Below are positions 1 through 64,000 of a stretch of 64,000 nucleotides of DNA, in pieces. Position 1 is the stretch's first letter. Each line of letters opens with the position of its first letter. The stretch spans positions 2,130,001 through 2,194,000 of the forward strand of contig NZ_CP025119.1 of assembly GCF_002831685.1 (NCBI RefSeq). Direction: 5' to 3'. The notes beneath the pieces were generated by a model that had not been told where the DNA came from, searched no databases, and saw only the letters and a list, made by a program, of their open reading frames with translations. The translations under genes and the position numbers were made by a program. This DNA comes from Polaribacter sp. ALD11. GTDB lineage: Bacteria > Bacteroidota > Bacteroidia > Flavobacteriales > Flavobacteriaceae.

Positions 1-1079
1 TTGCCTAACAAGACATTAAAAAACTGAGGTAATTCATCCATACTAGTTTTCCTTAAAAACGCACCTATCCTAGTAACTCTAACATCATTCTTGGTTGCAT
101 GAATTTTATCAGATTGTTCATTAACTTTCATAGATCTAAATTTATAACATATAAACTCACTTCCATTTATACCCTCTCTACCTTGTTTAAATATTAAAGG
201 CCCTTTTGATTCTAACTTTACTAAAACCCACAAAATTGGCAATAACCAAGACAAAATAAAGACAATTACAAATAGAGAGAATAATATATCAAAAACTCTC
301 TTTATATAAAAATTTTCAGCAAATTCAAAAGGAAGTTTATTTACATTTAAAACCATTATAGCATCATCATAATACTCTACACTTTGGTTTTTACTATACA
401 ATTCACTGGAATTAGGTATCAATTTTAAAACAATATTTTCATCAATAGCAAACTTATTAATATTTTTTATTTGATCTTTACTTAAAGAGGTTAGAGAACA
501 ATAGATTTCATCTACAACATTCTCTTTAACATATTTAAAAACATTTTCTAAGTCTCCTAAATAATTGTTATTCTTATAAGGTTTATCAGAAAAGAAACCT
601 AAGTACTTATATCCTAAATTAGATTTACTTTCAAAAAGTTTAATAATATTATTTGCAGAATCATCAAAACCAACAACAATAGTTGTTCTAAAATTATTAC
701 CAAGTGCTCTATATTTTTTTAATAACAAAAGCCACATAAATTTAACTGTAGAAATACTTAAAATAATAGAAAATAAAATTAAAAACTGATTATGAACAAT
801 ATCTCCTTCTCGAAAAACACCAAAATATGCAAAATACCCTAAAATAAAAATTGAAAATTGTTTTCCTAAGAGCGTAAAAACTCTTAGAATACTTGTATAT
901 CGGTATACTTTATAAAAGCCAAAAAAATAAGAGATAATCAGCCAAAAAAAGGAAATATAAGATAAAAAAGAAGTGTTTAAATACTCTTTATCAAAGATTA
1001 AATATACTATAATATTAATAACAAAAACATCTAATATTATTTGCAAAGGCCTAATTAAGAAAGAGTATCTTTTTTTCAA
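1..1079 (-). CDS. Undecaprenyl-phosphate hexose-1-phosphate transferase (WcaJ/WbaP-type sugar transferase), 3' end cut by window edge
   Basis: An open frame runs from TTG at 1079 to the window edge (359 codons seen). N-terminal hydrophobic segments are followed by a nucleotide-binding-like core (GFDDSANNIIKLFESK) and then the bacterial sugar transferase domain, with KRVFDILFSLFVIVF, FKQGREGINGSEF, YKFRSMK and RVTRIGAFLRKTSMDELPQF. Members attach the first sugar phosphate to undecaprenyl phosphate at the inner membrane. The family is about 460 residues, so the last ~100 lie outside. Start choice: a stop lies 11 codons upstream, the first in-frame ATG is far inside the protein, and TTG overlaps the TGA of the preceding glycosyltransferase, so TTG with translational coupling is most likely. 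It is the last visible gene of the polysaccharide operon. The exact sugar (glucose, galactose or other) cannot be told. Confidence 0.85.
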   Translation of the reverse strand, partial: MKKRYSFLIRPLQIILDVFVINIIVYLIFDKEYLNTSFLSYISFFWLIISYFFGFYKVYRYTSILRVFTLLGKQFSIFILGYFAYFGVFREGDIVHNQFLILFSIILSISTVKFMWLLLLKKYRALGNNFRTTIVVGFDDSANNIIKLFESKSNLGYKYLGFFSDKPYKNNNYLGDLENVFKYVKENVVDEIYCSLTSLSKDQIKNINKFAIDENIVLKLIPNSSELYSKNQSVEYYDDAIMVLNVNKLPFEFAENFYIKRVFDILFSLFVIVFILSWLLPILWVLVKLESKGPLIFKQGREGINGSEFICYKFRSMKVNEQSDKIHATKNDVRVTRIGAFLRKTSMDELPQFFNVLLG

Positions 1080-2200
1080 TTTTCTTTTGTTTGTAACATT
1101 TTCTTTACTTCATACTTAAAGTGCTTCAGAAAATTCTGTTCTTCAAATTTTTTTGCGTGATTTCTAATCCATAAAGGATTAAAATGTTTTTCTATTGTCT
1201 TAAAAAAATCTAAAGCATTTTGTAAAGACTTCAAGTTTTGTTCTTCAAAAAATATTCCTGAAGATTCTTGGATATTATCTTTATTCTCTACCACCGTCTC
1301 TAAAGCCCCTCCTTTTTTATAAGCAATTACTGGTATGCCAAATGACATGACTTCTAAAGGTATCATGCCAAAATCTTCTTCACCAGGAAAAACCAATGCT
1401 TTCGATTTCTGAATATAATGTTCCAATTCAGATGCTTCTAAAAAACCTTTAAATTGAATATTCTTATTCGCTTTTCTAACTAGTTTCTCTTTTTCTGATC
1501 CATTTCCAATAATAATTAGCTTTTCACCATTTTTATTAAAACAATCCACTAACAAATCTACTTTTTTATATGGAGTTATTGCCCCAAAACTTAAAAAATA
1601 TTCTTTCTTAATTTTTAAATTTAATGGTTTTTTAAATAGGTTTTGTGCAATTGGAGGGTAAACTACTTTCGCTTCCTTATTATAAAAGTGTTGTACTCTT
1701 TTTGCCACATTAAGTGAGTTTGCGATGTACAATTCTACATTTTCAATTGTTGTTTTGTCCCAATTTTTTAATCTATTAAAAAAGAAATTTGCAATAGGCC
1801 TAAGAAAAGGGTTTATCGATTTTAAGTATGTATCTGTATAACCCCAACAATACCTCATAGGGCTGTGTATGTAACAAATATGTTTCGCTTTCTTATTAAT
1901 TTTAATTCCTTTTGCAGGACCAGATTCTGAAGATATAATCAAATCATAGTCTTCTTTAAGTTTTAATGATTTTACTGCAGAGGGATAAAGAGGAAATATT
2001 TTCTGATAATGTTTTCTAAAAAAAGGAGTATTGTATTTAGAAGTATATATATTATGTCCTTTTAAATAGTCTCCATAAGTGTCTATATCATAAAACAGTG
2101 TGTATATATCTGCTTCTGGATAAATTTTTAAGATAGACTCTACCACTTTCTCTCCACCTCTTCTAGTAATAAACCAATAATGTATTATTGCAACCTTCAT
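1076..2200 (-). CDS. Glycosyltransferase family 4 (GT-B fold)
   Basis: A 374-residue retaining GT4 enzyme. The N-terminus MKVAIIHYWFITRRGGEKVV is the usual first beta strand and glycine turn of the acceptor domain. HSPMRYCWGYTD and VVYPPI are typical of WbaZ-like members. The C-terminal donor domain has FLSFGAITPYKKVDLLVD, GFLEASELEHYIQKSKALVF and the EX7E-like stretch GEEDFGMIPLEVMSFGIPVI. It is cytoplasmic and probably acts on the polyprenyl-linked repeat unit built by its neighbours. It starts 4 bp after the O-antigen ligase-like gene, and its stop overlaps the TTG start of the sugar transferase, so it sits inside one operon. The donor sugar cannot be assigned; mannose is a guess from family resemblance. 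Confidence 0.88.
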   Translation of the reverse strand: MKVAIIHYWFITRRGGEKVVESILKIYPEADIYTLFYDIDTYGDYLKGHNIYTSKYNTPFFRKHYQKIFPLYPSAVKSLKLKEDYDLIISSESGPAKGIKINKKAKHICYIHSPMRYCWGYTDTYLKSINPFLRPIANFFFNRLKNWDKTTIENVELYIANSLNVAKRVQHFYNKEAKVVYPPIAQNLFKKPLNLKIKKEYFLSFGAITPYKKVDLLVDCFNKNGEKLIIIGNGSEKEKLVRKANKNIQFKGFLEASELEHYIQKSKALVFPGEEDFGMIPLEVMSFGIPVIAYKKGGALETVVENKDNIQESSGIFFEEQNLKSLQNALDFFKTIEKHFNPLWIRNHAKKFEEQNFLKHFKYEVKKMLQTKEN

Positions 2201-2204
2201 GAAC

Positions 2205-3428
2205 TTAACGTTTGCGTTTTTGAAAATAAAATAGGTTTACAAAATAACTATAAAATATTACCCCATCATGTCTACTAAGTATATTCTCTGTTAAAAAACC
2301 TGTAAATAATAACAAATTAAACATAATAAATAATTCATCTTTATTTCTAATTGAAATATTAAAAATATTAAAAATATTAAAAAAGAAAAATAAAATACCA
2401 AAAAGACCAGCTGCTAAAAATACTTGAAAATACTGGTTGTGAGAATTATAATGAAATAATTGATAAACATCACTTTTAATTTTTTGCTTATAACAAATAT
2501 TAAGCTGATCATTTACATCACCAACTCCATAACCAAACAATAATGAATTTTTAATTAAAGAAGTAGAACAGTAGTATATTCCTGTCCTAATTTCTTCACT
2601 TGTCATATCTTTATGTTGTAACGCATATTTACCTTCAGGAAGGTCAAACTTAATTTTACTTTTAATCGAATCGAATTTTAAAAAAATATAAAACACACAT
2701 GCAAAACCGAAAAGGCTTATAATAAGCAATCTATGTGTTTTTTTTAGTTGTTTTACTATATACAACATACCTAAAATTGAAGTAATAAATAATGGTAGTC
2801 TAGCAGCTATTGTAATTTGCCAATAAAAAAAATAACCAATTAAAACTAGAAATGGTAAATAATAGAAAATTCTATTAGACCTCTTTTTCTTAAAGATTTC
2901 GTTAATTAAAATTAATATTCCAAAACCGATCCACAGTGAGTAGTAAGTTCCATGAACTCTAGTATAGTCTTCAAATAGATTCCTATAATTCCAATTAGAA
3001 ATAGTATCGGTTACTGTATAACTTAGGTGAAAATGAGTTATTAGTAATGACAAAAAAAGTGAGGTAATATAAACAATCTTAATTCTTCTAAACTGTTTAG
3101 AAGAAATTTCTGTATCATAAAAGAACCCTAAACATAAAGGAAACATTAAAATAGGTGCTGCCAAAATGATAAATCTTAGACTTTCTACATAGTTATCACT
3201 ATACAAACTACTTAACAAGTATATAACAAACAATGAGGATAATAAAAGGATATCTTTAAGGTTATTATTGTGTTTTAGAATTCCTTTATCTCTTTTAAAA
3301 TACAAGATAATAGATAAAATAAAAAAAACAATCATTAAAATACTTTCAACCACTTTTGGTAGAAGAGGAAATGCAGCTATTAGAGATAAAACTAGAGTCC
3401 ATATATTTTTTAAACTTATCGTTTTCAT
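2205..3428 (-). CDS. O-antigen ligase/polymerase family membrane protein (WaaL/Wzy-like)
   Basis: A 407-residue polytopic membrane protein with about ten hydrophobic segments. A periplasmic loop with charged residues (about 250-310) is followed by the Wzy_C-type signature FHYNSHNQYFQVFLAAGLFG, where the conserved His lies in an SHN motif. GYGVGDVND just before it is also typical. Such proteins polymerise repeat units or ligate the chain to its acceptor on the periplasmic face. A second protein of the same superfamily lies two genes upstream (4520-5758), so one may be the polymerase and the other a ligase; this one fits O-antigen ligase somewhat better. It is 9 bp from the preceding glycosyltransferase and 4 bp from the next gene. 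Confidence 0.78.
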   Translation of the reverse strand: MKTISLKNIWTLVLSLIAAFPLLPKVVESILMIVFFILSIILYFKRDKGILKHNNNLKDILLLSSLFVIYLLSSLYSDNYVESLRFIILAAPILMFPLCLGFFYDTEISSKQFRRIKIVYITSLFLSLLITHFHLSYTVTDTISNWNYRNLFEDYTRVHGTYYSLWIGFGILILINEIFKKKRSNRIFYYLPFLVLIGYFFYWQITIAARLPLFITSILGMLYIVKQLKKTHRLLIISLFGFACVFYIFLKFDSIKSKIKFDLPEGKYALQHKDMTSEEIRTGIYYCSTSLIKNSLLFGYGVGDVNDQLNICYKQKIKSDVYQLFHYNSHNQYFQVFLAAGLFGILFFFFNIFNIFNISIRNKDELFIMFNLLLFTGFLTENILSRHDGVIFYSYFVNLFYFQKRKR

Positions 3429-3437
3429 ACTTATTTA

Positions 3438-4523
3438 CTATGAAGTTTTAAATAAATTTATATGTTTTTCTGCAGAAATTTTCCAAGAAAATTTTTTAGA
3501 GTGTATATATCCTTTTCCTATATATAATTCTCTTAAAGTATCATTACTTAAAACTTCTACAATTTTTTCTTTCAAGTCTACACTGTTTTTAGGATCGAAA
3601 TAAATAGCACAATCTTGACCAACCTCAGGTAAACTTGCATAGCTAGAGCTTAAAACTACCGTTTTTGAAGCCATAGATTCTAAGATAGGCAAACCAAAAC
3701 CTTCATATAAAGAAGGAAAAACAAAAAGGGCTGCTTTTTTATAAATTAATGGTAAAAATTTATCTTCTACAAAACCAGTAAATACAATATTCTTAGAAAG
3801 ATCATTATCTTCAATAAATTTGAAAACTTTTTTATCTGGTGTAATAAAGCCATTTTTCTTACCTAAAATTAATAATTGATATTTCTCTTTAATATTTTTT
3901 GGCAGTTTTACATATGCTTCAAATAACGTTATTAAATTTTTGTGTGGTTTTACATTTCCTACAAAAAGAATATATTTCTCAGGCAATTTAAAGTTAATAT
4001 CTTTATTATTAGTGTTAAAAAAAGACGCATTTACTCCTCCATAAATAACATTTAAACAGTTATTTTTAGGTTTTAGGAACCTAATTATTTCATTTTTAGA
4101 AAAATTAGAAACAGTAATAATTTTATCACTTTTATTTAACGCATTTAAATATAAAAATTTTGCATATTTTTTCTTTAAATAATTTATTTTTCCATCGAAA
4201 GCTAAATGATTCACATCATGTATCGTAGTAATATATTTACCTGCTTTCGTCGGAAAGATAGGAGTATTAAAATGAGGTGACCAAAAAATATTACAGCTTG
4301 GTATTACAAAAGGAAATGCTAATTGTTCTTCTATAGAATATATTTTTGCTGAAAAACTTATAATATTATTTTTTTCTTTGTTTTCAAAAACTACTAATTG
4401 TTTTTTGTCACCAAGTAATACTACGTTAAACTTATCTATAAAAAATGGAATAATATTCTTCAAATAGGTTCCTATTCCTGAATTATTTATCATTCGAGCA
4501 TCAATAACAATTTTTTCTTTCAT
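3438..4523 (-). CDS. Glycosyltransferase family 4, mannosyltransferase-like
   Basis: A GT4 enzyme of 361 residues from the chosen start. VIDARMINNSGIGTYLKNI is the usual N-terminal acceptor-domain motif, FVGNVKPHKNLITLFEAY is the nucleotide-sugar domain opening, and SLYEGFGLPILESMAS is the EX7E donor-binding motif. A longer frame opens at 4568, but the Met at 4523 gives a 4-base ATGA overlap with the stop of the upstream gene and puts the conserved strand right after the start, so 4523 is preferred. It most resembles mtfB-like mannosyltransferases; the sugar is an inference. It is cytoplasmic and part of the surface polysaccharide operon. Confidence 0.87.
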   Translation of the reverse strand: MKEKIVIDARMINNSGIGTYLKNIIPFFIDKFNVVLLGDKKQLVVFENKEKNNIISFSAKIYSIEEQLAFPFVIPSCNIFWSPHFNTPIFPTKAGKYITTIHDVNHLAFDGKINYLKKKYAKFLYLNALNKSDKIITVSNFSKNEIIRFLKPKNNCLNVIYGGVNASFFNTNNKDINFKLPEKYILFVGNVKPHKNLITLFEAYVKLPKNIKEKYQLLILGKKNGFITPDKKVFKFIEDNDLSKNIVFTGFVEDKFLPLIYKKAALFVFPSLYEGFGLPILESMASKTVVLSSSYASLPEVGQDCAIYFDPKNSVDLKEKIVEVLSNDTLRELYIGKGYIHSKKFSWKISAEKHINLFKTS

Positions 4524-5758
4524 ACCTTTTTTATTGATAAAGACATTAAAACCCCCAATAAGATCCATGGATATAGGAAGTATATTTGAACACCAAAAAC
4601 AAAGAAGAATAAAAATATTAGCAAATATTTTTCATCATCCTCTCCTCTATTTTTTAATTTTATAAATAATTTATAAATAATAAATAAAAACAGTATTAGA
4701 ATAACAAGACCTCCATCTACAAGTAACTGAACTAAACCTCCATAACCATGAGCATCAGTTTTGCCCGTTGGACTTCGGGGTATGAAGCCTAAATATTGTG
4801 GGTTATTCCTCATAATTGGATAATTTCCTAAACCAATTCCAAAAACAGGATTTTCAGACACCATTTTTGGGAAAATAAATAACCCTGCAATTCTCCCCAT
4901 GACCAGGTTAACATCTCTTGGTCGCTCTTTCATCTCCCTTTTAACATTTACAATGTCATTAATATAGCCGTCACCTAATTTTACTATGACTAAAGAAACC
5001 AAAAGACCTCCTATTATAATAACCACTATGTTTAGTTCTCTCAACTTGTAATAAGCTATCTTATAATATATTAAAATATACCAAGTTATAATTAAAATTA
5101 TACCTGCTTTTGATCTTGCAAGAAAAAAAACTACAAACACTAGAAAAAACCTACTTAGTATGTGATATTTATTCTTGTAAAAGAACGTTAATATAAATGT
5201 AAAAGAAACCATTAAGCCATAAGGTCCACCCTCTACATACCACCCTTTTAATCTTATTCCATGGTCATAGTATAAGTGATTGCTTTCATCGATAAAATTA
5301 AACTTTAATAAAGCAAAAATAATTGTATTTAATAAAGCGAAAAGCAAACAAAAATTAAAAATATATTTTATATAAACACTTATTTGTTGCTTTGTCTTAT
5401 CTTTTAAAAACAAATATACCAAAGTAGCTAAATTAACACATGAAATTAATTCTAAGTATCTTCCTAAACTTATAAGATATGGTCTCTTTAAGATAGATAC
5501 ACTTTTAAGTAGAAAAAAATCTCTAAAAGGATTCATCGCTATAGATATTAATAACCAAAAAGTAAATAGACTTAAAAAAGACAAGCTCCATTTATTTACA
5601 CTTTTCCTCAAATACAGAAATGGTGTAATTAATAATAACAGTAATTCAGATAATTTTATTACATCAATTTTTAATTCTGTAAATTGTATACAAAAAACTA
5701 CAAATAAAACAAACAAGAAACTCTTAACTGAAAGCATTTTTACCTTATTTATAGTCAT
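4520..5758 (-). CDS. O-antigen polymerase/ligase-like membrane protein (Wzy-like)
   Basis: A 412-residue protein with about ten to twelve hydrophobic segments and the hallmarks of the Wzy/WaaL superfamily: GIGLGNYP, a long periplasmic loop (about 270-345) containing DAHGYGGLVQLLVDGG, and a final pair of helices. The loop opens with basic residues (KREMKERPRD). It probably polymerises undecaprenyl-linked repeats on the periplasmic side after flipping by the adjacent Wzx. The ATG directly abuts the TAG stop of wzx, and its own TGA overlaps the next start, so translation is likely coupled. The superfamily is clear; which of the two such proteins here is polymerase or ligase is not. Confidence 0.75.
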   Translation of the reverse strand: MTINKVKMLSVKSFLFVLFVVFCIQFTELKIDVIKLSELLLLLITPFLYLRKSVNKWSLSFLSLFTFWLLISIAMNPFRDFFLLKSVSILKRPYLISLGRYLELISCVNLATLVYLFLKDKTKQQISVYIKYIFNFCLLFALLNTIIFALLKFNFIDESNHLYYDHGIRLKGWYVEGGPYGLMVSFTFILTFFYKNKYHILSRFFLVFVVFFLARSKAGIILIITWYILIYYKIAYYKLRELNIVVIIIGGLLVSLVIVKLGDGYINDIVNVKREMKERPRDVNLVMGRIAGLFIFPKMVSENPVFGIGLGNYPIMRNNPQYLGFIPRSPTGKTDAHGYGGLVQLLVDGGLVILILFLFIIYKLFIKLKNRGEDDEKYLLIFLFFFVFGVQIYFLYPWILLGVLMSLSIKKV

Positions 5759-7084
5759 CTATTTTGTTTTAACAAATGGTATATAAAAAGGTAAAAAATT
5801 ATAATTCTTTTTCACATAAATTATACCCAATCCATTAGTTAATAATATTGAAAAGCCAGTAGAAATAGCAGCACCTGTTATACCATATTTTGGAATCAAT
5901 ATTAAATTAAGAATAATGTTTATGGTAGCGGCTAAGAATGTTATTATTCCAAAAACCTTCTGTTTCCCTGTCATATTTAAAATTAAATCTACAAAACCAG
6001 AAGTCGCATACAGAAATTGACAGATAGAAAGTATTACAACTGCCTCGACAGCCTTTAAGTACTCTTCTCCAAAAAAAAGTAATATATCTTTTGAAAAAAT
6101 TAGAATTAAGATTAAAATTGGAAAAGTAACACAAAGTACAATTTTAGAAGATTTTACTATTAGCGGTTTAATTTCAGAGGTTCTTCCTTCTGAAAAGAAA
6201 TTTGATATTTTAGGACCAACAACCGCCCCAAAAATGATTAAAAAGATTGCATTTAGACCAGAAACTTGAGTAACAATTCTATATATCCCTACATTTTCAC
6301 TAGAATCAAAGTAGCCTAACATTAAAGTATCTACAGAAAAAATTATAAAAATCATTGATGAACTTAGCATCATTGGAAAGCTTTCTTTCAAAAGCATACT
6401 ATATCTACTCTCTTTATAAGGCTTAGAATAGCGAATAGGCAAAATTTTAAAGATTGATGCAAAAAAAGCAATAACAAAACTTATAAATAGGCTTAGAACC
6501 AAAAATAGTTCGCTTTTAGAGAAAAAAAGATACCCAAATATTAGGGCCGTTATAAAAACTAAGTTGTTTAAAAATGAACTAACAATAGAGAATGCTAAAA
6601 TTTTCCCTTGTCCTTTTAAAACATTACTATTATAGTTCAAAAACACTGCAAATACAAGAATAAATGGAAAGTAAGTTAAATAGATTTCCAAATTCTGATC
6701 TCCAAATATTGAGATTGCAATTTCCCTCTTAAATACCAATAGAATTGCAGTGAAAATTATTGAAGTAAAAATTAGTATGTAGTACGATTTCTTAAAAAAG
6801 TCAGTTTTAAAAAGTCCCTTATCAAAATGATTTCTATCTGATGAAAGTTTTGTGGCAAATGTATTTAAACCTAAAGTATTAAAAATTATGAAAACTAAAA
6901 TTAATGACTTTATGATTGAATAGCGCCCATAAGCCGCTGCTCCGTAAAATTTTGTAATAAGTATTGCCAAAAAATAAACGATACATAAATTTAAACCATA
7001 AAAAATAAAATTTAACCCTCCTTTTTTAATTAGCTCAAATAAGTCTTTGTCATTATTTTTAATTGTGCTTAGATACTTTTTCAT
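5759..7084 (-). CDS. Wzx-type polysaccharide flippase (MOP superfamily)
   Basis: A 441-residue inner-membrane protein with about twelve hydrophobic helices. GGLNFIFYGLNLCIVYFLA and FYGAAAYGRYSIIKS near the N-terminus are typical of the polysaccharide_synt family, and a C-terminal ILNLILIPKYGITGAAIST motif is common in Wzx/RfbX proteins. It flips undecaprenyl-pyrophosphate-linked oligosaccharide from cytoplasm to periplasm, supplying the Wzy-like protein encoded directly after it. It lies 40 bp after rfbC. Length fits the family (400-480). Substrate specificity cannot be read from sequence. Confidence 0.87.
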   Translation of the reverse strand: MKKYLSTIKNNDKDLFELIKKGGLNFIFYGLNLCIVYFLAILITKFYGAAAYGRYSIIKSLILVFIIFNTLGLNTFATKLSSDRNHFDKGLFKTDFFKKSYYILIFTSIIFTAILLVFKREIAISIFGDQNLEIYLTYFPFILVFAVFLNYNSNVLKGQGKILAFSIVSSFLNNLVFITALIFGYLFFSKSELFLVLSLFISFVIAFFASIFKILPIRYSKPYKESRYSMLLKESFPMMLSSSMIFIIFSVDTLMLGYFDSSENVGIYRIVTQVSGLNAIFLIIFGAVVGPKISNFFSEGRTSEIKPLIVKSSKIVLCVTFPILILILIFSKDILLFFGEEYLKAVEAVVILSICQFLYATSGFVDLILNMTGKQKVFGIITFLAATINIILNLILIPKYGITGAAISTGFSILLTNGLGIIYVKKNYNFLPFYIPFVKTK

Positions 7085-7124
7085 TTTTTGGTTGTTTCTC
7101 GAAGAAAAATAACTTCCAACTTAA

Positions 7125-7649
7125 TTATTCAAGTTTTCCGTCTTTAACAGAAGTAATAATTTCCTCTTCTTTCAATATCCAATCAATATTCAAATCTAAA
7201 TCATTATAAGTAACTCCAATTTCAGATTCCTTATTATAATAATTATCGCACTTATAAGAAAAAATGGTATTGTCTTCTAAAGTTATAAAACCATGTAAAA
7301 AGCCTCTAGGCACAAACAGTTGTTTGTTATTTTCTTCAGATAATTCTATTGAAAAATGTTTTCTGTAAGTTGGGGAATCTTTTCTTACATCAACCGCTAC
7401 ATCTAAGACTTTTCCTTTTACAACTCTCACCAGTTTTGCTTGCCCAAATGCTCCTTTTTGCATGTGCAAACCTCTTAATACTCCTTTCTGAGAAGTCGAT
7501 TGATTGTCTTGTACAAAATCGATATCTAGACCTGTTTCTTCTTTAAATATTTTCTTATTAAATACCTCGAAAAAACTTCCTCTGTTATCTCCAAAAATTT
7601 TTGGTTCTATGATAAAACAACCTTTTAGAAATGTTTCTATTACTTTCAT
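7125..7649 (-). CDS. rfbC: dTDP-4-dehydrorhamnose 3,5-epimerase
   Basis: A 174-residue cupin epimerase of RmlC type, converting dTDP-4-dehydro-6-deoxyglucose to the 4-dehydrorhamnose form for dTDP-L-rhamnose or a related deoxysugar. The opening (EPKIFGDNRGSFFEVFN), GVLRGLHMQ with the catalytic His near residue 62, the Lys near 72 in QAKLVRVVKGKV, the DVAVDVR strand, and the Tyr near 132 in FSYKCDNYY all fit. It is the first gene of the polysaccharide operon. rfbA, rfbB and rfbD are not in this window, so they must lie elsewhere or beyond the left edge. The presence of only rfbC suggests that the exported polymer contains rhamnose or a similar deoxysugar. Confidence 0.92.
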   Translation of the reverse strand: MKVIETFLKGCFIIEPKIFGDNRGSFFEVFNKKIFKEETGLDIDFVQDNQSTSQKGVLRGLHMQKGAFGQAKLVRVVKGKVLDVAVDVRKDSPTYRKHFSIELSEENNKQLFVPRGFLHGFITLEDNTIFSYKCDNYYNKESEIGVTYNDLDLNIDWILKEEEIITSVKDGKLE

Positions 7650-7756
7650 TAAATTTTAACAATTTCAATTATCGTATTAAGTTCTTATCGAACTTCGTAT
7701 TCTTTATTTCCGTTTTAAAATAATTATTGTTACTAGTTTATAATTATTTTAAGAGA

Positions 7757-7764
7757 CAAACATA
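7757..7764 (-). promoter_or_regulatory. Predicted -7 box for the rfbC polysaccharide operon
   Basis: On the minus strand this reads TATGTTTG, an exact match to the Bacteroidota -7 consensus TAnnTTTG, about 108 bp upstream of the rfbC ATG. No convincing -33 TTTG is seen. The leader also holds a small perfect hairpin (7679-7695, arms AAGTTC/GAACTT) close to the start codon. It is the only good box in the gap between porP/sprF and rfbC. Confidence 0.4.
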
Positions 7765-7868
7765 CAATTTTAGTGGTTGAAATTATTAAATTTCATTTTT
7801 TTTAGCATATTAGAATAACTAACTAAAAAATTAGATAATTATTGTAAGAAAAAGAGCTTTAATTATTT

Positions 7869-8825
7869 CTACTGAAAAATATAGTATTTCTGAGTACATC
7901 TTGCTGCACTCGCACTTCTAACAAAGTCGAAACCTATAGTAATCATATGAGAACCAACATTAAAGGCTTGTATTTTGTTTGTATTAATACCAAAGCCATA
8001 AGAAAGATATAAATCGCCTCTTTTTACCCCCACTATTGGCGCAATACTATTTGGTGTAAAAAATTGATCATTTAAAAAGTTATAACTAAGACCCGCCCAA
8101 ATATATCCATTGCTTGTTTTTTTTCTAAGTTTAATATTAAGATCTGTTCTAGATCTTTTATCAGCCTCAAAATGTTCAATAAAAATAGAAGGCTCTAATT
8201 CATAATCGGCAGAAAATTTATTAAAAATGTAATAACTAAATGAAGAATACCTTCGTGAAACCAAAGGCTCTCCATTTAGATACCTATTCTTATCTTTATT
8301 TAAGAGATTAGAAATATTTAAACTGGTACCAAAGTGGTTAAATCTATATAGAAAACTTACATCAAAATTAGACGAATTTATGTTCCTATTATCTGATACA
8401 GAAGAATCTGGACTAGAAAATTTACCTGTATCAATTTTAAACATATTATAGCTATAAGTAAGACCAAAAGAGAAAAAACTATCATTAAACCTACTTAAAG
8501 TTAAGTGGCTCGCAAAAGTTAACTTTACACCTTGCTGAGAGGTGTTTCCATTTTTATCATTAAATACTACTAGGCCGGTACCAAATCTATCTCCAATTCT
8601 ATTTTCTATTGAAACTGAAGCTGTTTCTGGTGCATTTTTAACCCCTAACCATTGAGACATTCCGTTTACTCTAACTCTTAACCCAGAACCTATTCCTGCA
8701 TATGCAGGCGTAATAATAAAAGGGCTATCCCCCATGTAGTTAAGGTATTGAGGCAAGTTATTTTCCTGACCAAATAAACCTAAACTGCTTATTAAGCATA
8801 AAAAAATTATATATATTTTCCTCAT
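7869..8825 (-). CDS. PorP/SprF family type IX secretion outer-membrane protein
   Basis: A 318-residue protein with a clear signal peptide (MRKIYIIFLCLISSLGLFGQ) and the family opening LPQYLNYMGDSPFIITPAYAG, then GSGLRVRVNGMSQWLGVKNAP and alternating beta strands of an outer-membrane barrel. PorP/SprF proteins are needed for secretion or surface attachment of specific T9SS cargo, and the partner is normally encoded next door. Here it follows the 3492-residue type B cargo gene by only 5 bp, so it is the predicted dedicated partner of that giant adhesin. It is the last gene of the operon and ends about 220 bp before rfbC. The tail (SASAARCTQKYYIFQ) is slightly longer than usual. Confidence 0.92.
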   Translation of the reverse strand: MRKIYIIFLCLISSLGLFGQENNLPQYLNYMGDSPFIITPAYAGIGSGLRVRVNGMSQWLGVKNAPETASVSIENRIGDRFGTGLVVFNDKNGNTSQQGVKLTFASHLTLSRFNDSFFSFGLTYSYNMFKIDTGKFSSPDSSVSDNRNINSSNFDVSFLYRFNHFGTSLNISNLLNKDKNRYLNGEPLVSRRYSSFSYYIFNKFSADYELEPSIFIEHFEADKRSRTDLNIKLRKKTSNGYIWAGLSYNFLNDQFFTPNSIAPIVGVKRGDLYLSYGFGINTNKIQAFNVGSHMITIGFDFVRSASAARCTQKYYIFQ

Positions 8826-8830
8826 AATTA

Positions 8831-11800
8831 TTATCTATAAAGGGTAAAGTTTCTTATTATTTTCTGTTCAGCACCTAGGCTATCTGTGTAATAGATAATC
8901 GCCCAATAATCTCCTGTTGGCATTGGTTTACCATTGTAAATTCCATCCCAACCTTGTTGAATTCCTGTAAATTCTTTTAACAACCTACTATACCTATCAT
9001 AAATGGAAACTCTTAAATTATGATATGATTCTACTTCTTCTGGATACCAATAATCGTTTTCATTATTATTATTTGGTGTAAAGAAATTTGGAATCATAAT
9101 TGGGATAAAGTTTCCTTTTACTTTTGTCGAAACCTCACAACCTCTAGCGTCTTTAACTGTTATTGTATACTCTTCGGTAACATGAATTAAGAAAACATTA
9201 TTAGTATCAAATTCTCCGCCATTTAAACTAAAAGTATAAGGTGGTGTTCCTCCGTAAGAGTCTGCAATTAGCGTATTCTTAGTAGCTGTATCTATAACTA
9301 GTTCAAGCGTACCAATATCTTCAACTATTATTTCTGAAGTTACAAAACATCCCTTTACATGGGTTGCTTTTATCTCATAGGTTCCTGGAGCTAAATGCTT
9401 GTAAACACCATGACTTTGCGGATTTAAACCATTAATTGTATAGGTAATTTCGTTTTGATATTCAGAATTTACTATTCTTGAGGAAATAGTAGCACCATCT
9501 GCACATGTATATACGAGATTTGGGGATAAGATTAAATTTATTGATGGCTGTAGCGTAACAGCAACAGTCTTCTCACATCCATTTTTACCTTTAACCACAA
9601 CTTTATATGTTTTTCCTCCCTCTAAATTTGAAAAAGAAAACTGATTTTCTACAAAAGTACCTTCATCTAATTTTGTAAAATAAGGTGCTTCATCTCCCGA
9701 AATATCCAATTCAAAAGAACCATTAGAATCTGTACTACAAGTAACTTCAACAATATTCTTTGGTGTAACAATTAATTCTAAAGGCTCTTTAATAATTACC
9801 GTTTCTTTAATTGGTTCACAGCCCAAATCATCTTTTACAAAAACAGTGTAAGTTCCTGCAAGTAAATTACTAAAAACATTTGTCGTTTTATAATTTATAC
9901 CATCGATACTATACAAGTAATCGCCTCTTCCTCCTTTTGCATTCATCGTTATCGAACCATCGCTTTCACCGTAACATAGATTATTTACGACTTGTATTGG
10001 TCCGTCAAACAATAAAGGATCTGGGTTATCTATATTAATATCTTTTTCAATTTTACAACCATTAGTGTGCAAAACCGTAAGTTTATAAATACCTGTTGCT
10101 AAATCTTTAAATTCTCCTGAAGCTTGCGCAGTACCTCCATCTAAAGAATACAGCACATTACTTGCCAAAGAAGGCGCTACAGATGCACTTATTGTGGTTA
10201 AGTAATTCTTACAATTTAATGTGGTGTCTGTAGTTAGATTTAAATCGACTCCTTTTTGTAAAGTAACAGTTACAGAAGTTTCGCAACCGCTCGTGTCTTC
10301 AACAAAAACAGTATAAGTCTTTCCTCCTAATAGATTCGTAAAGTCGAGTTTACCTTCTACAAAAACACCGTTGTTTAACTTTGTTTTATAAGGTGCTGTT
10401 CCTCCTTCAATTTTTATAGAAAAAGATCCATCATCATCTTCAAAACAGGTTTCTTCGGTTACATTAATTACAGAAGCTACAAGAGCTAAAGGCTCTTTAA
10501 TAATAACTGTTTCCATAATAAAACAACCACTTTCATCTTGTACAATTACATTATAAGTTCCTGCAGATAGATTTGTAAACTTATTCGTATTTACATATTT
10601 AACTTCATCTATACTATAAATTAAATTACCTGTTCCTCCTTTTGCATTAATTGTTATCGTTCCATTTTTCCCTTCAAAACACGTAACATTTTCCACTTCT
10701 GTAGGAGCTGTTAATTCTAATAGTTTTGGTTCTACAATTGTAGTTGGCAGCGTTGTAAACTCACAATCTTCACTGGTAACTTTAATTTTATAGGTTCCAG
10801 CGCCTAGATTATCAAATATATTTGATGTTTGCTTTGGTCTAAGAACCACATCAGTACTGTTTAATAACTCAAACTTATAATTACCTAAACCTCCTGAGGC
10901 TATTGCAGAAATAATTGCATTTTCTTCTGTTGCACAACTTATTAGAGATGCTTCTACATTTAACACAGCAGATAATGGTGTTACCGCTTGTGTATTAATA
11001 GTTGCTGAAGCTTCTGAAACACAATCGTTTTTATCCTTTGCATAAAACTGATGATTGCCTGGACCGACGTTAAAAACATTGCTACTTACAAAGTTAATTC
11101 CGTCTGAACTGTAGGTATAGCCACCAGAGCCTCCTGCTGCAGAAACTTCTACAGAGGTTAAAGTAACCAAACAAGAAATTGAATTTGTTACAGCAACTTT
11201 TGTAACTACTTTTGTTGGTTGACTTATGGAAACCGGCAGTGTTAAAGTACAAGAAAAATCATCTGAAACAGTTACTGTATACGCTCCAGAAGATAAGTTC
11301 TTAAAAATATTTGAACTTTGTTTTACTGAAATACTTTCTCCATTTTTTTGGATTTGATACCAGTAATTTGGTGGATTTCCTTGTCCGCCAGAAGCAACAT
11401 CAACTGTAATTTCAGCACCAAGACCTCCATTACAAACTATTGATTGTGTTTCTGACCAAGTTGCAGCGATTGGTGTTGGGTTTTTTAACGCTATACTTTT
11501 AGTAACCTCGCAACCATTTTTATCTTTAACAATTACATTGTACGTAGCTGCTGGCAGATTTTCTATAGAATTATTAGCATTAAAATCTTTAACAATACTT
11601 CCTGAAGAAGTAGTTACCTTGTATTGGTATTCTCCCCAACCACCAGTAGCATTAATTAAAATTGCACCACTTGTAGCAGTATTACAATCTATTTCTTTTT
11701 TAGTAATGGTAAAATCTAAGACACTTACTGGGTTTTCTATGCTAAACACTTCAGATTTTACGTCACAAAAAGGTGTGTCTGTCATTTTTATCTGTGCATA

Positions 11801-14800
11801 ATACTCACCAGCTTCTAAAGCGTTAACAACCGTTACTCCTCCTGACGAAGTTCCTGATAATAATGTTGCGTTTCCAGAAACACTGTTATACAGAACATAA
11901 CTATAAGCACCTGAATAAGGTGTAGATGCGCTAAAATTGAATGAAATTTTACCAGTTTTGCTTCCAAAACAAGAAACATCATTTAGTGTATTAACTTCTA
12001 ATTGAAATTTAGCAACTTCTTTTACTATATGACTGGTTTCTAAACTACAACCTGTTGTTAGATTAGTAACTGAAGCCGTATACGTATCTTCTGGTAAATC
12101 TGTAAAAACACCCGTATTGTTTGTATCAGTAAAACCTTTAATACCTGTAATTGTATAACTTACGTTTGGTATTGGTAATGTAGATGTATAGGTTATTGTT
12201 AATTTTTCGCCTGTTGCACAATCTAATTTTTTATCGACTGTAACTGCTACTGAAGATATTTCTGCAAAAGGTTTAATACTTGCGTTTGTAGTTCCTATAC
12301 AGCCACTAGCATCATATACATTTATAGTATAATTTCCGCCGTTCTTATTATTAGAAAAATAAATGGCTTCCTTTCCTCTTTGAACGATAATATCATCTGT
12401 AATCTCTGGCGTTCCTTTATTGTCTATAAACTCGAATATTGTATAAGAACCACTTCCACCAGTAATTGAAGAAGTATCTATAGAAATACTAGCATTTTCA
12501 TTTGTGTTTTCTTTAGCACATAAAAATTCGGTTACCGTTGGTGTTGGTACTACAATTGCATCAAATTCGTTAACCTTAATAGTTGTTTGATTAGTGCTAC
12601 ATTCATTAGAACCTACAGCTTTTATTGTATAGTCTCCTGGTTTTACATTTATAAAACTATTTGAAGGAATATCGAAAGTTCCTGAAACAGGATTGATGCT
12701 ATACGTATAATCTACACTTTTGTTTAAGTTTGTTAAAGCTATTGTGCCTGAATTACTACCACTACAAGAACTATCTGTAACGGTATAACTAAAAGTAGGA
12801 GAAGCTACCTCTAATATTTTAACTGGTATTGTTTTAGGGCAACTATTACCTAAAGCATCACTTGCGTTATTATCGTATACAATAATCTCATATTCACCTG
12901 CATTTTGTAAACTAATAGTTTGTGGGTTCGTTGTTAGCTTCCCTTTTGAGATACTACCAGGACCTGAACTATTTTTTACTTCAAAATCATAATCACCAGA
13001 ACCATTCTTTACATTAATTACAACTTCAGCATTTGGAGACGGAGAACAATCTAAATTTTTTGTTATAGTTGCTTCAAAAACTAAAGTAGGTACTATGGTT
13101 ACGATCTGTGTACCACTTTCACAACCATTGCTATCTTTTATTTTTACTGTATAATCATCTGCTGGTAAATTATTAAATAATGATAAAGTTTGATAAGTTG
13201 CACCACCATCTATAGAATAATAGTAAGGTGTTAATCCTTTATCTCCAGAAACTTCTATTGTTTTGTCTGTATCGCAACTATTAGCTTTTACAGAAGCTAT
13301 CTCTGGGCTTTCGCTAACTAACATATCAACAGTACCTAAATCTTTTGCACAACCTGAAGCATCTGTTACATTTACAGTAATTACTATAGGATCTGTTAGG
13401 ATATCAATATTTGCTAAAGGAACTTCTATAAATAGATTAGAACTTACAATATCTGCTTTAAAATTAGGACTACTAAGCGTAAATTCATAACCACCAAAAC
13501 CACCTTTAATAGTACTAATTTCTACCAAACCAGGTAGCGCACATGTAATATCTCTAGAATTTGATACGGTACCAACTATTTCTGCACCTCTTTTTATAGA
13601 AATCGTTTTACTTCCCCAAGAACAACTTGCACCCTGAGTAATTACCATATAATAATCTCCTGATGCTAAGTTTGAAACAGTAATATCACTTGTATCTAAC
13701 TGATTTCCACTTTTAATAGAAGTAACAGTTACTGCATCAAACAACTCCCAATCTATTTGTCCAGTTAACGGCTTTAACGAATCATCAATAGAAAAGGAAA
13801 CTTCTCCTGTATCTGAAGTAAAGCAAGCATCTTTTGTTACGTTTCCTGTAACTTTAATGTCTGGTGTGTATGAATCATACACATCTACACTATTTTGTTT
13901 TATACAACCAGTAGCATCTTTTACATAAAACACATAACTTAAACCAGGAGTAAGGTTGGTAAATGTAAATTGATCTGAATTTGATGGACTTGGCGTTTGC
14001 CAATTTGTATCCGAATTAATAGCAAATTGATAAGGTCCAAAACCATCTTTTGCCTCTACAATAACGCTAAACCCATCTGCACAAGTCCCTCCTGCATCGG
14101 CACTTACTACTAAATTTGAAACTGGATACGGAATAGTGTAGGAGTCTAAAAGCTTTTCACATCTTAAGGTGGTTCCGTCTGCTTCCACAATTCTAATTGC
14201 CGGAAACACCTCTGTACCAGAAGGAATATCCATAAAAATTGGTGATGGTAACCAATTAACACCGTTATCTTTACTGTATTGTAAAGTATATGGGGCATAT
14301 GAATTAGTTACTACAAATTCGAAACCAAAGTTTGAAGAATCGGCTTCACAACCAGGTGGTAATATAGGACTTATAACAGCCTCTAAAGCTATTGGTGTTA
14401 CAATTGTAGCTGTTGTTGTTTCTATACAACTATCACTTCCAGTAATTTTAACAGTGTAATCTCCTCCCAAAAGGTTTATAAAATCTCTTGTTGTATTAAA
14501 GTAATTGTTTATAGTTTCTGAATATCCAGATGTATTGCTAATTTCAATTTTATATGGTGCTAATCCTCCAGAAATAGCAACCTCTATTTTTCCTTTTTCT
14601 CCAAAACATTTAGGGTCTGTTGAAGTTGCAACAACTCCTAAATCTGGTGTTTTACTAATGGTTACTGTTTTAACAAACTCACAATAATCACCTAATCCTG
14701 CTTTATCTCTTACATACACATCAAAATCACCAGCTGCCGTAATGGCTTTTGTGTTTGTGTTTCCAAAATTAGTTGCTGTTACAGTAGTTCCCTTTACTAC

Positions 14801-17800
14801 AAATGCATACACGTAATTTCCGTCTCCGCCAGTAGCATTTACGGTAATATTACCATCTATACAGTTTACATCATTTGTAAGTACTGTTGCATTTAATTGC
14901 GGTAATATAACATGATTTGAGGTAGTAACTTCACAGTCTAACTTGTCTTTAACTTTTATGGTGTAAGAATTAGGTAGTAAGTTTTTAAATGTATACGTAT
15001 TAGAGGTTGTACTCTCTGGTAATTGCCAAGGGCCATTATTAATACTAAATAGATAGTTTTCATTTCCTTTGGTAACCGTAACCTCTATTTCTCCATTAGA
15101 ACCATCGTAACATTGGGTACTTGTTGTTGTATATTCTAAAGCTGATGTAGGTTCTATTTTAATTGTAGCAGTAGTTGCAGCAACACAGCTACTGGCATCT
15201 TTTGCTTGTATTGTGTACGTACCTGCATCTAAGTTAGAAAATTTATTTAACCATGTTGCCCCATTATCTATACTAAATTCATAAGGAGGTGTTCCGCCTG
15301 AAGCGGTTGGTGTTATAATTGCATCTGCACCTTTACAAGATAAATTAGTTGTAACTGTAGCAGCAACTGTTATTTTTGTTGGCTCTGAAATAGTTTTGGT
15401 TCCAAGGTCTAAAATACAAGAATCTGACTTTATTTGTATTGAATAATCTCTTGCATCTAAACCACTAATAGTTACAGGAGAACTTGTTGCAGGAATCCAA
15501 CTTCCTCCGTTTAAAGAATATTCAAAACTAGCATTGAAGTTTTCTACAGAAAGTTTTATTTCTCCATCTGAACCCAAATTACATTTTACATTTCTGGTAC
15601 TTAAAACCTCACCAGCAAAAGCCTTATTCGGTTTAACTACAGCTGTAAAAGTTTCTACACATTTAGACCCATAATTAACCGCTATTGTATACGTATCTGA
15701 AGGTAATTTATCAAACACATTATTGTTTGTTGCGGCACCGCCATTAATACTATAAGTATAAAAAGTGTCTAAAGGCAATACCGTAATTGTACCTTCACCA
15801 GAACAGTTATAAGTTATATCTGAAGTAAATACAGGTGTAATTGGTAATGGTTTAAGTTCTATATCTTGTAATTTTAAAACACATTTATTAGCGTCTTTAA
15901 TAGCTAAAGAATAGGTTCCTTCAGATAGCCCTGAAAATGTTTTTTGTGACACATAATTACTACCATCTATACTAAATTTATAAGGAGCTGTTCCTCCAGA
16001 AGGAGTATCAAAAGATATTTCACCAAAACCTTCGCAAGTATATTCTTTGGTTAAACTGGCTGCACCTTTTAATTTATCTGGTTCTGTAACTGTAATATTT
16101 TTCTCATAGGTACAAACATCTAAACCTTTAGAGGCATTAATTTTAATTGTATAGTCTCCTGATTCTAAATTATTAAAACTACCAGAAGGCTTGTAACTTA
16201 CACCATTATCTATACTATATTCTAAAGTGTACCCTTGCAAACTACCGTCTACAGAAAGACTGATGCTACCATTAGATCCTTCAAAACAACTATTGTTTTT
16301 AATATCTTCTTTAAAAATTAAATCTGGTTCTTTGCCTATGGTAACTTCATTAGAAATAACCCAACAGTTATTAGCATCCATTACTAAAAACTCAAAAGTA
16401 CCTATCTTGTCTTCTTTAACGTCGTAGCTATTCCCTGTAAAAAAAGCATCAATAGGAATATCGTTTGGTGAGCTATAAAAATCGAGTCCGTTATGAGACC
16501 AAATTGCATAATTATAAAGAGGTGTACCGCCAGAAGTATTCAGTTCTATAATACCATCTGAACAATTAACATCTTTAACAACCACCGCAGAAAAATCTAA
16601 AGGAGTTGGCTTTGTAAAAGTAACGTTTCCAACAAAAACACAACTATTAGGGGCAGTAACTTCTACGGTATACTCTCCTTCTTCAGAAACTTCGAAACTA
16701 TGGTCGTTGTCTGCAATAGGCCCTGTATTTCCTAGAGCGGCTCCATCTTTTGTTAATTTATAGGTATAATCTCCAGGTATATTGTCTACTTGAACTCTAA
16801 TTTCTCCCTTAGAATCTGAACATAAAATAGGTTCTGTTATTAATTTTACGTCAATATTTTTTTCTAAAATATCGATATTGTTAACTGTATAAACACATGA
16901 AGTAGCAGAACCTCCTTTTTTTCTAATAAATAGAGAATAACTTCCTAAGGCTCCAATATTAAATAAATTGTCATCTTGAAAAGACCCAACACTATTTGTT
17001 AGACTAAACTCATAATTATCTGGTATGTTGTTAACAGTTATACTTCCTGGAGTACCACAAATAATGTCTTTTGTTACAATTTGTGGGGTTAAAGTAGCTT
17101 TAAAAACATTAAAGTAAAAACGTTTAAAACATCTTCCTTGATACCGAATTTCTAACCTATATTGGCCAGGTTCCTTTGCTGTAAAATCATTGCCAGTTTT
17201 TTCGGTATTCCAAGTACAAGAGTTATCTACATTAGCACAATCTTCACCTACTACTGCACCACAAGAATTCTCATCTAATTTCTGCCAAATTATGGCGTCT
17301 GAATTATCTATACTTGTTTCTATTTCTTTTATACTTCCATCTCCACATAAATATATTTCTGTTAATTTACTACCATCATTGGGGCACGTTTTAATTTTAT
17401 CTGCATACGCTAAAAGCGGATTCTCTTGTGCATTAAAAGAGACTACATTTACTATTTCTGAGGTACTTATACAACCTACAGGAGCAATCTTATTAACAGT
17501 ATAAGTACCCGTATTTAACACCGTTACACTTTGACTATTACCAATAACGTCTCCTGCTTCATTTTTCCATTCATAAGAAATAAAACCATTTCCTGCAGTT
17601 AAAGTTATATCTGCAGAACACAATACCTCATCTCTTTCATAACTACAACCAGATACATCCGCTAAAAAATTGGAAGGCCCTACCAATCCAACATTACATG
17701 TATTTACACCATAAAAACTAGGGTCTTCATTTATAATTATACGACTTTTCTCACCTCTATAACTTGCAATTACTTGGTTTTCTATTCTGTTAGAGCAAAC

Positions 17801-19309
17801 GTCTCTTAAGTCGTTACAGTTTTTTACAACTTGAACCTTTAACCTAATATTGTATAAAGGATCTCCAATTTCTACTAAATCATCTGGAATTGTAAAACGT
17901 AAAACACCTCTAAATTCATTGGCTGAAACAGGTGGTTCATAAGTGTATGTTACGCCAGGTGGCACTACTATATCTGATTCTACTAAATCAACATTTTTTG
18001 GTAATCTATCTATTAATTCCGTTCCTAAAGCATTGTCATTTCCTTTGTTTCTAAAACTTATATTGTACCAAATTAATCCTCCTAAATCAACATCACCTCC
18101 AGAAATATCGTTATTATTTCCGTCGTCAATTGTTTTTATGAGTTCTATATCTGGCTCTATAATATCAATACTCATTGCATTTAAAAAAGCCCAATACACA
18201 TCTTGTGTAGATTTAAATTTTATAGCTGCTTCTGTTTGTCCGTTACTAATTAGCCTATTATTTACATTGTTTATGCTAAATAAATCTGCATCAAAACCTA
18301 ACGTATTTTCACTACTCGGTTCCCTTCCGTTTAAAAAAGCATCATTTAAAGTTATAGAACCGTTAAAGAAGTTATATTCGGGGTTTAAGTAAGGAGTAGA
18401 AAAGTTTCGATAAACACCGTAAATATCTTTCATTTTAAACTGATCTCCTTGAATAGCTCTATCTCCTTCTAAAGCAGCAACTAGCATTTTTGCCTTTACG
18501 GGTCCATTAGGAATGGTCGTAAACCCAGAGTAAGAAATGTCAACTTCTGTTCCTCCACCCACACTAGAAAAACCATCAAAAATAGAAATTCTTCTACTAG
18601 GCTCTAATTCATTTTCATAAATCACAACCATTATCCAACCTCCAGAAGAACCTAAACGTCCTCTATCATCCCTTCCTACTGTAGCTTTTATGTTTGCTGC
18701 ATAGTAATCTCCATTAGGGTCCCCTAATGAACTAACCAATGATGTTACATCACTGTAACACATATATGGTTTTGATTCATCTTCACCATCATCATAAACA
18801 ATATCTCCTGTTATGTCTAAATATTCCCCACCTGGAAGTTTAAATTTAATTTCATTAAAGTCAGTGTCTCTTGCCCCATAATTAATAGTCCAATGTTTTC
18901 TTGGGTATACAGCTGCCCAATACAAGCCTGCAAAAACCACTTTAGAACAACCTGGTAAGTCTAATGCAGATTTACTTGAAGAGAATGTTTTAGGGTCAGA
19001 ATCTATATCAATATATTCCATATTAATTAGACCATTACCGTCATAACCATTATAATCATCGTTGGCTCTTGTACCATCTTGATGTTTACTAACAATACTG
19101 TTGGCAACAAAGGTAATGTCACCTTTTAAATTGATACCTCCGTTAGACAGCCTTTGCTTAAACGCAATGTCTTTTGCACGGTTAATTTTTGTATCTTTTT
19201 CTGTTTTTTGAACTTGCTGATCTTTAGATTGAGAATAAAAATCGACTCCTGCTGTTTGAATAATTAATATAAACAACAGTAATTTACTGCTTTGTAATAG
19301 TTTTTTCAT
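8831..19309 (-). CDS. Giant SprB-like adhesin with T9SS type B C-terminal signal
   Basis: A 3492-residue secreted protein. A signal peptide (about 1-27) is followed by an N-terminal beta-rich domain (about 50-380, with LPGCSKVVFAGLYWAAVYPR), a DUF11-like domain (about 390-530, IELIKTIDDGNNNDISGG), and then roughly 30 tandem SprB-type modules of 70-90 residues (about 550-3330). A typical module reads GGTxPYxFSIDxG, FxNLxAGxYTIxVKDxxGC, xTIxEP; most have one Cys near the start and a GC at the end. The final 85 or so residues (IPNFFTPNNNNENDYWYPEE ... GWDGIYNGKPMPTGDYWAII) are the gliding-motility-associated type B sorting domain. By analogy with SprB it is secreted through T9SS to the surface for adhesion or gliding. 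A PorP/SprF gene lies on either side of it in the same operon. Domain boundaries are estimates by eye. Confidence 0.93.
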   Translation of the reverse strand: MKKLLQSSKLLLFILIIQTAGVDFYSQSKDQQVQKTEKDTKINRAKDIAFKQRLSNGGINLKGDITFVANSIVSKHQDGTRANDDYNGYDGNGLINMEYIDIDSDPKTFSSSKSALDLPGCSKVVFAGLYWAAVYPRKHWTINYGARDTDFNEIKFKLPGGEYLDITGDIVYDDGEDESKPYMCYSDVTSLVSSLGDPNGDYYAANIKATVGRDDRGRLGSSGGWIMVVIYENELEPSRRISIFDGFSSVGGGTEVDISYSGFTTIPNGPVKAKMLVAALEGDRAIQGDQFKMKDIYGVYRNFSTPYLNPEYNFFNGSITLNDAFLNGREPSSENTLGFDADLFSINNVNNRLISNGQTEAAIKFKSTQDVYWAFLNAMSIDIIEPDIELIKTIDDGNNNDISGGDVDLGGLIWYNISFRNKGNDNALGTELIDRLPKNVDLVESDIVVPPGVTYTYEPPVSANEFRGVLRFTIPDDLVEIGDPLYNIRLKVQVVKNCNDLRDVCSNRIENQVIASYRGEKSRIIINEDPSFYGVNTCNVGLVGPSNFLADVSGCSYERDEVLCSADITLTAGNGFISYEWKNEAGDVIGNSQSVTVLNTGTYTVNKIAPVGCISTSEIVNVVSFNAQENPLLAYADKIKTCPNDGSKLTEIYLCGDGSIKEIETSIDNSDAIIWQKLDENSCGAVVGEDCANVDNSCTWNTEKTGNDFTAKEPGQYRLEIRYQGRCFKRFYFNVFKATLTPQIVTKDIICGTPGSITVNNIPDNYEFSLTNSVGSFQDDNLFNIGALGSYSLFIRKKGGSATSCVYTVNNIDILEKNIDVKLITEPILCSDSKGEIRVQVDNIPGDYTYKLTKDGAALGNTGPIADNDHSFEVSEEGEYTVEVTAPNSCVFVGNVTFTKPTPLDFSAVVVKDVNCSDGIIELNTSGGTPLYNYAIWSHNGLDFYSSPNDIPIDAFFTGNSYDVKEDKIGTFEFLVMDANNCWVISNEVTIGKEPDLIFKEDIKNNSCFEGSNGSISLSVDGSLQGYTLEYSIDNGVSYKPSGSFNNLESGDYTIKINASKGLDVCTYEKNITVTEPDKLKGAASLTKEYTCEGFGEISFDTPSGGTAPYKFSIDGSNYVSQKTFSGLSEGTYSLAIKDANKCVLKLQDIELKPLPITPVFTSDITYNCSGEGTITVLPLDTFYTYSINGGAATNNNVFDKLPSDTYTIAVNYGSKCVETFTAVVKPNKAFAGEVLSTRNVKCNLGSDGEIKLSVENFNASFEYSLNGGSWIPATSSPVTISGLDARDYSIQIKSDSCILDLGTKTISEPTKITVAATVTTNLSCKGADAIITPTASGGTPPYEFSIDNGATWLNKFSNLDAGTYTIQAKDASSCVAATTATIKIEPTSALEYTTTSTQCYDGSNGEIEVTVTKGNENYLFSINNGPWQLPESTTSNTYTFKNLLPNSYTIKVKDKLDCEVTTSNHVILPQLNATVLTNDVNCIDGNITVNATGGDGNYVYAFVVKGTTVTATNFGNTNTKAITAAGDFDVYVRDKAGLGDYCEFVKTVTISKTPDLGVVATSTDPKCFGEKGKIEVAISGGLAPYKIEISNTSGYSETINNYFNTTRDFINLLGGDYTVKITGSDSCIETTTATIVTPIALEAVISPILPPGCEADSSNFGFEFVVTNSYAPYTLQYSKDNGVNWLPSPIFMDIPSGTEVFPAIRIVEADGTTLRCEKLLDSYTIPYPVSNLVVSADAGGTCADGFSVIVEAKDGFGPYQFAINSDTNWQTPSPSNSDQFTFTNLTPGLSYVFYVKDATGCIKQNSVDVYDSYTPDIKVTGNVTKDACFTSDTGEVSFSIDDSLKPLTGQIDWELFDAVTVTSIKSGNQLDTSDITVSNLASGDYYMVITQGASCSWGSKTISIKRGAEIVGTVSNSRDITCALPGLVEISTIKGGFGGYEFTLSSPNFKADIVSSNLFIEVPLANIDILTDPIVITVNVTDASGCAKDLGTVDMLVSESPEIASVKANSCDTDKTIEVSGDKGLTPYYYSIDGGATYQTLSLFNNLPADDYTVKIKDSNGCESGTQIVTIVPTLVFEATITKNLDCSPSPNAEVVINVKNGSGDYDFEVKNSSGPGSISKGKLTTNPQTISLQNAGEYEIIVYDNNASDALGNSCPKTIPVKILEVASPTFSYTVTDSSCSGSNSGTIALTNLNKSVDYTYSINPVSGTFDIPSNSFINVKPGDYTIKAVGSNECSTNQTTIKVNEFDAIVVPTPTVTEFLCAKENTNENASISIDTSSITGGSGSYTIFEFIDNKGTPEITDDIIVQRGKEAIYFSNNKNGGNYTINVYDASGCIGTTNASIKPFAEISSVAVTVDKKLDCATGEKLTITYTSTLPIPNVSYTITGIKGFTDTNNTGVFTDLPEDTYTASVTNLTTGCSLETSHIVKEVAKFQLEVNTLNDVSCFGSKTGKISFNFSASTPYSGAYSYVLYNSVSGNATLLSGTSSGGVTVVNALEAGEYYAQIKMTDTPFCDVKSEVFSIENPVSVLDFTITKKEIDCNTATSGAILINATGGWGEYQYKVTTSSGSIVKDFNANNSIENLPAATYNVIVKDKNGCEVTKSIALKNPTPIAATWSETQSIVCNGGLGAEITVDVASGGQGNPPNYWYQIQKNGESISVKQSSNIFKNLSSGAYTVTVSDDFSCTLTLPVSISQPTKVVTKVAVTNSISCLVTLTSVEVSAAGGSGGYTYSSDGINFVSSNVFNVGPGNHQFYAKDKNDCVSEASATINTQAVTPLSAVLNVEASLISCATEENAIISAIASGGLGNYKFELLNSTDVVLRPKQTSNIFDNLGAGTYKIKVTSEDCEFTTLPTTIVEPKLLELTAPTEVENVTCFEGKNGTITINAKGGTGNLIYSIDEVKYVNTNKFTNLSAGTYNVIVQDESGCFIMETVIIKEPLALVASVINVTEETCFEDDDGSFSIKIEGGTAPYKTKLNNGVFVEGKLDFTNLLGGKTYTVFVEDTSGCETSVTVTLQKGVDLNLTTDTTLNCKNYLTTISASVAPSLASNVLYSLDGGTAQASGEFKDLATGIYKLTVLHTNGCKIEKDINIDNPDPLLFDGPIQVVNNLCYGESDGSITMNAKGGRGDYLYSIDGINYKTTNVFSNLLAGTYTVFVKDDLGCEPIKETVIIKEPLELIVTPKNIVEVTCSTDSNGSFELDISGDEAPYFTKLDEGTFVENQFSFSNLEGGKTYKVVVKGKNGCEKTVAVTLQPSINLILSPNLVYTCADGATISSRIVNSEYQNEITYTINGLNPQSHGVYKHLAPGTYEIKATHVKGCFVTSEIIVEDIGTLELVIDTATKNTLIADSYGGTPPYTFSLNGGEFDTNNVFLIHVTEEYTITVKDARGCEVSTKVKGNFIPIMIPNFFTPNNNNENDYWYPEEVESYHNLRVSIYDRYSRLLKEFTGIQQGWDGIYNGKPMPTGDYWAIIYYTDSLGAEQKIIRNFTLYR
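9310..10730 (-). repeat. Tandem duplication of a three-module block inside the giant adhesin
   Basis: Two adjacent blocks of about 230-240 residues (about 10730-10010 and 10010-9310) have the same order of three modules. The first modules share ITxNAKGGxGxxxYSID, TNxFxNLxAGTY and ETVIIKEPL. The second share APYxTKLxxGxFVE and GGKTYxVxVxxxxGCE with VTLQ. The third share a weaker YTIxG-like core. Elsewhere modules follow one another without such paired order, so a recent block duplication is the simplest reading. Borders are approximate because I compared the translations by eye. Confidence 0.65.
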
Positions 19310-19346
19310 GCTTAGGGTATGAAATTAAGGGAATATTTACTTTTTT

Positions 19347-21227
19347 TTACTCTATATGCATAATCCATTTATCATCTGTATAACTGCCATTTATATCAGA
19401 ATAATATAATTCTAATGCTTCTTTCTTTGTGCCGACTTTTGATAAATAGATATATCTATAATTATTTTTGGGATAAACAAAGTACTTAGGGTTGAGACCT
19501 TCTTTAGTTAGTTTTTCTAAAAATTGATTTGTATTTTTCTTTTTAGAAAATACACTCACAATCAAATAATAGCCAGGTGCTGAGTTTGCATTAGACTTCA
19601 TTTTTCTAATATTAACTGGTTTCTCACTTTTCTTTTTCAATGGTTTTGTGATGGTTCTTTTTTCTGTTTTCTCTTCTTTTTTATAAGAATTAGTAGCCAC
19701 AACACCAACCTTAGTATCATTTACATTTACAATAGAAAGTAACTTACTATACTTATTGTTTAATTTTGATGAAACTGCTTTTTGAGCATCCTTATTATTG
19801 CTAAAAGAATCTAGATACACATAGTAGAAATTCTTTTTAGGATGCTTAAAGTACTTTGCATCAAAATTACGATCTATCATAGATTGCATAAATACTTTTG
19901 CATTACTTTCTTTAGAATAATAATTTGCAACTACATAATAACCATTTGAAACCTTTAACTTATGTAATACCTCATTTTTAACTTCTATTTTTTTGTTTCG
20001 AATAGGTGTTTTCTTAATTTCTTTTTTTAACGGAACTTGTACTTCTTTTTTAAGAGGATCGCTTTTAAGCAATTTAATTTTCTTTGTTAATGAATCTCTC
20101 TTTTTATTCGAAACAGTTTCTACCGGTTTGTTTTGTTCATTACTTTTAATTAGTTTTAAAAGCTGTAGATGCTTTCTTTGAGCTTCTTCTTTTTGAATTT
20201 GATTAATAGAGTCTTGACGAGTTTGATATTCATTTATTTTTTTATCTTCTATCTCAGCTAATTTATTTAAAACTGAATTTTTTTCTAAACTAGATACGTC
20301 TTCATTTATTTTTACATAATCATGTTTTCCAAAAAAATATGTTAATGAAATTTCGTTTGTAACACCTAAGTTGTTCTTTCCCTTTTCATAAACAAAACCA
20401 ATTGAAATTTTTTCCGAAAGATTAAATCCAATTCCAAATGCCGCTCCAAATAAATCATCATAAGTAGATTGTACCCAACCTACCTTAGGTAGGTCTAATA
20501 ACAAACTACCCGTTAATCTGGCATCGCTTTTACCTCGTTTTCTAACAACACTAAGTAATTGAAATTTACCATCTTTTAGTATACCTGCATTATTATTAAA
20601 TGGTTTCGTATACATTAAATGTCCTGAAAAAGTTTTTTCTGAAAATGGGGTAATAAACTCGTAAGCTTTCAAGTCATAATCCATTAAATTCTCTAGAAAC
20701 ACACCCAAATCAAAATTACCTAAAGTAAGATTTACAGCTGGCTGAAAGTTAATAATTGGTCTTTCCTGAAAGTTTACTAAAAACGGGTCTGGATTAGATA
20801 CAACTACTTTACTTCGGTCAATTCCGTTTCTAGAATACATAAAATTAAAGCCAAATGCCAAAGCATTCTTGTCACTTAATTTCACTTGATACCCATAATT
20901 TAAAAGTACTCCAAAGTTCTTAAATATTCCATAATTTTGTTGAAAAACACCTAAACCCACACCTACTTTTTCACTAATTCGACCAGAATAACTTCCAACA
21001 TATAATTGAGGTGAATCATCAAAATCTGAAAATTTATTTCTGCTTAAGAAGCTTAAAGATGTTGTGTTCTCTCTTGCTACAGAAAAAGTTGGATTTAAAA
21101 AGAACCGATTGTGCTTTAAAAAATTATGAGATGAAAAATTATTATACAATTCTTCTTGTGTACTTTGAGAAAAGATTGTACTTGTAAATAGTACTAATAC
21201 TGCAATATAAATAGAAGCTTTAAACAT
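19347..21227 (-). CDS. PorP/SprF outer-membrane protein fused to two SPOR-like repeats
   Basis: A 626-residue protein. A signal peptide is followed by a PorP/SprF-type barrel (about 20-300: HNRFFLNPTFSVARENTT, GVGLGVFQQNYGIFKNFGV, SIGFVYEKGKNNLGVTNEIS), a charged coiled-coil-like linker (about 310-420, rich in Lys and Glu), and two related repeats (about 425-495 and 557-620) with GYYVVANYYSKESNAKVFMQ and GYYLIVSVFSKKKNTNQFLE, each followed by FxYPKxNxxYxYL. These look like SPOR-type domains, which bind denuded peptidoglycan glycans. A barrel in the outer membrane with a periplasmic peptidoglycan-binding tail would be an anchored cargo partner. It lies 1 bp after the Ig-like type B cargo gene and 37 bp before the giant adhesin. 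The SPOR call rests on pattern and the paired repeats. Confidence 0.85.
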   Translation of the reverse strand: MFKASIYIAVLVLFTSTIFSQSTQEELYNNFSSHNFLKHNRFFLNPTFSVARENTTSLSFLSRNKFSDFDDSPQLYVGSYSGRISEKVGVGLGVFQQNYGIFKNFGVLLNYGYQVKLSDKNALAFGFNFMYSRNGIDRSKVVVSNPDPFLVNFQERPIINFQPAVNLTLGNFDLGVFLENLMDYDLKAYEFITPFSEKTFSGHLMYTKPFNNNAGILKDGKFQLLSVVRKRGKSDARLTGSLLLDLPKVGWVQSTYDDLFGAAFGIGFNLSEKISIGFVYEKGKNNLGVTNEISLTYFFGKHDYVKINEDVSSLEKNSVLNKLAEIEDKKINEYQTRQDSINQIQKEEAQRKHLQLLKLIKSNEQNKPVETVSNKKRDSLTKKIKLLKSDPLKKEVQVPLKKEIKKTPIRNKKIEVKNEVLHKLKVSNGYYVVANYYSKESNAKVFMQSMIDRNFDAKYFKHPKKNFYYVYLDSFSNNKDAQKAVSSKLNNKYSKLLSIVNVNDTKVGVVATNSYKKEEKTEKRTITKPLKKKSEKPVNIRKMKSNANSAPGYYLIVSVFSKKKNTNQFLEKLTKEGLNPKYFVYPKNNYRYIYLSKVGTKKEALELYYSDINGSYTDDKWIMHIE

Positions 21228-21228
21228 A

Positions 21229-23373
21229 TTATTTTACTACTGAAATAGTTCCTTTTTTTATGATTTTACCTTTTTGTTTAATAACGTAAAAAAACAATTG
21301 ACTTTTAGAAATGGTTTGATTATTTGGCCAATCATTTTGGTAATTTGTAGTTTTTAAAAGCTGCTTTCCATTCGCATTATAAATTTCAACTTCTACATCT
21401 AACTTAAATGCATATTTATTTGACAAAACCCAGGCATCATTTACACCATCTCCATTTAATGTAAGCGCATTAGGAACTGCTTGTTCTTCATTCTCAGAAA
21501 CAGTTACTATCTTAAGAACTTCACAATTATTAACTTTTGCTAATAAATTGTAAATTCCTGGACTATTGATTTCTATTGATGAAAAAGCACTTAACAGGTT
21601 TCCATTATTATCTAACCATTCATAAGAATCTGCACCGCTTGCATTAATTATTTTAGTTTTACCGCTATTTAAAATAAAATCTAATGGCGAGTCTATAGTA
21701 ATAATAGAGGTGTCAAAATCATTTAATAAAATATCGTCAGACGTTGTACTACAACCAAAAGCCGCTACATTAACCTTATAAATACCAGATACTTCTGTTT
21801 CAAAAATAAAATGATTAGAATTAGGAACTAAGACACCGTTTTTAAACCATTGGTAGGTATAATTTGAATTCTCTGTTGTTGTTAGTTGAATTGTATTGTC
21901 ACAAATTATATTTGAACTTAATGATGAAGTTATAAGTACATTTGGTATGCTTAATTTAATTGCTATTTCGTTTGAAACACTCTTTACCCCTCCAATAATG
22001 ACATTTAAAGAATAAACACCATTTTGATTAAAGTTACCTAGGCTTACCTCTTTTTCTGTTTCATTATTCACGAGAATGCCGTCTTTAAGCCATTGAAAAT
22101 CTAAATATGTATATTGATTTTCAATTACAACATATTCTATATTATTTGTATCGAAAGCGCGAATAGACTTAACTTCTATAGCTGTAGTATTAGATTTACA
22201 TGAAACATAATTAGAAGCAACGTCTACAACAGCAGTTAATTTAATAATTTCATTCACGGTAAATTCTGGCGATTCTTGCGTAGTTGCACAAGAACTACCG
22301 CCTGTTACTTCCGCTTTATATATTCCTGGTACTGTAATCTCAATTTGATCTTTATTACTGTTTGGCAACTCTACTCTATCTCTAAACCATTTTACTGATG
22401 CATTTACCGCATCATATACAATCTTTAGCGTTTTTGTTTCACCATCTAAAATAAAAGAGTCTATACTAGAAACCGGAGTAATAGAAAAACTTGAAGCAAC
22501 TTGCTTAACTACAACTTCTTCAGAGACACCTATACATCCATTTATATTTTCTACTTCTAAATAATACTTCCCTAAATCACTGCTATTTTTAATTGTAAAA
22601 GTTGGAGAGTAATCTGATAAAGGAGCAATTTTAACTCCATCTTTAAACCAAGAATAAATATAATCTGAATTATTAATAGAGGCTTCCAGCATATAAGAAC
22701 CATCTAAACACACCTCGACTATTGGGTCTCCTTTTATTACGACTTCTACCTCAGGAAGCATTGATACTTCAACCATATTAGAAACAACTGCCGCATAACA
22801 AGAACCATAAAAAATCTCACTGTAGTACAAACCCGGTTCTGTAACGGTTAGTGTTGAACCTCCTAAAGAAAGCTTAACTCCGTCTTTATACCATTGATAT
22901 TTAGATGCGGATGTAATATTTAGCACTAATTCTTTAGACGCTCCATTACATAAAATTACATCTGTAAAATTATTTAAAATAAGTCTCTCTGAAGTAACAT
23001 AATAAGCTTCAAAAGAGTTAGATTCTGGACTAATTTTCTCAGGGGAAGATGATCTTACCCTTAACTTATAACCTTCTCCATGCGCATCTGTAGGCATCTT
23101 AAAAGTTGTTGAAAACTTAAAAGATGAGTTTTGGTTTGTAATTGTTTTTACAGAAGTAGCTGATGAAAAATTACCGTCTTTGTCTGATAATTCTAAAGTA
23201 AAAACATTATCGTTATTAAAAGAGGTTGTATTGTATATTATTTCTAATTCGAAAGAATTAAAATTTGCACTAGCACATGCATAGGTATAACTTAATACTG
23301 GCTTCTCAAGCTCTTGAGACACCAATAAAAAAGAATTAATAATTAATAAAAAAGTTAGGGCTCTTTTTTTAAT
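21229..23373 (-). CDS. Ig-like-repeat surface protein with T9SS type B sorting domain; non-ATG start
   Basis: The protein is about 714 residues from the preferred start. Several Ig/PKD-like repeats each carry a WF/WY-K-DGV core (YQWYKDGVKLS, YSWFKDGVKIA, FQWLKDGILV, YQWFKNGVLV). The C-terminal type B domain begins at AVPNALTLNGDGVNDAW and ends FFYVIKQKGKIIKKGTISVV. The frame has no ATG near its 5' end. TTG at 23325 would cut a signal peptide in half, while upstream in-frame codons to the stop at 23382 encode a complete one (KKRALTFLLIINSFLLVSQ) with ATT at 23373 and ATC at 23376 as the only start-like codons. I therefore place the start at ATT 23373. An exact -7 box at 23425-23432 supports transcription from just upstream. 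It is the first gene of the T9SS cargo operon. Confidence 0.8.
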   Translation of the reverse strand: MKKRALTFLLIINSFLLVSQELEKPVLSYTYACASANFNSFELEIIYNTTSFNNDNVFTLELSDKDGNFSSATSVKTITNQNSSFKFSTTFKMPTDAHGEGYKLRVRSSSPEKISPESNSFEAYYVTSERLILNNFTDVILCNGASKELVLNITSASKYQWYKDGVKLSLGGSTLTVTEPGLYYSEIFYGSCYAAVVSNMVEVSMLPEVEVVIKGDPIVEVCLDGSYMLEASINNSDYIYSWFKDGVKIAPLSDYSPTFTIKNSSDLGKYYLEVENINGCIGVSEEVVVKQVASSFSITPVSSIDSFILDGETKTLKIVYDAVNASVKWFRDRVELPNSNKDQIEITVPGIYKAEVTGGSSCATTQESPEFTVNEIIKLTAVVDVASNYVSCKSNTTAIEVKSIRAFDTNNIEYVVIENQYTYLDFQWLKDGILVNNETEKEVSLGNFNQNGVYSLNVIIGGVKSVSNEIAIKLSIPNVLITSSLSSNIICDNTIQLTTTENSNYTYQWFKNGVLVPNSNHFIFETEVSGIYKVNVAAFGCSTTSDDILLNDFDTSIITIDSPLDFILNSGKTKIINASGADSYEWLDNNGNLLSAFSSIEINSPGIYNLLAKVNNCEVLKIVTVSENEEQAVPNALTLNGDGVNDAWVLSNKYAFKLDVEVEIYNANGKQLLKTTNYQNDWPNNQTISKSQLFFYVIKQKGKIIKKGTISVVK

Positions 23374-23424
23374 GATCTTTTATTTTATAATTACTAACAG
23401 AATTAGCAAAAGGGGTTAATCTAA

Positions 23425-23432
23425 CAAAGGTA
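23425..23432 (-). promoter_or_regulatory. Predicted -7 box for the T9SS cargo operon
   Basis: The minus strand reads TACCTTTG, an exact TAnnTTTG match, about 52 bp upstream of the proposed ATT start at 23373. Transcription would begin near 23418, leaving a leader of about 45 nt. No good -33 element is visible. It is the nearest consensus box to the operon. Confidence 0.45.
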
Positions 23433-24011
23433 ATTTTTTTTAAATGAAAATCTGTTTTTAGTTGACTTTATTTAATCTTGATTTATAAAGAATTAAAGAT
23501 TCTCTTTTAGGAGCTCTTAAAAAACTGCAGTAGCTTAACTTTGGTTAATCATTTTACGCTAGCTAACTGAATTTCAATTGTTTTGAAACCCAAATTATTA
23601 TTTAGATATAGATTCTAGTAAGAAACAAAAACTTTTAATTTTTTATTATCACACTTAGAAAACAGTATTATATTCTTAGCTAATCGTATTAAAAAAACTC
23701 TTGAAATAACCACTTTTTAATAAGGATCCTTGGGAATGTATCGAGTTTCCTATGTAAACAAATCGTTAAGACCTTTCAGTCTTCCTTACCTTTTATACAA
23801 ACATCTAGAGAGTACATTTGATGATTTTTAGCAACATCTAGTAAATGAAAGGTATCAAAAAAATTAATTCTCAAAAGAGTTTCAAGAATTTTAATCTAAT
23901 TATCTACACAAAACTCTGCCGAAAAGTGAATCGCATTAGAAAAATTATATTTCAAAATAAATTATCTACTAAAAAACTAGCTTCCCCCAACAATAAGAAT
24001 CGCTTGCATTC
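23433..24011. other. Intergenic gap of about 580 bp without a recognisable gene
   Basis: The stretch is AT-rich with frequent stops in all frames. On the minus strand one frame (about 23950-23690) gives readable runs broken by two stops, which could be a decayed reading frame but could equally be chance. I found no RNA gene, no convincing hairpin terminator for the gene ending at 24012, and no repeat. Confidence 0.5.
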
Positions 24012-25067
24012 TTACTTTTTATAACTACTTAAATAAGTGTTTACTTTAATTAAAAGCAATACAAAAATCATGAATAAAGCTCCTAAAGCAGCTAATTGGA
24101 ATGCTATATTTTTAGTAATCTCTTTTATTTCATAACCAATAGGCTGAAAATTAGAAATAACATTTATAACTTCATATTTATTAGATTTTTTTAGGACTAC
24201 ACTTTCTAATTCAGCATTTAGTTTTCGATTGGTTTCAAAAAGCTCTAGTTCTTTGGTTGTTCTTTTTTCACCTCCTAAATCTATACTTGTTCCATTAGAT
24301 TGTTTTTTAGCTTCCTCTAACATCACCTGCATATAAATTCTTCTTAAAGAATCTACCTGTCCTAAATTCATGCGAAGAAGAGAATCTGTTCTATTCAGGT
24401 TTTCATTTACTAACTCTTTAACCCGATTAAAGTATTTATTATCCATTACAGATGATAAGATAATTTCATCTAATTGATCAAAAACATCATTTTTTTGTGC
24501 AATAACATGTATTTTATGAATCTTATAATCTAAATCTGTAAAAGATCTTTTAAATTCATCGAAAGTGTAACTCTTTACTGTTGTTGTGTCTACAGATAGA
24601 ATAAAATCGTCATAAGAATTGATAATGTCATTTTCATTTACAATTGGCTCTATTGTAAATTTCTTTAGTGAACCAGCAGTTTCTTTATCTAATTGAAACG
24701 TTTTTTGAATTCTTGCAGTGTCCTTTTGCCTTACCAAGTCATTATAAAATTTCACGTTATTATACAACTGTCTTGCACTTTTAAAATTTGGCTCTACTAA
24801 TAAATCAGAAGCATACGTTTTACCTTTTTTAACCTCTAAAACAAAACCAATTACTAAACCAATAATTGCTGCAACACCAATTTTAACAAAATTATCTTTC
24901 AAGAAAATTAATACTGATATAATTATATGAAATATCCCTTTAAAAAAATCTTTAATGAAATTAAAAAACTTCGTAAATCCTTTTCCTATAATAACAAATA
25001 AAGAGCCTAAATCTACTTCTTCTTCGTTATTATTGTTAATCTTGTTTGGTTGTTTATTGGTTGGCAT
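24012..25067 (-). CDS. Two-TM membrane protein with large periplasmic-type domain, Wzz/PCP-like topology (function unknown)
   Basis: A 351-residue protein I do not recognise by name. After a polar N-terminus (PTNKQPNKINNNNEEEVDLG) there is an amphipathic, Phe-rich stretch (about 25-60), one or two hydrophobic segments (about 47-85; VAAIIGLVIGFVLEV), a mostly helical domain of about 235 residues, and a final TM helix (about 324-342; LAALGALFMIFVLLLIKV). Both ends would be cytoplasmic, which resembles polysaccharide co-polymerases (Wzz/chain length determinant), but the usual Pro-rich motif before the last helix is not clear. It lies 23 bp after the nucleoside-phosphorylase-like gene, so it is probably the last gene of the rnpA-ctpA operon. 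The topology is visible; a role in envelope or polysaccharide export is a guess. Confidence 0.6.
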   Translation of the reverse strand: MPTNKQPNKINNNNEEEVDLGSLFVIIGKGFTKFFNFIKDFFKGIFHIIISVLIFLKDNFVKIGVAAIIGLVIGFVLEVKKGKTYASDLLVEPNFKSARQLYNNVKFYNDLVRQKDTARIQKTFQLDKETAGSLKKFTIEPIVNENDIINSYDDFILSVDTTTVKSYTFDEFKRSFTDLDYKIHKIHVIAQKNDVFDQLDEIILSSVMDNKYFNRVKELVNENLNRTDSLLRMNLGQVDSLRRIYMQVMLEEAKKQSNGTSIDLGGEKRTTKELELFETNRKLNAELESVVLKKSNKYEVINVISNFQPIGYEIKEITKNIAFQLAALGALFMIFVLLLIKVNTYLSSYKK

Positions 25068-25090
25068 CTTTCTTTTTATTGATGAACAGT

Positions 25091-26779
25091 TTAACTGTTA
25101 AAAATTTGTTCTAATATTTTTTGTGTTATAGCATATGTTGGTGTTACACCCGTCATCCCTAAACCTCCAGAAGCTAACGTAGCTCCTGTTTCTAAAGGAT
25201 TATCTGATGCATAATACGCATATCTTACTTTTACGTCTCCAGATATATTTCCTCTAATTTTAGAGGCAGACTGTATTGCTTTTTGGTAATGAGCACCTTC
25301 CATTTCTAGCCCAATAACATTCCAAGTAGAATCATGAAAAAACTTCAATAAATCTTTATTCTGTAAAGAGGTTCCTAATACAGAAACCATAGAACCATCA
25401 AAAACCTCGATACCAAAGCCTTCTAAATCTTCTTTAGTTAGTTCATTTTTAAACGGATAATTATCTGCTGTTCCTTCAAAAATATGTGCAGAAGGAATCA
25501 TAATATCTCCCTTTCCTCCTTCTAAAATACCCGCTTTACCCATTATAGAAACAGATTTTACATCTAAATGCGTTTTAGTATTCTTTTTACAAGTGTAAGG
25601 TTTTAGTAATTCATCCATTGTTTCAAAGGCCTGTTCACCAAAAGCATAATCCATCACAATAATAACAGCGTTATCTTCTAGCTTTTCTTTCTTAGCGAAT
25701 GATAATACTTCAAAATTTATTTTAGCAGTATCTATTACTTGCACATTAATATTTGTACCAGAAGTATCTTTGATATAAATAAGTCCGTTTGAAGAAGCAA
25801 AATCTTTCACTTTTTTCTGCAAAGGTTTACTGTCGGAGTTACTTAAAACCTGATACAATTCAAACCCTTTTAAATCCTTTACTTCTTTTGGCAATGCGTT
25901 TTTTGCATATATCGAATTTAATACACTATGCATATTTGCACTTATAATGTGTATTGGTCTTTCTAGTAAGCTATGCTCATTTAAAACTTTTTTAATGTCA
26001 TTCGCCCAAATTTCACCGTAAATATGATGCCCTATTTCTTCTACCAAAATAGAACTAAACGTTACCGTTCTTTTATTATTTTCTAAAACTTCATTAATTG
26101 CGAGTTTACCCAACCAATAAATTAATTGAAAAAAGCGATCTGGATTTTCTTCCGATGAAAAATTTTTATAAATACTTAAAACCTCATCAAAAGTTCTTCC
26201 TAAAATATTACCTAAATGAGCAATAGTAACCTCCCTTTCTTCTTCTGTAACTTCTTTTTGATAAAGTACAATATCTTCCAAATGTTTCCATTCTCTTGTA
26301 AAATCTTCACCATCATTTAGTGTAACTCTTTCCTGAATTTTATGAGACTCTATAAATAAGAAGGTTAAGTGTGTTAGAATATCATAGATTTCAGACCTTC
26401 CTCTGGTAATCTCAATATTCATTTGATCTTTATCTATTCTATAACAATTTCTTCTTCTTTTTGGAGGAATAATTGAGTTAAAATGCGAGTTTTTATACCC
26501 TTCATCTGCCGTTAAATTAATATACTGGCATTCTTCGATACCTTCTGGAAGTCTTTCGATAACATACGTTAAACCGCTTAATTCTATTCTTTCCTCTCCT
26601 ATAGACCCATAAATTTCTGGTCGTAAAGAAAGTAAAGATTTTCTTAAGGTTTCTCCCGAAATTCCCATTGGTTTATAAAAACCTCTACTAAATAAGTGTC
26701 GCATAGAAATATATAATTTCTCTATAGCATTTGTAGATTCTTGCGCGCGTGTTCTTGCTATTTTTTTAATTTCTGACAT
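25091..26779 (-). CDS. Conserved protein (DUF6909-like) with nucleoside-phosphorylase-like C-terminal half
   Basis: A 562-residue soluble protein without signal peptide. The N-terminal half is helical and I recognise no domain in it. The C-terminal third has a phosphorylase-type pattern: KAGILEGGKGDIMIPSAHIF, FDGSMVSVLGTSLQN, then WNVIGLEMEGAHYQKAIQ, where MEGA matches the nucleoside phosphorylase signature around the ribose-binding Glu. From memory this corresponds to a Bacteroidota family catalogued as DUF6909, but I could not check. A nucleoside or nucleotide N-glycosidic reaction is therefore possible but unproven. It lies between ctpA (27 bp upstream) and the two-TM protein (23 bp downstream). 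Confidence 0.6.
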   Translation of the reverse strand: MSEIKKIARTRAQESTNAIEKLYISMRHLFSRGFYKPMGISGETLRKSLLSLRPEIYGSIGEERIELSGLTYVIERLPEGIEECQYINLTADEGYKNSHFNSIIPPKRRRNCYRIDKDQMNIEITRGRSEIYDILTHLTFLFIESHKIQERVTLNDGEDFTREWKHLEDIVLYQKEVTEEEREVTIAHLGNILGRTFDEVLSIYKNFSSEENPDRFFQLIYWLGKLAINEVLENNKRTVTFSSILVEEIGHHIYGEIWANDIKKVLNEHSLLERPIHIISANMHSVLNSIYAKNALPKEVKDLKGFELYQVLSNSDSKPLQKKVKDFASSNGLIYIKDTSGTNINVQVIDTAKINFEVLSFAKKEKLEDNAVIIVMDYAFGEQAFETMDELLKPYTCKKNTKTHLDVKSVSIMGKAGILEGGKGDIMIPSAHIFEGTADNYPFKNELTKEDLEGFGIEVFDGSMVSVLGTSLQNKDLLKFFHDSTWNVIGLEMEGAHYQKAIQSASKIRGNISGDVKVRYAYYASDNPLETGATLASGGLGMTGVTPTYAITQKILEQIFNS

Positions 26780-26806
26780 ATTGCAATTTGTTATTCAAAT
26801 ATAATA

Positions 26807-28441
26807 CTATTTCCCTGATAAAACCTTATCGTATTTATCTTCATTTTTCAACAAAATAACTGCTTCATAGATCGTTTTATCGTACTTTAAGTTGTGCATA
26901 TAAACACCCTCTTTATAAAAATACCTTTCTAAAATTTCTGCTTTTATTAAAACTGAAATAATATCTTTATTTTTTGATATTTCTGTAATTTTATCTTCTG
27001 CTAATTTCTCTCTTATTTGATTATATTCTCTTAGAATGTTATTTTCTTTGGAAGCTAAAAAAGCTTTTTTAAATAAAGACTCTTGGGCTGTCACAAAAGT
27101 GGTATCAATTTTTAAATATGCTGAAAAATCATCAAAAACTGAATTTTTAAAATTGAAATTATCTAAACTATCAAGAGTTGGGTTCTCATAAAAATAACGC
27201 GTTGCAAAATTAAAAATTGCTTTCGTATTTAGTAACTCTTCTGTAGTTTCGTTTCTGTTTGATGTGTTAATCTCAATATCAGGCATTACACCTCCTCCAT
27301 CATAAACAGTTCTACCATTCGCCGTCTTAAAAGCATTAATTCCTTTATCAGAAAACTTAGGAACCACTCCTGTTTTACGATCTCTGTTTTCATAATCTAA
27401 TTCTTGAATACATCTTCCGCTTGGTGTGTAATATTTAGAAATTGTTAATTTCAATTGCGTACCATACATTAATTCTCTGTAACGTTGCACTAAACCTTTT
27501 CCAAAAGAACGTTTTCCCATAATTACAGCCCTGTCATAATCTTGCAGAGAACCACTTACAATTTCAGATGCCGATGCAGAACGTTCATTTATTAAAACAA
27601 CAATAGGTATTTCTAAATCTAACGGTTCTTCTTTAGTATTATACGTGTTGCTCCACTTTTTTATTTTAGCCTTTGTGCTAACTATTTTTTTTCCTTTAGG
27701 TAAAAAGAAATTAGAAATTCTAATCGATTCTAATAAAGAGCCTCCAGGGTTGTAACGAAGATCAAAAACAAGCTTGGTCATTCCTTGTTTCTTTAATTTT
27801 CTGTAGGCTTTTTTTACTTCAGAAGACGCTTTTTCATTAAAACGAGTTAACGTAATATACCCTGTTTCTTCATCTATCATTTCTGCGAATGGCACAGGAT
27901 TGATAACAACTTTGTCTCGAGTTATTTCTTTTTTTAGAATATTCCCCTGTCTTTCAACTTCAATAGAAAATTTACTATCTGGTGTTCCTTTTAAAAACAT
28001 AGAAAGTTGGTCTCTTTCCATATTTTTTATAGATTGGTTGTCTACGGAAACAATAATATCACCGGCTTTTAAACCTGCTTTATCCGCAGAAAACCCTTTG
28101 TAAACTTCACTTATTTCAATGCCTTTTTTGGTGTAAAAAACCACAACTCCAATGCCGCCATATTCTCCTGCTCTTCTTATTTTTGCAGTTTCTACATCTT
28201 GTTCATTGTAAAAATTAGTGTACGGATCTAAGTCTTTAAGCGTGTTTTTAATTGCTTTATTTGTAAATTCTGCAGGATTAATTTCATCTACATAATACAT
28301 ATTTAGTTCTTTAAATAATGTATTGTAAATCTCTATTTGTTTTGCAACTTCAAAAAACTTCGATTTAAAAGAATAGGTTAGAAAAATAGTTCCTATCAAT
28401 AATAAAACAACGGTTTTCTTTTTAAGGTTGAATATTTTCAT
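26807..28441 (-). CDS. C-terminal processing peptidase, S41 family (CtpA/Prc-like)
   Basis: A 544-residue periplasmic serine protease anchored by one N-terminal hydrophobic segment (VVLLLIGTIFLTYSF). It has a helical region, a PDZ domain (about 85-170: EYGGIGVVVFYTKKGIEISE, GLKAGDIIVSVDNQSI) and the S41 catalytic core with LRYNPGGSL, INERSASASEIVSGSLQD (nucleophile Ser near 287) and IMGKRSFGKGLVQ (general-base Lys near 312). It trims proteins from their C-termini, often envelope lipoproteins or peptidoglycan enzymes. Its ATG lies 20 bp inside the 3' end of rnpA. The tail of about 150 residues after the core is helical. Confidence 0.93.
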   Translation of the reverse strand: MKIFNLKKKTVVLLLIGTIFLTYSFKSKFFEVAKQIEIYNTLFKELNMYYVDEINPAEFTNKAIKNTLKDLDPYTNFYNEQDVETAKIRRAGEYGGIGVVVFYTKKGIEISEVYKGFSADKAGLKAGDIIVSVDNQSIKNMERDQLSMFLKGTPDSKFSIEVERQGNILKKEITRDKVVINPVPFAEMIDEETGYITLTRFNEKASSEVKKAYRKLKKQGMTKLVFDLRYNPGGSLLESIRISNFFLPKGKKIVSTKAKIKKWSNTYNTKEEPLDLEIPIVVLINERSASASEIVSGSLQDYDRAVIMGKRSFGKGLVQRYRELMYGTQLKLTISKYYTPSGRCIQELDYENRDRKTGVVPKFSDKGINAFKTANGRTVYDGGGVMPDIEINTSNRNETTEELLNTKAIFNFATRYFYENPTLDSLDNFNFKNSVFDDFSAYLKIDTTFVTAQESLFKKAFLASKENNILREYNQIREKLAEDKITEISKNKDIISVLIKAEILERYFYKEGVYMHNLKYDKTIYEAVILLKNEDKYDKVLSGK

Positions 28442-28820
28442 CTGCTGTATTTTTTGTTTTATTGATAAATAGCGTTAATAGCTTCTCCATTTTTAAGTAC
28501 AATTCTTCATAATTAATCTCATCTCTCCCAATATACGAAATCATAAAAACGTAGGGTTCTTCTAAATTATTGTAGACAATTTGTTTTTGTAAACGATACG
28601 TTTCTCGCATCAATCTTTTTAAACGATTTCTATCTGGAGCCTTTTTAAAATTCCTTTTTGCTACAGAAACACCAACCTGACAAGGAAAATCTGATGTATG
28701 TTTAGTTTGAACATACATCATTCTTAAAGGAAAAGTTTTTACAGAATTCCCTTCCGAATAAAGCTTTTCTATTAACTTCTTACTTTTTAGACGTTCTTGT
28801 TTTCCTAGCGTATTTCTCAT
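28422..28820 (-). CDS. rnpA: Ribonuclease P protein component
   Basis: A 132-residue basic protein from the chosen start. It binds the RNase P RNA and helps mature the 5' ends of tRNAs. It shows the family opening TLGKQERLKSKKLIEKLYSEG and the central RNR-type signature GVSVAKRNFKKAPDRNRLKR, followed by RLMRETYRLQK. The frame opens at 28847, but the Met at 28820 leads directly into the conserved N-terminus; an exact -7-like box (28826-28833, TAAGTTTG on minus) lies between the two, which also favours the shorter form. The 3' end overlaps ctpA by 20 bp. The usual rpmH neighbour is absent, as is common in flavobacteria. Confidence 0.93.
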   Translation of the reverse strand: MRNTLGKQERLKSKKLIEKLYSEGNSVKTFPLRMMYVQTKHTSDFPCQVGVSVAKRNFKKAPDRNRLKRLMRETYRLQKQIVYNNLEEPYVFMISYIGRDEINYEELYLKMEKLLTLFINKTKNTADENIQP

Positions 28821-28925
28821 CTTTACAAACTTACTAGAAATCGACAACTTTTTAACAATTTCTAATCGCTAACTTTAAAAAAGTTGCGTATTTTTAAGAA
28901 TTATTAAAACATTGCTTTTCTTAAG

Positions 28926-28961
28926 ATATTGTTAAATGTTAAACAATATTTCATAGATTTG
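28926..28961 (+). promoter_or_regulatory. Promoter of gcdH with an overlapping inverted repeat
   Basis: TAGATTTG at 28954-28961 is an exact -7 box 22 bp before the gcdH ATG, giving a leader of about 15 nt. Just upstream, ATATTGTT (28926-28933) and AACAATAT (28942-28949) form a perfect 8-bp dyad with 8-bp spacer, placed where a -33 element would be. It may be an operator for a regulator of fatty-acid or amino-acid catabolism; the binding protein is unknown. Confidence 0.45.
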
Positions 28962-28983
28962 TTTAAAACTATACTTTAAAGAT

Positions 28984-30162
28984 ATGAAACCCGACTTATT
29001 CCAAGCTCCAGATTATTATAATATAGACGACTTATTATCCGAAGAACACAAATTAGTACGAGATGCTGCTCGTGATTGGGTAAAGCGAGATGTTACACCT
29101 ATTATTGAAGAATATGCCCAAAAAGCAGAGTTTCCAACGCAAATTATTGCTGGTTTAGCAGAAATTGGTGCTTTTGGTCCTTATATTCCAGAAGAATATG
29201 GCGGCGCAGGTTTAGATCAGATTTCTTATGGTTTAATTATGCAAGAAATAGAAAGAGGAGATTCTGGTGTGCGTTCTACCGCCTCGGTACAATCTTCTTT
29301 GGTGATGTATCCTATTTTCACTTACGGAAATGAAGCACAACGAAAAAAATATTTACCAAAATTAGCTTCTGGAGAATGGATGGGGTGTTTCGGATTAACA
29401 GAACCTAATCATGGTTCTAATCCGTCTGGAATGGAAACTAATTTTAAAGATAAAGGCGATCATTATTTATTAAATGGTGCAAAAATGTGGATTTCTAACG
29501 CACCATTTGCACAAGTTGCGGTTGTTTGGGCAAAGAATGAAGAAGGTAGAATTCATGGATTAATTGTAGAAAGAGGAATGGAAGGTTTTTCGACTCCTGA
29601 AACACATAATAAATGGTCTCTTCGTGCTTCTTCTACAGGTGAATTAATTTTTGACAATGTAAAAGTGCCAAAAGAAAATTTATTGCCAAATAAATCTGGA
29701 CTTGGAGCACCGTTAGGTTGTTTAGATTCTGCAAGATATGGTATTGCTTGGGGCGCAATTGGTGCTGCAATGGATTGTTATGATACAGCTTTAAGATATT
29801 CTAAAGAACGTGAGCAATTTGGCAGACCAATAGGACAGTTTCAATTACAACAAAAGAAATTAGCAGAAATGATAACCGAAATTACCAAAGCACAATTGTT
29901 GGCTTGGAGATTAGGTACTTTAAAAAATGAAGGAAAAGCAACCTCTGCTCAAATTTCTATGGCAAAACGAAACAATGTAGACATGGCTTTAAAAGTTGCT
30001 AGAGAAGCAAGACAAATGCTAGGCGGAATGGGAATTTCTGGCGAGTATTCTATTATGCGTCACATGATGAATTTAGAAAGTGTTATTACCTATGAAGGTA
30101 CCCACGATATTCACCTTTTAATTACCGGTTTAGATGTTACTGGTTTAAATGCTTTTAAGTAA
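28984..30162 (+). CDS. gcdH: Acyl-CoA dehydrogenase, glutaryl-CoA dehydrogenase-type
   Basis: A 392-residue flavoenzyme of the acyl-CoA dehydrogenase fold (FAD). Family-specific features point to glutaryl-CoA dehydrogenase: RGDSGVRSTASVQSSLVMYP (the Arg after GDSGV binds the substrate carboxylate), MGCFGLTEPNHGSNP, AKMWISNAP, the REQFGRPIGQFQLQQ segment, and the catalytic Glu near residue 371 in TYEGTHDIH followed by TGLDVTGLNAF. It would oxidise and decarboxylate glutaryl-CoA to crotonyl-CoA in lysine or tryptophan catabolism. It is a single gene with its own promoter and a strong terminator, divergent from rnpA. A broader short-chain acyl-CoA role cannot be excluded. Confidence 0.9.
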   Translation: MKPDLFQAPDYYNIDDLLSEEHKLVRDAARDWVKRDVTPIIEEYAQKAEFPTQIIAGLAEIGAFGPYIPEEYGGAGLDQISYGLIMQEIERGDSGVRSTASVQSSLVMYPIFTYGNEAQRKKYLPKLASGEWMGCFGLTEPNHGSNPSGMETNFKDKGDHYLLNGAKMWISNAPFAQVAVVWAKNEEGRIHGLIVERGMEGFSTPETHNKWSLRASSTGELIFDNVKVPKENLLPNKSGLGAPLGCLDSARYGIAWGAIGAAMDCYDTALRYSKEREQFGRPIGQFQLQQKKLAEMITEITKAQLLAWRLGTLKNEGKATSAQISMAKRNNVDMALKVAREARQMLGGMGISGEYSIMRHMMNLESVITYEGTHDIHLLITGLDVTGLNAFK

Positions 30163-30178
30163 AAATAAGAAAATGCAT

Positions 30179-30215
30179 AAAGCGGAAAATCCATTTATAG
30201 GAAATTCCGCTTTTT
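30179..30215 (+). terminator. Rho-independent terminator after gcdH
   Basis: A 9-bp stem AAAGCGGAA / TTCCGCTTT (30179-30187 with 30205-30213) has a 17-nt loop and continues into a T run, 17 bp after the gcdH stop. The minus-strand side also carries A/T runs, so it may serve the metallopeptidase lipoprotein gene ending at 30297 as well. Confidence 0.8.
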
Positions 30216-30296
30216 ACTAAAAATTCTTAATAAAAAAGAGCATTTATTAAAACCTCTCTTTATAAATAACCAACCACTACCGTTATTAGTATTATT

Positions 30297-31175
30297 TTAT
30301 TTGTTATCTAAGTTAGCGTATTCTTCTTCAGATATTTTTCCTGAATAAATATCACTTAATTCTTCTATTTTAGTTAGCATAAATTTGTGTAGTTCCTCAT
30401 CCATATTTTTAAGCATCTTAACATTACTAGATTTAAGTTTACCTGGAATTACATAATTATTATAGTAATAGAAAAAATAACGATCGATATCTCTGTTTGA
30501 CAAAGTATTGTCTTGAGCAATTAACCATCCTAACCTTAAAGAAGAACGTCTTTGAGCTGCCGTTCCGTGGGAAGAACCATTAGCACCCGCTATAGATTGA
30601 GAAAAGTTATATGCTGGAATAACGTTAGACCAAGTTGAAGTATAGCTTTTTCTTAAAAAATATCCTGCAAAACCATCTGCTTCTAACTCGACATTAGAGG
30701 CTCCTGTAACAGAAGGGTATCCTTGTCTAAACTGTACTTGATGTGCTACTTCATGTGCAGCAATATATGCTACAGCAGCTCTTCCGTAATTTAATGCGCC
30801 ATTTAACATTTCTTCTCCCCAAATAATATAATTTCCTGGAGGCCCGAAAGATAATGCATTAAAAGTACCGTTTCCAGCAGCAAAATAAAGAGTTACATTA
30901 TTAAGTCCAAAAAGGCTCGATGCATTATTATTCTGTTGCTTTAAAAAATTTGTTTCACTAGTATTTATTAGTGTATTTGACCAATAAGAATTTGGGCCAA
31001 ATTGAGACACAGTAGCACAATCATGTGCTATGTCCATACTATTTAAATGACTCGGTAGAAGACCCATTTCTGGGGCATTCGCATTTATAAGTGCTGTTTC
31101 TTCTACTCCTTGTTCGCTACAACTTTGCAACGAAAGTAAAAGTGCTAAAGTCATTAATTTAATAATTTGTTTCAT
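30297..31175 (-). CDS. Lipoprotein with zinc metallopeptidase motif
   Basis: A 292-residue predicted lipoprotein. The signal peptide ends in LLLSLQSC with Cys19 as the lipidated residue. The zinc site is clear: AYIAAHEVAHQVQFRQGYP gives HExxH at 141-145, and ELEADGFAGYF (about 163-173) gives the downstream Glu/Asp ligand in the pattern ELxADxxAG, known from neutral zinc metallopeptidases of the YpfJ (COG2321) kind. It is probably cell-envelope located, acting on unknown peptides. It is monocistronic: the gcdH terminator lies on one side and the Cys-rich miniprotein gene upstream on the same strand, about 210 bp away. The C-terminal 100 residues are not recognised. Confidence 0.75.
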   Translation of the reverse strand: MKQIIKLMTLALLLSLQSCSEQGVEETALINANAPEMGLLPSHLNSMDIAHDCATVSQFGPNSYWSNTLINTSETNFLKQQNNNASSLFGLNNVTLYFAAGNGTFNALSFGPPGNYIIWGEEMLNGALNYGRAAVAYIAAHEVAHQVQFRQGYPSVTGASNVELEADGFAGYFLRKSYTSTWSNVIPAYNFSQSIAGANGSSHGTAAQRRSSLRLGWLIAQDNTLSNRDIDRYFFYYYNNYVIPGKLKSSNVKMLKNMDEELHKFMLTKIEELSDIYSGKISEEEYANLDNK

Positions 31176-31384
31176 GTTTTTTAGGGGTTAAGGGTAATGG
31201 TTGATTAATTTAATAACGAACATAAGTTTTAAATATTATTCATTAAATTAATAAAAAAGATATAGAAAATTTAATTTTTTAACAAAACAAACATTAATAA
31301 CTAACGATAGTCTATTTTTTTACGAATTTAGATCTTCAAAATTTATGGAAAAAATTTTAGCTTTTGCTTTAAAAAAGATAAAAA

Positions 31385-31561
31385 TTAAGAAGCTTTCTGT
31401 AATAAAATATTTGGGCATCTTTTACAATTAACACCTTTTTTCTTGTACTTATTACAACATTTCCCTTTAGGTTTTATACAATTTTCTGAGCAAACAGCAT
31501 TACAAGTAGATTCTTGAGACAGCTGTATGGTTGGGGTACTTTCTGTATAAAAAACAATCAT
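31385..31561 (-). CDS. Cys-rich miniprotein (58 aa), function unknown
   Basis: A short frame with ATG at 31561 and TAA at 31385 encodes 58 residues with seven cysteines: C20, C24, C28, C35, C36, C46 and C49. The pattern is CNAVCSENC, KGKCC, then KYKKKGVNCKRCP, with many lysines between. It has no signal peptide or TM segment. An exact -7 box (TATATTTG on minus, 31582-31589) gives a leader of only about 14 nt, which argues that the gene is real. The Cys spacing suggests metal binding (Zn or Fe-S) or redox exchange, by inference only. I have a vague memory of similar small proteins in flavobacteria but cannot name a family. Confidence 0.6.
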   Translation of the reverse strand: MIVFYTESTPTIQLSQESTCNAVCSENCIKPKGKCCNKYKKKGVNCKRCPNILLQKAS

Positions 31562-31581
31562 ATCCTAAAATTATAATACTG

Positions 31582-31589
31582 CAAATATA
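31582..31589 (-). promoter_or_regulatory. Predicted -7 box for the Cys-rich miniprotein
   Basis: The minus strand reads TATATTTG, an exact TAnnTTTG match about 20 bp upstream of the ATG at 31561. No clear -33 element is visible. Confidence 0.45.
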
Positions 31590-31698
31590 ACTCTTTATTT
31601 AGAATAAATAAAAATAATACTTTAACTATTAGTTAAAGATCATTTAACCCATAAGCTTTACATTAAACAAAATTTTCGGATACTTTAGCCGGTTTAAT

Positions 31699-34600
31699 AT
31701 GAAAACAAATATTCTTTTATGTCTTTTAATTTTATCCTTTAATTTACTTTTTGGGCAAAAAATTAAATTTAAACCCTTAACAACAAAAGAAGGTCTAACA
31801 AACAATTCTGTAAAAGATTTAATAAGCGATAAAGATGGTCGTTTATGGATTGCTACTTGGGACGGTTTAAATATCTATGATGGTAATCGCATCAGTTCAT
31901 TCAAACATCAACAAAATAATCCTTTAAGTATTGCAGGTAACATTATTATTAGATTTCAAAAGGATAAGAATGATACTATTTGGATGCTAACGAACAATAA
32001 ATCGATAAGTATTTATAAAGGAAATGGTGTTTTCAAAAATTATTATTTAGAAAATCAACCTAAAGATATTACACTTTCTAAAACAGGGTATTTAGTTATT
32101 ATTTATGAGAAAACATTTTTTAGACTAGATAAAGGAAAGCTAATACCTATTAATGAAAGTGAAATTGAAAATAGCGATTCAATAGCTCCTTTAGAAAAGT
32201 ATCTTTTAAAAAAACATACAGCGCTGGTTATAAATGATGTTCTTAAAGATGATGAAGGAAATATTTGGTATGCTACGCGTAAAAATGGGTTGTATATAAT
32301 TCCTAATACAACAGATAATGTCGATAATAACCGTATTGATCATTATATATACGACCAGTATTCTCCTTATAGTTTTACAAGTAATGAAATTGAAAAACTG
32401 TATCAAGATGATTTTGGAAACATTTGGTTAGGACATAAAGATGGAGGAGTAAGTATGGCTTATAAAAACTCTGAAAAAATAACAACAATAATACCACATC
32501 CTTTAAATTTTCCTCATTTACCAAACGAAACTATACGTGCTATAACAAAAGATAGTGAAAGTAAAATATGGCTTGGGTATTATACAAAAGGACTCTTCTT
32601 TTTTAGCAATAAAACGAAATGTTTTTTACCATACACAATATCTGAAGCAAAAAATAATGACGATTTAAATCGTATTAGAAGTTTATATACAGATTCTAGT
32701 GGCACTATATGGGTTGGTACTTATGCGGGCATTATACGTATAGATAAAAAAGGGTATAAATTATACAATGCAGAAATAATTAATGCTTTTCCAGATAATA
32801 GAAATTATGCTTTCTATGAAGATGCACAAAAACAATTATGGATTGCATGTTGGGGAGGTTTAGCAAAATTTAACCTTACTAATAACGCGTTTGAAACGTA
32901 TAAATATCAAGAACAATTAACTTCCTTTAATATTCGTCATTTTATTATAGAAGAAGACCTAATAGCAATTGCAACCGAAGAAAAAGGAGTATTATTTTTT
33001 GATAAACAGAAAGGGGTAATAAAGCAAATAACTACAAATGAGGGTATATTAGGAAATAGTATATATAATATCTATTATGATAAAAAAACTAAATATTATT
33101 GGATAGCCACATTAGGAGGCGTTAGTATTTATAATTTAGAGAAAGGTATTATAAAAAACATTACCGAAAAGGAAGGACTTCCAAGTCACATGGTATATGG
33201 TTTGCTTCCTAATAATGATAAAATATGGATAAGCACAACTAAAGGTGTTGCTTTTATAAATAAACTTAATTATAATGTATCTAGTCTTTCTCCCGATCAG
33301 GGATGGCAAGCAGAAGAATTTTCAGAAGGAGCGGCATATCAAGACCAAAAAGGAATGCTTTATTTTGGCGGAATAAACGGACTGAGTTATCTACAGCCTA
33401 ATGTATACAACCAGCCAAATTATTTGCCCAAGCTAAAAATTGTTATCAATGATGATGAAAATTTTGGCAGCGTATTAAAAAAAGAATACACAGATAATAG
33501 TCTTACTATTTCTATCAACTCAATTGAATTTTCAAATACTAAATCTCCTGTTTTTTATAAACTAGAAGGTATAGATAGCTCTTGGATTAGACTGGATGAT
33601 GACAAAATATTTTATGAAAATATTCCGTCAGGAACATATAATTTTTTTACTAAAATTAGAGATTTTGAGCACACAAAAAAGAACGTGTTTCAACTTCATA
33701 TAGAGAAACCTTTTTATAAGACACTCTTATTTTATCTTTCGGTATTAGTAATATGTTGTCTTTTAATAACATTGTTTATCCTAAGAAAAAATATAGTTTC
33801 AAAAAAGCATCAAAAAGAATTAGAAAATAAAATAATAAAAAGAACGACTATCATAGAAAATCAGAAAAAAAACTTGGTAGAAGTTAATAGAAATCTTGAG
33901 GAAAAGAACAAAGAAATTCTTAATCAAAAAGAAACCGTTTTAGCATTGCATCATCAAATTAAAAACAAAGATTTTGAGGTAGATAAATTTAAAACCTTTG
34001 TACTTTCTTCTTTTAAACCAAAGCTTTCTAAGATGCTTGCTCAAATTCAACAATTAGAGAAAACAGCAGTTAGTAATTTGTTACATCTAGAAACAATTGG
34101 CCTCGTGCAATTAATTTCTGAATGGGATTATCTAAACCAAGTAAAAGATTTAGGTAGTTTGAAGCCGAGTCAAATTCATTTTAAAAATTTTATTACTAAT
34201 TTATACGAACAAGTTCATTCAGAAAAAACAACAACAAAAGCAGTCTTTAAGTATGTTAATAATACGGATACAGATATAATTCAAATGGACGTATTAAGGT
34301 TTCGGTTATTGTTTCAATATTTACTAAACGACATTCTTAAATTCACAGAAGATAATGACGAGTTAACAGTAACTTGCGAATTAACGTTAAATACTATTTT
34401 ATTAAAAGTTGAAACAACAAGTTATTTATTAGAAGAAGAATGGCATAATATTCAGCAATTTAGTCCTAATTACAAAGCGGCTGAAATATTACTTAATGAC
34501 CTGGAAGGTAAATTGAGTAGAACAAATGCATCTTCTTTTGAGCTTTCTGTAAACATTCCAATTAAAACCTTTCTTAAAGAAGAGCCTGCATTTGGAAAAG

Positions 34601-35403
34601 TGATATTAAAGCATTTGTATCAAAAAGAAAATATTTCTAAAGAGATTCCTGTTACTTTGGTGCTTTGTAAAGAGGAAGATGCTAATTTAGTTTATCAATT
34701 GGTAAAGCATGACGATTTTCAGCTAGTTTTTGAACACGATATTCAGTCTATGTATTCGGCTATACAAAACTTGGCTGTACAATCATTCATTCTATATAAT
34801 ATTCCTTTTACACACGAATGTGAACAATTACTTAAGCATCATAAAGTTCAGCAATTTCCGGTTATCTATATAGCAGAACAAGTTGATTTTATTTTTGAAG
34901 AACAAGCGCTTGATGCAGGTATAAATACGGTAATACATCTTCCTGTAAGCGTCGATTTTATTCATAAAAAAATAATGGCATTAATACACCAATACCAATC
35001 GCAGTATCAATCTAAAATAGCAATATTGCGTAATAATTTAGAGAAGAAACCAATCTTAAATTTGCAAGAAAAAATTGTAAAACAAGGTATGGAAATTATT
35101 AAAAATCAATTAGGAAATTCAGAATTTAATGTTGACAAACTAATAACAGCGCTAGAGATATCACGTACTAAGTGTTACCGTGTTTTTAAAAAAGTGATGC
35201 ACCAATCACCTTCAGACATCATTATGAATCTAAGGCTGCAAAAAGCAGAACAATTATTAGTCTTAGGACATCTGAATATTTCGGAAATAAGTTTTGAATG
35301 TGGTTTTAATGATCCTAAATACTTTAGCCGTCTTTTCAAAAAACATTTTGATGAGAGTCCGAAATCATTTCAAAAGCGAAAAACAAACAACGATATTCTT
35401 TAA
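31699..35403 (+). CDS. HTCS-type membrane regulator with degenerate kinase and receiver, AraC-family HTH
   Basis: A 1234-residue protein with the architecture of Bacteroidota hybrid two-component regulators. A signal peptide is followed by a two-bladed-set Reg_prop beta-propeller sensor (about 20-580, repeats such as DGRLWIATWDGLNIYDG and GNIWLGHKDGGVS), a Y_Y_Y domain (about 594-675), one TM helix (about 676-695), a coiled coil (700-760), a HisKA/HATPase-like region (about 760-963), a receiver-like region (about 984-1104) and an AraC HTH (about 1131-1234, ISEISFECGFNDPKYFSRLF). Catalytic residues look lost: the H-box reads FVLSSFKPKL without His, the N-box is LLNDILKFT, no G-boxes are seen, the receiver lacks its phospho-Asp (SFILYNIP) and its Lys (VIHLPVS). 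It probably senses ligand in the periplasm and controls the susC/susD genes that follow by direct, phosphate-independent signalling. Confidence 0.88.
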   Translation: MKTNILLCLLILSFNLLFGQKIKFKPLTTKEGLTNNSVKDLISDKDGRLWIATWDGLNIYDGNRISSFKHQQNNPLSIAGNIIIRFQKDKNDTIWMLTNNKSISIYKGNGVFKNYYLENQPKDITLSKTGYLVIIYEKTFFRLDKGKLIPINESEIENSDSIAPLEKYLLKKHTALVINDVLKDDEGNIWYATRKNGLYIIPNTTDNVDNNRIDHYIYDQYSPYSFTSNEIEKLYQDDFGNIWLGHKDGGVSMAYKNSEKITTIIPHPLNFPHLPNETIRAITKDSESKIWLGYYTKGLFFFSNKTKCFLPYTISEAKNNDDLNRIRSLYTDSSGTIWVGTYAGIIRIDKKGYKLYNAEIINAFPDNRNYAFYEDAQKQLWIACWGGLAKFNLTNNAFETYKYQEQLTSFNIRHFIIEEDLIAIATEEKGVLFFDKQKGVIKQITTNEGILGNSIYNIYYDKKTKYYWIATLGGVSIYNLEKGIIKNITEKEGLPSHMVYGLLPNNDKIWISTTKGVAFINKLNYNVSSLSPDQGWQAEEFSEGAAYQDQKGMLYFGGINGLSYLQPNVYNQPNYLPKLKIVINDDENFGSVLKKEYTDNSLTISINSIEFSNTKSPVFYKLEGIDSSWIRLDDDKIFYENIPSGTYNFFTKIRDFEHTKKNVFQLHIEKPFYKTLLFYLSVLVICCLLITLFILRKNIVSKKHQKELENKIIKRTTIIENQKKNLVEVNRNLEEKNKEILNQKETVLALHHQIKNKDFEVDKFKTFVLSSFKPKLSKMLAQIQQLEKTAVSNLLHLETIGLVQLISEWDYLNQVKDLGSLKPSQIHFKNFITNLYEQVHSEKTTTKAVFKYVNNTDTDIIQMDVLRFRLLFQYLLNDILKFTEDNDELTVTCELTLNTILLKVETTSYLLEEEWHNIQQFSPNYKAAEILLNDLEGKLSRTNASSFELSVNIPIKTFLKEEPAFGKVILKHLYQKENISKEIPVTLVLCKEEDANLVYQLVKHDDFQLVFEHDIQSMYSAIQNLAVQSFILYNIPFTHECEQLLKHHKVQQFPVIYIAEQVDFIFEEQALDAGINTVIHLPVSVDFIHKKIMALIHQYQSQYQSKIAILRNNLEKKPILNLQEKIVKQGMEIIKNQLGNSEFNVDKLITALEISRTKCYRVFKKVMHQSPSDIIMNLRLQKAEQLLVLGHLNISEISFECGFNDPKYFSRLFKKHFDESPKSFQKRKTNNDIL

Positions 35404-35532
35404 CGTAAGATTACCCCAATATTACCTTAATGTTATTGTAACAAAAATCCTAATAAACCATCCTTATTCGCTTGTAAAATGTATCAATAGTACACTTTTG
35501 TGAAATGATAATCCACCTAAAAATAGCATCAC

Positions 35533-35569
35533 GTTTATAGTTTAGCTTCAAAAATATAAACTATTAAAC
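35533..35569 (+). promoter_or_regulatory. Leader hairpin directly before the susC start codon
   Basis: GTTTATAGTTTA and TAAACTATTAAAC form an imperfect inverted repeat (one bulged base) around a loop of about 12 nt, ending 3 bases before the susC ATG at 35573. It could be a translational control hairpin or an operator for the upstream AraC-type regulator. No consensus -7 box was found in the 169-bp gap. Confidence 0.4.
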
Positions 35570-35572
35570 CAA

Positions 35573-38500
35573 ATGAAAAAATTAACTTTATTACTAACTT
35601 TTGTAATTAGTATAACCTCTATGTCTTGGGTTCAGGCTCAAAAAACGATAGAAGGTGTTGTGCTAGATGACTTAAAAACTCCTTTACCAGGAGCAAATAT
35701 TCTAATTAAAGGTTCGGCAAAAGGAATCTTCGCTAATTTTGATGGAGAATTTAAAATTGATGTTAAAATTGGAGACGTTTTAGAAGTGTCCTTTTTAGGA
35801 ATGAAAACAAAAGAAGTTCTCATTAAAAATTATAATTATCTAAACATCTTATTAGATGCGGATGCTTCTCAATTAAATGAAATTGTTTTAATTGGTTATG
35901 GTTCTTCTAAAAAAGGAGATTTAACATCTGCTATTTCTACCGTTAGTAACATTAAAGATATTGCTTCCAGACCCGTTTCTAACTTTGCTGATTTCTTACA
36001 AGGAAACGTTGCTGGTGTTACTGTAATGCAGCAAGGAGGAGACCCTACCTCTAATGCGAGTATAGTAATAAGAGGCTTTGGCTCTGTTAATTCAGAAGCT
36101 CCATTAACAGTAGTAGACGGTGTGCCTTATTACGGACCAGCAATTAACCCTAATGACATTGCTTCGGTTTCTATTTTAAAGGATGCGTCGGCTGCTGCTA
36201 TTTATGGTGCTCAGGCAGCTTCTGGGGTTATTGTTATTCAAACTAAAAGAGGAAAAATTGGAAAACCACAAATAAGTCTAGATGTCTATTCTGGTTTTCA
36301 AAGTGCATCAAATTTACCAACATCTTTAAACGCCAAACAGCAAGCAGATGTTTATAATTTAGCTGCTGATAATGGTGGTACTCCAAGACAATCTGCCCAT
36401 AATGCGACTCAAAACCCTTGGGGACAAACAACAAGAACAAATTGGATGGACGCTATCTTTAGAGCAGCGAGTGTATATAATGTTGCTGCAAATATAAGAG
36501 GTGCTTCTGATAAAGTGAATTATATGACTTCTTTCAACTACAATAAGAAAGAAGGTATTTTATTAGGTACACAATCTGAAAGATACTCTTTTCGTGTAAA
36601 AAATGATTTTAAATTAACAGATAAAGTTACTGTAGGTGAAAATATCTATTTTTCTAATACACAAGCCACAGGAACCAATACCTCTAGTGGTTATTCAGGT
36701 GCTATTATTAGTGCATTATACATGCCGTCTGCTGCTCCTGTTTACGATAATGAAGAAATGTTTCATGGTGTAGTTCCTTATAGCTTATCAAAATTTGCAG
36801 GGGCTTATGGAGATGTTTACAATCCTGTGTCATTGTTATTAAGACCAACAGTAGAAAACCCAGTTTCTTTTATAAATGCAAATGTGTTTTTAGATTATAA
36901 AATTATTGATGGTCTAAAATTTAAAACAACATATTCTTTTAATAGAACGAATGAAAGCTACAAAGGTTTTTTTCCTAAAAGACCAGAGTTAGGTAGAACT
37001 AGTCTAGAAAACTCATTAACACAAAGTAGTAGTATTCTTAATAGATGGGTTTGGGACAACCAATTGTCTTACACTAAATCTTTTGGAAACCATAATTTAA
37101 ACCTAACAGCTATTTATTCTGCTCAATTTAGTGATTATGAATATGAAGTTGCAACAGGTAAAGGTTTTAGTAGTGAAGCTCCTTTTAATCAATATATAAA
37201 AAATGCTTCAGAAATAACCAGTTACAGTTCAAGTGCTCACGAAGATGCACTAACATCTGCAATAGGTAGAGCGATGTATAATTACAACGGAAAATATTTT
37301 GTAAGCGGAAGTATTCGTAGAGATGAAACTTCTAGATTAGCGCAAGGAAACCAATCAGACGTGTTTCCAGCAGCATCATTTGGTTGGAAAATTTCTAAAG
37401 AAGATTTCTTTAATATTGAAGCAATTAATAGTTTAAAAATGAGAGCTTCTTGGGGACAGATTGGTAACATTAATTCTGTAGGTTACTATTCTTTTGATGT
37501 GCCTTTAGGAGGTCAAACACTAATTATTGGAGAAGATGGTTTAGAGAATGACAAAGGAGTTTATGCTAAAAAGCAATCAAACCCAAATTTAACATGGGAA
37601 ACATCTGAGTCTATAGATATTGGTTTAGACGCTACACTTTTTAATAATAAGTTGTCATTAACCTTAGATTATTTCGAAAAAACTACAAAAGGCATGATAT
37701 TGCCTGGTTTAGAAGATGCACACCAAGGTATATCTGCTGCAGATGTAAATGGAGGTGAAGTTAAAAACACAGGTTTAGAAATTGCTGCTAGCTATACCGA
37801 TGCTATTGGAGACTTCAACTTCACAATTAATGGAAACGCATCTACTCTTAAAAATGAGTTGATAAATCTAAAAGGATACAATAATAGTAACATAAATTAT
37901 GTAGCTCATGATGATAATGTTAGAAGTGTTTTAACGCCCTACAGATCTGTAGTAGGTAGAGAATTGTTTTCTAATCACTTAATACCCTATTTAGGTATTT
38001 TTCAATCTCAGTCAGAAATAGATGCACATGCTAAAAACGGAAACCTTATACAACCGTATGCTGTACCTGGAGATTTAAAATTTCAGGATACCAATGGAGA
38101 TGGTAGTATTAATGATGACGATAAGGTGTTTATGGATAGTTATCAGCCAGATTTAACATACAGTTTTGGTCTTAATCTAGATTATAAAGGCTTTGATCTT
38201 GGTATGGTATTGCAAGGTGTTGCAGGCGTAAAAGCATTTAATGGTTATAAATATGTTGCTTATAACGCGTCATTACAAGGATATAACTTAGATAATAGCG
38301 TTTTAAATGCTTGGTCAGATACTAATACAGCTTCAACAATTCCGAGAATATCTACAAAAGACAACAACAATAATTTTGGCACAACCTCTAGCTGGTATTT
38401 AGAAGACGCATCTTACTTAAGACTTAAAAATATAACAATGGGGTATACAATGCCAAAAGATGTTCTAAATACAGATTTACGCATTTTCATTTCAGCAGAA

Positions 38501-38620
38501 AACATATTTACCGTTACTAATTATTCTGGTATAGATCCAGAAGTAGGTGGTAAAGGATTAGATGTGGCTAAATATCCTTTGTCTAAAACATTTACAATAG
38601 GCTTGTCTTTAAAGTTATAA
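35573..38620 (+). CDS. SusC/RagA family TonB-linked outer-membrane transporter
   Basis: A 1015-residue protein with a signal peptide, a carboxypeptidase-regulatory-like domain (about 23-95, IEGVVLDDLKTPLPGANILI), a TonB plug with the SusC signatures (VIRGFGSVNSEAPLTVVDGV and DVxSIxxLKDASAAAIYGA-type segment near 205), and a 22-strand barrel ending in the aromatic C-terminus typical of outer-membrane proteins. It imports oligomeric nutrients through the outer membrane with SusD as lid, powered by TonB. It is followed by susD after 20 bp and preceded by the HTCS-type regulator. The absence of glycoside hydrolases here and the phosphoesterase fusion downstream suggest a phosphorylated substrate. 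Confidence 0.95.
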   Translation: MKKLTLLLTFVISITSMSWVQAQKTIEGVVLDDLKTPLPGANILIKGSAKGIFANFDGEFKIDVKIGDVLEVSFLGMKTKEVLIKNYNYLNILLDADASQLNEIVLIGYGSSKKGDLTSAISTVSNIKDIASRPVSNFADFLQGNVAGVTVMQQGGDPTSNASIVIRGFGSVNSEAPLTVVDGVPYYGPAINPNDIASVSILKDASAAAIYGAQAASGVIVIQTKRGKIGKPQISLDVYSGFQSASNLPTSLNAKQQADVYNLAADNGGTPRQSAHNATQNPWGQTTRTNWMDAIFRAASVYNVAANIRGASDKVNYMTSFNYNKKEGILLGTQSERYSFRVKNDFKLTDKVTVGENIYFSNTQATGTNTSSGYSGAIISALYMPSAAPVYDNEEMFHGVVPYSLSKFAGAYGDVYNPVSLLLRPTVENPVSFINANVFLDYKIIDGLKFKTTYSFNRTNESYKGFFPKRPELGRTSLENSLTQSSSILNRWVWDNQLSYTKSFGNHNLNLTAIYSAQFSDYEYEVATGKGFSSEAPFNQYIKNASEITSYSSSAHEDALTSAIGRAMYNYNGKYFVSGSIRRDETSRLAQGNQSDVFPAASFGWKISKEDFFNIEAINSLKMRASWGQIGNINSVGYYSFDVPLGGQTLIIGEDGLENDKGVYAKKQSNPNLTWETSESIDIGLDATLFNNKLSLTLDYFEKTTKGMILPGLEDAHQGISAADVNGGEVKNTGLEIAASYTDAIGDFNFTINGNASTLKNELINLKGYNNSNINYVAHDDNVRSVLTPYRSVVGRELFSNHLIPYLGIFQSQSEIDAHAKNGNLIQPYAVPGDLKFQDTNGDGSINDDDKVFMDSYQPDLTYSFGLNLDYKGFDLGMVLQGVAGVKAFNGYKYVAYNASLQGYNLDNSVLNAWSDTNTASTIPRISTKDNNNNFGTTSSWYLEDASYLRLKNITMGYTMPKDVLNTDLRIFISAENIFTVTNYSGIDPEVGGKGLDVAKYPLSKTFTIGLSLKL

Positions 38621-38639
38621 ACTAATAAAATAATAAAAA

Positions 38640-40226
38640 ATGAATACTAAAATTTTAAAAACAGTACTGATCCTTTTAGGCCTTACATGTTTTACAATAA
38701 CATCTTGCTCTGATGATTTTACCAATTTAGAACCCAAAGGAAGTTCTTCTTATAGTAACTTCTGGAAAACCGAACAAGATGCCATAGAAGCAGCGAATAG
38801 CATGTACTATTACATGAAAGATGGAGATATGTTCGGTAGAGGATTTATGTGGTATATTAATGCCTCAGATGATATGATAACTGGTCGTATTAAAAGTTAT
38901 GCTGATAATACCAAAAACTTTAATATTAGTGGTGATGAAAGTGGTTTAAAGTGGATGTATCCTCAAAGTTATAAAATCATACGAAGAGCTAATGATATTT
39001 TACTTAATGTTGCTACGATGGACATTAATAAAAAACTAAAAGACAAAATTTTAGGTGAAGCTTATTTTATGAGAGCTTTTCATTACCATTGGTTAGCATA
39101 TCATTATGGAGACAACAGTTTAAACGGAGGAATACCTATTATTACTGAAGAAAACATGTTTGATGATGCAGGTAGCTATAAAAGACCTACAAGCGTTACA
39201 GAAAATTATAAACAAATTATTGAGGACCTAAATAAAGCAAAAGATTTATTGCCTTTATATACCGAATATAGCACAGAAGATTATGGGCGTGCTCATAAAG
39301 ATGCAGCATTAGCTTACATTGCAAAAACATACTTATACTGGGCACAACATGACGCTTCTAAATATGCAGCTGCGGTAACAGCTTGTGATGCGGTAACTAA
39401 TTCAGGATCTGGAAGAGCTTTGGTAGATACAAATACCCCATCTGAAGATTACAGATTATTACATAGTCATTTAAATAATTGGACTAGTGAATACATATGG
39501 TCTGTAGATTCTGGTATACAAGGAGGAAGTATATTGCCAGGAGTTATGTTAGAAAACAAAGGCTGGGGAACTTATAATGGTTGGGGTTACTATCAACCAA
39601 CTCAAGAATTATATGAAGCATTTGAAAATGGTGATGCAAGAAGAGAAGTTACCATTCTTAAATTTGGAGATGAATTTCAGTTTTTTGGCGAAACAAAAAA
39701 GTACCAATCAGAAAACTCTTTATCTGGTTTTCAATTTAATAAATATATGTATGAATATCAATTTGAAAATCCAATAGGAACTTATATAAACCCTAATGGA
39801 GACTCCCCTACAACAGCATACAATATTCCTATTTTACGTTATGCAGAAATTTTACTAATAAAAGCAGAAGCATTAATTATGTTAGGAAAAAATGGAGATG
39901 CTCCTTTAAATTTAGTAAGAAATAGAGCGGGCCTTACCCCAATAACAAATGCGACTATGACAGATTTAAAGAATGAAAGAAGAGTTGAATTTGCAGGAGA
40001 ATATGCAAACAGACATTTTGATTTGGTACGTTGGGGAGATGCAAAAGAAGTATACAGTAAACCTCTTCACGGTAGAATTCATACAGACCGTTCAGATCCA
40101 AATTCGTCTTATAAAATAGAAGAAATATGGCCAGCAAGAAATTTTGATGCTTCTTATATGAATGTATGGCCAATTCCGAATCAATCGGTAAATTCTTCTG
40201 GAATACCTCAAAATAAAAATTGGTAA
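38640..40226 (+). CDS. SusD/RagB family nutrient-binding outer-membrane lipoprotein
   Basis: A 528-residue lipoprotein; signal peptide ends TCFTITSC, with the lipidated Cys near residue 23. It has the SusD opening FTNLEPKGSSSYSNFWKTEQ DAIEAAN, tetratricopeptide-like helices with AEAYFMRAFHYHWL-type core (GEAYFMRAFHYHWLAYHYG), and the conserved C-terminal block with LRYAEILLIKAEALI, RNRAGL, and ERRVEFAGEYANRHFDLVRW. It is the surface lid of the SusC transporter encoded just upstream and determines substrate binding. A hairpin terminator follows 34 bp after its stop. Confidence 0.95.
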   Translation: MNTKILKTVLILLGLTCFTITSCSDDFTNLEPKGSSSYSNFWKTEQDAIEAANSMYYYMKDGDMFGRGFMWYINASDDMITGRIKSYADNTKNFNISGDESGLKWMYPQSYKIIRRANDILLNVATMDINKKLKDKILGEAYFMRAFHYHWLAYHYGDNSLNGGIPIITEENMFDDAGSYKRPTSVTENYKQIIEDLNKAKDLLPLYTEYSTEDYGRAHKDAALAYIAKTYLYWAQHDASKYAAAVTACDAVTNSGSGRALVDTNTPSEDYRLLHSHLNNWTSEYIWSVDSGIQGGSILPGVMLENKGWGTYNGWGYYQPTQELYEAFENGDARREVTILKFGDEFQFFGETKKYQSENSLSGFQFNKYMYEYQFENPIGTYINPNGDSPTTAYNIPILRYAEILLIKAEALIMLGKNGDAPLNLVRNRAGLTPITNATMTDLKNERRVEFAGEYANRHFDLVRWGDAKEVYSKPLHGRIHTDRSDPNSSYKIEEIWPARNFDASYMNVWPIPNQSVNSSGIPQNKNW

Positions 40227-40260
40227 AAAATTGTTTTTTTAATTATTTGTTTGAATTTAG

Positions 40261-40296
40261 AAGGTGCTATCTAGACATTTAGATAGTACCTTTTAT
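40261..40296 (+). terminator. Hairpin terminator/attenuator between susD and the phosphoesterase gene
   Basis: A 13-bp stem with one G-U pair (40261-40273, AAGGTGCTATCTA, with 40280-40292) has a 6-nt loop and is followed by TTTATT. Only about 14 bp separate it from the next ATG at 40310, and no promoter box is seen in between. It therefore looks like a partial terminator that lowers expression of the phosphoesterase relative to susC/susD. Confidence 0.75.
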
Positions 40297-40309
40297 TAAT
40301 TATTTATTT

Positions 40310-42097
40310 ATGTTTTATAGAGTCCAAAAAATTATCATCCTTTTTATTTGCTGTGTAGCAAGTATAAATGCTCAACAAAAAGTACATTCTCATAATGATT
40401 ACTTGCAAAAAGTTCCGTTTTGGAACGCCTTTTCTGCCGAGGCAAGTTCTATTGAAGTAGACGTTTTATTAAAAAACAATACACTTTACGTTGCCCATAG
40501 CCAAAGTGATATTATTGAGAACAGAACACTTGAAGGTTTATATCTAAACCCTTTACAACAAGCTCTAAAGTTAGGTTTTAATGATACAAAAAACATTCAT
40601 TTACTAATTGATGTAAAATCTAATGCCTATAAAACACTCCATAAAATTATAGAGGTTTTAAAAAGTTACCCTAATTTAACAGAAACAAATAAAATTTCGT
40701 TTACTATTTCTGGTAACAGACCAAAACCATCAGAATATAAAAACTATCCAGATTTTATAAAATTTGACTATCAAAGTTTAGAAAATATTTCAATTGATGC
40801 TTGGAAAAAAGTAGCACTTATTAGTTTAGATTATAGTAAGTTTTCAAAATGGAACGGGAAAGGACGTTTTACAAAAGCCGACAAGCAAAAAATAATTAAC
40901 GTTATAGAAGCAGCACACAAATACCATAAACCATTTAGGTTTTGGGGTACACCAGACTCAAAAACAGCTTGGAAAGCTTTCTCTGACTTAGGCGTCGATT
41001 TTATAAATACAGATATGCCTTTTGCTTGTTATCAATATGTAAAAAACTTTAAAAAGCGTACGTACACAAACTCATTATTTTCAAAAGTATATACACCTAC
41101 TTTTAAAAATGATCAGAAAAAGAAGCCTGTAAAAAATATTATTTTATTAATAGGTGATGGAAATGGACTCACCCAAATATCTGCCGCTACTTTAGCAAAT
41201 AAAGGAGCATTAACATTAACACAACTTAAAAGTATTGGGCTTATTAAAACGCAATCTTCGGATGATTTTACAACAGACTCTGCTGCTGCTGGTACTGCAT
41301 TAGCAACCGGAAAAAAAACATACAATAGAGCAATTGGTCTAGATTCTTCAGAAAAATCTATAAAAAACATTACAGAGATTTTGCAAATGCATCATTTTAA
41401 TACGGGCATTATAACAACAGATAATATTACAGGAGCAACACCGTCATCTTTTTATGCACATCAAAAAGATAGAGATGATGAATCTGAAATAGCACAAGAT
41501 TTATTAAAGAGTAAACTCAACTTATTTGTTGGAGGTGGTAAAAATCAGTTTAAGGATTTTGGTGGATTTGAAATTCTAAAATCACCAAAAGAAATTGGTA
41601 CTTCTAAAAATAATAAAATAGGCTTTTTCATGTCAAATAAAGGTGTGCCTGGAGTTTTAGAAGGTAGAGGTAATCTTTTAGCTGAGGTTACATTAAACAG
41701 TTTAGCGTATTTTAAAACAAAAAAGCAGCCTTTCTTTTTAATGATTGAAGGAGCACAGATAGATAGTTACGGACATAGAAATGATACGAAAGGGATTATT
41801 AGCGAAGGGATTGATTTTGATAAAGCAATAACTACTGCTATTAAATTTGCGGACGCCAATGAGGGTACTTTAGTTATTATAACAGCAGATCATGAAACTT
41901 CTGGCTTTAGTATTCCACAAGGTAATTTAGAAACCCATGAAGTTGAAGGTAATTTTACTACATATGACCATACAGGTGCATTAGTTCCTGTTTTTGCTTA
42001 CGGCCCTCATTCTAATGAATTTTCTGGAGTCTATGAAAACACCGAAATCTTTCATAAAATAATGAATCTTATAAAACTTTATAAAAAAAGTAAGTAA
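40310..42097 (+). CDS. Bifunctional glycerophosphodiesterase-like / alkaline phosphatase fusion
   Basis: A 595-residue exported protein with signal peptide (about 1-21). Domain 1 (about 22-255) is GDPD/PI-PLC-like: VHSHNDY with His28, SIEVDVLL with Glu49 and Asp51, and YVAHS with His63 match the metal and catalytic positions of the fold. Domain 2 (about 275-590) is a PhoA-type alkaline phosphatase with NIILLIGDGNGLTQISAATL, the nucleophile Ser near 324 in TTDSAAAGTALATGKKT, MIEGAQIDSYGHRND, TADHETSGF and YDHTGALVPVF. The first domain would cleave a phosphodiester and the second would free phosphate. It belongs to the susC/susD locus and probably supplies periplasmic processing of the imported compound. 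Both domains keep their main catalytic residues. Confidence 0.88.
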   Translation: MFYRVQKIIILFICCVASINAQQKVHSHNDYLQKVPFWNAFSAEASSIEVDVLLKNNTLYVAHSQSDIIENRTLEGLYLNPLQQALKLGFNDTKNIHLLIDVKSNAYKTLHKIIEVLKSYPNLTETNKISFTISGNRPKPSEYKNYPDFIKFDYQSLENISIDAWKKVALISLDYSKFSKWNGKGRFTKADKQKIINVIEAAHKYHKPFRFWGTPDSKTAWKAFSDLGVDFINTDMPFACYQYVKNFKKRTYTNSLFSKVYTPTFKNDQKKKPVKNIILLIGDGNGLTQISAATLANKGALTLTQLKSIGLIKTQSSDDFTTDSAAAGTALATGKKTYNRAIGLDSSEKSIKNITEILQMHHFNTGIITTDNITGATPSSFYAHQKDRDDESEIAQDLLKSKLNLFVGGGKNQFKDFGGFEILKSPKEIGTSKNNKIGFFMSNKGVPGVLEGRGNLLAEVTLNSLAYFKTKKQPFFLMIEGAQIDSYGHRNDTKGIISEGIDFDKAITTAIKFADANEGTLVIITADHETSGFSIPQGNLETHEVEGNFTTYDHTGALVPVFAYGPHSNEFSGVYENTEIFHKIMNLIKLYKKSK

Positions 42098-42136
42098 AAA
42101 GGGAATATAAGCAGCTTAGAAAATAGTATTTATAAA

Positions 42137-42949
42137 TTAATTATTATCCTCTTTTTCTTTCTGTTGCTCTTTTAGCTCTGCTGATTCAAGATTTCTTGCA
42201 GACGAAAGTGCACTTGCAATTAAACCTGTTGGTATTGTAATTATTCCCAGACCTATTAATAGAATAAAGAAAGTAAAAACTCTACCACCCAAAGTTATCG
42301 GATACACATCTCCGTAACCAACCGTGGTTAGAGTTATTATAGACCACCATAAACTATGAAAAATAGAAGCAAAAGCTTTAGGTTGTGCTTCATTTTCGAA
42401 ATAATAAATACCTGCAGCAGAAAGGAAGATAAAAACACCCGTTAGTATAAAAAATAAAGTAAGTTCTGGACGGATAATTCTCAAAGCAATTGCAAACCTT
42501 TCTAATGCATCACTATATTTAGATATTTTTAACGCACTTATAATTCTAAAAATTCTTAATGCTCTAATAGCCCTTAAATCGAATTGTTTTGCAAACAAAA
42601 AGGGTAAAATAGCTAGTAGATCTATAATTCCAAAAAAACTAAAAATATACTTTAATCTATGTTTCGTAATATAAATTCTCCCAAAATATTCAATCGTAAA
42701 AACCACATAACAAACGTTATTTATAATGTTAAGTGTTTTGGTCCAGAGTGGAGATAAATTAGGAAGCGTTCCTAAACAATAGACTAATATTGATAAAAAA
42801 ATTAAAACCTGAATGGATATATCAAAGATTCTTCCATATCTCGTATCAGTCTCTTCTATAATAATTCTTATTCTTTCTTTTGTAGAATCATTTAGATTGT
42901 TAACAACATCAGCAGTTTTTTTAACAAATTTGGGTTTTTCAAACTTCAT
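42137..42949 (-). CDS. Voltage-gated-type potassium channel / ion transporter
   Basis: A 270-residue inner-membrane protein with six hydrophobic segments. The S4-like helix FDLRAIRALRIFRIISALKI has Arg at every third position, as in voltage sensors. The pore helix and filter SLWWSIITLTTVGYGDVYPI carry the K+ selectivity signature TVGYGD, followed by a last helix VFTFFILLIGLGIITIPTGL. The C-terminus is a short charged tail. It moves K+ across the cytoplasmic membrane. It converges with the phosphoesterase gene and is probably monocistronic, with an exact -7 box 24 bp upstream. Confidence 0.92.
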   Translation of the reverse strand: MKFEKPKFVKKTADVVNNLNDSTKERIRIIIEETDTRYGRIFDISIQVLIFLSILVYCLGTLPNLSPLWTKTLNIINNVCYVVFTIEYFGRIYITKHRLKYIFSFFGIIDLLAILPFLFAKQFDLRAIRALRIFRIISALKISKYSDALERFAIALRIIRPELTLFFILTGVFIFLSAAGIYYFENEAQPKAFASIFHSLWWSIITLTTVGYGDVYPITLGGRVFTFFILLIGLGIITIPTGLIASALSSARNLESAELKEQQKEKEDNN

Positions 42950-42972
42950 AGAAATCGCATCAAATGCAGTTG

Positions 42973-42980
42973 CAAATCTA
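42973..42980 (-). promoter_or_regulatory. Predicted -7 box for the K+ channel gene
   Basis: The minus strand reads TAGATTTG, an exact TAnnTTTG match, 24 bp upstream of the ATG at 42949. Confidence 0.45.
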
Positions 42981-43037
42981 TATGAAAATTAAAGGTTTAA
43001 CCCTTTTTATTATATTTAAAATATTTTAAGCTAATTT

Positions 43038-43619
43038 TTAACTTTTAAGTAACTTTACAAATAACTCTCTACCTTTTCTATTTCCATAAGAATTATAACA
43101 AGACTCCATTTTATCTATCTTCAAATATTTTTTAAACGAAGAAACATATGCTGTTTTATTTCCACCAAAAGGAGGTTTATCTGTATTTAAAGGCACATTA
43201 AACAGCAAACCAACTAGTTTTCCTTTAGGCTTTAACAAGTAATTCATTTTAACAATATAATCTTCTCTTAAATTTGGGTCTAGTGCACAGAAAAAAGTTT
43301 GTTCAATAATTAAATCGAAAGAGTCTTCAATATCAAAAAAATTACCAATAATTAATTGTGAAGCAGGTAAGTTAGGATTTCTCTTTTGGAGGTTATCTAT
43401 GGCTATTTTAGATAAATCTACCACAAAAACATTTTTAAATCCGCTTCTAAACAAATACTCGGCTTCATAAGAATTCCCTCCACCAGGAATCAATATTTTG
43501 ATTTCTTTATTTTCTAATTGATCAAAATATTCCTTTAAAGGCGGCGATACTTCACCCAAATCCCAACCAATATCATTATTTAAATATCTAGTATTCCAAG
43601 CATTTGAAGATAAATCCAT
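43038..43619 (-). CDS. SAM-dependent methyltransferase, thiopurine S-methyltransferase (TPMT)-like
   Basis: A 193-residue soluble protein. WNTRYLNNDIGWDLGEVSPP is the TPMT-type N-terminus, ILIPGGGNSYEAEYL is the glycine-rich SAM-binding loop, VFVVDLSKIAID is the acidic strand after it, and the ending YNSYGNRKGRELFVKLL also fits. It would methylate small S-, Se- or Te-containing nucleophiles or thiols. The substrate is unknown. A -7 box 22 bp upstream and a flanking channel gene on the same strand 88 bp downstream suggest a separate transcript. Confidence 0.85.
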   Translation of the reverse strand: MDLSSNAWNTRYLNNDIGWDLGEVSPPLKEYFDQLENKEIKILIPGGGNSYEAEYLFRSGFKNVFVVDLSKIAIDNLQKRNPNLPASQLIIGNFFDIEDSFDLIIEQTFFCALDPNLREDYIVKMNYLLKPKGKLVGLLFNVPLNTDKPPFGGNKTAYVSSFKKYLKIDKMESCYNSYGNRKGRELFVKLLKS

Positions 43620-43640
43620 TTACATAAAAATTTATACCAA

Positions 43641-43648
43641 CAAAAATA
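43641..43648 (-). promoter_or_regulatory. Predicted -7 box for the TPMT-like gene
   Basis: The minus strand reads TATTTTTG, an exact TAnnTTTG match, 22 bp upstream of the ATG at 43619. Confidence 0.45.
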
Positions 43649-43780
43649 CACCTAATTTTCATTCAAAAACCGAAAAGAAACTTCTTCAATTCATTTACAA
43701 CTCTCAAAAAAAATAACCTTTAATTTTAGTTATCTTAAAGTTCTGTTAAAAGCAAAATACTTTACTTAATTAATTAAACC

Positions 43781-43811
43781 TTTGCATCTAGAAATAGTCA
43801 TACTACTTTTA
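43781..43811 (+). promoter_or_regulatory. Promoter of the outer-membrane barrel gene
   Basis: TTTG at 43781-43784 and TACTTTTA at 43804-43811 are separated by 19 bp, the usual spacing of the Bacteroidota -33/-7 elements; the -7 box deviates only in its last base. The ATG follows 22 bp later. Confidence 0.5.
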
Positions 43812-43833
43812 TCAACAACTTTAACAAATTCAA

Positions 43834-46575
43834 ATGAAGAGATTTTTAATTCTATTTAGCTTTTTTTTAACTTCTATTATTTATTCCCAAACAAAAGACT
43901 TTCAAATAACAGGTAACATAAAATCTGCAGATGAGAAAGAATTATTAGAATCTGCAACGGTACATGTAGAAAGATTAAAAGACAGTAGTATTGTAGCCTA
44001 CACAATTACAGATGCAAAAGGTAATTTTAAAATAGCTGCTAATACTTCAGATTCAAAAATAAAATTAGTAGTTTCTTTTATTGGTTTTAAACCTTATTTT
44101 AAAACAATAGAAGTAAAAAACCAAAACGTTGGTACTTTATATTTAAAATCTGCAAATACATTAGACGCCATAGTTATTAGGTCTTCTGCACCAATTACTA
44201 TTAAAAAAGACACGGTAGAATTTAATGTAAAATCTTTTAAAACAAAAGCAGATGCGAATGTAGAAGATTTGCTTAAAAAATTACCTGGTGTGGAAGTAGA
44301 TGCAGAAGGTAAAATTACTGTAAACGGAAAAGAAGTAAACAAAATTCTAGTGAATGGAAAACCTTTCTTTGGAAATGACCCTACAATTACAACAAGGAAT
44401 TTAACAAAAGAAATTATCGAGAAAATTCAAATTACAGACACTAAAACCAATGCACAAGCTTTTTCTGGTGAAGACTCTGACGGTGAAAATAAAACCATTA
44501 ATCTTACTATAAAAAAAGAAAATAATAAAGGTTATTTTGGTAAAGTTGCTGCAGGAATTGGTACAGATGATAGGTATGAATACGCAGGTTTGGCAACTCG
44601 TTTTCAACAAAGCGAAAGAATAGGTTTGCTTGCTGGAGGAAATAATATAAACTCACCAGGTTTTAGTTTTGGAAATCAAAGATCTCAATTTGGTGGTAAT
44701 AATAGAAGTTTTGGTGGCGGACAAGGTATTGTTACCTCTAACAATTATGGTGTAAACTATATTAATTCTTTCAATAAAATATTTGAAGTATCAGGAGATT
44801 ACTTTTACAAAAACAGTGAGTCTGAAAATACTTCTTCTAGCAGCAGAGAAACTTTTTTATCTAATGGAGAAAGTTTTTTTAGAAACTCTAGAAGCAACTC
44901 ATTAAACGAAAGTGATAGCCATGATGCAAGTATCGATTTTGAAATTGAAATAGATAGTACGTTTAGAATAGATATAGAATCTGACTTTAATAGAGATTTA
45001 AATACAAATACATACAATAGTGATTCTGAAAGTTTAAATAATGACAAAATACTTACAAATGATTCTAAGACAAACTCTGTTGCAGATTCTGATAGAAAAC
45101 AATTTGATAATGAAATAAATTTTTCTAAAAAGTTTGGAAACAAAGGTGCTTTTATTAGAGCAGAAATTACAGCAAACCTTAGAAAGAGTGAAACGGAAGA
45201 TTTTGTGAAGTCTGAAACAAATATTTACGGTACAAATCCAGATCAAATTATAAGAGATCAATATTCTGATGGAAACTCTGATAGAAAAGAGTTTGGAAGT
45301 GAGCTTACTTACCGTTTTCCAATATTAGCTAATAAATTATTTTTTGACGTTGCTTACGAGTATGGTAATACAAAAACAAAAACAACACGTAACACATTCG
45401 ATTTTAATCAAAGCACAAATGACTACACAGATTTCAGTAATTTATTAAGTACAGATTTTGAATATTTAAATAAAACAAAAAGACCAAGTGCAGAACTTGA
45501 GTTTAGAAATAGTAAATGGTCTGCTTCTGCTGAAATTGCGCATGTAAGTAGAACCTTAGAAAATAAAGATTTTTTAAGACCAGAAACAAACCTTGTAAGA
45601 GATTTTAATAATTTAGAATATGGTTTTGGAGTAAGATTTAGAAAAAGCAGAAGCAGTAGCTTTAGAGTTAGATATAACTTTAGAAACGGAACACCAGACC
45701 TATCTCAATTACAACCTTTTAGAGACGAATCTAACCCGCTAAACATTGTTACAGGTAATCCTACTTTAACACCTTCTAAAACACATAATATCCGTTTTGG
45801 TGCATCTAATTTCAACTGGCAACAAAGAACTGGTTTTTGGTCTTTTGCAAACCTGTCTTTTACAAATGATAGAGTTGTTGCAAGCACTGTTATAGACCCA
45901 AATTCATTAATTAGAGAAACAACCTATGCAAACGTAGATGGTTTTTACAGTTTTAGGGCTGGTGGAAGTTATAGTACTACAAAAAAATGGGAAGATTTCG
46001 GAAGTTTAAAAACTGAGTTTAGAGTTTTTGGTAACTATAATAAAAACATCAATTTTAATAATGGTATTAAATATTCTAGTAAAACGGCAACTATTTCTCC
46101 AAGAATTGGTTTCGATTTTAATTGGGATAAAATTTTGCAGATTAGACCAGAATATTCTATTTCATTTAACAATAACACATATGATATTGAGCGTTTTGAA
46201 AACAAAAACTTTATAAGTCATGACGTAACTATTCAAACAGCTACATTTCTTCCAAAGAAATTAGAATGGAGAAATGATATAAATTACAATTACAACCCTA
46301 ATATTGCAGATGGTTTTCAAAAAAGTGCTTGGTTTTGGAACACTTCTTTACGTTATTCTATCTTAAAAGACCAAGGAGCAATTAGTATAAAAGTGTATGA
46401 TATTTTAAACCAAAACACAAATGCAAGAAGAGTTGCTACAGAAGACTACATTCAAGATTCTTCTAGTACGGTTTTAAACCAATATGCAATGTTATCTTTT
46501 ACTTGGAAGTTTAATAGCTTAGGAAGTGCTGGTAAAAAATTTGAACCGAGTAGTAGAATGAGACATAGAGGATAG
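43834..46575 (+). CDS. Outer-membrane beta-barrel protein, TonB-dependent receptor-like (OMP_b-brl_3 type)
   Basis: A 913-residue outer-membrane protein. A signal peptide (MKRFLILFSFFLTSIIYSQ) is followed by a carboxypeptidase-regulatory-like domain (about 24-105), a plug-like domain (about 110-220: VEDLLKKLPGVEVDAEGKIT, INKILVNGKPFFGNDPTI) and a long barrel rich in Asn, Ser and aromatic strands. It lacks a SusC-type signature and has no SusD neighbour. Proteins of this kind are annotated as outer-membrane beta-barrel family proteins, and their substrates are usually unknown; small peptides or siderophore-type ligands are possible. It is alone on its strand, between its own promoter and a strong terminator. 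Confidence 0.85.
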   Translation: MKRFLILFSFFLTSIIYSQTKDFQITGNIKSADEKELLESATVHVERLKDSSIVAYTITDAKGNFKIAANTSDSKIKLVVSFIGFKPYFKTIEVKNQNVGTLYLKSANTLDAIVIRSSAPITIKKDTVEFNVKSFKTKADANVEDLLKKLPGVEVDAEGKITVNGKEVNKILVNGKPFFGNDPTITTRNLTKEIIEKIQITDTKTNAQAFSGEDSDGENKTINLTIKKENNKGYFGKVAAGIGTDDRYEYAGLATRFQQSERIGLLAGGNNINSPGFSFGNQRSQFGGNNRSFGGGQGIVTSNNYGVNYINSFNKIFEVSGDYFYKNSESENTSSSSRETFLSNGESFFRNSRSNSLNESDSHDASIDFEIEIDSTFRIDIESDFNRDLNTNTYNSDSESLNNDKILTNDSKTNSVADSDRKQFDNEINFSKKFGNKGAFIRAEITANLRKSETEDFVKSETNIYGTNPDQIIRDQYSDGNSDRKEFGSELTYRFPILANKLFFDVAYEYGNTKTKTTRNTFDFNQSTNDYTDFSNLLSTDFEYLNKTKRPSAELEFRNSKWSASAEIAHVSRTLENKDFLRPETNLVRDFNNLEYGFGVRFRKSRSSSFRVRYNFRNGTPDLSQLQPFRDESNPLNIVTGNPTLTPSKTHNIRFGASNFNWQQRTGFWSFANLSFTNDRVVASTVIDPNSLIRETTYANVDGFYSFRAGGSYSTTKKWEDFGSLKTEFRVFGNYNKNINFNNGIKYSSKTATISPRIGFDFNWDKILQIRPEYSISFNNNTYDIERFENKNFISHDVTIQTATFLPKKLEWRNDINYNYNPNIADGFQKSAWFWNTSLRYSILKDQGAISIKVYDILNQNTNARRVATEDYIQDSSSTVLNQYAMLSFTWKFNSLGSAGKKFEPSSRMRHRG

Positions 46576-46589
46576 AATCCAGAAATATA

Positions 46590-46622
46590 AAGGGTGATAA
46601 AATATTTTATCACCCTTTTTTT
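46590..46622 (+). terminator. Strong hairpin terminator after the barrel gene
   Basis: A perfect 13-bp stem (46590-46602 with 46605-46617, core AGGGTGATAAAA) with a minimal loop is followed by a run of T. It lies between convergent genes, so it probably also ends the efflux operon that terminates at 46658. Confidence 0.85.
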
Positions 46623-46657
46623 ATGCTTATTTTTTAAATAATAATTGCGTTGTTCTT

Positions 46658-46867
46658 TTAACAAGATGAACAAGAATCTCTTTCTTTTTTAACCCCCAAT
46701 TTCACTAAAATGGTTTCTAACAAACACCATTTTGTAAATACAGATTGAATTAAATTTACACCTATAAAAATGGTAAACCACATCCAATTTTGATGTACAT
46801 AATAAGTGAGTACAACACTTAATAATACCATTACTCCTACAATAACTCTAAAATACTTGTTTAACAT
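46658..46867 (-). CDS. DUF2892 family small membrane protein
   Basis: A 69-residue protein with two hydrophobic segments (about 6-23 and 28-44) typical of DUF2892 (YgaP-TM-like) proteins: LNKYFRVIVGVMVLLSVVLT and FTKWCLLETILVKLGVKK. It ends in CSSC, a C-terminal CxxC that could bind metal or act as a redox pair. It is 12 bp after the RND permease gene and so is the last gene of the efflux operon. Its function is unknown; family members are often found next to rhodanese or RND genes. Confidence 0.82.
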   Translation of the reverse strand: MLNKYFRVIVGVMVLLSVVLTYYVHQNWMWFTIFIGVNLIQSVFTKWCLLETILVKLGVKKERDSCSSC

Positions 46868-46879
46868 TTTAACTGTTTT

Positions 46880-49800
46880 TTATTTATATTTCTTCTTTTC
46901 AATCATATAATAAACCAAAGGCACAACTAATAAAGTTAACACGGTAGAAACAATGGTTCCACCCATTAATGAAATAGCCAATCCTTGAAAAATTGGATCA
47001 AATAATATCACAAAGGCTCCAATAACAACCGTTCCTGCTGTTAATAAAATAGGAGTAGTTCTTACGGCTCCAGCTTCAATACAAGCTTGTTTTAAAGGAA
47101 TTCCTTCCTCAGTTCTTAAGTTGATAAAATCGATTAATAAAACTGAATTCCGAACCATAATTCCTGCCAGCGCTATCATTCCGATAAATGACGTTGCTGT
47201 AAAAAATGCGCCCATAATCCAGTGTCCTAAAATAATTCCGATTAATGATAACGGAATTGCAACCATCATTACAATAGGTGCTTTAAAGTTTTGAAACCAG
47301 CCAACAATTAAGATATAAATTAAGATAATTGCTCCTAAAAATGCGATTCCTAAATCTCTAAAAACTTCTAAAGTAATTTGCCATTCTCCATCCCATTTTA
47401 CCGTATAATTATCTTCAAAATCTGGTTGTCCCAAATACATTTCGTTTAACTCGTAACCTTTTGGTAACGGAATTTCTTTCAACTTTTCTTCCATTCCTAA
47501 AATTGCGTATGCAGGACTTTCTAATTCCCCAGCCATATCTGCCAGCACATACACAACACGTTTTTGGTTTTTACGATAAATACTTTTCGCAGCAATGGTT
47601 TCTTTAATTTCCACTAAATCCGCAATTGGAACTTGATTTCCTTGTTTAGAAGTTACTTTTAGTTGAGAAATATCTGAAATGGTAGATTTTTCTTTTTCAT
47701 CTAAAGTCAACACCAACCCAACTTGATTCACAGCGGTTTCATCATACAAAGTTGTAATAGGTCTGTTAGACAAAGCCATATTCATGGTATATGCAATTTG
47801 CTGCGGAGCAACTCCATACAACATTGCTTTTTCTTTATTAATTTCGAATTGATATTCAATTTGATCGTCTTCTACCATCCAATCGATATCCACAACATCA
47901 GCTGTATTTTTTAAGATATTTTGAATACTATTCGCAATTTTAATTTGCTCTTCATAATTAGGTCCATAAACCTCAGCTACAATTGTAGATAATACTGGTG
48001 GTCCTGGCGGAACTTCAACTAACTTTACATTCGCATTATATTTTGCTGCAATTCGCTGTATTTCTGGTCGTAATAATTTTGCAATTCCATGACTCTGAAT
48101 TGTTCGTTCTCCTTTATCAATCAAGTTTACTTGAATATCTGCCATATTAGATCCGCCACGCAAATCGTAATGACGTACCAAACCGTTAAAAGTAATCGGT
48201 GCAGAAGTACCAACATAATTCTGATAATTAACAACTTCTGGTCTTGTAGACAAATACTGTGCAATTTCTTGGGTTACAACCCCCGTTCTTTCTAAAGTGG
48301 TGCCTTCTGGCATATCTATTACAACCTGAAACTCATTTTTATTATCAAAAGGTAACATTTTAACAGCTACAGAATTGGTAAAAAACAATACCATTGTTGC
48401 CATTAATACAACGAATGTTCCCCCTAAAAACAACCACCTTTTCGATTTATTTTCTAATAATGGTCTTTCAAATTTGTTATAAATTTTATAAATAAAACTT
48501 TCTTCTAAAGGTTTTTCTACTTTCTCTATGTCTCCTTTTTTATCTTTTTCTCTTAAGAAAATATACCCTAAATAAGGTGTAATTGTTAAGGCAACAAATA
48601 AGGATAAAATCATTGCTATGGAAGCTCCAATTGGCATTGGTGCCATATAAGGCCCCATTAAACCAGACACAAAAGCCATTGGTAAAACAGAAGCAATCAC
48701 TGTAAAAGTTGCTAAAATTGTAGGGTTCCCAACTTCATTAATTGCATATAAAGCAGCTTGTTTAAACGGCAAGCGTTTCATCTTAAAATGCCTATGCATA
48801 TTTTCTGCAATAATTATGGAATCATCTACCACAATACCGGTAACAAATACCAACGCAAACAACGTAATTCTGTTTAGCGTATAATCCATCATATAATAAC
48901 TCAACAATGTTAAAGCAAACGTAATTGGTACTGATAAAAACACTACCAAACCACCACGCCAACCCATTGCCAGCATCACAACCAATGTTACTGCAAAGAT
49001 AGAACCGATAAGATGCCATAATAATTCCGACACTTTATTAGAAGCGGATTCCCCGTAATTCCTAGTCACTTCTACATGCACATCATCCGGAATTAAAGTA
49101 CTTCTTAAATGGTCTACTTTGGTTAAAATAACTTCAGCAATTTTCATGGCATCTGCGCCTTTTCTTTTGGCAACAGAAATTGTTACTGCAGGGTATTCAG
49201 ATTTGTAAGTAGTAGATTTTTCACTCCCTTTTCCAAAACCTAAAGACACATAATTCAGCGGAACCTCTGGTCCATCAACAATATTGGCAATTTGTTTTAA
49301 ATAAATAGGTCTGTTCTGTTGTACACCAACCACTAAATTTTCTACGTCCTTTGTAGATGTTAAAAACTTTCCGGTAGTCACTAAAAATTCCGTATCATTT
49401 TTATCAAAACTACCTGAATTTAATTGTGTGTTATTGGCTTTTATCATTTTAGAAACCGACAAAAAATCTAGCCCACTTGCAGCCAGTTTATCTTTATCTA
49501 AAACCACACGTAATTGACGATTTCTTCCGCCTATTTTATGCGTAACAGAAACATCATTTACCTTTTTAATTTCATTTTCTAATTCTTGCGCCATTTGACC
49601 TAATTGATAATCGCTGTAGTTTTCACTCCACAATGTCAATCCCAACATCGGCACATCATCAATAGCACGCGTTTTAACCAACGGAAACGTAACACCTGCA
49701 GGCATTTGATCCATGTGTTTGTTAATTTCATTGTATAATTTCACAAAAGAACGCTCAATATCTTCGCCCACATAAAACTGCACAATTACCATTGCTTTTT

Positions 49801-50074
49801 CATTCATAGAAGTAGAATACACATACTCTACACCCTTAATATTCGAAATTAATTTCTCTAAAGGTTTTACAACTCTCGTTTCTATTTCTTTAGGACTCGC
49901 TCCTGGATACCCCACAAAAATATCTGCCATTGGCACATCTATTTGTGGCTCCTCTTCCCTCGGAATTAAAAACGAAGCGTACACACCAACCACCATAAAA
50001 ACGATCATTAGCAACACAGTCAGTTTCGATCCAATAAAGACTTTTGCAATTTTTCCAGCTAAACCTTCTTTCAT
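46880..50074 (-). CDS. RND efflux transporter, inner-membrane permease
   Basis: A 1064-residue RND pump of AcrB/CusA type with 12 TM helices and two large periplasmic loops. FLIPREEEPQIDVPMADIFV near residue 40 and GYPGASPKEIETRVVKPLEK are typical of the N-terminus, and VTGIVVDDSIIIAENMHRHF in TM4 carries the paired Asp of the proton relay. LIGIILGHWIMGAFFTATSF and GIMVRNSVLLIDFINLR follow in the second half. It exports toxic compounds from periplasm or inner membrane using the proton gradient, with the adaptor and TolC-like protein encoded just upstream. The heavy-metal or hydrophobe class cannot be decided by eye. The 172-bp spacer before it holds a hairpin and direct repeats. Confidence 0.95.
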   Translation of the reverse strand: MKEGLAGKIAKVFIGSKLTVLLMIVFMVVGVYASFLIPREEEPQIDVPMADIFVGYPGASPKEIETRVVKPLEKLISNIKGVEYVYSTSMNEKAMVIVQFYVGEDIERSFVKLYNEINKHMDQMPAGVTFPLVKTRAIDDVPMLGLTLWSENYSDYQLGQMAQELENEIKKVNDVSVTHKIGGRNRQLRVVLDKDKLAASGLDFLSVSKMIKANNTQLNSGSFDKNDTEFLVTTGKFLTSTKDVENLVVGVQQNRPIYLKQIANIVDGPEVPLNYVSLGFGKGSEKSTTYKSEYPAVTISVAKRKGADAMKIAEVILTKVDHLRSTLIPDDVHVEVTRNYGESASNKVSELLWHLIGSIFAVTLVVMLAMGWRGGLVVFLSVPITFALTLLSYYMMDYTLNRITLFALVFVTGIVVDDSIIIAENMHRHFKMKRLPFKQAALYAINEVGNPTILATFTVIASVLPMAFVSGLMGPYMAPMPIGASIAMILSLFVALTITPYLGYIFLREKDKKGDIEKVEKPLEESFIYKIYNKFERPLLENKSKRWLFLGGTFVVLMATMVLFFTNSVAVKMLPFDNKNEFQVVIDMPEGTTLERTGVVTQEIAQYLSTRPEVVNYQNYVGTSAPITFNGLVRHYDLRGGSNMADIQVNLIDKGERTIQSHGIAKLLRPEIQRIAAKYNANVKLVEVPPGPPVLSTIVAEVYGPNYEEQIKIANSIQNILKNTADVVDIDWMVEDDQIEYQFEINKEKAMLYGVAPQQIAYTMNMALSNRPITTLYDETAVNQVGLVLTLDEKEKSTISDISQLKVTSKQGNQVPIADLVEIKETIAAKSIYRKNQKRVVYVLADMAGELESPAYAILGMEEKLKEIPLPKGYELNEMYLGQPDFEDNYTVKWDGEWQITLEVFRDLGIAFLGAIILIYILIVGWFQNFKAPIVMMVAIPLSLIGIILGHWIMGAFFTATSFIGMIALAGIMVRNSVLLIDFINLRTEEGIPLKQACIEAGAVRTTPILLTAGTVVIGAFVILFDPIFQGLAISLMGGTIVSTVLTLLVVPLVYYMIEKKKYK

Positions 50075-50118
50075 TTTATTCTATTTTTTGGGCGTTTTAA
50101 CAGGCTATTCGTTGCAAT

Positions 50119-50150
50119 CTTTTTTTGCCATATATGGCAGCAAAAAAAGG
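50119..50150 (-). repeat. Hairpin-forming inverted repeat between adaptor and RND permease genes
   Basis: The centre TGCCATATATGGCA (50126-50139) is a perfect palindrome. TTTTTTTGC (50120-50128) can also pair with GCAAAAAAA (50140-50148). In the minus-strand transcript this is a 9-bp stem with loop about 38-54 nt... of the leader before the permease start at 50074. It could be a processing site, partial terminator or operator that changes the adaptor-to-pump ratio. Confidence 0.45.
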
Positions 50151-50212
50151 ATTTACACTACTATCCTTAACGCGACAATTCTTATTCTTAACTAAATTTG
50201 TTATTTTATTTT

Positions 50213-50238
50213 ACTGTCAACTGAGACTGTAAACTGAA
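50213..50238. repeat. Short tandem direct repeat after the adaptor gene
   Basis: ACTGTCAACTGAG (50213-50225) is followed directly by ACTGTAAACTGAA (50226-50238), a two-copy 13-bp repeat with two mismatches, 9 bp beyond the adaptor stop. It is non-coding low-complexity sequence of the kind seen again in the other spacer of this operon. Confidence 0.5.
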
Positions 50239-50246
50239 TACTCTTT

Positions 50247-51326
50247 TTATTGAACACGAACTTTAGCTCCGTTAAACAACTTTCCATCCGCAGAAACAAT
50301 GTAAGATTCATCAGCATTTAAACCAGATAAAACCTCCACTTCATCTCCATACGCTCTTCCTAAACGCAACCAACGCAATAGCGCTGTATTAGTTTGACTT
50401 ACTGTATAAACACCAGATAATTGTCCGTTTTTAACAATTGCATCTGCAGGAATTAAAACCAACTCAGACTTTGCTTTTCTCTCTACCGGAAACTGAACCG
50501 TAGCAAACATACCAGATAAAATAGCTGCATCCGTTTTCTCTAAATTGACTTTCACTAAATACTGTCCTCCCGTGTTTTTAGCAGAAGTACTTACTTCTAT
50601 TACTTTTCCTTTGATGGTTTTTTCTAAAGATTTTACTAAAACACTTACAGTAGTTCCTTTCTTAATTTGTGAAATCTCCGTTTCTGGCACCATTGCAAGT
50701 ACTTCAAACTCCTTAGGCGTTTCTAAACTAATTAATGGTATTCCTGGGTTTGCCATATCTCCACTATCAATATTTTTACGCGTAACTACACCAGAAAAAG
50801 GAGCCGTAATATTAGAATATGCCAATTGTGCATTAATTTCATTCTTCTTTTGATTTGCAGCTTCTAAACCCGCTTTTGCCATTTGGTAATTAGCCCTCAT
50901 GTCGTCCATTTCTTTTTGAGTAACACTTGCACTCGCAAATAAACTTTTAAAACGATTGTAATTTTTTTCAGCATTTGCAAAGGCAGTTTTAGCCTGTGTT
51001 ATTCCTGCGTTTGCTTGTCCTTTTTGGGCTTGTAAATCTGTATTATTAATAGAAATTAATAATTGTCCTTTTCTAACCTTATCGCCAACATTTACGTGTA
51101 CATTCTTTACATAACCCATTACTCTTGTACTTAAATCTGCACTGTTAGTTGCTTGTATTTTTCCACTTACAGACAAAAAAGGGTTGCTGTTATTTACTGT
51201 AACTTTACTAGTTGTAATTTTAATTACAGGTGTAGTATCTACTGTTACTTTCTTTTCTTCACTTCCACAACTCGTCATGAATACTGATGCTGTAATTAGT
51301 ACTAATAAGAATAAATATTTTTTCAT
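50247..51326 (-). CDS. RND efflux periplasmic adaptor (membrane fusion) lipoprotein
   Basis: A 359-residue protein from the chosen start MKKYLFLLVLITASVFMTSC, a lipoprotein signal with the lipidated Cys near residue 20. The longer frame from 51368 adds a non-signal leader that reads into a repeat, so 51326 is preferred. It shows the biotinyl-lipoyl-like halves VHVNVGDKVRKGQLLISINN and ITAPFSGVVTRKNIDSGDMA either side of a coiled-coil hairpin (about 95-160), then the beta-barrel domain with GMFATVQFPV. It bridges the RND pump and TolC-like channel. It is the second gene of the tolC-adaptor-RND-DUF2892 operon. Confidence 0.93.
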   Translation of the reverse strand: MKKYLFLLVLITASVFMTSCGSEEKKVTVDTTPVIKITTSKVTVNNSNPFLSVSGKIQATNSADLSTRVMGYVKNVHVNVGDKVRKGQLLISINNTDLQAQKGQANAGITQAKTAFANAEKNYNRFKSLFASASVTQKEMDDMRANYQMAKAGLEAANQKKNEINAQLAYSNITAPFSGVVTRKNIDSGDMANPGIPLISLETPKEFEVLAMVPETEISQIKKGTTVSVLVKSLEKTIKGKVIEVSTSAKNTGGQYLVKVNLEKTDAAILSGMFATVQFPVERKAKSELVLIPADAIVKNGQLSGVYTVSQTNTALLRWLRLGRAYGDEVEVLSGLNADESYIVSADGKLFNGAKVRVQ

Positions 51327-51340
51327 TTGTTTAATTTTTA

Positions 51341-51366
51341 TAGGTCGCGACTGCGCTAGACCTGAC
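51341..51366. repeat. GC-rich imperfect palindrome in the spacer upstream of the adaptor gene
   Basis: TAGGTCGCGACTGCGCTAGA and the following CCTGAC contain AGGTC and GACCT arms around a GCGACTGCGC-like core, within otherwise very AT-rich spacer. I remember closely similar sequences recurring between genes in flavobacterial genomes, so it may be a dispersed repeat, but only this copy is visible here. The minus-strand transcript carries it 15 nt upstream of the adaptor ATG. Confidence 0.4.
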
Positions 51367-51455
51367 AAGTTTTTTAAAGTTTATTTTTTTACTGAAAACA
51401 GCAACTCTCAACTGCAAAGTATTTCCAACCAGAAATACACAAACAACTGTCTTGA

Positions 51456-51483
51456 TTCTTGGTTCTTAATTCTTGTTTCTCTT
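51456..51483. repeat. Heptad microsatellite between tolC and the adaptor gene
   Basis: Four successive 7-bp units TTCTTGG, TTCTTAA, TTCTTGT and TTCTCTT (51456-51483) end at the base before the tolC stop codon. Their length could vary by slippage. Confidence 0.5.
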
Positions 51484-52788
51484 TTATTCTTTTGTTAAAA
51501 ACTCTAAATACGTTTGTGTGTAATTATATTGATAAATTGTTTGGTAATATTCCAATTGCTTTTGTGCAAACTGGGTTTCCGCCATTAATAAATCTGACGT
51601 TTTTTCTAATCCTTCTTTAAATCTATTTTTTCTAATTCTTAAAGATTCTTCAGATTGCTGTACTGCCAAATCGGTTAATTCTAAGCTATTTTTGGCAGCT
51701 ACTAATTGACGTTTTACTTTGTTCAATTCTAAATTACTTTTAGACACATATTGGTTGTATTCTAACTTTGATTTTTCGAATTCGGCTTTACTTTTCTGAG
51801 CTTTACCAAAACGTTTAGATCCTTGAAAAAGATCCCAACTTAATTGTGCCCCAATTAAATAGCCAGTTGCACTTCCTTTAAAAATTTTATTATCATATAT
51901 TTCATAACTTCCAAAGGCATTTAAACGAGGTAAAAAAGCCATTCTAGCCGCTTTATTCATTGCTTCATATCCTTTAGAAGCTAATTGCATCGCTTTTATA
52001 TCAGCTCTGTTCTCAGAAATAGTTTTGTTAATAACATTAAAATTAGAAACTGTTAAACTTTCCGTTGGTTGATACACAACATCACTTTCATCATTCATTA
52101 AAAATGATAGATAATTAGAGGAATTTTTAACATTACTTTTTGCAGTTTGCAACTGATTTTTAACTTCTATAACACGTATCTCTACATTTAAAACATCTGC
52201 TCGTTGTAAAATTCCTTGTTTAAAACTATTAGTTGCCATTTTATTATTTGAATTTGCAGCCTCTAACGCTTTTTCTAAAACAAAAACGGCTTTATATGCT
52301 AACTGCAACTGCATGTACGCTTTTCCAACTTCAAAAACCAAATAATCTTGTGTACGCTCTGTTTTTAAAGACATTGCTTCCGTTTTAGATTTTGCTGCTT
52401 TTCTTTGATAAAAGCCGTCTAAATTTATTAATGGTTGCTGGATTTCAATTTTTGTTGCAAAATTTTGAGTTTTGGTTGGATCATTTAGCAAAGCAGGATT
52501 GAAATCGTTCTGGGTTAAAATTTCCTGATTTAATTTAGACCCAAAAGACATTAAAGGGTTCGTAGTTGAAATACCTGTATAACTTACTGCAATGTTTGGT
52601 AAAAACACCGCATTTGTTTGTCTGTAATCTGCTTTTGAAGCATTAAATTCTTCCTGAGAAATTTTAATAGCTGAATTGCTGCCTGCAACTTTAGTTAAGA
52701 TTTCTGCTTTTGAAATTGGTTTTATTTCTTGTGCTTGTAGAAACAATATTCCGACAAAGAAAAAAAGTATTGATATTTTGTTTTTCAT
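51484..52788 (-). CDS. TolC family outer-membrane efflux protein
   Basis: A 434-residue protein with a signal peptide (MKNKISILFFFVGILFLQAQ) and two OEP repeats made of long amphipathic helices (ISQEEFNASKADYRQTNAVFLP at about 43-64 in the first; RAARMAFLPRLNAFGSYEIY-type segment and LSWDLFQGSKRFGKAQKSKA in the second). WDLF-G-S is the usual strand motif. It forms the outer-membrane channel for the adaptor and RND pump encoded downstream. It is the first gene of the operon, with a promoter carrying a Crp/Fnr-like palindrome 52 bp upstream of the ATG. Confidence 0.93.
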   Translation of the reverse strand: MKNKISILFFFVGILFLQAQEIKPISKAEILTKVAGSNSAIKISQEEFNASKADYRQTNAVFLPNIAVSYTGISTTNPLMSFGSKLNQEILTQNDFNPALLNDPTKTQNFATKIEIQQPLINLDGFYQRKAAKSKTEAMSLKTERTQDYLVFEVGKAYMQLQLAYKAVFVLEKALEAANSNNKMATNSFKQGILQRADVLNVEIRVIEVKNQLQTAKSNVKNSSNYLSFLMNDESDVVYQPTESLTVSNFNVINKTISENRADIKAMQLASKGYEAMNKAARMAFLPRLNAFGSYEIYDNKIFKGSATGYLIGAQLSWDLFQGSKRFGKAQKSKAEFEKSKLEYNQYVSKSNLELNKVKRQLVAAKNSLELTDLAVQQSEESLRIRKNRFKEGLEKTSDLLMAETQFAQKQLEYYQTIYQYNYTQTYLEFLTKE

Positions 52789-52810
52789 AAATCTATGCTA
52801 TTAACTAGCA

Positions 52811-52855
52811 CAAAAATACATGTAGAATAAATGTTTGTCTGTAACCTATGTTACA
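52811..52855 (-). promoter_or_regulatory. Promoter of the tolC-RND operon with Crp/Fnr-like operator
   Basis: The minus strand has TATTTTTG (52811-52818), an exact -7 box, and 21 bp upstream the palindrome TGTAACCTATGTTACA (52840-52855). No -33 element is present; the palindrome lies where an activator would replace it, centred near -40. The cydAB promoter has the same layout and spacing. Confidence 0.65.
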
Positions 52856-52920
52856 CGAAAAAAAAGAAGAGTGTTTTAATAGAAGACAACAATTGTTAAT
52901 TTTAAGAGTATAAAAAACAG

Positions 52921-53229
52921 CTAATTCGTTCCTTTTTTATTCATTTTCTGACTAATTTTTTTTATAATAATGAGTACAAAAACACCTCCTAAGAATGAAA
53001 CAATACAGTTAATACTAAATAATAAACCATTAAATGTTCCATTTTGCACTATCGATTGCGGATTAAAACCCAATCGCCCAAAGGACTTTATTAAAAAGAC
53101 ACTACCAAAAACGCCCGAAATTGTATTTCCTACAATTCCAAATGAGTACTTTTTAAAAATAAAACCAGCGCTAATTGCTCCAATTATCCCTATAAAAATA
53201 CTAATTAAAGAAATTAATGTTTCTGTCAT
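52921..53229 (-). CDS. Small three-TM membrane protein next to cydB, function unknown
   Basis: A 102-residue protein with three hydrophobic, glycine-rich segments (about 3-25 LISLISIFIGIIGAISAGFI, 31-50 GIVGNTISGVFGSVFLIKSF, 68-92 LLFSINCIVSFLGGVFVLII) and a basic tail. The Gly-rich pattern recalls GlsB/YeaQ/transglycosylase-associated proteins, but I cannot assign it. It starts 15 bp after the cydB stop, so it is probably co-transcribed with cydAB. A plus-strand frame of 92 codons over the same bases is judged a shadow. Confidence 0.65.
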   Translation of the reverse strand: MTETLISLISIFIGIIGAISAGFIFKKYSFGIVGNTISGVFGSVFLIKSFGRLGFNPQSIVQNGTFNGLLFSINCIVSFLGGVFVLIIIKKISQKMNKKGTN

Positions 53230-53244
53230 AATAGTAATTATACA

Positions 53245-54318
53245 CTAATGTCCATAATCCATTTTATCGACTTTACCCCCCATTAATCTTTTTTGAATAA
53301 TCATATATACAAAAAGAAGAATAAACCCAATAACACCCCAAGTTAAAGCAACAGATAATCCATATTCAGAAGACGCAGTATTGTAGATTGTTAAATCTTC
53401 ATTAACATTATTAATTGATGGTAATATAACCGGAAAAAGTGAAGCTAAAGAAGATGTAATTCCTCCTAAAATTAATAGTGTAGACAACACAAAAGCATAA
53501 CTATCTTTTTTTATTCTTTTAATAAAAAACAACCCTACTAAACCTGTAAAATAAATAATGGGAAATACTAGTAAATACGGTTTGTGTACAAAATTATCTA
53601 AAGAATTAGGATTCACAATTTGCCATACAAATAAAGAAAATACAGTTAGTACTGCCAATGCAATATTCAACTTAAAAATAACTCCTTTCAATTTTAAATT
53701 GATAGATGAATTTGTTTTTAAAATAACCCAATTAGCACCATGAATAGCTAAAGTTACAACAGAAATTAAACCAATTATAATTGTAAACCAATCGATAACT
53801 CCAGGATGCTCTGTTAAAGGACTAAAACTACTGTTCCATAATGGCAAGAAAAAATAATGTCCTTCGTAAACAGAAATTCCATTTTCTACGCCGCCTAAAT
53901 TTACACCTCTAACAATATTTCCTAAAGCAATTCCAAAAAACAAAGCTAATAGTAAACTAGAAACTCCAAAGGATTTGTCCCAAATATCTTTCCACATCTG
54001 ATACTTAAATTGACTTCTAAATTCTAGCCCAATTGCTCTAAAAATAATTAACCACAAAACAATGATAAGCGGTAAATAGAATCCGCTAAAAACAGATGCA
54101 TAAAATGTTGGAAAAGCCATAAAAAGCATTCCCCCAGCAGCAACCAACCAAACCTCATTAGAGTCCCAAAATAAACCTGCAGATTTTGCAATTACCTCTT
54201 TGTCTTTTTCCTTTTTCGCAAAAAATAAATGAATAATTCCTGTTCCGAAATCATAGCCATCTAAAATAAAAAATACAGCTAAAACAACAGCTATTATAAT
54301 GTACCAAAATATTTCCAT
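53245..54318 (-). CDS. cydB: Cytochrome bd ubiquinol oxidase subunit II
   Basis: A 357-residue inner-membrane protein with about eight or nine TM helices. FWYIIIAVVLAVFFILDGYD is the family opening, followed by FDFG-type DFGTGIIHLF, and LFWDSNEVWLVAAGGMLFMA is the second conserved block (GxWxxNEVW type). With CydA it forms the high-affinity, proton-motive oxidase that reduces O2 with quinol electrons. It is 3 bp after cydA and 15 bp before a small membrane protein gene. Confidence 0.95.
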   Translation of the reverse strand: MEIFWYIIIAVVLAVFFILDGYDFGTGIIHLFFAKKEKDKEVIAKSAGLFWDSNEVWLVAAGGMLFMAFPTFYASVFSGFYLPLIIVLWLIIFRAIGLEFRSQFKYQMWKDIWDKSFGVSSLLLALFFGIALGNIVRGVNLGGVENGISVYEGHYFFLPLWNSSFSPLTEHPGVIDWFTIIIGLISVVTLAIHGANWVILKTNSSINLKLKGVIFKLNIALAVLTVFSLFVWQIVNPNSLDNFVHKPYLLVFPIIYFTGLVGLFFIKRIKKDSYAFVLSTLLILGGITSSLASLFPVILPSINNVNEDLTIYNTASSEYGLSVALTWGVIGFILLFVYMIIQKRLMGGKVDKMDYGH

Positions 54319-54321
54319 AGT

Positions 54322-55653
54322 TTAATGTTTTTGAAGTTTTGGACCTTCGTTAATAGTTTTACCAACTAAGACTAAAAATAATAACCCTAGTAACATATAT
54401 AAAGCTACAAAACCAAGCAACGTAAATAAAGTATTACCAGATGAAACTGTAGGCGAAACACCATCACTTGTTTTTAATAAACCATACACCAAATACGGTT
54501 GCCTTCCTAATTCTGCTGTATACCAGCCAGTAATATTTGCGATATAAGGAAACGGAACTAAAAACATAATAAACCAAAGTAATGGTTTAAAAGTGTACAA
54601 TTTTCTTCGCCATAATAAGAAAATTGCTAATACCATAACACCTATAAATATGGTTCCTAAACCAACCATTATATGATACGAATAATACAAAGCAGGTATA
54701 TTGTCTGGCAACTCTTCTTCTTTAAACTGATCCATCCCTGGAATTTGTTTGTTCCAATCTTGGTGTGTTAGAAAACTTAAGATATTAGGAACTGCAATTT
54801 TATTATCTAGTTTTTTCTCTACCATGTTTGGTTGCCCAATCAAGACAATTTCTGCCCCTGCTTCTTCGGTTTCAAAAATCCCTTCCATAGCTGCAAATGC
54901 TGCTGGTTGGTATTTTGCTACATTTTTAGCATTCCAATCTCCTGTAGGAAAAGCGACTAAGAGGCTAGAAATTAATCCGAAAATAACACCTGTTTTTAAA
55001 AATAGTTTTCCATATTCTACTTGTTTGTTTCTTAGAATGTAAAAAGCACCAATACCTGCTACCACAAAAGAAGACGTGACTACAGAAGCCATTTGATTGT
55101 GTAAAAAAGCAGGCAACAACCAAGGGTTTGTAAATAATGCTGAAAAATTCTCTAATACAAATTTACCATTGTCTAAAATTTCATACCCTACAGGATGTTG
55201 CATCCAAGCATTGGTAGCTAAGATAAACCAACCACTTGCCCAAGAACCTAAAAACACTAAAAAACCTGTTAAGAAATGTAATTTTTGTCCCATTAATTTT
55301 TCACCAAAAATAAAGAGTGCTAAAAAGGAGGATTCTAAAAAGAAAGAGAACATACCTTCCATGGCTAAAGTCTGACCGATAATGCCACCAGTTAATTCAG
55401 AAAACTTTGCCCAGTTGGTGCCAAATTGAAATTCCATCGGAATTCCTGTAACAACACCCATTGTAAAATTAATAGCAAAAATTTTCATTAGAAACTTTGC
55501 AGCATTGTTATACTTTTCATTATTATTTCTTAAATATTTCCATTTAAAAAAGACAATCAATAATGATAGTCCCATGGTTAATTGTGGAAATATATAGTGA
55601 AATGTGATAGTAAATGCAAATTGCAGCCTATCGTAAAAGATCATGTCTTCCAT
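54322..55653 (-). CDS. cydA: Cytochrome bd ubiquinol oxidase subunit I
   Basis: A 443-residue subunit, the short-Q-loop form. FYDRLQFAFTITFHYIFPQL carries the heme b595 His (His19-type), GTNWAKFSELTGGIIGQTLA the conserved helix 3 block with MEGMFSFFLESSFL following, and WFILATNAWMQHPVGYE the quinol-side motif with the next His. The heme-proximal GRQP motif appears as GRQPYLVYG, where most family members have Trp after GRQP. It reduces oxygen to water in the cytoplasmic membrane with CydB. The start ATG at 55653 is used; an alternative at 55644 would remove three residues. Confidence 0.95.
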   Translation of the reverse strand: MEDMIFYDRLQFAFTITFHYIFPQLTMGLSLLIVFFKWKYLRNNNEKYNNAAKFLMKIFAINFTMGVVTGIPMEFQFGTNWAKFSELTGGIIGQTLAMEGMFSFFLESSFLALFIFGEKLMGQKLHFLTGFLVFLGSWASGWFILATNAWMQHPVGYEILDNGKFVLENFSALFTNPWLLPAFLHNQMASVVTSSFVVAGIGAFYILRNKQVEYGKLFLKTGVIFGLISSLLVAFPTGDWNAKNVAKYQPAAFAAMEGIFETEEAGAEIVLIGQPNMVEKKLDNKIAVPNILSFLTHQDWNKQIPGMDQFKEEELPDNIPALYYSYHIMVGLGTIFIGVMVLAIFLLWRRKLYTFKPLLWFIMFLVPFPYIANITGWYTAELGRQPYLVYGLLKTSDGVSPTVSSGNTLFTLLGFVALYMLLGLLFLVLVGKTINEGPKLQKH

Positions 55654-55670
55654 AGCCTTGTTTTAGACTA

Positions 55671-55715
55671 TAAAAATACGAAGTATGAATGGAAAACCAT
55701 GTAACTTATATTACA
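55671..55715 (-). promoter_or_regulatory. Promoter of cydAB with Crp/Fnr-like operator
   Basis: The minus strand has TATTTTTA (55671-55678; -7 box with one mismatch), then 21 bp, then TGTAACTTATATTACA (55700-55715), arms TGTAA/TTACA. The palindrome is centred near -40, as for class II activation, and the spacing matches the tolC-RND promoter exactly. Oxygen- or redox-responsive control of cyd by an Fnr-family protein is expected. Confidence 0.6.
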
Positions 55716-55816
55716 AAAATAAAACACTTTTTTTTATCAAAATTTTACAAGAATAATGCAAGAACACTCAACTTAAAAGCTCTTTCTATTTTGTATAAAT
55801 GAGATTGTTTTTTTTG

Positions 55817-56509
55817 TTAATGATAAATACTTTTCATTCTATTTAAGGCTACGTATAATTGGTTTTTTAGTATGCTCTTTATTTTATTATTGCTTGAAAA
55901 TTTCTGATTGACTTCTAACTCAATTCCTATATAATTTTCAGGAAATTGTTTGCGTAAATACGTGGTAAATCCGTCTGATTTCCCTAAATACGGATAATTA
56001 AATCTTACGTTTAAGTTGCTGTCTTCTTGTAAAACTTCCTTTTTAAATTGGATACAAAACGAACTTTCATTTTTTCTGGTTGAATCATAAAGTAAACCAA
56101 GATCACAATGTCTTTCAGAAGCTTTTAAAACAGGCGTAAACGAGTGAACAGAGATATGTACAACTTTTTTATTAGCAGCAATATATTTTTTAATTGAATT
56201 TTCTATAGTATCTCTATATTCAGAATAATAACCCGTTATTAATGCTTCTTTCTCATTTTCTGAAAGCAATTTTGAGAACTCTGAAAATAGATTCTTATGA
56301 TGTAACGATCTATTTAACTCTATTAACAAACGACTTATTTCACTATAATGGGAAAAACTTGAAAGTGGTTGCAAATGATTAAAAACATCTAAAGCACCTA
56401 AATCTAAACCACGATGCGTATTTAAAACAGCATTATGATTTTTAAAATAAGTACGGTATATATTTGGAATAGTATTCCCCCCATGTTCGCAGGTTAATAC
56501 AAGTTTCAC
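55817..56509 (-). CDS. N-formylglutamate amidohydrolase (FGase) family protein
   Basis: A 230-residue protein. LVLTCEHGGNTIPNIYRTYF is the N-terminal metal-site block, THRGLDLGALDVFN the second, ISRLLIELNRSLHH the R-D/E-N-R-type block, and HISVHSFTP the catalytic His region. The family hydrolyses N-formyl-glutamate-like amides. It overlaps the GCS2-type gene by 4 bases (ATGA) and belongs to the ATP-grasp/GCS2 operon, so its substrate is more likely an amidated or peptide product of those ligases than free formylglutamate. No hut (histidine degradation) genes are nearby. Confidence 0.85.
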   Translation of the reverse strand: MKLVLTCEHGGNTIPNIYRTYFKNHNAVLNTHRGLDLGALDVFNHLQPLSSFSHYSEISRLLIELNRSLHHKNLFSEFSKLLSENEKEALITGYYSEYRDTIENSIKKYIAANKKVVHISVHSFTPVLKASERHCDLGLLYDSTRKNESSFCIQFKKEVLQEDSNLNVRFNYPYLGKSDGFTTYLRKQFPENYIGIELEVNQKFSSNNKIKSILKNQLYVALNRMKSIYH

Positions 56510-57732
56510 GTTGTAAACAACTTATTTTCAGTTAAACAATCTGCCAATTCCATGTATACTTCTCTAATGTTTATGTCTGATAAATCATCATCTAATCTCT
56601 TTAAAATCCTGGTTGCTAAAGTACCTTTATCTAAAATAATTTCAATGGCTTTGTGATGCGATGTATCTATGTTCGATTTTACTAAACCATATAAATGTCT
56701 CCATACATTTTGAATGGTTGTTTCTTTCGTTAAACCAAATAAATGTAAATAATCAATATTTGTTATTATAGACTCTTCAGCATTTAGAATAGCATCATTT
56801 AGAATAGCAAATAAAGGCTCTCTAGTCCAGTTTTTCTGATCTTTTAAGGATGCTAATTTTTCAACTACGAATAGTTTTAAAACTTCAATAATTAAAACAC
56901 AAATAGCAATATCTGCTTTTGGTGCTTCTTGAATATCTACCAATCTAATTTCTATGGCATTTCTATCGAACCGAGCAATAGCACCACGAGAATTTAAAAA
57001 ATGATGATCTAAAATATTTTTGGTATCAAAAGGTTTAATCGCTTTTTTAATTGGTTCAAAAATGGTGGCATAATAATCTGCTTTAGAAAAAACAGCTTCA
57101 GGAATTACTAGACCAGTCATTTCTGGTATTTCCTTTTGGTTTATTTTGTAATATTCTAATCTGGCGTCTTTAAAGCCTGTATTTTTTCCTTCTAAAACTG
57201 GAGAACTTGCACACAAACCAGGAATTAAAGGTAAAAGAACACGAATAGCTGCATGTAATTGCTCAAATTCTTTATCATCAAAAAAGGGTAAATTTATATG
57301 GGTACTTTGCACATTGCCCCAACCATGCCCTTTACAATTAAAAATACGATTATAAAGCTCGTAAACCTCACTATAACTATGTTTCCAAAGTGCTGTATCT
57401 GCTAACGGATTCATTAAAGGGTGCGCTGCTGTTGGTAATAATTGGGCATCCATTTGTTTTAAAAGCGTATTTATTTCTAATACGTTTTTATGAAACTTGT
57501 CTGACAATGTATTCAAATTTTTGGTTGGTCCGTTTGTTTTTAATTCGATAACATGTGCCACTAATTCGTTACTCCAAGCAATGTCTCCATTGGAAACATC
57601 TGACGTTAATTTGCCATTTTTCTTTGTTAAAAGTGCATCTACTATTGGTGCAACTTTAAAGGTGGAATTATGGATTAACATATACTCAAGTTCAATTCCG
57701 TAAACTTCGAATAAATGATATTTTTTACCCAT
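56506..57732 (-). CDS. Glutamate-cysteine ligase family 2 (GCS2)-like amidoligase
   Basis: A 408-residue protein. YGIELEYMLIH near residue 12 is the GCS2 N-terminal metal-binding strand, NGDIAWSNELVAHVIELKTN and GWGNVQSTHINLPFFDDKEF follow, with ARLEYYK and NAIEIRLVDIQEAPKADIAI (E-x-R-x-x-D) later as typical of carboxylate-amine ligases. Such enzymes use ATP to link an amino acid gamma-carboxylate to an amine. Here it sits between an RLAN-type ATP-grasp and an FGase gene, one bp and four overlapping bases away, so it is likely part of a peptide-like metabolite pathway rather than glutathione synthesis. The amine and acid substrates are unknown. Confidence 0.85.
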   Translation of the reverse strand: MGKKYHLFEVYGIELEYMLIHNSTFKVAPIVDALLTKKNGKLTSDVSNGDIAWSNELVAHVIELKTNGPTKNLNTLSDKFHKNVLEINTLLKQMDAQLLPTAAHPLMNPLADTALWKHSYSEVYELYNRIFNCKGHGWGNVQSTHINLPFFDDKEFEQLHAAIRVLLPLIPGLCASSPVLEGKNTGFKDARLEYYKINQKEIPEMTGLVIPEAVFSKADYYATIFEPIKKAIKPFDTKNILDHHFLNSRGAIARFDRNAIEIRLVDIQEAPKADIAICVLIIEVLKLFVVEKLASLKDQKNWTREPLFAILNDAILNAEESIITNIDYLHLFGLTKETTIQNVWRHLYGLVKSNIDTSHHKAIEIILDKGTLATRILKRLDDDLSDINIREVYMELADCLTENKLFTT

Positions 57733-57733
57733 T

Positions 57734-59179
57734 TTAATCTAATCTAGTTTTAAATGCTGAAAGAATTTCTGTATAAATTGCATCTCCATAATGCAAGTCT
57801 TCTACACCAAAATCTATATTCGGGTTGTCGTTAATTTCAATAACCATTGGTTTGTTATTTACTACTTTAATATCAATACCATATAAACCTTTACCCATTA
57901 ATTTAGCCGATTTTAAAGCCATACTTAGTACTTTTTTCGGTACTTTTTCAATAGGTAAACAATCTGCATCTCCGTCTTGGTCGTTTTTCTTTTTAGCGTT
58001 CCAATTATATATTTGCCAGTGTCCTTTTGCCATATAATATTTACATGCAAAAAAAGGCTTGTCATCTAAAATTCCTATGCGCCAATCATAATCTGAAGGG
58101 CAAAATTCTTGGGCAATAATAAGATCAGATTCTTTAAGCATATCTGTAACCAAAGTGTTGTATTCGGCTTCGGTTTTTGCTTTTTTTACACCAAAAGAAA
58201 ATGTAGAATCTGGTGCTTTTAAAACACATGGTAAACCAACATCTTGTAACACCGAATTACGGTTTTCCTTATGAACAATAATGGTTTTTGGCGTTGCTAT
58301 ATTTGCATTATTTAAAGCTTCTGCCATATATACTTTATTACAACATTTTAAAATAGCATCCGGATAGTCAATAATAGCAATCCCTTCTTGTTGTGCTTTT
58401 CTTGCAAAAGCATACGCTTCGTTGTTCACCTCTGTACTTTGACGAATAAATAACGCATCGAAAGAAGTTAAACGACTTAAATCTTTAGGTTCAATAATTT
58501 CTGCATAAATGTTCATTTTTTCAGCAATATCTATAAACCTTTTTAAGGCTTTAGCATTACTTGGTGGTGCAGGATCTTTGGGATTTACCAAAATAGCTAA
58601 ATCAAAGTCAGACTTTGTAAGTTTTGGAGTATCGTACCGTTTTTTTGAAAAATATTGGTTTGCAAATTCGTACACACTTTCTATGTGTTCTGCAGGAATT
58701 TCTGATTCTGAAATTGCTTTAATACTTTGTATGTTCCATTTTGTAGCATGATTAAATTTAATACGTAAAAATGGGACTTGAAAATGCTTGTAAAACAAGG
58801 CACTTAACTCCTTATATTTTTGAGCAACATTTTGTCCAAAATAAATACTTAACGTAAATTCTTGAGACTTAATATTTTTTAAACTTTGTTGAATGATATC
58901 GTCAAACTCATCAGAAACAATTCTTACTAGTTTTAACGTTTTTAAATCTACAATGTTTTTTACAGTTGGTATTGCTAAATGCCCTCTGGCTTCTGCTAAA
59001 AGCGAAACATAATAACCTTTAGATTGGTAAGAATAATCTTTACAAAGATTAAATATTCTAGCCTTTTTAAGTAGTGAAAATTGTGGATTTGTAAGATACT
59101 CTTGCGAGGAAATTACAGTAATATTCTCAATCGAAAAATTCCATTTTTCTGGTTGATTGACAACAATGTATTTGTTCAT
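57734..59179 (-). CDS. RimK-family ATP-grasp ligase with RLAN N-terminal domain
   Basis: A 481-residue cytoplasmic protein. The N-terminus (about 1-150; FNLCKDYSYQSKGYYVSLLA, ARGHLAIPTVKNI) matches the RimK-like ATP-grasp N-terminal (RLAN) domain. The ATP-grasp core (about 195-475) has AKDAI-like DYPDAILKCCNKVYMAEALN, VLKAPDSTFSFGVKKAK, FCPSDYDWRIGILDDKPFFA and the metal-binding GIDIKVVNNKPMVIEINDNP (D-x-N/E-x-N). It would join an amino acid or peptide by ATP-dependent amide bond formation. It is the first gene of a three-gene operon with GCS2 and FGase genes. From memory, Iyer and colleagues predicted such neighbourhoods to make novel peptide metabolites. Confidence 0.87.
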   Translation of the reverse strand: MNKYIVVNQPEKWNFSIENITVISSQEYLTNPQFSLLKKARIFNLCKDYSYQSKGYYVSLLAEARGHLAIPTVKNIVDLKTLKLVRIVSDEFDDIIQQSLKNIKSQEFTLSIYFGQNVAQKYKELSALFYKHFQVPFLRIKFNHATKWNIQSIKAISESEIPAEHIESVYEFANQYFSKKRYDTPKLTKSDFDLAILVNPKDPAPPSNAKALKRFIDIAEKMNIYAEIIEPKDLSRLTSFDALFIRQSTEVNNEAYAFARKAQQEGIAIIDYPDAILKCCNKVYMAEALNNANIATPKTIIVHKENRNSVLQDVGLPCVLKAPDSTFSFGVKKAKTEAEYNTLVTDMLKESDLIIAQEFCPSDYDWRIGILDDKPFFACKYYMAKGHWQIYNWNAKKKNDQDGDADCLPIEKVPKKVLSMALKSAKLMGKGLYGIDIKVVNNKPMVIEINDNPNIDFGVEDLHYGDAIYTEILSAFKTRLD

Positions 59180-59631
59180 TTTAAAAGCATGATAGCTAAC
59201 TTAATTTTATGTAAAATTATACTATTTTTTAATATGTTTAACATTGAGTGAAAATTATTTTTGAACCCTAAAAAACAACTCTTTACCTTGATTCTATTTT
59301 ATAAAAAATATAAAAACATCCCATTTTATATATAGAGAAATAAGATTCGAAAGAAGAAAGATATCCTTTTTTATCTTCACTAAAATAGAGGTGATTTTTG
59401 CATCAAAAACCAACTTAAATTCAATTGCATATTTATAAAATAAAGAATGTTTTCCTCAAGGCATTACATCTTCAATAACTCTTAATTTTAAGTCTTTATT
59501 TCAAAAAAAATATTAAAGATGGAAATACCGCTGATAAATTCCAATTAATGTTCTTTATCTCCCTAAAAATCTTCAGATAAATTCCTTATTTAGCACATTA
59601 TTATCAGATTTCAATAGAATGATAATAATCA
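59180..59631. other. Intergenic region of about 450 bp between divergent operons
   Basis: The stretch between the ATP-grasp gene and the nadA promoter is AT-rich. I see no coding frame, RNA gene or clear hairpin. It must contain the promoter of the ATP-grasp operon on the minus strand, but I found no exact -7 box near 59179. Confidence 0.5.
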
Positions 59632-59663
59632 TTTCCCTACCAATAAAATAGAGTTTATATTTG
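59632..59663 (+). promoter_or_regulatory. Promoter of nadA-nadB
   Basis: TTTC at 59632-59635 (one mismatch to TTTG) and TATATTTG at 59656-59663 (exact -7 box) are spaced 20 bp apart. Transcription would start near 59670, upstream of the ATG at 59690 but after or at the TTG at 59669, which decides the start in favour of the ATG. Confidence 0.5.
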
Positions 59664-59689
59664 CAGTATTGTTAAAAACAACCACTTTT

Positions 59690-60685
59690 ATGGAAACTTT
59701 AGTTACTGCAAAAAAAAATATTAAAGCAAAAGGATTTTTAGATATTGAAACTCCTAATATTAATTATCGTGAAGAGATTTTAAAATTAAAAAAGGAAAAG
59801 AATGCTGTTATTTTGGCACATTATTACCAGGTTGATGAAATTCAGGAAATTGCAGATTTTGTAGGAGATAGTTTAGCTTTAGCACAACAAGCTGCCAAAA
59901 CAGAAGCAGATATTATTGTCTTTGCGGGAGTTCATTTTATGGCAGAAACTGCAAAAATATTAAACCCAACTAAAAAAGTACTTTTACCAGATTTACTAGC
60001 AGGTTGTTCATTGGCAGATTCTTGTCCGCCAGAAAAATTTTCAGAATTTAAAAAACAACATCCAGATCATATAGTGGTTACATATATTAATTGTTCTGCA
60101 GAAATAAAAGCTCTGAGCGATTATGTTTGTACCTCTTCTAACGCTAAAAAAATAATCGATTCTATACCAAAAGAACAACCTATTATTTTTGCTCCGGATA
60201 GAAATTTAGGAGATTACCTAAACAAGGAAACAGGAAGGGAAATGTTACTTTGGGACGGAGCTTGTATGGTACATGAAGCTTTTTCTATGGAAAAGTTGAT
60301 TGATTTATATAAAGAAAACCCTGATGCTGAAATCATAGCACATCCAGAATCTGAAGCTCACCTGCTAAAAGTAGCAGCGTATATTGGCTCTACCTCTGGG
60401 CTTTTAAGCCATGTGAGAAACAGCGAAAAGAAAAAATTTATTGTTGCAACAGAAGCTGGAATTTTATATCAAATGTTACAAGAAAATCCTGATAAAGAAA
60501 TTATTCCTGCGCCAGCAAAAGAAGATAATACTTGTGCTTGTAGTGAATGTGCCTATATGAAAATGAACACTTTAAAGAAGTTATACTTGTGTTTAAAACA
60601 TGAATTACCAAATATTGAAGTTGCTGCAGAATTATCTGAAAAAGCAATAATTCCGATTAATAGAATGTTAGCACTTTCTAAATAA
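59690..60685 (+). CDS. nadA: Quinolinate synthase
   Basis: A 331-residue enzyme that condenses iminoaspartate with dihydroxyacetone phosphate to form quinolinate, the precursor of [23 protein letters not shown] is the substrate-binding opening, [15 protein letters not shown] and [20 protein letters not shown] carry the first Cys, [19 protein letters not shown] another, and [13 protein letters not shown] near the end the last ligand of the [4Fe-4S] cluster. The ATG at 59690 is preferred over the TTG at 59669 (the TTG sits at the predicted transcription start). nadB follows 9 bp later. The operon makes the two enzymes of de novo NAD synthesis; nadC is not here. Confidence 0.96.
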
Positions 60686-60694
60686 CAATTTAAA

Positions 60695-62278
60695 ATGTTA
60701 CCCGATAAAAAAATAATTTCGACTGATTTCTTGGTGATTGGTTCTGGTATTGCAGGATTAACTTTTGCGCTAAAAACTGCTACAGAGTTTACTGAAGCAA
60801 AAATTACAATCATCACAAAAGATGAACAAAGTGAGTCTAACACAAAATATGCTCAAGGTGGAATTGCAACTGTTTACAACAAAACAGTAGATAGTTTCGA
60901 GCAACACATACAAGATACTTTGTTAGCTGGAGATGGTTTGTGTGATGAAGAAGTTGTTAGAATGGTAGTCGAAGATGCTCCAGAAAGATTGCAAGAGCTC
61001 ATCAATTGGGGAACAAAGTTTGATGAAAAAGAAACTGGAGATTATGATTTAGGTCGTGAAGGAGGTCATTCTCAAAATAGAATTTTACACCATACAGATA
61101 TTACGGGTGCAGAAATTGAACGTGCTTTATTGGCTCAGGTTAATGCATTACCAAATATCAATTTTTTTACACATCATTATGCCATCGACTTAATTACTGA
61201 GCATCAAGTAAAAAAGAAAAAAACAAAAAGAAATGGCAAAATTTCCTGCTATGGTGCATATGTTTTAGATGTAAAAGAGTCTAAAGTAAAAACTTTTATA
61301 AGCAAATTTACAGTTTTAGCTTCTGGTGGAAATGGGCAAGTGTACGAAACAACAACAAACCCAACAGTTGCAACTGGTGACGGAATAGGGATTGCCTACA
61401 GAGCAAAAGCAGAAATTTCTGAAATGGAGTTTATTCAGTTTCACCCAACAGCATTATACAATCCTGGTGAGTATCCTGCTTTTTTAATTTCTGAAGCTGT
61501 TAGAGGTTTTGGTGCTAAATTAAGAGATTGTAATGGTAATTTTTTCATGCATAAATATGATAAAAGAGAAGAACTAGCTTCTAGAGATATTGTAGCAAGA
61601 GCCATTGATAATGAGTTAAAAAAGAGCGGAAAATCGCATGTCTATTTAGATTGCACACAATTAAATCAAGATAAATTTAAAGAGCATTTTCCTAACATTA
61701 CAGAAAAATGTGCTTCTCTTAATATTGATGTTAAGAAAGATTACATTCCAGTAGTTCCTGCATCACATTATATTTGTGGTGGTGTAAATGTAAACAAAAA
61801 AGCAAAAACATCTATCAAGAAATTATATGCCTGTGGTGAAGTAACTAGAACTGGTTTGCACGGAGGAAATAGATTAGCTTCTAACTCTTTATTAGAAGGA
61901 TTAGTATACGCTCATAAGGCTTTTCTAGACGTTTCTAAAAAATATAATAAAGCCAAAACACCAAAAGATATTCCTGTTTGGAATGATAGTGGTATTGTTA
62001 AAAACATGGAAAAAGTACTAATTACGCATGATAGAAATGAAGTAAAAACTATTATGACGAATTACGTGGGTATTGTGCGTTCTAACGAGCGTTTAAAACG
62101 CGCCGAGAAAAAGTTAAGCGTACTTTATGAAGACAATAAACGCCTATATGACCATTCTGAACTTTCTGTAGATTTATGCGAATTAAGAAACTTAATTACA
62201 ACTGCATATTTAATTACGCAGTTTTCTAAAAAGAGAACCGAAAATTGTGGTGGCTTTTATAGTTTAGATTGTATCTAA
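60695..62278 (+). CDS. nadB: L-aspartate oxidase
   Basis: A 527-residue flavoprotein of the succinate dehydrogenase/fumarate reductase family that oxidises L-aspartate to iminoaspartate for NadA. STDFLVIGSGIAGLTFALKT is the Rossmann FAD motif, ESNTKYAQGGIATVY the conserved TxxAQGGI-like block, EGGHSQNRILHHTDITGAEI the substrate region, then EFIQFHPTAL, GGNGQVYETTTNPTVATGDG and RTGLHGGNRLASNSLLEGLV. All usual motifs are present. It follows nadA by 9 bp and shares its promoter. The ending is a Cys (LDCI), unremarkable. Confidence 0.96.
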   Translation: MLPDKKIISTDFLVIGSGIAGLTFALKTATEFTEAKITIITKDEQSESNTKYAQGGIATVYNKTVDSFEQHIQDTLLAGDGLCDEEVVRMVVEDAPERLQELINWGTKFDEKETGDYDLGREGGHSQNRILHHTDITGAEIERALLAQVNALPNINFFTHHYAIDLITEHQVKKKKTKRNGKISCYGAYVLDVKESKVKTFISKFTVLASGGNGQVYETTTNPTVATGDGIGIAYRAKAEISEMEFIQFHPTALYNPGEYPAFLISEAVRGFGAKLRDCNGNFFMHKYDKREELASRDIVARAIDNELKKSGKSHVYLDCTQLNQDKFKEHFPNITEKCASLNIDVKKDYIPVVPASHYICGGVNVNKKAKTSIKKLYACGEVTRTGLHGGNRLASNSLLEGLVYAHKAFLDVSKKYNKAKTPKDIPVWNDSGIVKNMEKVLITHDRNEVKTIMTNYVGIVRSNERLKRAEKKLSVLYEDNKRLYDHSELSVDLCELRNLITTAYLITQFSKKRTENCGGFYSLDCI

Positions 62279-62309
62279 AAAAATGCTTGCGAACTAACGT
62301 TCAGAGAAA

Positions 62310-62603
62310 CTAGCTAAACTTGGTAATAACAGCAACTAACTCGTTTTTCTGTACTGCACCAGATTGACGCCAAACTTGTTTACCAGACTTGTATAAAATT
62401 AAAGTAGGTACACCTCTAACTTGGTATTTAGCTGCTAAAGTTTGGTTTTTATCTACATCTATTTTAACAATAGAAATTTTATTACCTAAAGTCTCTTTTA
62501 CTTCTTTTAAAATAGGACTCATCGTCTTACAAGGTCCACACCATTCTGCAAAAAAATCTACTAAAACAGGTTTCTCTTGATTGATTATTTCTGTAAAATT
62601 CAT
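62310..62603 (-). CDS. trxA: Thioredoxin
   Basis: A 97-residue thioredoxin with the active site WCGPC at about 21-25 in VDFFAEWCGPCKTMSPILKE, the buried-Asp strand IVKIDVDKNQTLAAKY, and the cis-Pro loop VRGVPTLILYKSGKQ. It is slightly shorter than E. coli thioredoxin but complete. It reduces protein disulfides in the cytoplasm. An exact -7 box lies 23 bp upstream. It lies between nadB (convergent) and the Crp/Fnr gene. Confidence 0.95.
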   Translation of the reverse strand: MNFTEIINQEKPVLVDFFAEWCGPCKTMSPILKEVKETLGNKISIVKIDVDKNQTLAAKYQVRGVPTLILYKSGKQVWRQSGAVQKNELVAVITKFS

Positions 62604-62625
62604 AATTATTATTTTTTAATGACCT

Positions 62626-62633
62626 CAAAAATA
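62626..62633 (-). promoter_or_regulatory. Predicted -7 box for trxA
   Basis: The minus strand reads TATTTTTG, an exact TAnnTTTG match, 23 bp upstream of the trxA ATG at 62603. Confidence 0.45.
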
Positions 62634-62665
62634 ATTCTAAATAAAAATATTTAGTGTCACTTTTG

Positions 62666-63298
62666 CTATAGTTCTAAAACTTTAATACTATTTCTAAAAA
62701 GTTTAATTTTATTTTCATTTTCTAGTTTTTTTAGTAGTCTAGAAATCACGACCCTAGAAGTGTGTAGATCTTCTGAAATTTGTTTGTGAGTCGTGGTCAA
62801 CTCATCATTCTGATTTACCATTGCTTTGTCTTTTAAATACTTAAAAAGACGTTCATCCATCTTTAAAAAAGCAATTGTATCTACTGCATCTAAAAGTTCA
62901 TCTACTCTATTATGATAGCTTTGTAAAATAAAAGATTGCCAACTTTTAAAATTGCTTAACCAAGCTGTCATTTTTTCTTTTGGCAACATAATTAGTTCTA
63001 CATCTGTTTCTGCAACTGCTCTAATTTTGCTTTTATTTTGCCCCATACAACAAGATAGTGTCATGGCACAAGTATCTCCTTTCTCTAAATAATACAGTAT
63101 CAATTCTTCTCCTTTCTCATCTTCTCGAAGAATTTTAATAGCACCAGACAATAATAATGGCATCGATTTTATATAATCTCCTATCTCTATAATTGTAGTT
63201 TCCGCAGAAAAAGTTTTAGGAACGCCAACTGTACCTATTTCTTTAATTAAATCTTCTTCGAAAAGATAACCAAAATTTGCGTCTAACTCACTTGTCAT
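62666..63298 (-). CDS. Crp/Fnr family transcriptional regulator
   Basis: A 210-residue regulator with an N-terminal cyclic-nucleotide-binding-like domain (about 15-115; PLLLSGAIKILREDEKGEEL, YYLEKGDTCAMTLSCCMG) and a C-terminal winged HTH (about 165-205; HKQISEDLHTSRVVISRLLK). It lacks the four spaced cysteines of E. coli Fnr, but the effector pocket region holds C77, C83 and C84 (CAMTLSCCM), which could bind a metal, heme or respond to oxidation. It is the best candidate for binding the TGTAA-N6-TTACA palindromes at the cyd and tolC-RND promoters. Its effector is unknown. It lies 63 bp upstream of trxA on the same strand. Confidence 0.9.
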   Translation of the reverse strand: MTSELDANFGYLFEEDLIKEIGTVGVPKTFSAETTIIEIGDYIKSMPLLLSGAIKILREDEKGEELILYYLEKGDTCAMTLSCCMGQNKSKIRAVAETDVELIMLPKEKMTAWLSNFKSWQSFILQSYHNRVDELLDAVDTIAFLKMDERLFKYLKDKAMVNQNDELTTTHKQISEDLHTSRVVISRLLKKLENENKIKLFRNSIKVLEL

Positions 63299-63370
63299 TA
63301 CACCTTATTTTTTACATCTATAAAAGTAATGAAATGATTTGTAAAAAGAGAATTTCTTGTAACAACAAAT

Positions 63371-63392
63371 ACCCGAGAAAAACTCAGGGTTT
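63371..63392 (-). terminator. Possible terminator after the small TM gene
   Basis: CCCGAG (63372-63377) and CTCAGGG (63383-63389) form a short stem with one bulged base and an AAAAA loop, 20 bp after the TAA of the 43-residue gene on the minus strand. T-rich sequence follows on both strands. It is weak but is the only hairpin here. Confidence 0.4.
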
Positions 63393-63411
63393 TTCACTAA
63401 AAAAAAGTTAT

Positions 63412-63543
63412 TTATTTTGCTTTTTTGTCTGTACTCATTAATAAATAGACAGCAACAACCAAACCAACAACAACTACTGCAAAAACACCAATCATAATTG
63501 TGCCATTTACCCAAGAAACAAGTGGTACGTTTAAAAACTTCAT
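63412..63543 (-). CDS. Small one-TM membrane protein (43 aa), function unknown
   Basis: A frame from ATG at 63543 to TAA at 63412 encodes 43 residues: MKFLNVPLVSWVNGTIMIGV, then a strongly hydrophobic helix (about 15-37, rich in Val, Ile and Leu) and a basic end STDKKAK. The orientation would be N-out or N-in with a short tail. A longer frame on the same strand in another register (63305-63514) is rich in Cys and Phe with no plausible fold and is judged a shadow. The ATG lies inside a perfect 24-bp inverted repeat. It sits between a tolC-like gene and the Crp/Fnr gene. The function cannot be told; similar small membrane proteins accompany respiratory or efflux complexes. Confidence 0.6.
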   Translation of the reverse strand: MKFLNVPLVSWVNGTIMIGVFAVVVVGLVVAVYLLMSTDKKAK

Positions 63544-63587
63544 ATTCTGTTTAATTTTATTGCAAAATTAAACAGAATATGAAGTTT
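63535..63587. repeat. Perfect 24-bp inverted repeat spanning the small TM gene start
   Basis: Arms 63535-63558 and 63564-63587 are exact reverse complements over 24 bp (core TTCTGTTTAATTTT) around a 5-nt loop ATTGC. The right arm ends 22 bp before the tolC-like stop codon, and the left arm contains the ATG (63541-63543) and first codon of the small TM gene. As RNA it would hide the start codon; as DNA it could be an operator. The minus-strand transcript continues with TTTTT after the hairpin, so it could also work as a terminator for the tolC-like gene. Confidence 0.85.
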
Positions 63588-63609
63588 AAATTATGATATA
63601 AATCAGTTT

Positions 63610-64000
63610 TTAGAAATTTATATTCAAAATATCTCCACTTAATTGTAATAATTGTAATTCAATTAATTTCGCATCGAATTTTGCATTACTAAAAGCTGTT
63701 TTAGAATTGATAAAATTTATCTGAGCTTGTCTAAACTCGATAGAAGTAACTTGCCCCAATTTGTAACGTTCTTTAGTTCTATCGAAATTATTTTGAGTTG
63801 TAAAAACATTTCTCTCTTGCGCTTTTAGAATGAATAACTGATTTTGATAATTCTCCCAAGTATTTTTTAGCGTATTTTCTACAGTTACTTTTTGCTGTTC
63901 TAATAATATTTGCTGGTTCTCTAAAGCTATTTTTGAATTCGCAACGCGTGTTTTTGTACTTCCACCATCAAACAAATTCCATGATAAATTTAAACCCGCA
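63610..64000 (-). CDS. TolC family outer-membrane efflux protein, C-terminal part (5' end beyond window)
   Basis: The frame is open from the window edge to TAA at 63610 (about 130 codons). The visible part begins AGLNLSWNLFDGGSTKTRVA, the strand-turn motif of the second OEP repeat, and continues with long amphipathic helices (IALENQQILLEQQKVTVENT, KERYKLGQVTSIEFRQAQIN) as in the C-terminal half of TolC-like proteins. It would be an outer-membrane efflux channel. The partners must lie to the right. It is the second TolC-like gene of the window, unrelated by position to the one at 51484-52788. Confidence 0.88.
   Translation of the reverse strand, partial: AGLNLSWNLFDGGSTKTRVANSKIALENQQILLEQQKVTVENTLKNTWENYQNQLFILKAQERNVFTTQNNFDRTKERYKLGQVTSIEFRQAQINFINSKTAFSNAKFDAKLIELQLLQLSGDILNINF

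Follow-up and report, generated by a model that had tools for sequence, protein, structure and literature searches.

Gene Content of the Locus

The locus lies within a 64-kb window (the whole stretch of Polaribacter sp. ALD11 DNA that was analysed; positions below refer to it) and is composed of four genes encoded by the + strand. The gene of an AraC-type membrane regulator (31699–35403; 1234 aa) is followed by susC (35573–38620; 1015 aa), which codes for a SusC-like TonB-dependent outer-membrane transporter of type A, by susD (38640–40226; 528 aa), whose product is a SusD-like protein of type A, and by the gene of an enzyme that fuses a GDPD-like domain to PhoA (40310–42097; 595 aa). ORF calls and Pfam agree here with the first-pass annotation, which had placed regulator, susC, susD and fusion on one strand. 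The susC assignment relies on Pfam (Plug and CarbopepD_reg_2) and NCBIfam (OMP_RagA_SusC at 825 bits, cut-off 368), the one of susD on Pfam (SusD_RagB and SusD-like_3), and the one of the fusion on Pfam, alignment and an AlphaFold2 model. According to Pfam, the flanking genes encode a TPMT-like methyltransferase, an Ion_trans channel and, on the − strand, a 292-aa protein whose only match, to Zn_peptidase, is below cut-off. No glycoside hydrolase or lyase was identified by Pfam among the seven ORFs of at least 100 aa found between positions 30297 and 43619, an absence also noticed in the first-pass annotation. Because neither enzyme is present, a canonical polysaccharide utilisation locus was ruled out. 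The SusCD-like pair is co-located with a phosphoesterase gene and no CAZyme accompanies it; on this gene content the locus is of the phosphate-utilisation (PUS) type.

A locus of this kind is already in print as Flavobacterium johnsoniae PUSII, which comprises PhoA1 (Fjoh_3249), PusD2 (Fjoh_3250), PusC2 (Fjoh_3251) and a FecR-like gene (Fjoh_3252). The published passages report that phosphate depletion raises its transcripts (PhoA1, FC 7.40; PusD2, 8.94; PusC2, 9.03; FecR-like, 9.88; PMC8115612) and that PhoA1 restores phosphomonoesterase activity to a phosphatase mutant (PMC8812569), two observations that support the phosphorus-scavenging role first proposed for the Polaribacter locus. As PUSII is described there, both loci have a SusCD-like pair beside a PF00245 + PF13653 phosphatase, a role in phosphorus supply and no CAZyme named. 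They differ in that a FecR-like gene adjoins PUSII and PusC2 carries pf16344, whereas the Polaribacter locus has SusCD of type A and an AraC-type membrane regulator. Compared by description only, PUSII resembles more the type B locus L143, which has an ECF sigma factor, FecR and SusC; the FecR_C match of the L143 SusC is below cut-off (20.3 against 24.4 bits).

The Fusion Enzyme

The fusion protein has a hydrophobic N-terminus (a probable signal), a GDPD-like domain at about residues 22–256 (40376..41074, + strand) and a PhoA alkaline phosphatase domain at about residues 262–592. Pfam scores are 192 bits for Alk_phosphatase (cut-off 24.4) and 32.9 bits for GDPD_2 (cut-off 27), the latter being matched in all ten fusion members scanned, and the AlphaFold2 model has a pLDDT of 92.2. 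Residues H26, H28, N29, D30, E49, D51, H63, D101 and K103 of the GDPD-like domain are unchanged across 50 aligned sequences reaching down to 39% identity with the Polaribacter protein. The two histidines H26 and H63, the acidic E49, D51 and D101, and K103 presumably play the catalytic and metal-ligand roles of the GDPD superfamily, whose pattern of two His and acidic metal ligands is thus found in the domain. The PhoA domain has its nucleophile Ser and metal ligands, and the catalytic residues expected of it are likewise invariant in the 50 sequences. A sequence search with the GDPD-like domain found no solved relative at E ≤ 0.001, the top profile match being a GDPD (3no3) at only E 0.019, and PhoA structures occupy all rows listed in the fold search. 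The domain has no match to the bacterial PI-PLC family, but a PI-PLC gene adjoins the fusion gene in some relatives (see below). The TAB5 alkaline phosphatase (2iuc, 2w5v), unlike the fusion, is devoid of a GDPD-like domain. The two-domain organization of the fusion suggests that a phosphodiester would be opened first and the phosphate then removed from the product by the same enzyme; the publication passages on F. johnsoniae PhoA1 mention no diesterase assay.

The Regulator

The regulator was described at first as HTCS-type. Its architecture is that of a hybrid two-component system: a propeller and Y_Y_Y sensor, a transmembrane stretch, a coiled coil, a pseudo-histidine-kinase, a putative pseudo-receiver and an AraC-type DNA-binding domain, as defined by Pfam (Reg_prop, Y_Y_Y, HTH_18/AraC), a 21-row alignment, an AlphaFold2 model of residues 695–1234 (pLDDT 82.9) and Foldseek. 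The phosphotransfer residues are those that do not fit the initial designation. Pfam gave no match to HisKA, HATPase_c or Response_reg at E ≤ 0.1, while the model resembles histidine kinases, 6qrj being the best match (E 7.3e-11) followed by ThkA, AdeS, RetS, DivL and further kinases. The receiver region has five alternating strands and helices in the model, and no separate receiver is present in the best 50 Foldseek rows. At the position that we take, from the H-box consensus, to be the one of the phospho-acceptor His, the alignment has Ser in 15 of 21 rows, Ala in four and Thr in two. N1034 and L1081 of the Polaribacter protein were assigned, by presumed analogy with receivers, to the Asp position after strand 3 and the Lys position after strand 5; this Asp is kept in 4/21 rows (L092, L093, L127, L128) and the Lys in none of the 21. 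These substitutions rule out a canonical hybrid two-component regulator: judged by the alignment, the protein is built as such a system and has lost its phospho-acceptor positions. Bacteroides hybrid two-component systems are described with the same order of propeller, membrane segment, kinase fold, receiver-like fold and AraC domain, and differ by having the phospho-acceptor residues; BT4236, with Gln in place of His, is one published case of such a single loss (PMC11253607).

Repeats in the Region Preceding susC

A Pho-box-like array of four TTA units spaced by 11-bp steps and followed by TGTAACAAAA is found on the + strand at 35400..35446. Known Pho boxes have an 11-bp period. The bare pattern of four TTA units is not significant within the window (1 match, 0.37 expected), and the weight of the array comes from its recurrence 5′ of susC in other genomes and at other phosphate promoters. 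Among 29 regulator-susC gaps, 17 have four units, two have three and ten have two, the last ten not exceeding shuffles. In the Polaribacter genome the three perfect sites are the one of the locus itself, one in the divergent promoter between OprP-Pit and a TonB receptor, and one by a DUF3244/AraC pair; when up to one mismatch is allowed the pattern is not enriched genome-wide (37 sites vs 32 in the control). Of the 28 other genomes in which the regulator locus is complete, 15 were scanned with the strict pattern, which gave 11 matches vs 2 in the reversed control. Seven are at the homologous locus and, as the pattern was read off the Polaribacter locus, these were expected and are not independent. 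One is immediately 5′ of a Pit transporter (G500), one lies between the genes of a 374-aa protein and of a TonB-receptor-like one, and two are elsewhere; a phosphate link is therefore visible in two of the four matches outside the locus, to be read against the 2 control matches. Direct repeats with an 11-bp step are thus positioned 5′ of phosphate genes (susC gaps, OprP/Pit, Pit of G500), which adds to the support for phosphorus scavenging, and a PhoB-family regulator may bind them. No paper on a Bacteroidetes Pho box was among the open-licence literature matches listed. The genome has a second SusC-SusD-PhoA set, whose susC is not preceded by a four-unit array; three bare TTA units in 11-bp steps occur nearby.

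An AraC-type direct repeat of 21 bp follows the array at approximately 35480..35517 (+ strand; register uncertain), as detected by lag-21 self-similarity. In 18 representative loci taken from the 29 gaps this measure was 10.22 of 16, vs 7.54 in 60 letter shuffles (z 8.5), lags 22 (z 5.1) and 31 (z 3.8) being raised too and the L109 anchor being placed one repeat early. The repeat is the probable binding site of the local AraC-type regulator.

Conservation of the Gene Unit

Many Flavobacteriaceae have the genes of the regulator, SusC, SusD and the fusion in synteny, and since this order is repeated from genome to genome the unit is more than a chance assembly. The fusion is present in 16 of 166 genus genomes (E ≤ 1e-100). 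The regulator, searched independently at the same threshold, is found in 15, all within those 16, and in none of the 150 others; the two genes are 4.9–6.2 kb apart in each of the 15 (Fisher p 2e-20 for co-occurrence, computed ignoring relatedness). All homologous loci were collected via the fusion, so its constant presence among them is no result. The family sample has 40 of the 45 loci other than the Polaribacter one (those of G531, G399, G566, G520 and G261 were left out); 36 of the 40 have SusCD beside the fusion, and in 11 family loci full SusC and SusD of type B are located 3′ of it.

The Putative Imported Compound

The neighbours of some fusion orthologues include genes of inositol metabolism. 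An iol operon adjoins the fusion in L120 and L125, and a partial one in L108, L115 and L117 (5 of the 40 family loci); the five form one clade (92/95) and therefore represent few independent events. A PI-PLC lipoprotein gene adjoins the fusion in L128 (1gym, E 1.6e-38), as do PI-PLC-X genes in L105 and L107, two loci that the tree places at a great distance from L128 and whose PI-PLC-X products are 48–49% identical to the one of L128. The iolD gene is found in 8/46 family genomes with the fusion vs 12/351 others, and in six of the eight genomes having both it is 8–18 kb from the fusion. PI-PLC was tallied with a single query at E ≤ 1e-15 or 1e-10, thresholds at which distant forms may be missed: an L128-like PI-PLC is present in 1/397 family genomes (E ≤ 1e-15), and that copy adjoins a fusion, while PI-PLC homologues occur in four genus genomes, all of them without the fusion. 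The lone weak PI-PLC-X match of the Polaribacter genome was discarded as a PI-PLC, since the protein (587 aa) has a complete GDPD domain. Owing to the PI-PLC genes and myo-inositol operons beside some orthologues, we favour as substrate an inositol phosphodiester such as glycerophosphoinositol, inositol cyclic phosphate or a larger inositol-lipid head group. An inositol role for the fusion is unreported in the open-licence literature searched.

A general scavenger taking up mixed glycerophosphodiesters (with choline, ethanolamine or glycerol head groups), for which the inositol neighbours would be lineage-specific additions, is in our estimate rather unlikely, and is the first rival to be weighed. 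It is in keeping with a fusion domain that is GDPD-like and not PI-PLC-like, and with the lack of iolD in 38 of the 46 family fusion genomes, in the Polaribacter genome and in 166/166 genus genomes. The absence of iolD rules out inositol catabolism by this route in the Polaribacter strain. In six family loci, moreover, the fusion is located 3′ of an island that encodes a PbfA-like lyase together with a type I phosphodiesterase and a purple acid phosphatase; such phosphonate/phosphoesterase islands suggest a broader substrate range. However, this explanation does not account for why so rare a gene as the L128-like PI-PLC should adjoin a fusion, nor for the proximity of iol operons in most genomes having both.

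SusCD pairs normally deal with oligomers. The pair might thus import a phosphodiester-linked oligosaccharide (a GPI, mannosyl-inositol-phosphate or phosphomannan fragment), which we regard as improbable. In L108 and L115 the fusion and iol genes are accompanied by GH92 and a SusCD of type B, a weaker similarity to GH92 being found near L112 and L042, and GH1 is present in five of the six PbfA-type loci; but the Polaribacter locus has no glycosidase, and the GH92 and GH1 queries, the two used, gave no match in the 14 sampled family loci whose regulator locus is complete. Slightly less probable still is an ordinary phosphomonoester locus in which PhoA alone matters, the GDPD-like domain being inactive or having a structural role. 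Monoesterase activity is the only one reported in the passages on the F. johnsoniae relative, and the operon of several relatives includes an additional, stand-alone PhoA, yet an inactive domain is difficult to reconcile with H26, E49, D51, H63, D101 and K103 being invariant over such divergent sequences.

Proposed Mechanism and Implications

The genes, domains, invariant residues, synteny and repeats are established by sequence. We propose, with moderate confidence, that they serve the phosphate-starvation-induced import and two-step cleavage of a phosphodiester, probably one of inositol, under two regulators. Under phosphate starvation a PhoB-family regulator would bind the 11-bp repeat array; the AraC-type membrane regulator would sense the substrate and probably join at the 21-bp repeats directly downstream, and both would switch on susC, susD and the fusion gene. 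The regulator might signal by a ligand-driven rearrangement transmitted through its pseudo-kinase and pseudo-receiver and not by a phosphorelay. SusD would capture, and SusC import, a soluble phosphodiester released from lipids. In the periplasm the GDPD-like domain of the fusion would open the diester before the PhoA domain frees phosphate. Lineages with an iol operon would consume the inositol too, while the Polaribacter strain, without iolD, would use the phosphate alone. More tentatively, and as a possibility that we would not put at even chances, the Flavobacteriaceae may have a whole family of loci dedicated to inositol-lipid head groups, in which SusCD and a bifunctional GDPD-PhoA enzyme would be supplied by surface PI-PLC in certain lineages and would pass inositol on to iol genes in others. 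Expression would start from a promoter double-gated by PhoB, for phosphate status, and by a phosphorelay-free regulator descended from a hybrid two-component system, for the substrate.

New here are the regulator-SusC-SusD-fusion synteny, with a regulator confined in the genus to fusion genomes, the hybrid-type regulator without phospho-acceptor positions, the pairing of Pho-box-like and AraC-type repeats, and the PI-PLC and myo-inositol neighbours of some fusion orthologues. SusCD systems are commonly interpreted as importers of glycans; import of a lipid-derived phosphodiester, if true, would extend the range of this major nutrient importer of Bacteroidota to the head groups of phospholipids, which in the sea are a pool of organic phosphorus. 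A regulator that adjoins its operon and has lost the phosphotransfer residues provides a natural test of phosphorylation-free signalling, and the paired operators predict an AND-logic in which both phosphate status and substrate are read at the susC promoter.

Locus Type and Distribution of the Fusion

The four genes of the locus follow each other on the + strand of the window: a regulator gene (31699-35403), susC (35573-38620), susD (38640-40226) and a gene (40310-42097) coding for one protein that carries a GDPD-like domain (GDPD_2) and a PhoA alkaline phosphatase domain (the fusion). The locus is of a known kind, the phosphate utilisation system (PUS). PMC8115612 describes PUSII of Flavobacterium johnsoniae as PhoA1 (pf00245 + pf13653), PusCD2 and a FecR-like gene, reports its induction by phosphate depletion, and suggests a wider diester range for PhoA1. 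PMC8812569 reports that either PhoA1 or PhoA2 restores monoesterase activity. The extra PF13653 is placed on Fjoh_3249 (PhoA1) in PMC8115612 but on fjoh_3187 (PhoA2) in a table of PMC8812569; this conflict aside, both proteins are active monoesterases according to PMC8812569. The phosphorus role that the first-pass annotation had claimed for the window locus is well supported, the related PUSII being induced by phosphate depletion, and the fusion would in addition perform a diesterase step. The regulator, the SusCD type and the promoter are new relative to the known PUS.

A protein search with the fusion, in which 7994 proteins were scored, gave 3252 relatives at E<=0.001, many of which may be plain PhoA proteins. 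PF13653 and PF00245 are both found on all but three of the 120 relatives listed with precomputed domains. At E<=1e-100 the genus has the fusion in 16 of its 166 genomes, and at E<=1e-110 it was found in 46 of the 397 Flavobacteriaceae genomes sampled, own genome counted in both. In the tree the window protein shares a group (100/95; bootstrap unsettled) with Confluentibacter, Flavobacterium jejuense and two proteins from metagenomes, leaving the other genus members outside this group, a position that would fit horizontal gain of the fusion.

Locus Architectures

SusCD genes adjoin the fusion in 36 of the 40 family loci fetched (out of 45 non-own ones), and were not seen beside it in L110, L120, L125 and L147. 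The pair of the window kind (type A) occurs with the regulator in 15/40, including L131, whose regulator is cut at the stretch edge and which has a type B pair too; 21/40 have type B SusCD alone. The genus has seven type A loci with regulator, the window among them, eight type B loci with regulator and an extra PhoA, and one type B locus without regulator (genome G097). In a second family of the order, three loci carry a SusCD pair resembling type A (38-45% identity) and lack the regulator.

The gene order fusion-SusC-SusD is found in 11 of the 21 type B-only loci, preceded in six (L140, L133, L136, L138, L141, L129) by a PbfA-like island with an (R)-1-hydroxy-2-aminoethylphosphonate ammonia-lyase-like gene, a type I phosphodiesterase and a purple acid phosphatase. 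Five of the six islands include a GH1 gene. Phosphonate and diester use are possibly linked in these islands. A PbfA-like gene is also present in L114. The own genome (G000) has a second SusC-SusD-PhoA set at 2111085-2117231 (L200), about 44 kb before the window locus, with a SusD of the SusD-like_2 family and a stand-alone PhoA of 358 aa. The window also has a 3492-aa open frame on the - strand (8831-19309).

Regulator and Promoter

Sought independently of the fusion, the regulator, a membrane protein with an AraC-type domain, was found in 15/166 genus genomes, in all 15 at 4.9-6.2 kb from the fusion (Fisher p 2e-20 for co-occurrence, relatedness ignored). Pfam matched only its propeller, Y_Y_Y and AraC parts. 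Residues 695-1234 were modelled (pLDDT 82.9, 20 rows) and Foldseek returned a kinase fold, with DivL and RetS among the matches. Residues were compared at the positions expected for the phosphotransfer motifs (phospho-His, N-box, receiver Asp/Lys). None of the 21 aligned rows has the phospho-His, its place being taken by Ser, Ala or Thr, and the N-box Asn appears to be replaced by Asp or Glu. After receiver strand 3 the window regulator has Asn, Asp being found in only 4/21 rows, and after strand 5 Leu replaces Lys in 21/21. A His-less hybrid regulator is not a new idea because BT4236, a hybrid system without phospho-His, is in print; a narrow literature search found no report of phospho-residue loss across a syntenic orthologous group.

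Pho-box-like TTA units recur every 11 bp in the regulator-susC gap. Of 29 loci, 17 have four units, 2 have three and 10 have two, the ten two-unit gaps being no better than shuffles. Distances between TTA pairs peak at 11, 22 and 33. The repeated RTTA-N4-AAN pattern has three perfect sites in the own genome: before susC of the window locus, in the promoter shared by the OprP-Pit and TonB-receptor operons, and at 2644422 (L183), flanked by genes for a DUF3244 protein and for an AraC regulator, without visible phosphate link. The shared promoter, which holds 11-bp repeat sites, belongs to L184 (2706876-2715647), where an OprP-like porin and a Pit transporter diverge from a TonB receptor and a 669-aa protein for which Pfam gave no match. 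With up to one mismatch the pattern is not enriched over the own genome (37 vs 32 in the control). A stricter form gave 11 matches in 15 other genomes vs 2 in the reversed control; seven lie at the susC-fusion locus itself, as expected since the form was derived from it. One of the other four directly precedes a Pit transporter and another is flanked by a TonB-receptor-like protein and by a protein of 374 aa that begins like endonuclease/exonuclease/phosphatase proteins (both flanking identities read by eye); two have no visible phosphate link. Across 66 fusion loci (1.16 Mb) up to one mismatch yields 49 matches, 48 intergenic, vs 4 in the reversed control, many being the same site in close relatives or overlapping registers. 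Most fall before susC; in four type B loci (L136, L138, L140, L141) a match precedes the fusion itself. Directly downstream of the array is a 21-bp direct repeat (z 8.5 vs letter shuffles, 18 loci), 21 bp being the usual spacing for AraC-family sites.

Candidate Substrate

Neighbour genes are the basis for proposing that the substrate would be an inositol phosphodiester. Operons of iol genes with a sodium/solute symporter are found in L120 and L125, iolJ-, iolB- and iolC-like genes reaching the stretch edge in L108 and L115, and one iolJ-like gene in L117. IolB, IolC, IolD, IolG and MMSDH of L120 score above the NCBIfam cut-offs and its IolE below (206 vs 290); L125 was assigned by similarity to L120. 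PI-PLC lipoprotein genes lie beside the fusion in L128, L105 and L107. In the family sample the fusion is present in all 8 genomes of 3 Mb or more with iolD, an inositol catabolism gene, at 8-18 kb from it in six and far apart or on another contig in two. Genome size confounds this association, since the 12 iolD genomes without fusion all measure 1.3 to 2.7 Mb and every fusion genome of the sample has at least 3.2 Mb.

The main rival is a general glycerophosphodiester scavenger, against which these iol and PI-PLC neighbours speak. Three observations speak against the inositol reading: iolD is absent from the whole genus (166 genomes searched), the iol loci form a single clade in the fusion tree, and four genus genomes have PI-PLC without the fusion. 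On balance the inositol phosphodiester is favoured, without certainty. In L108 and L115 a GH92 gene adjoins the fusion together with iol genes and a SusCD pair of type B, and L108 has a LacI regulator; mannosyl-inositol-phosphate or GPI is a possible substrate of these two loci.
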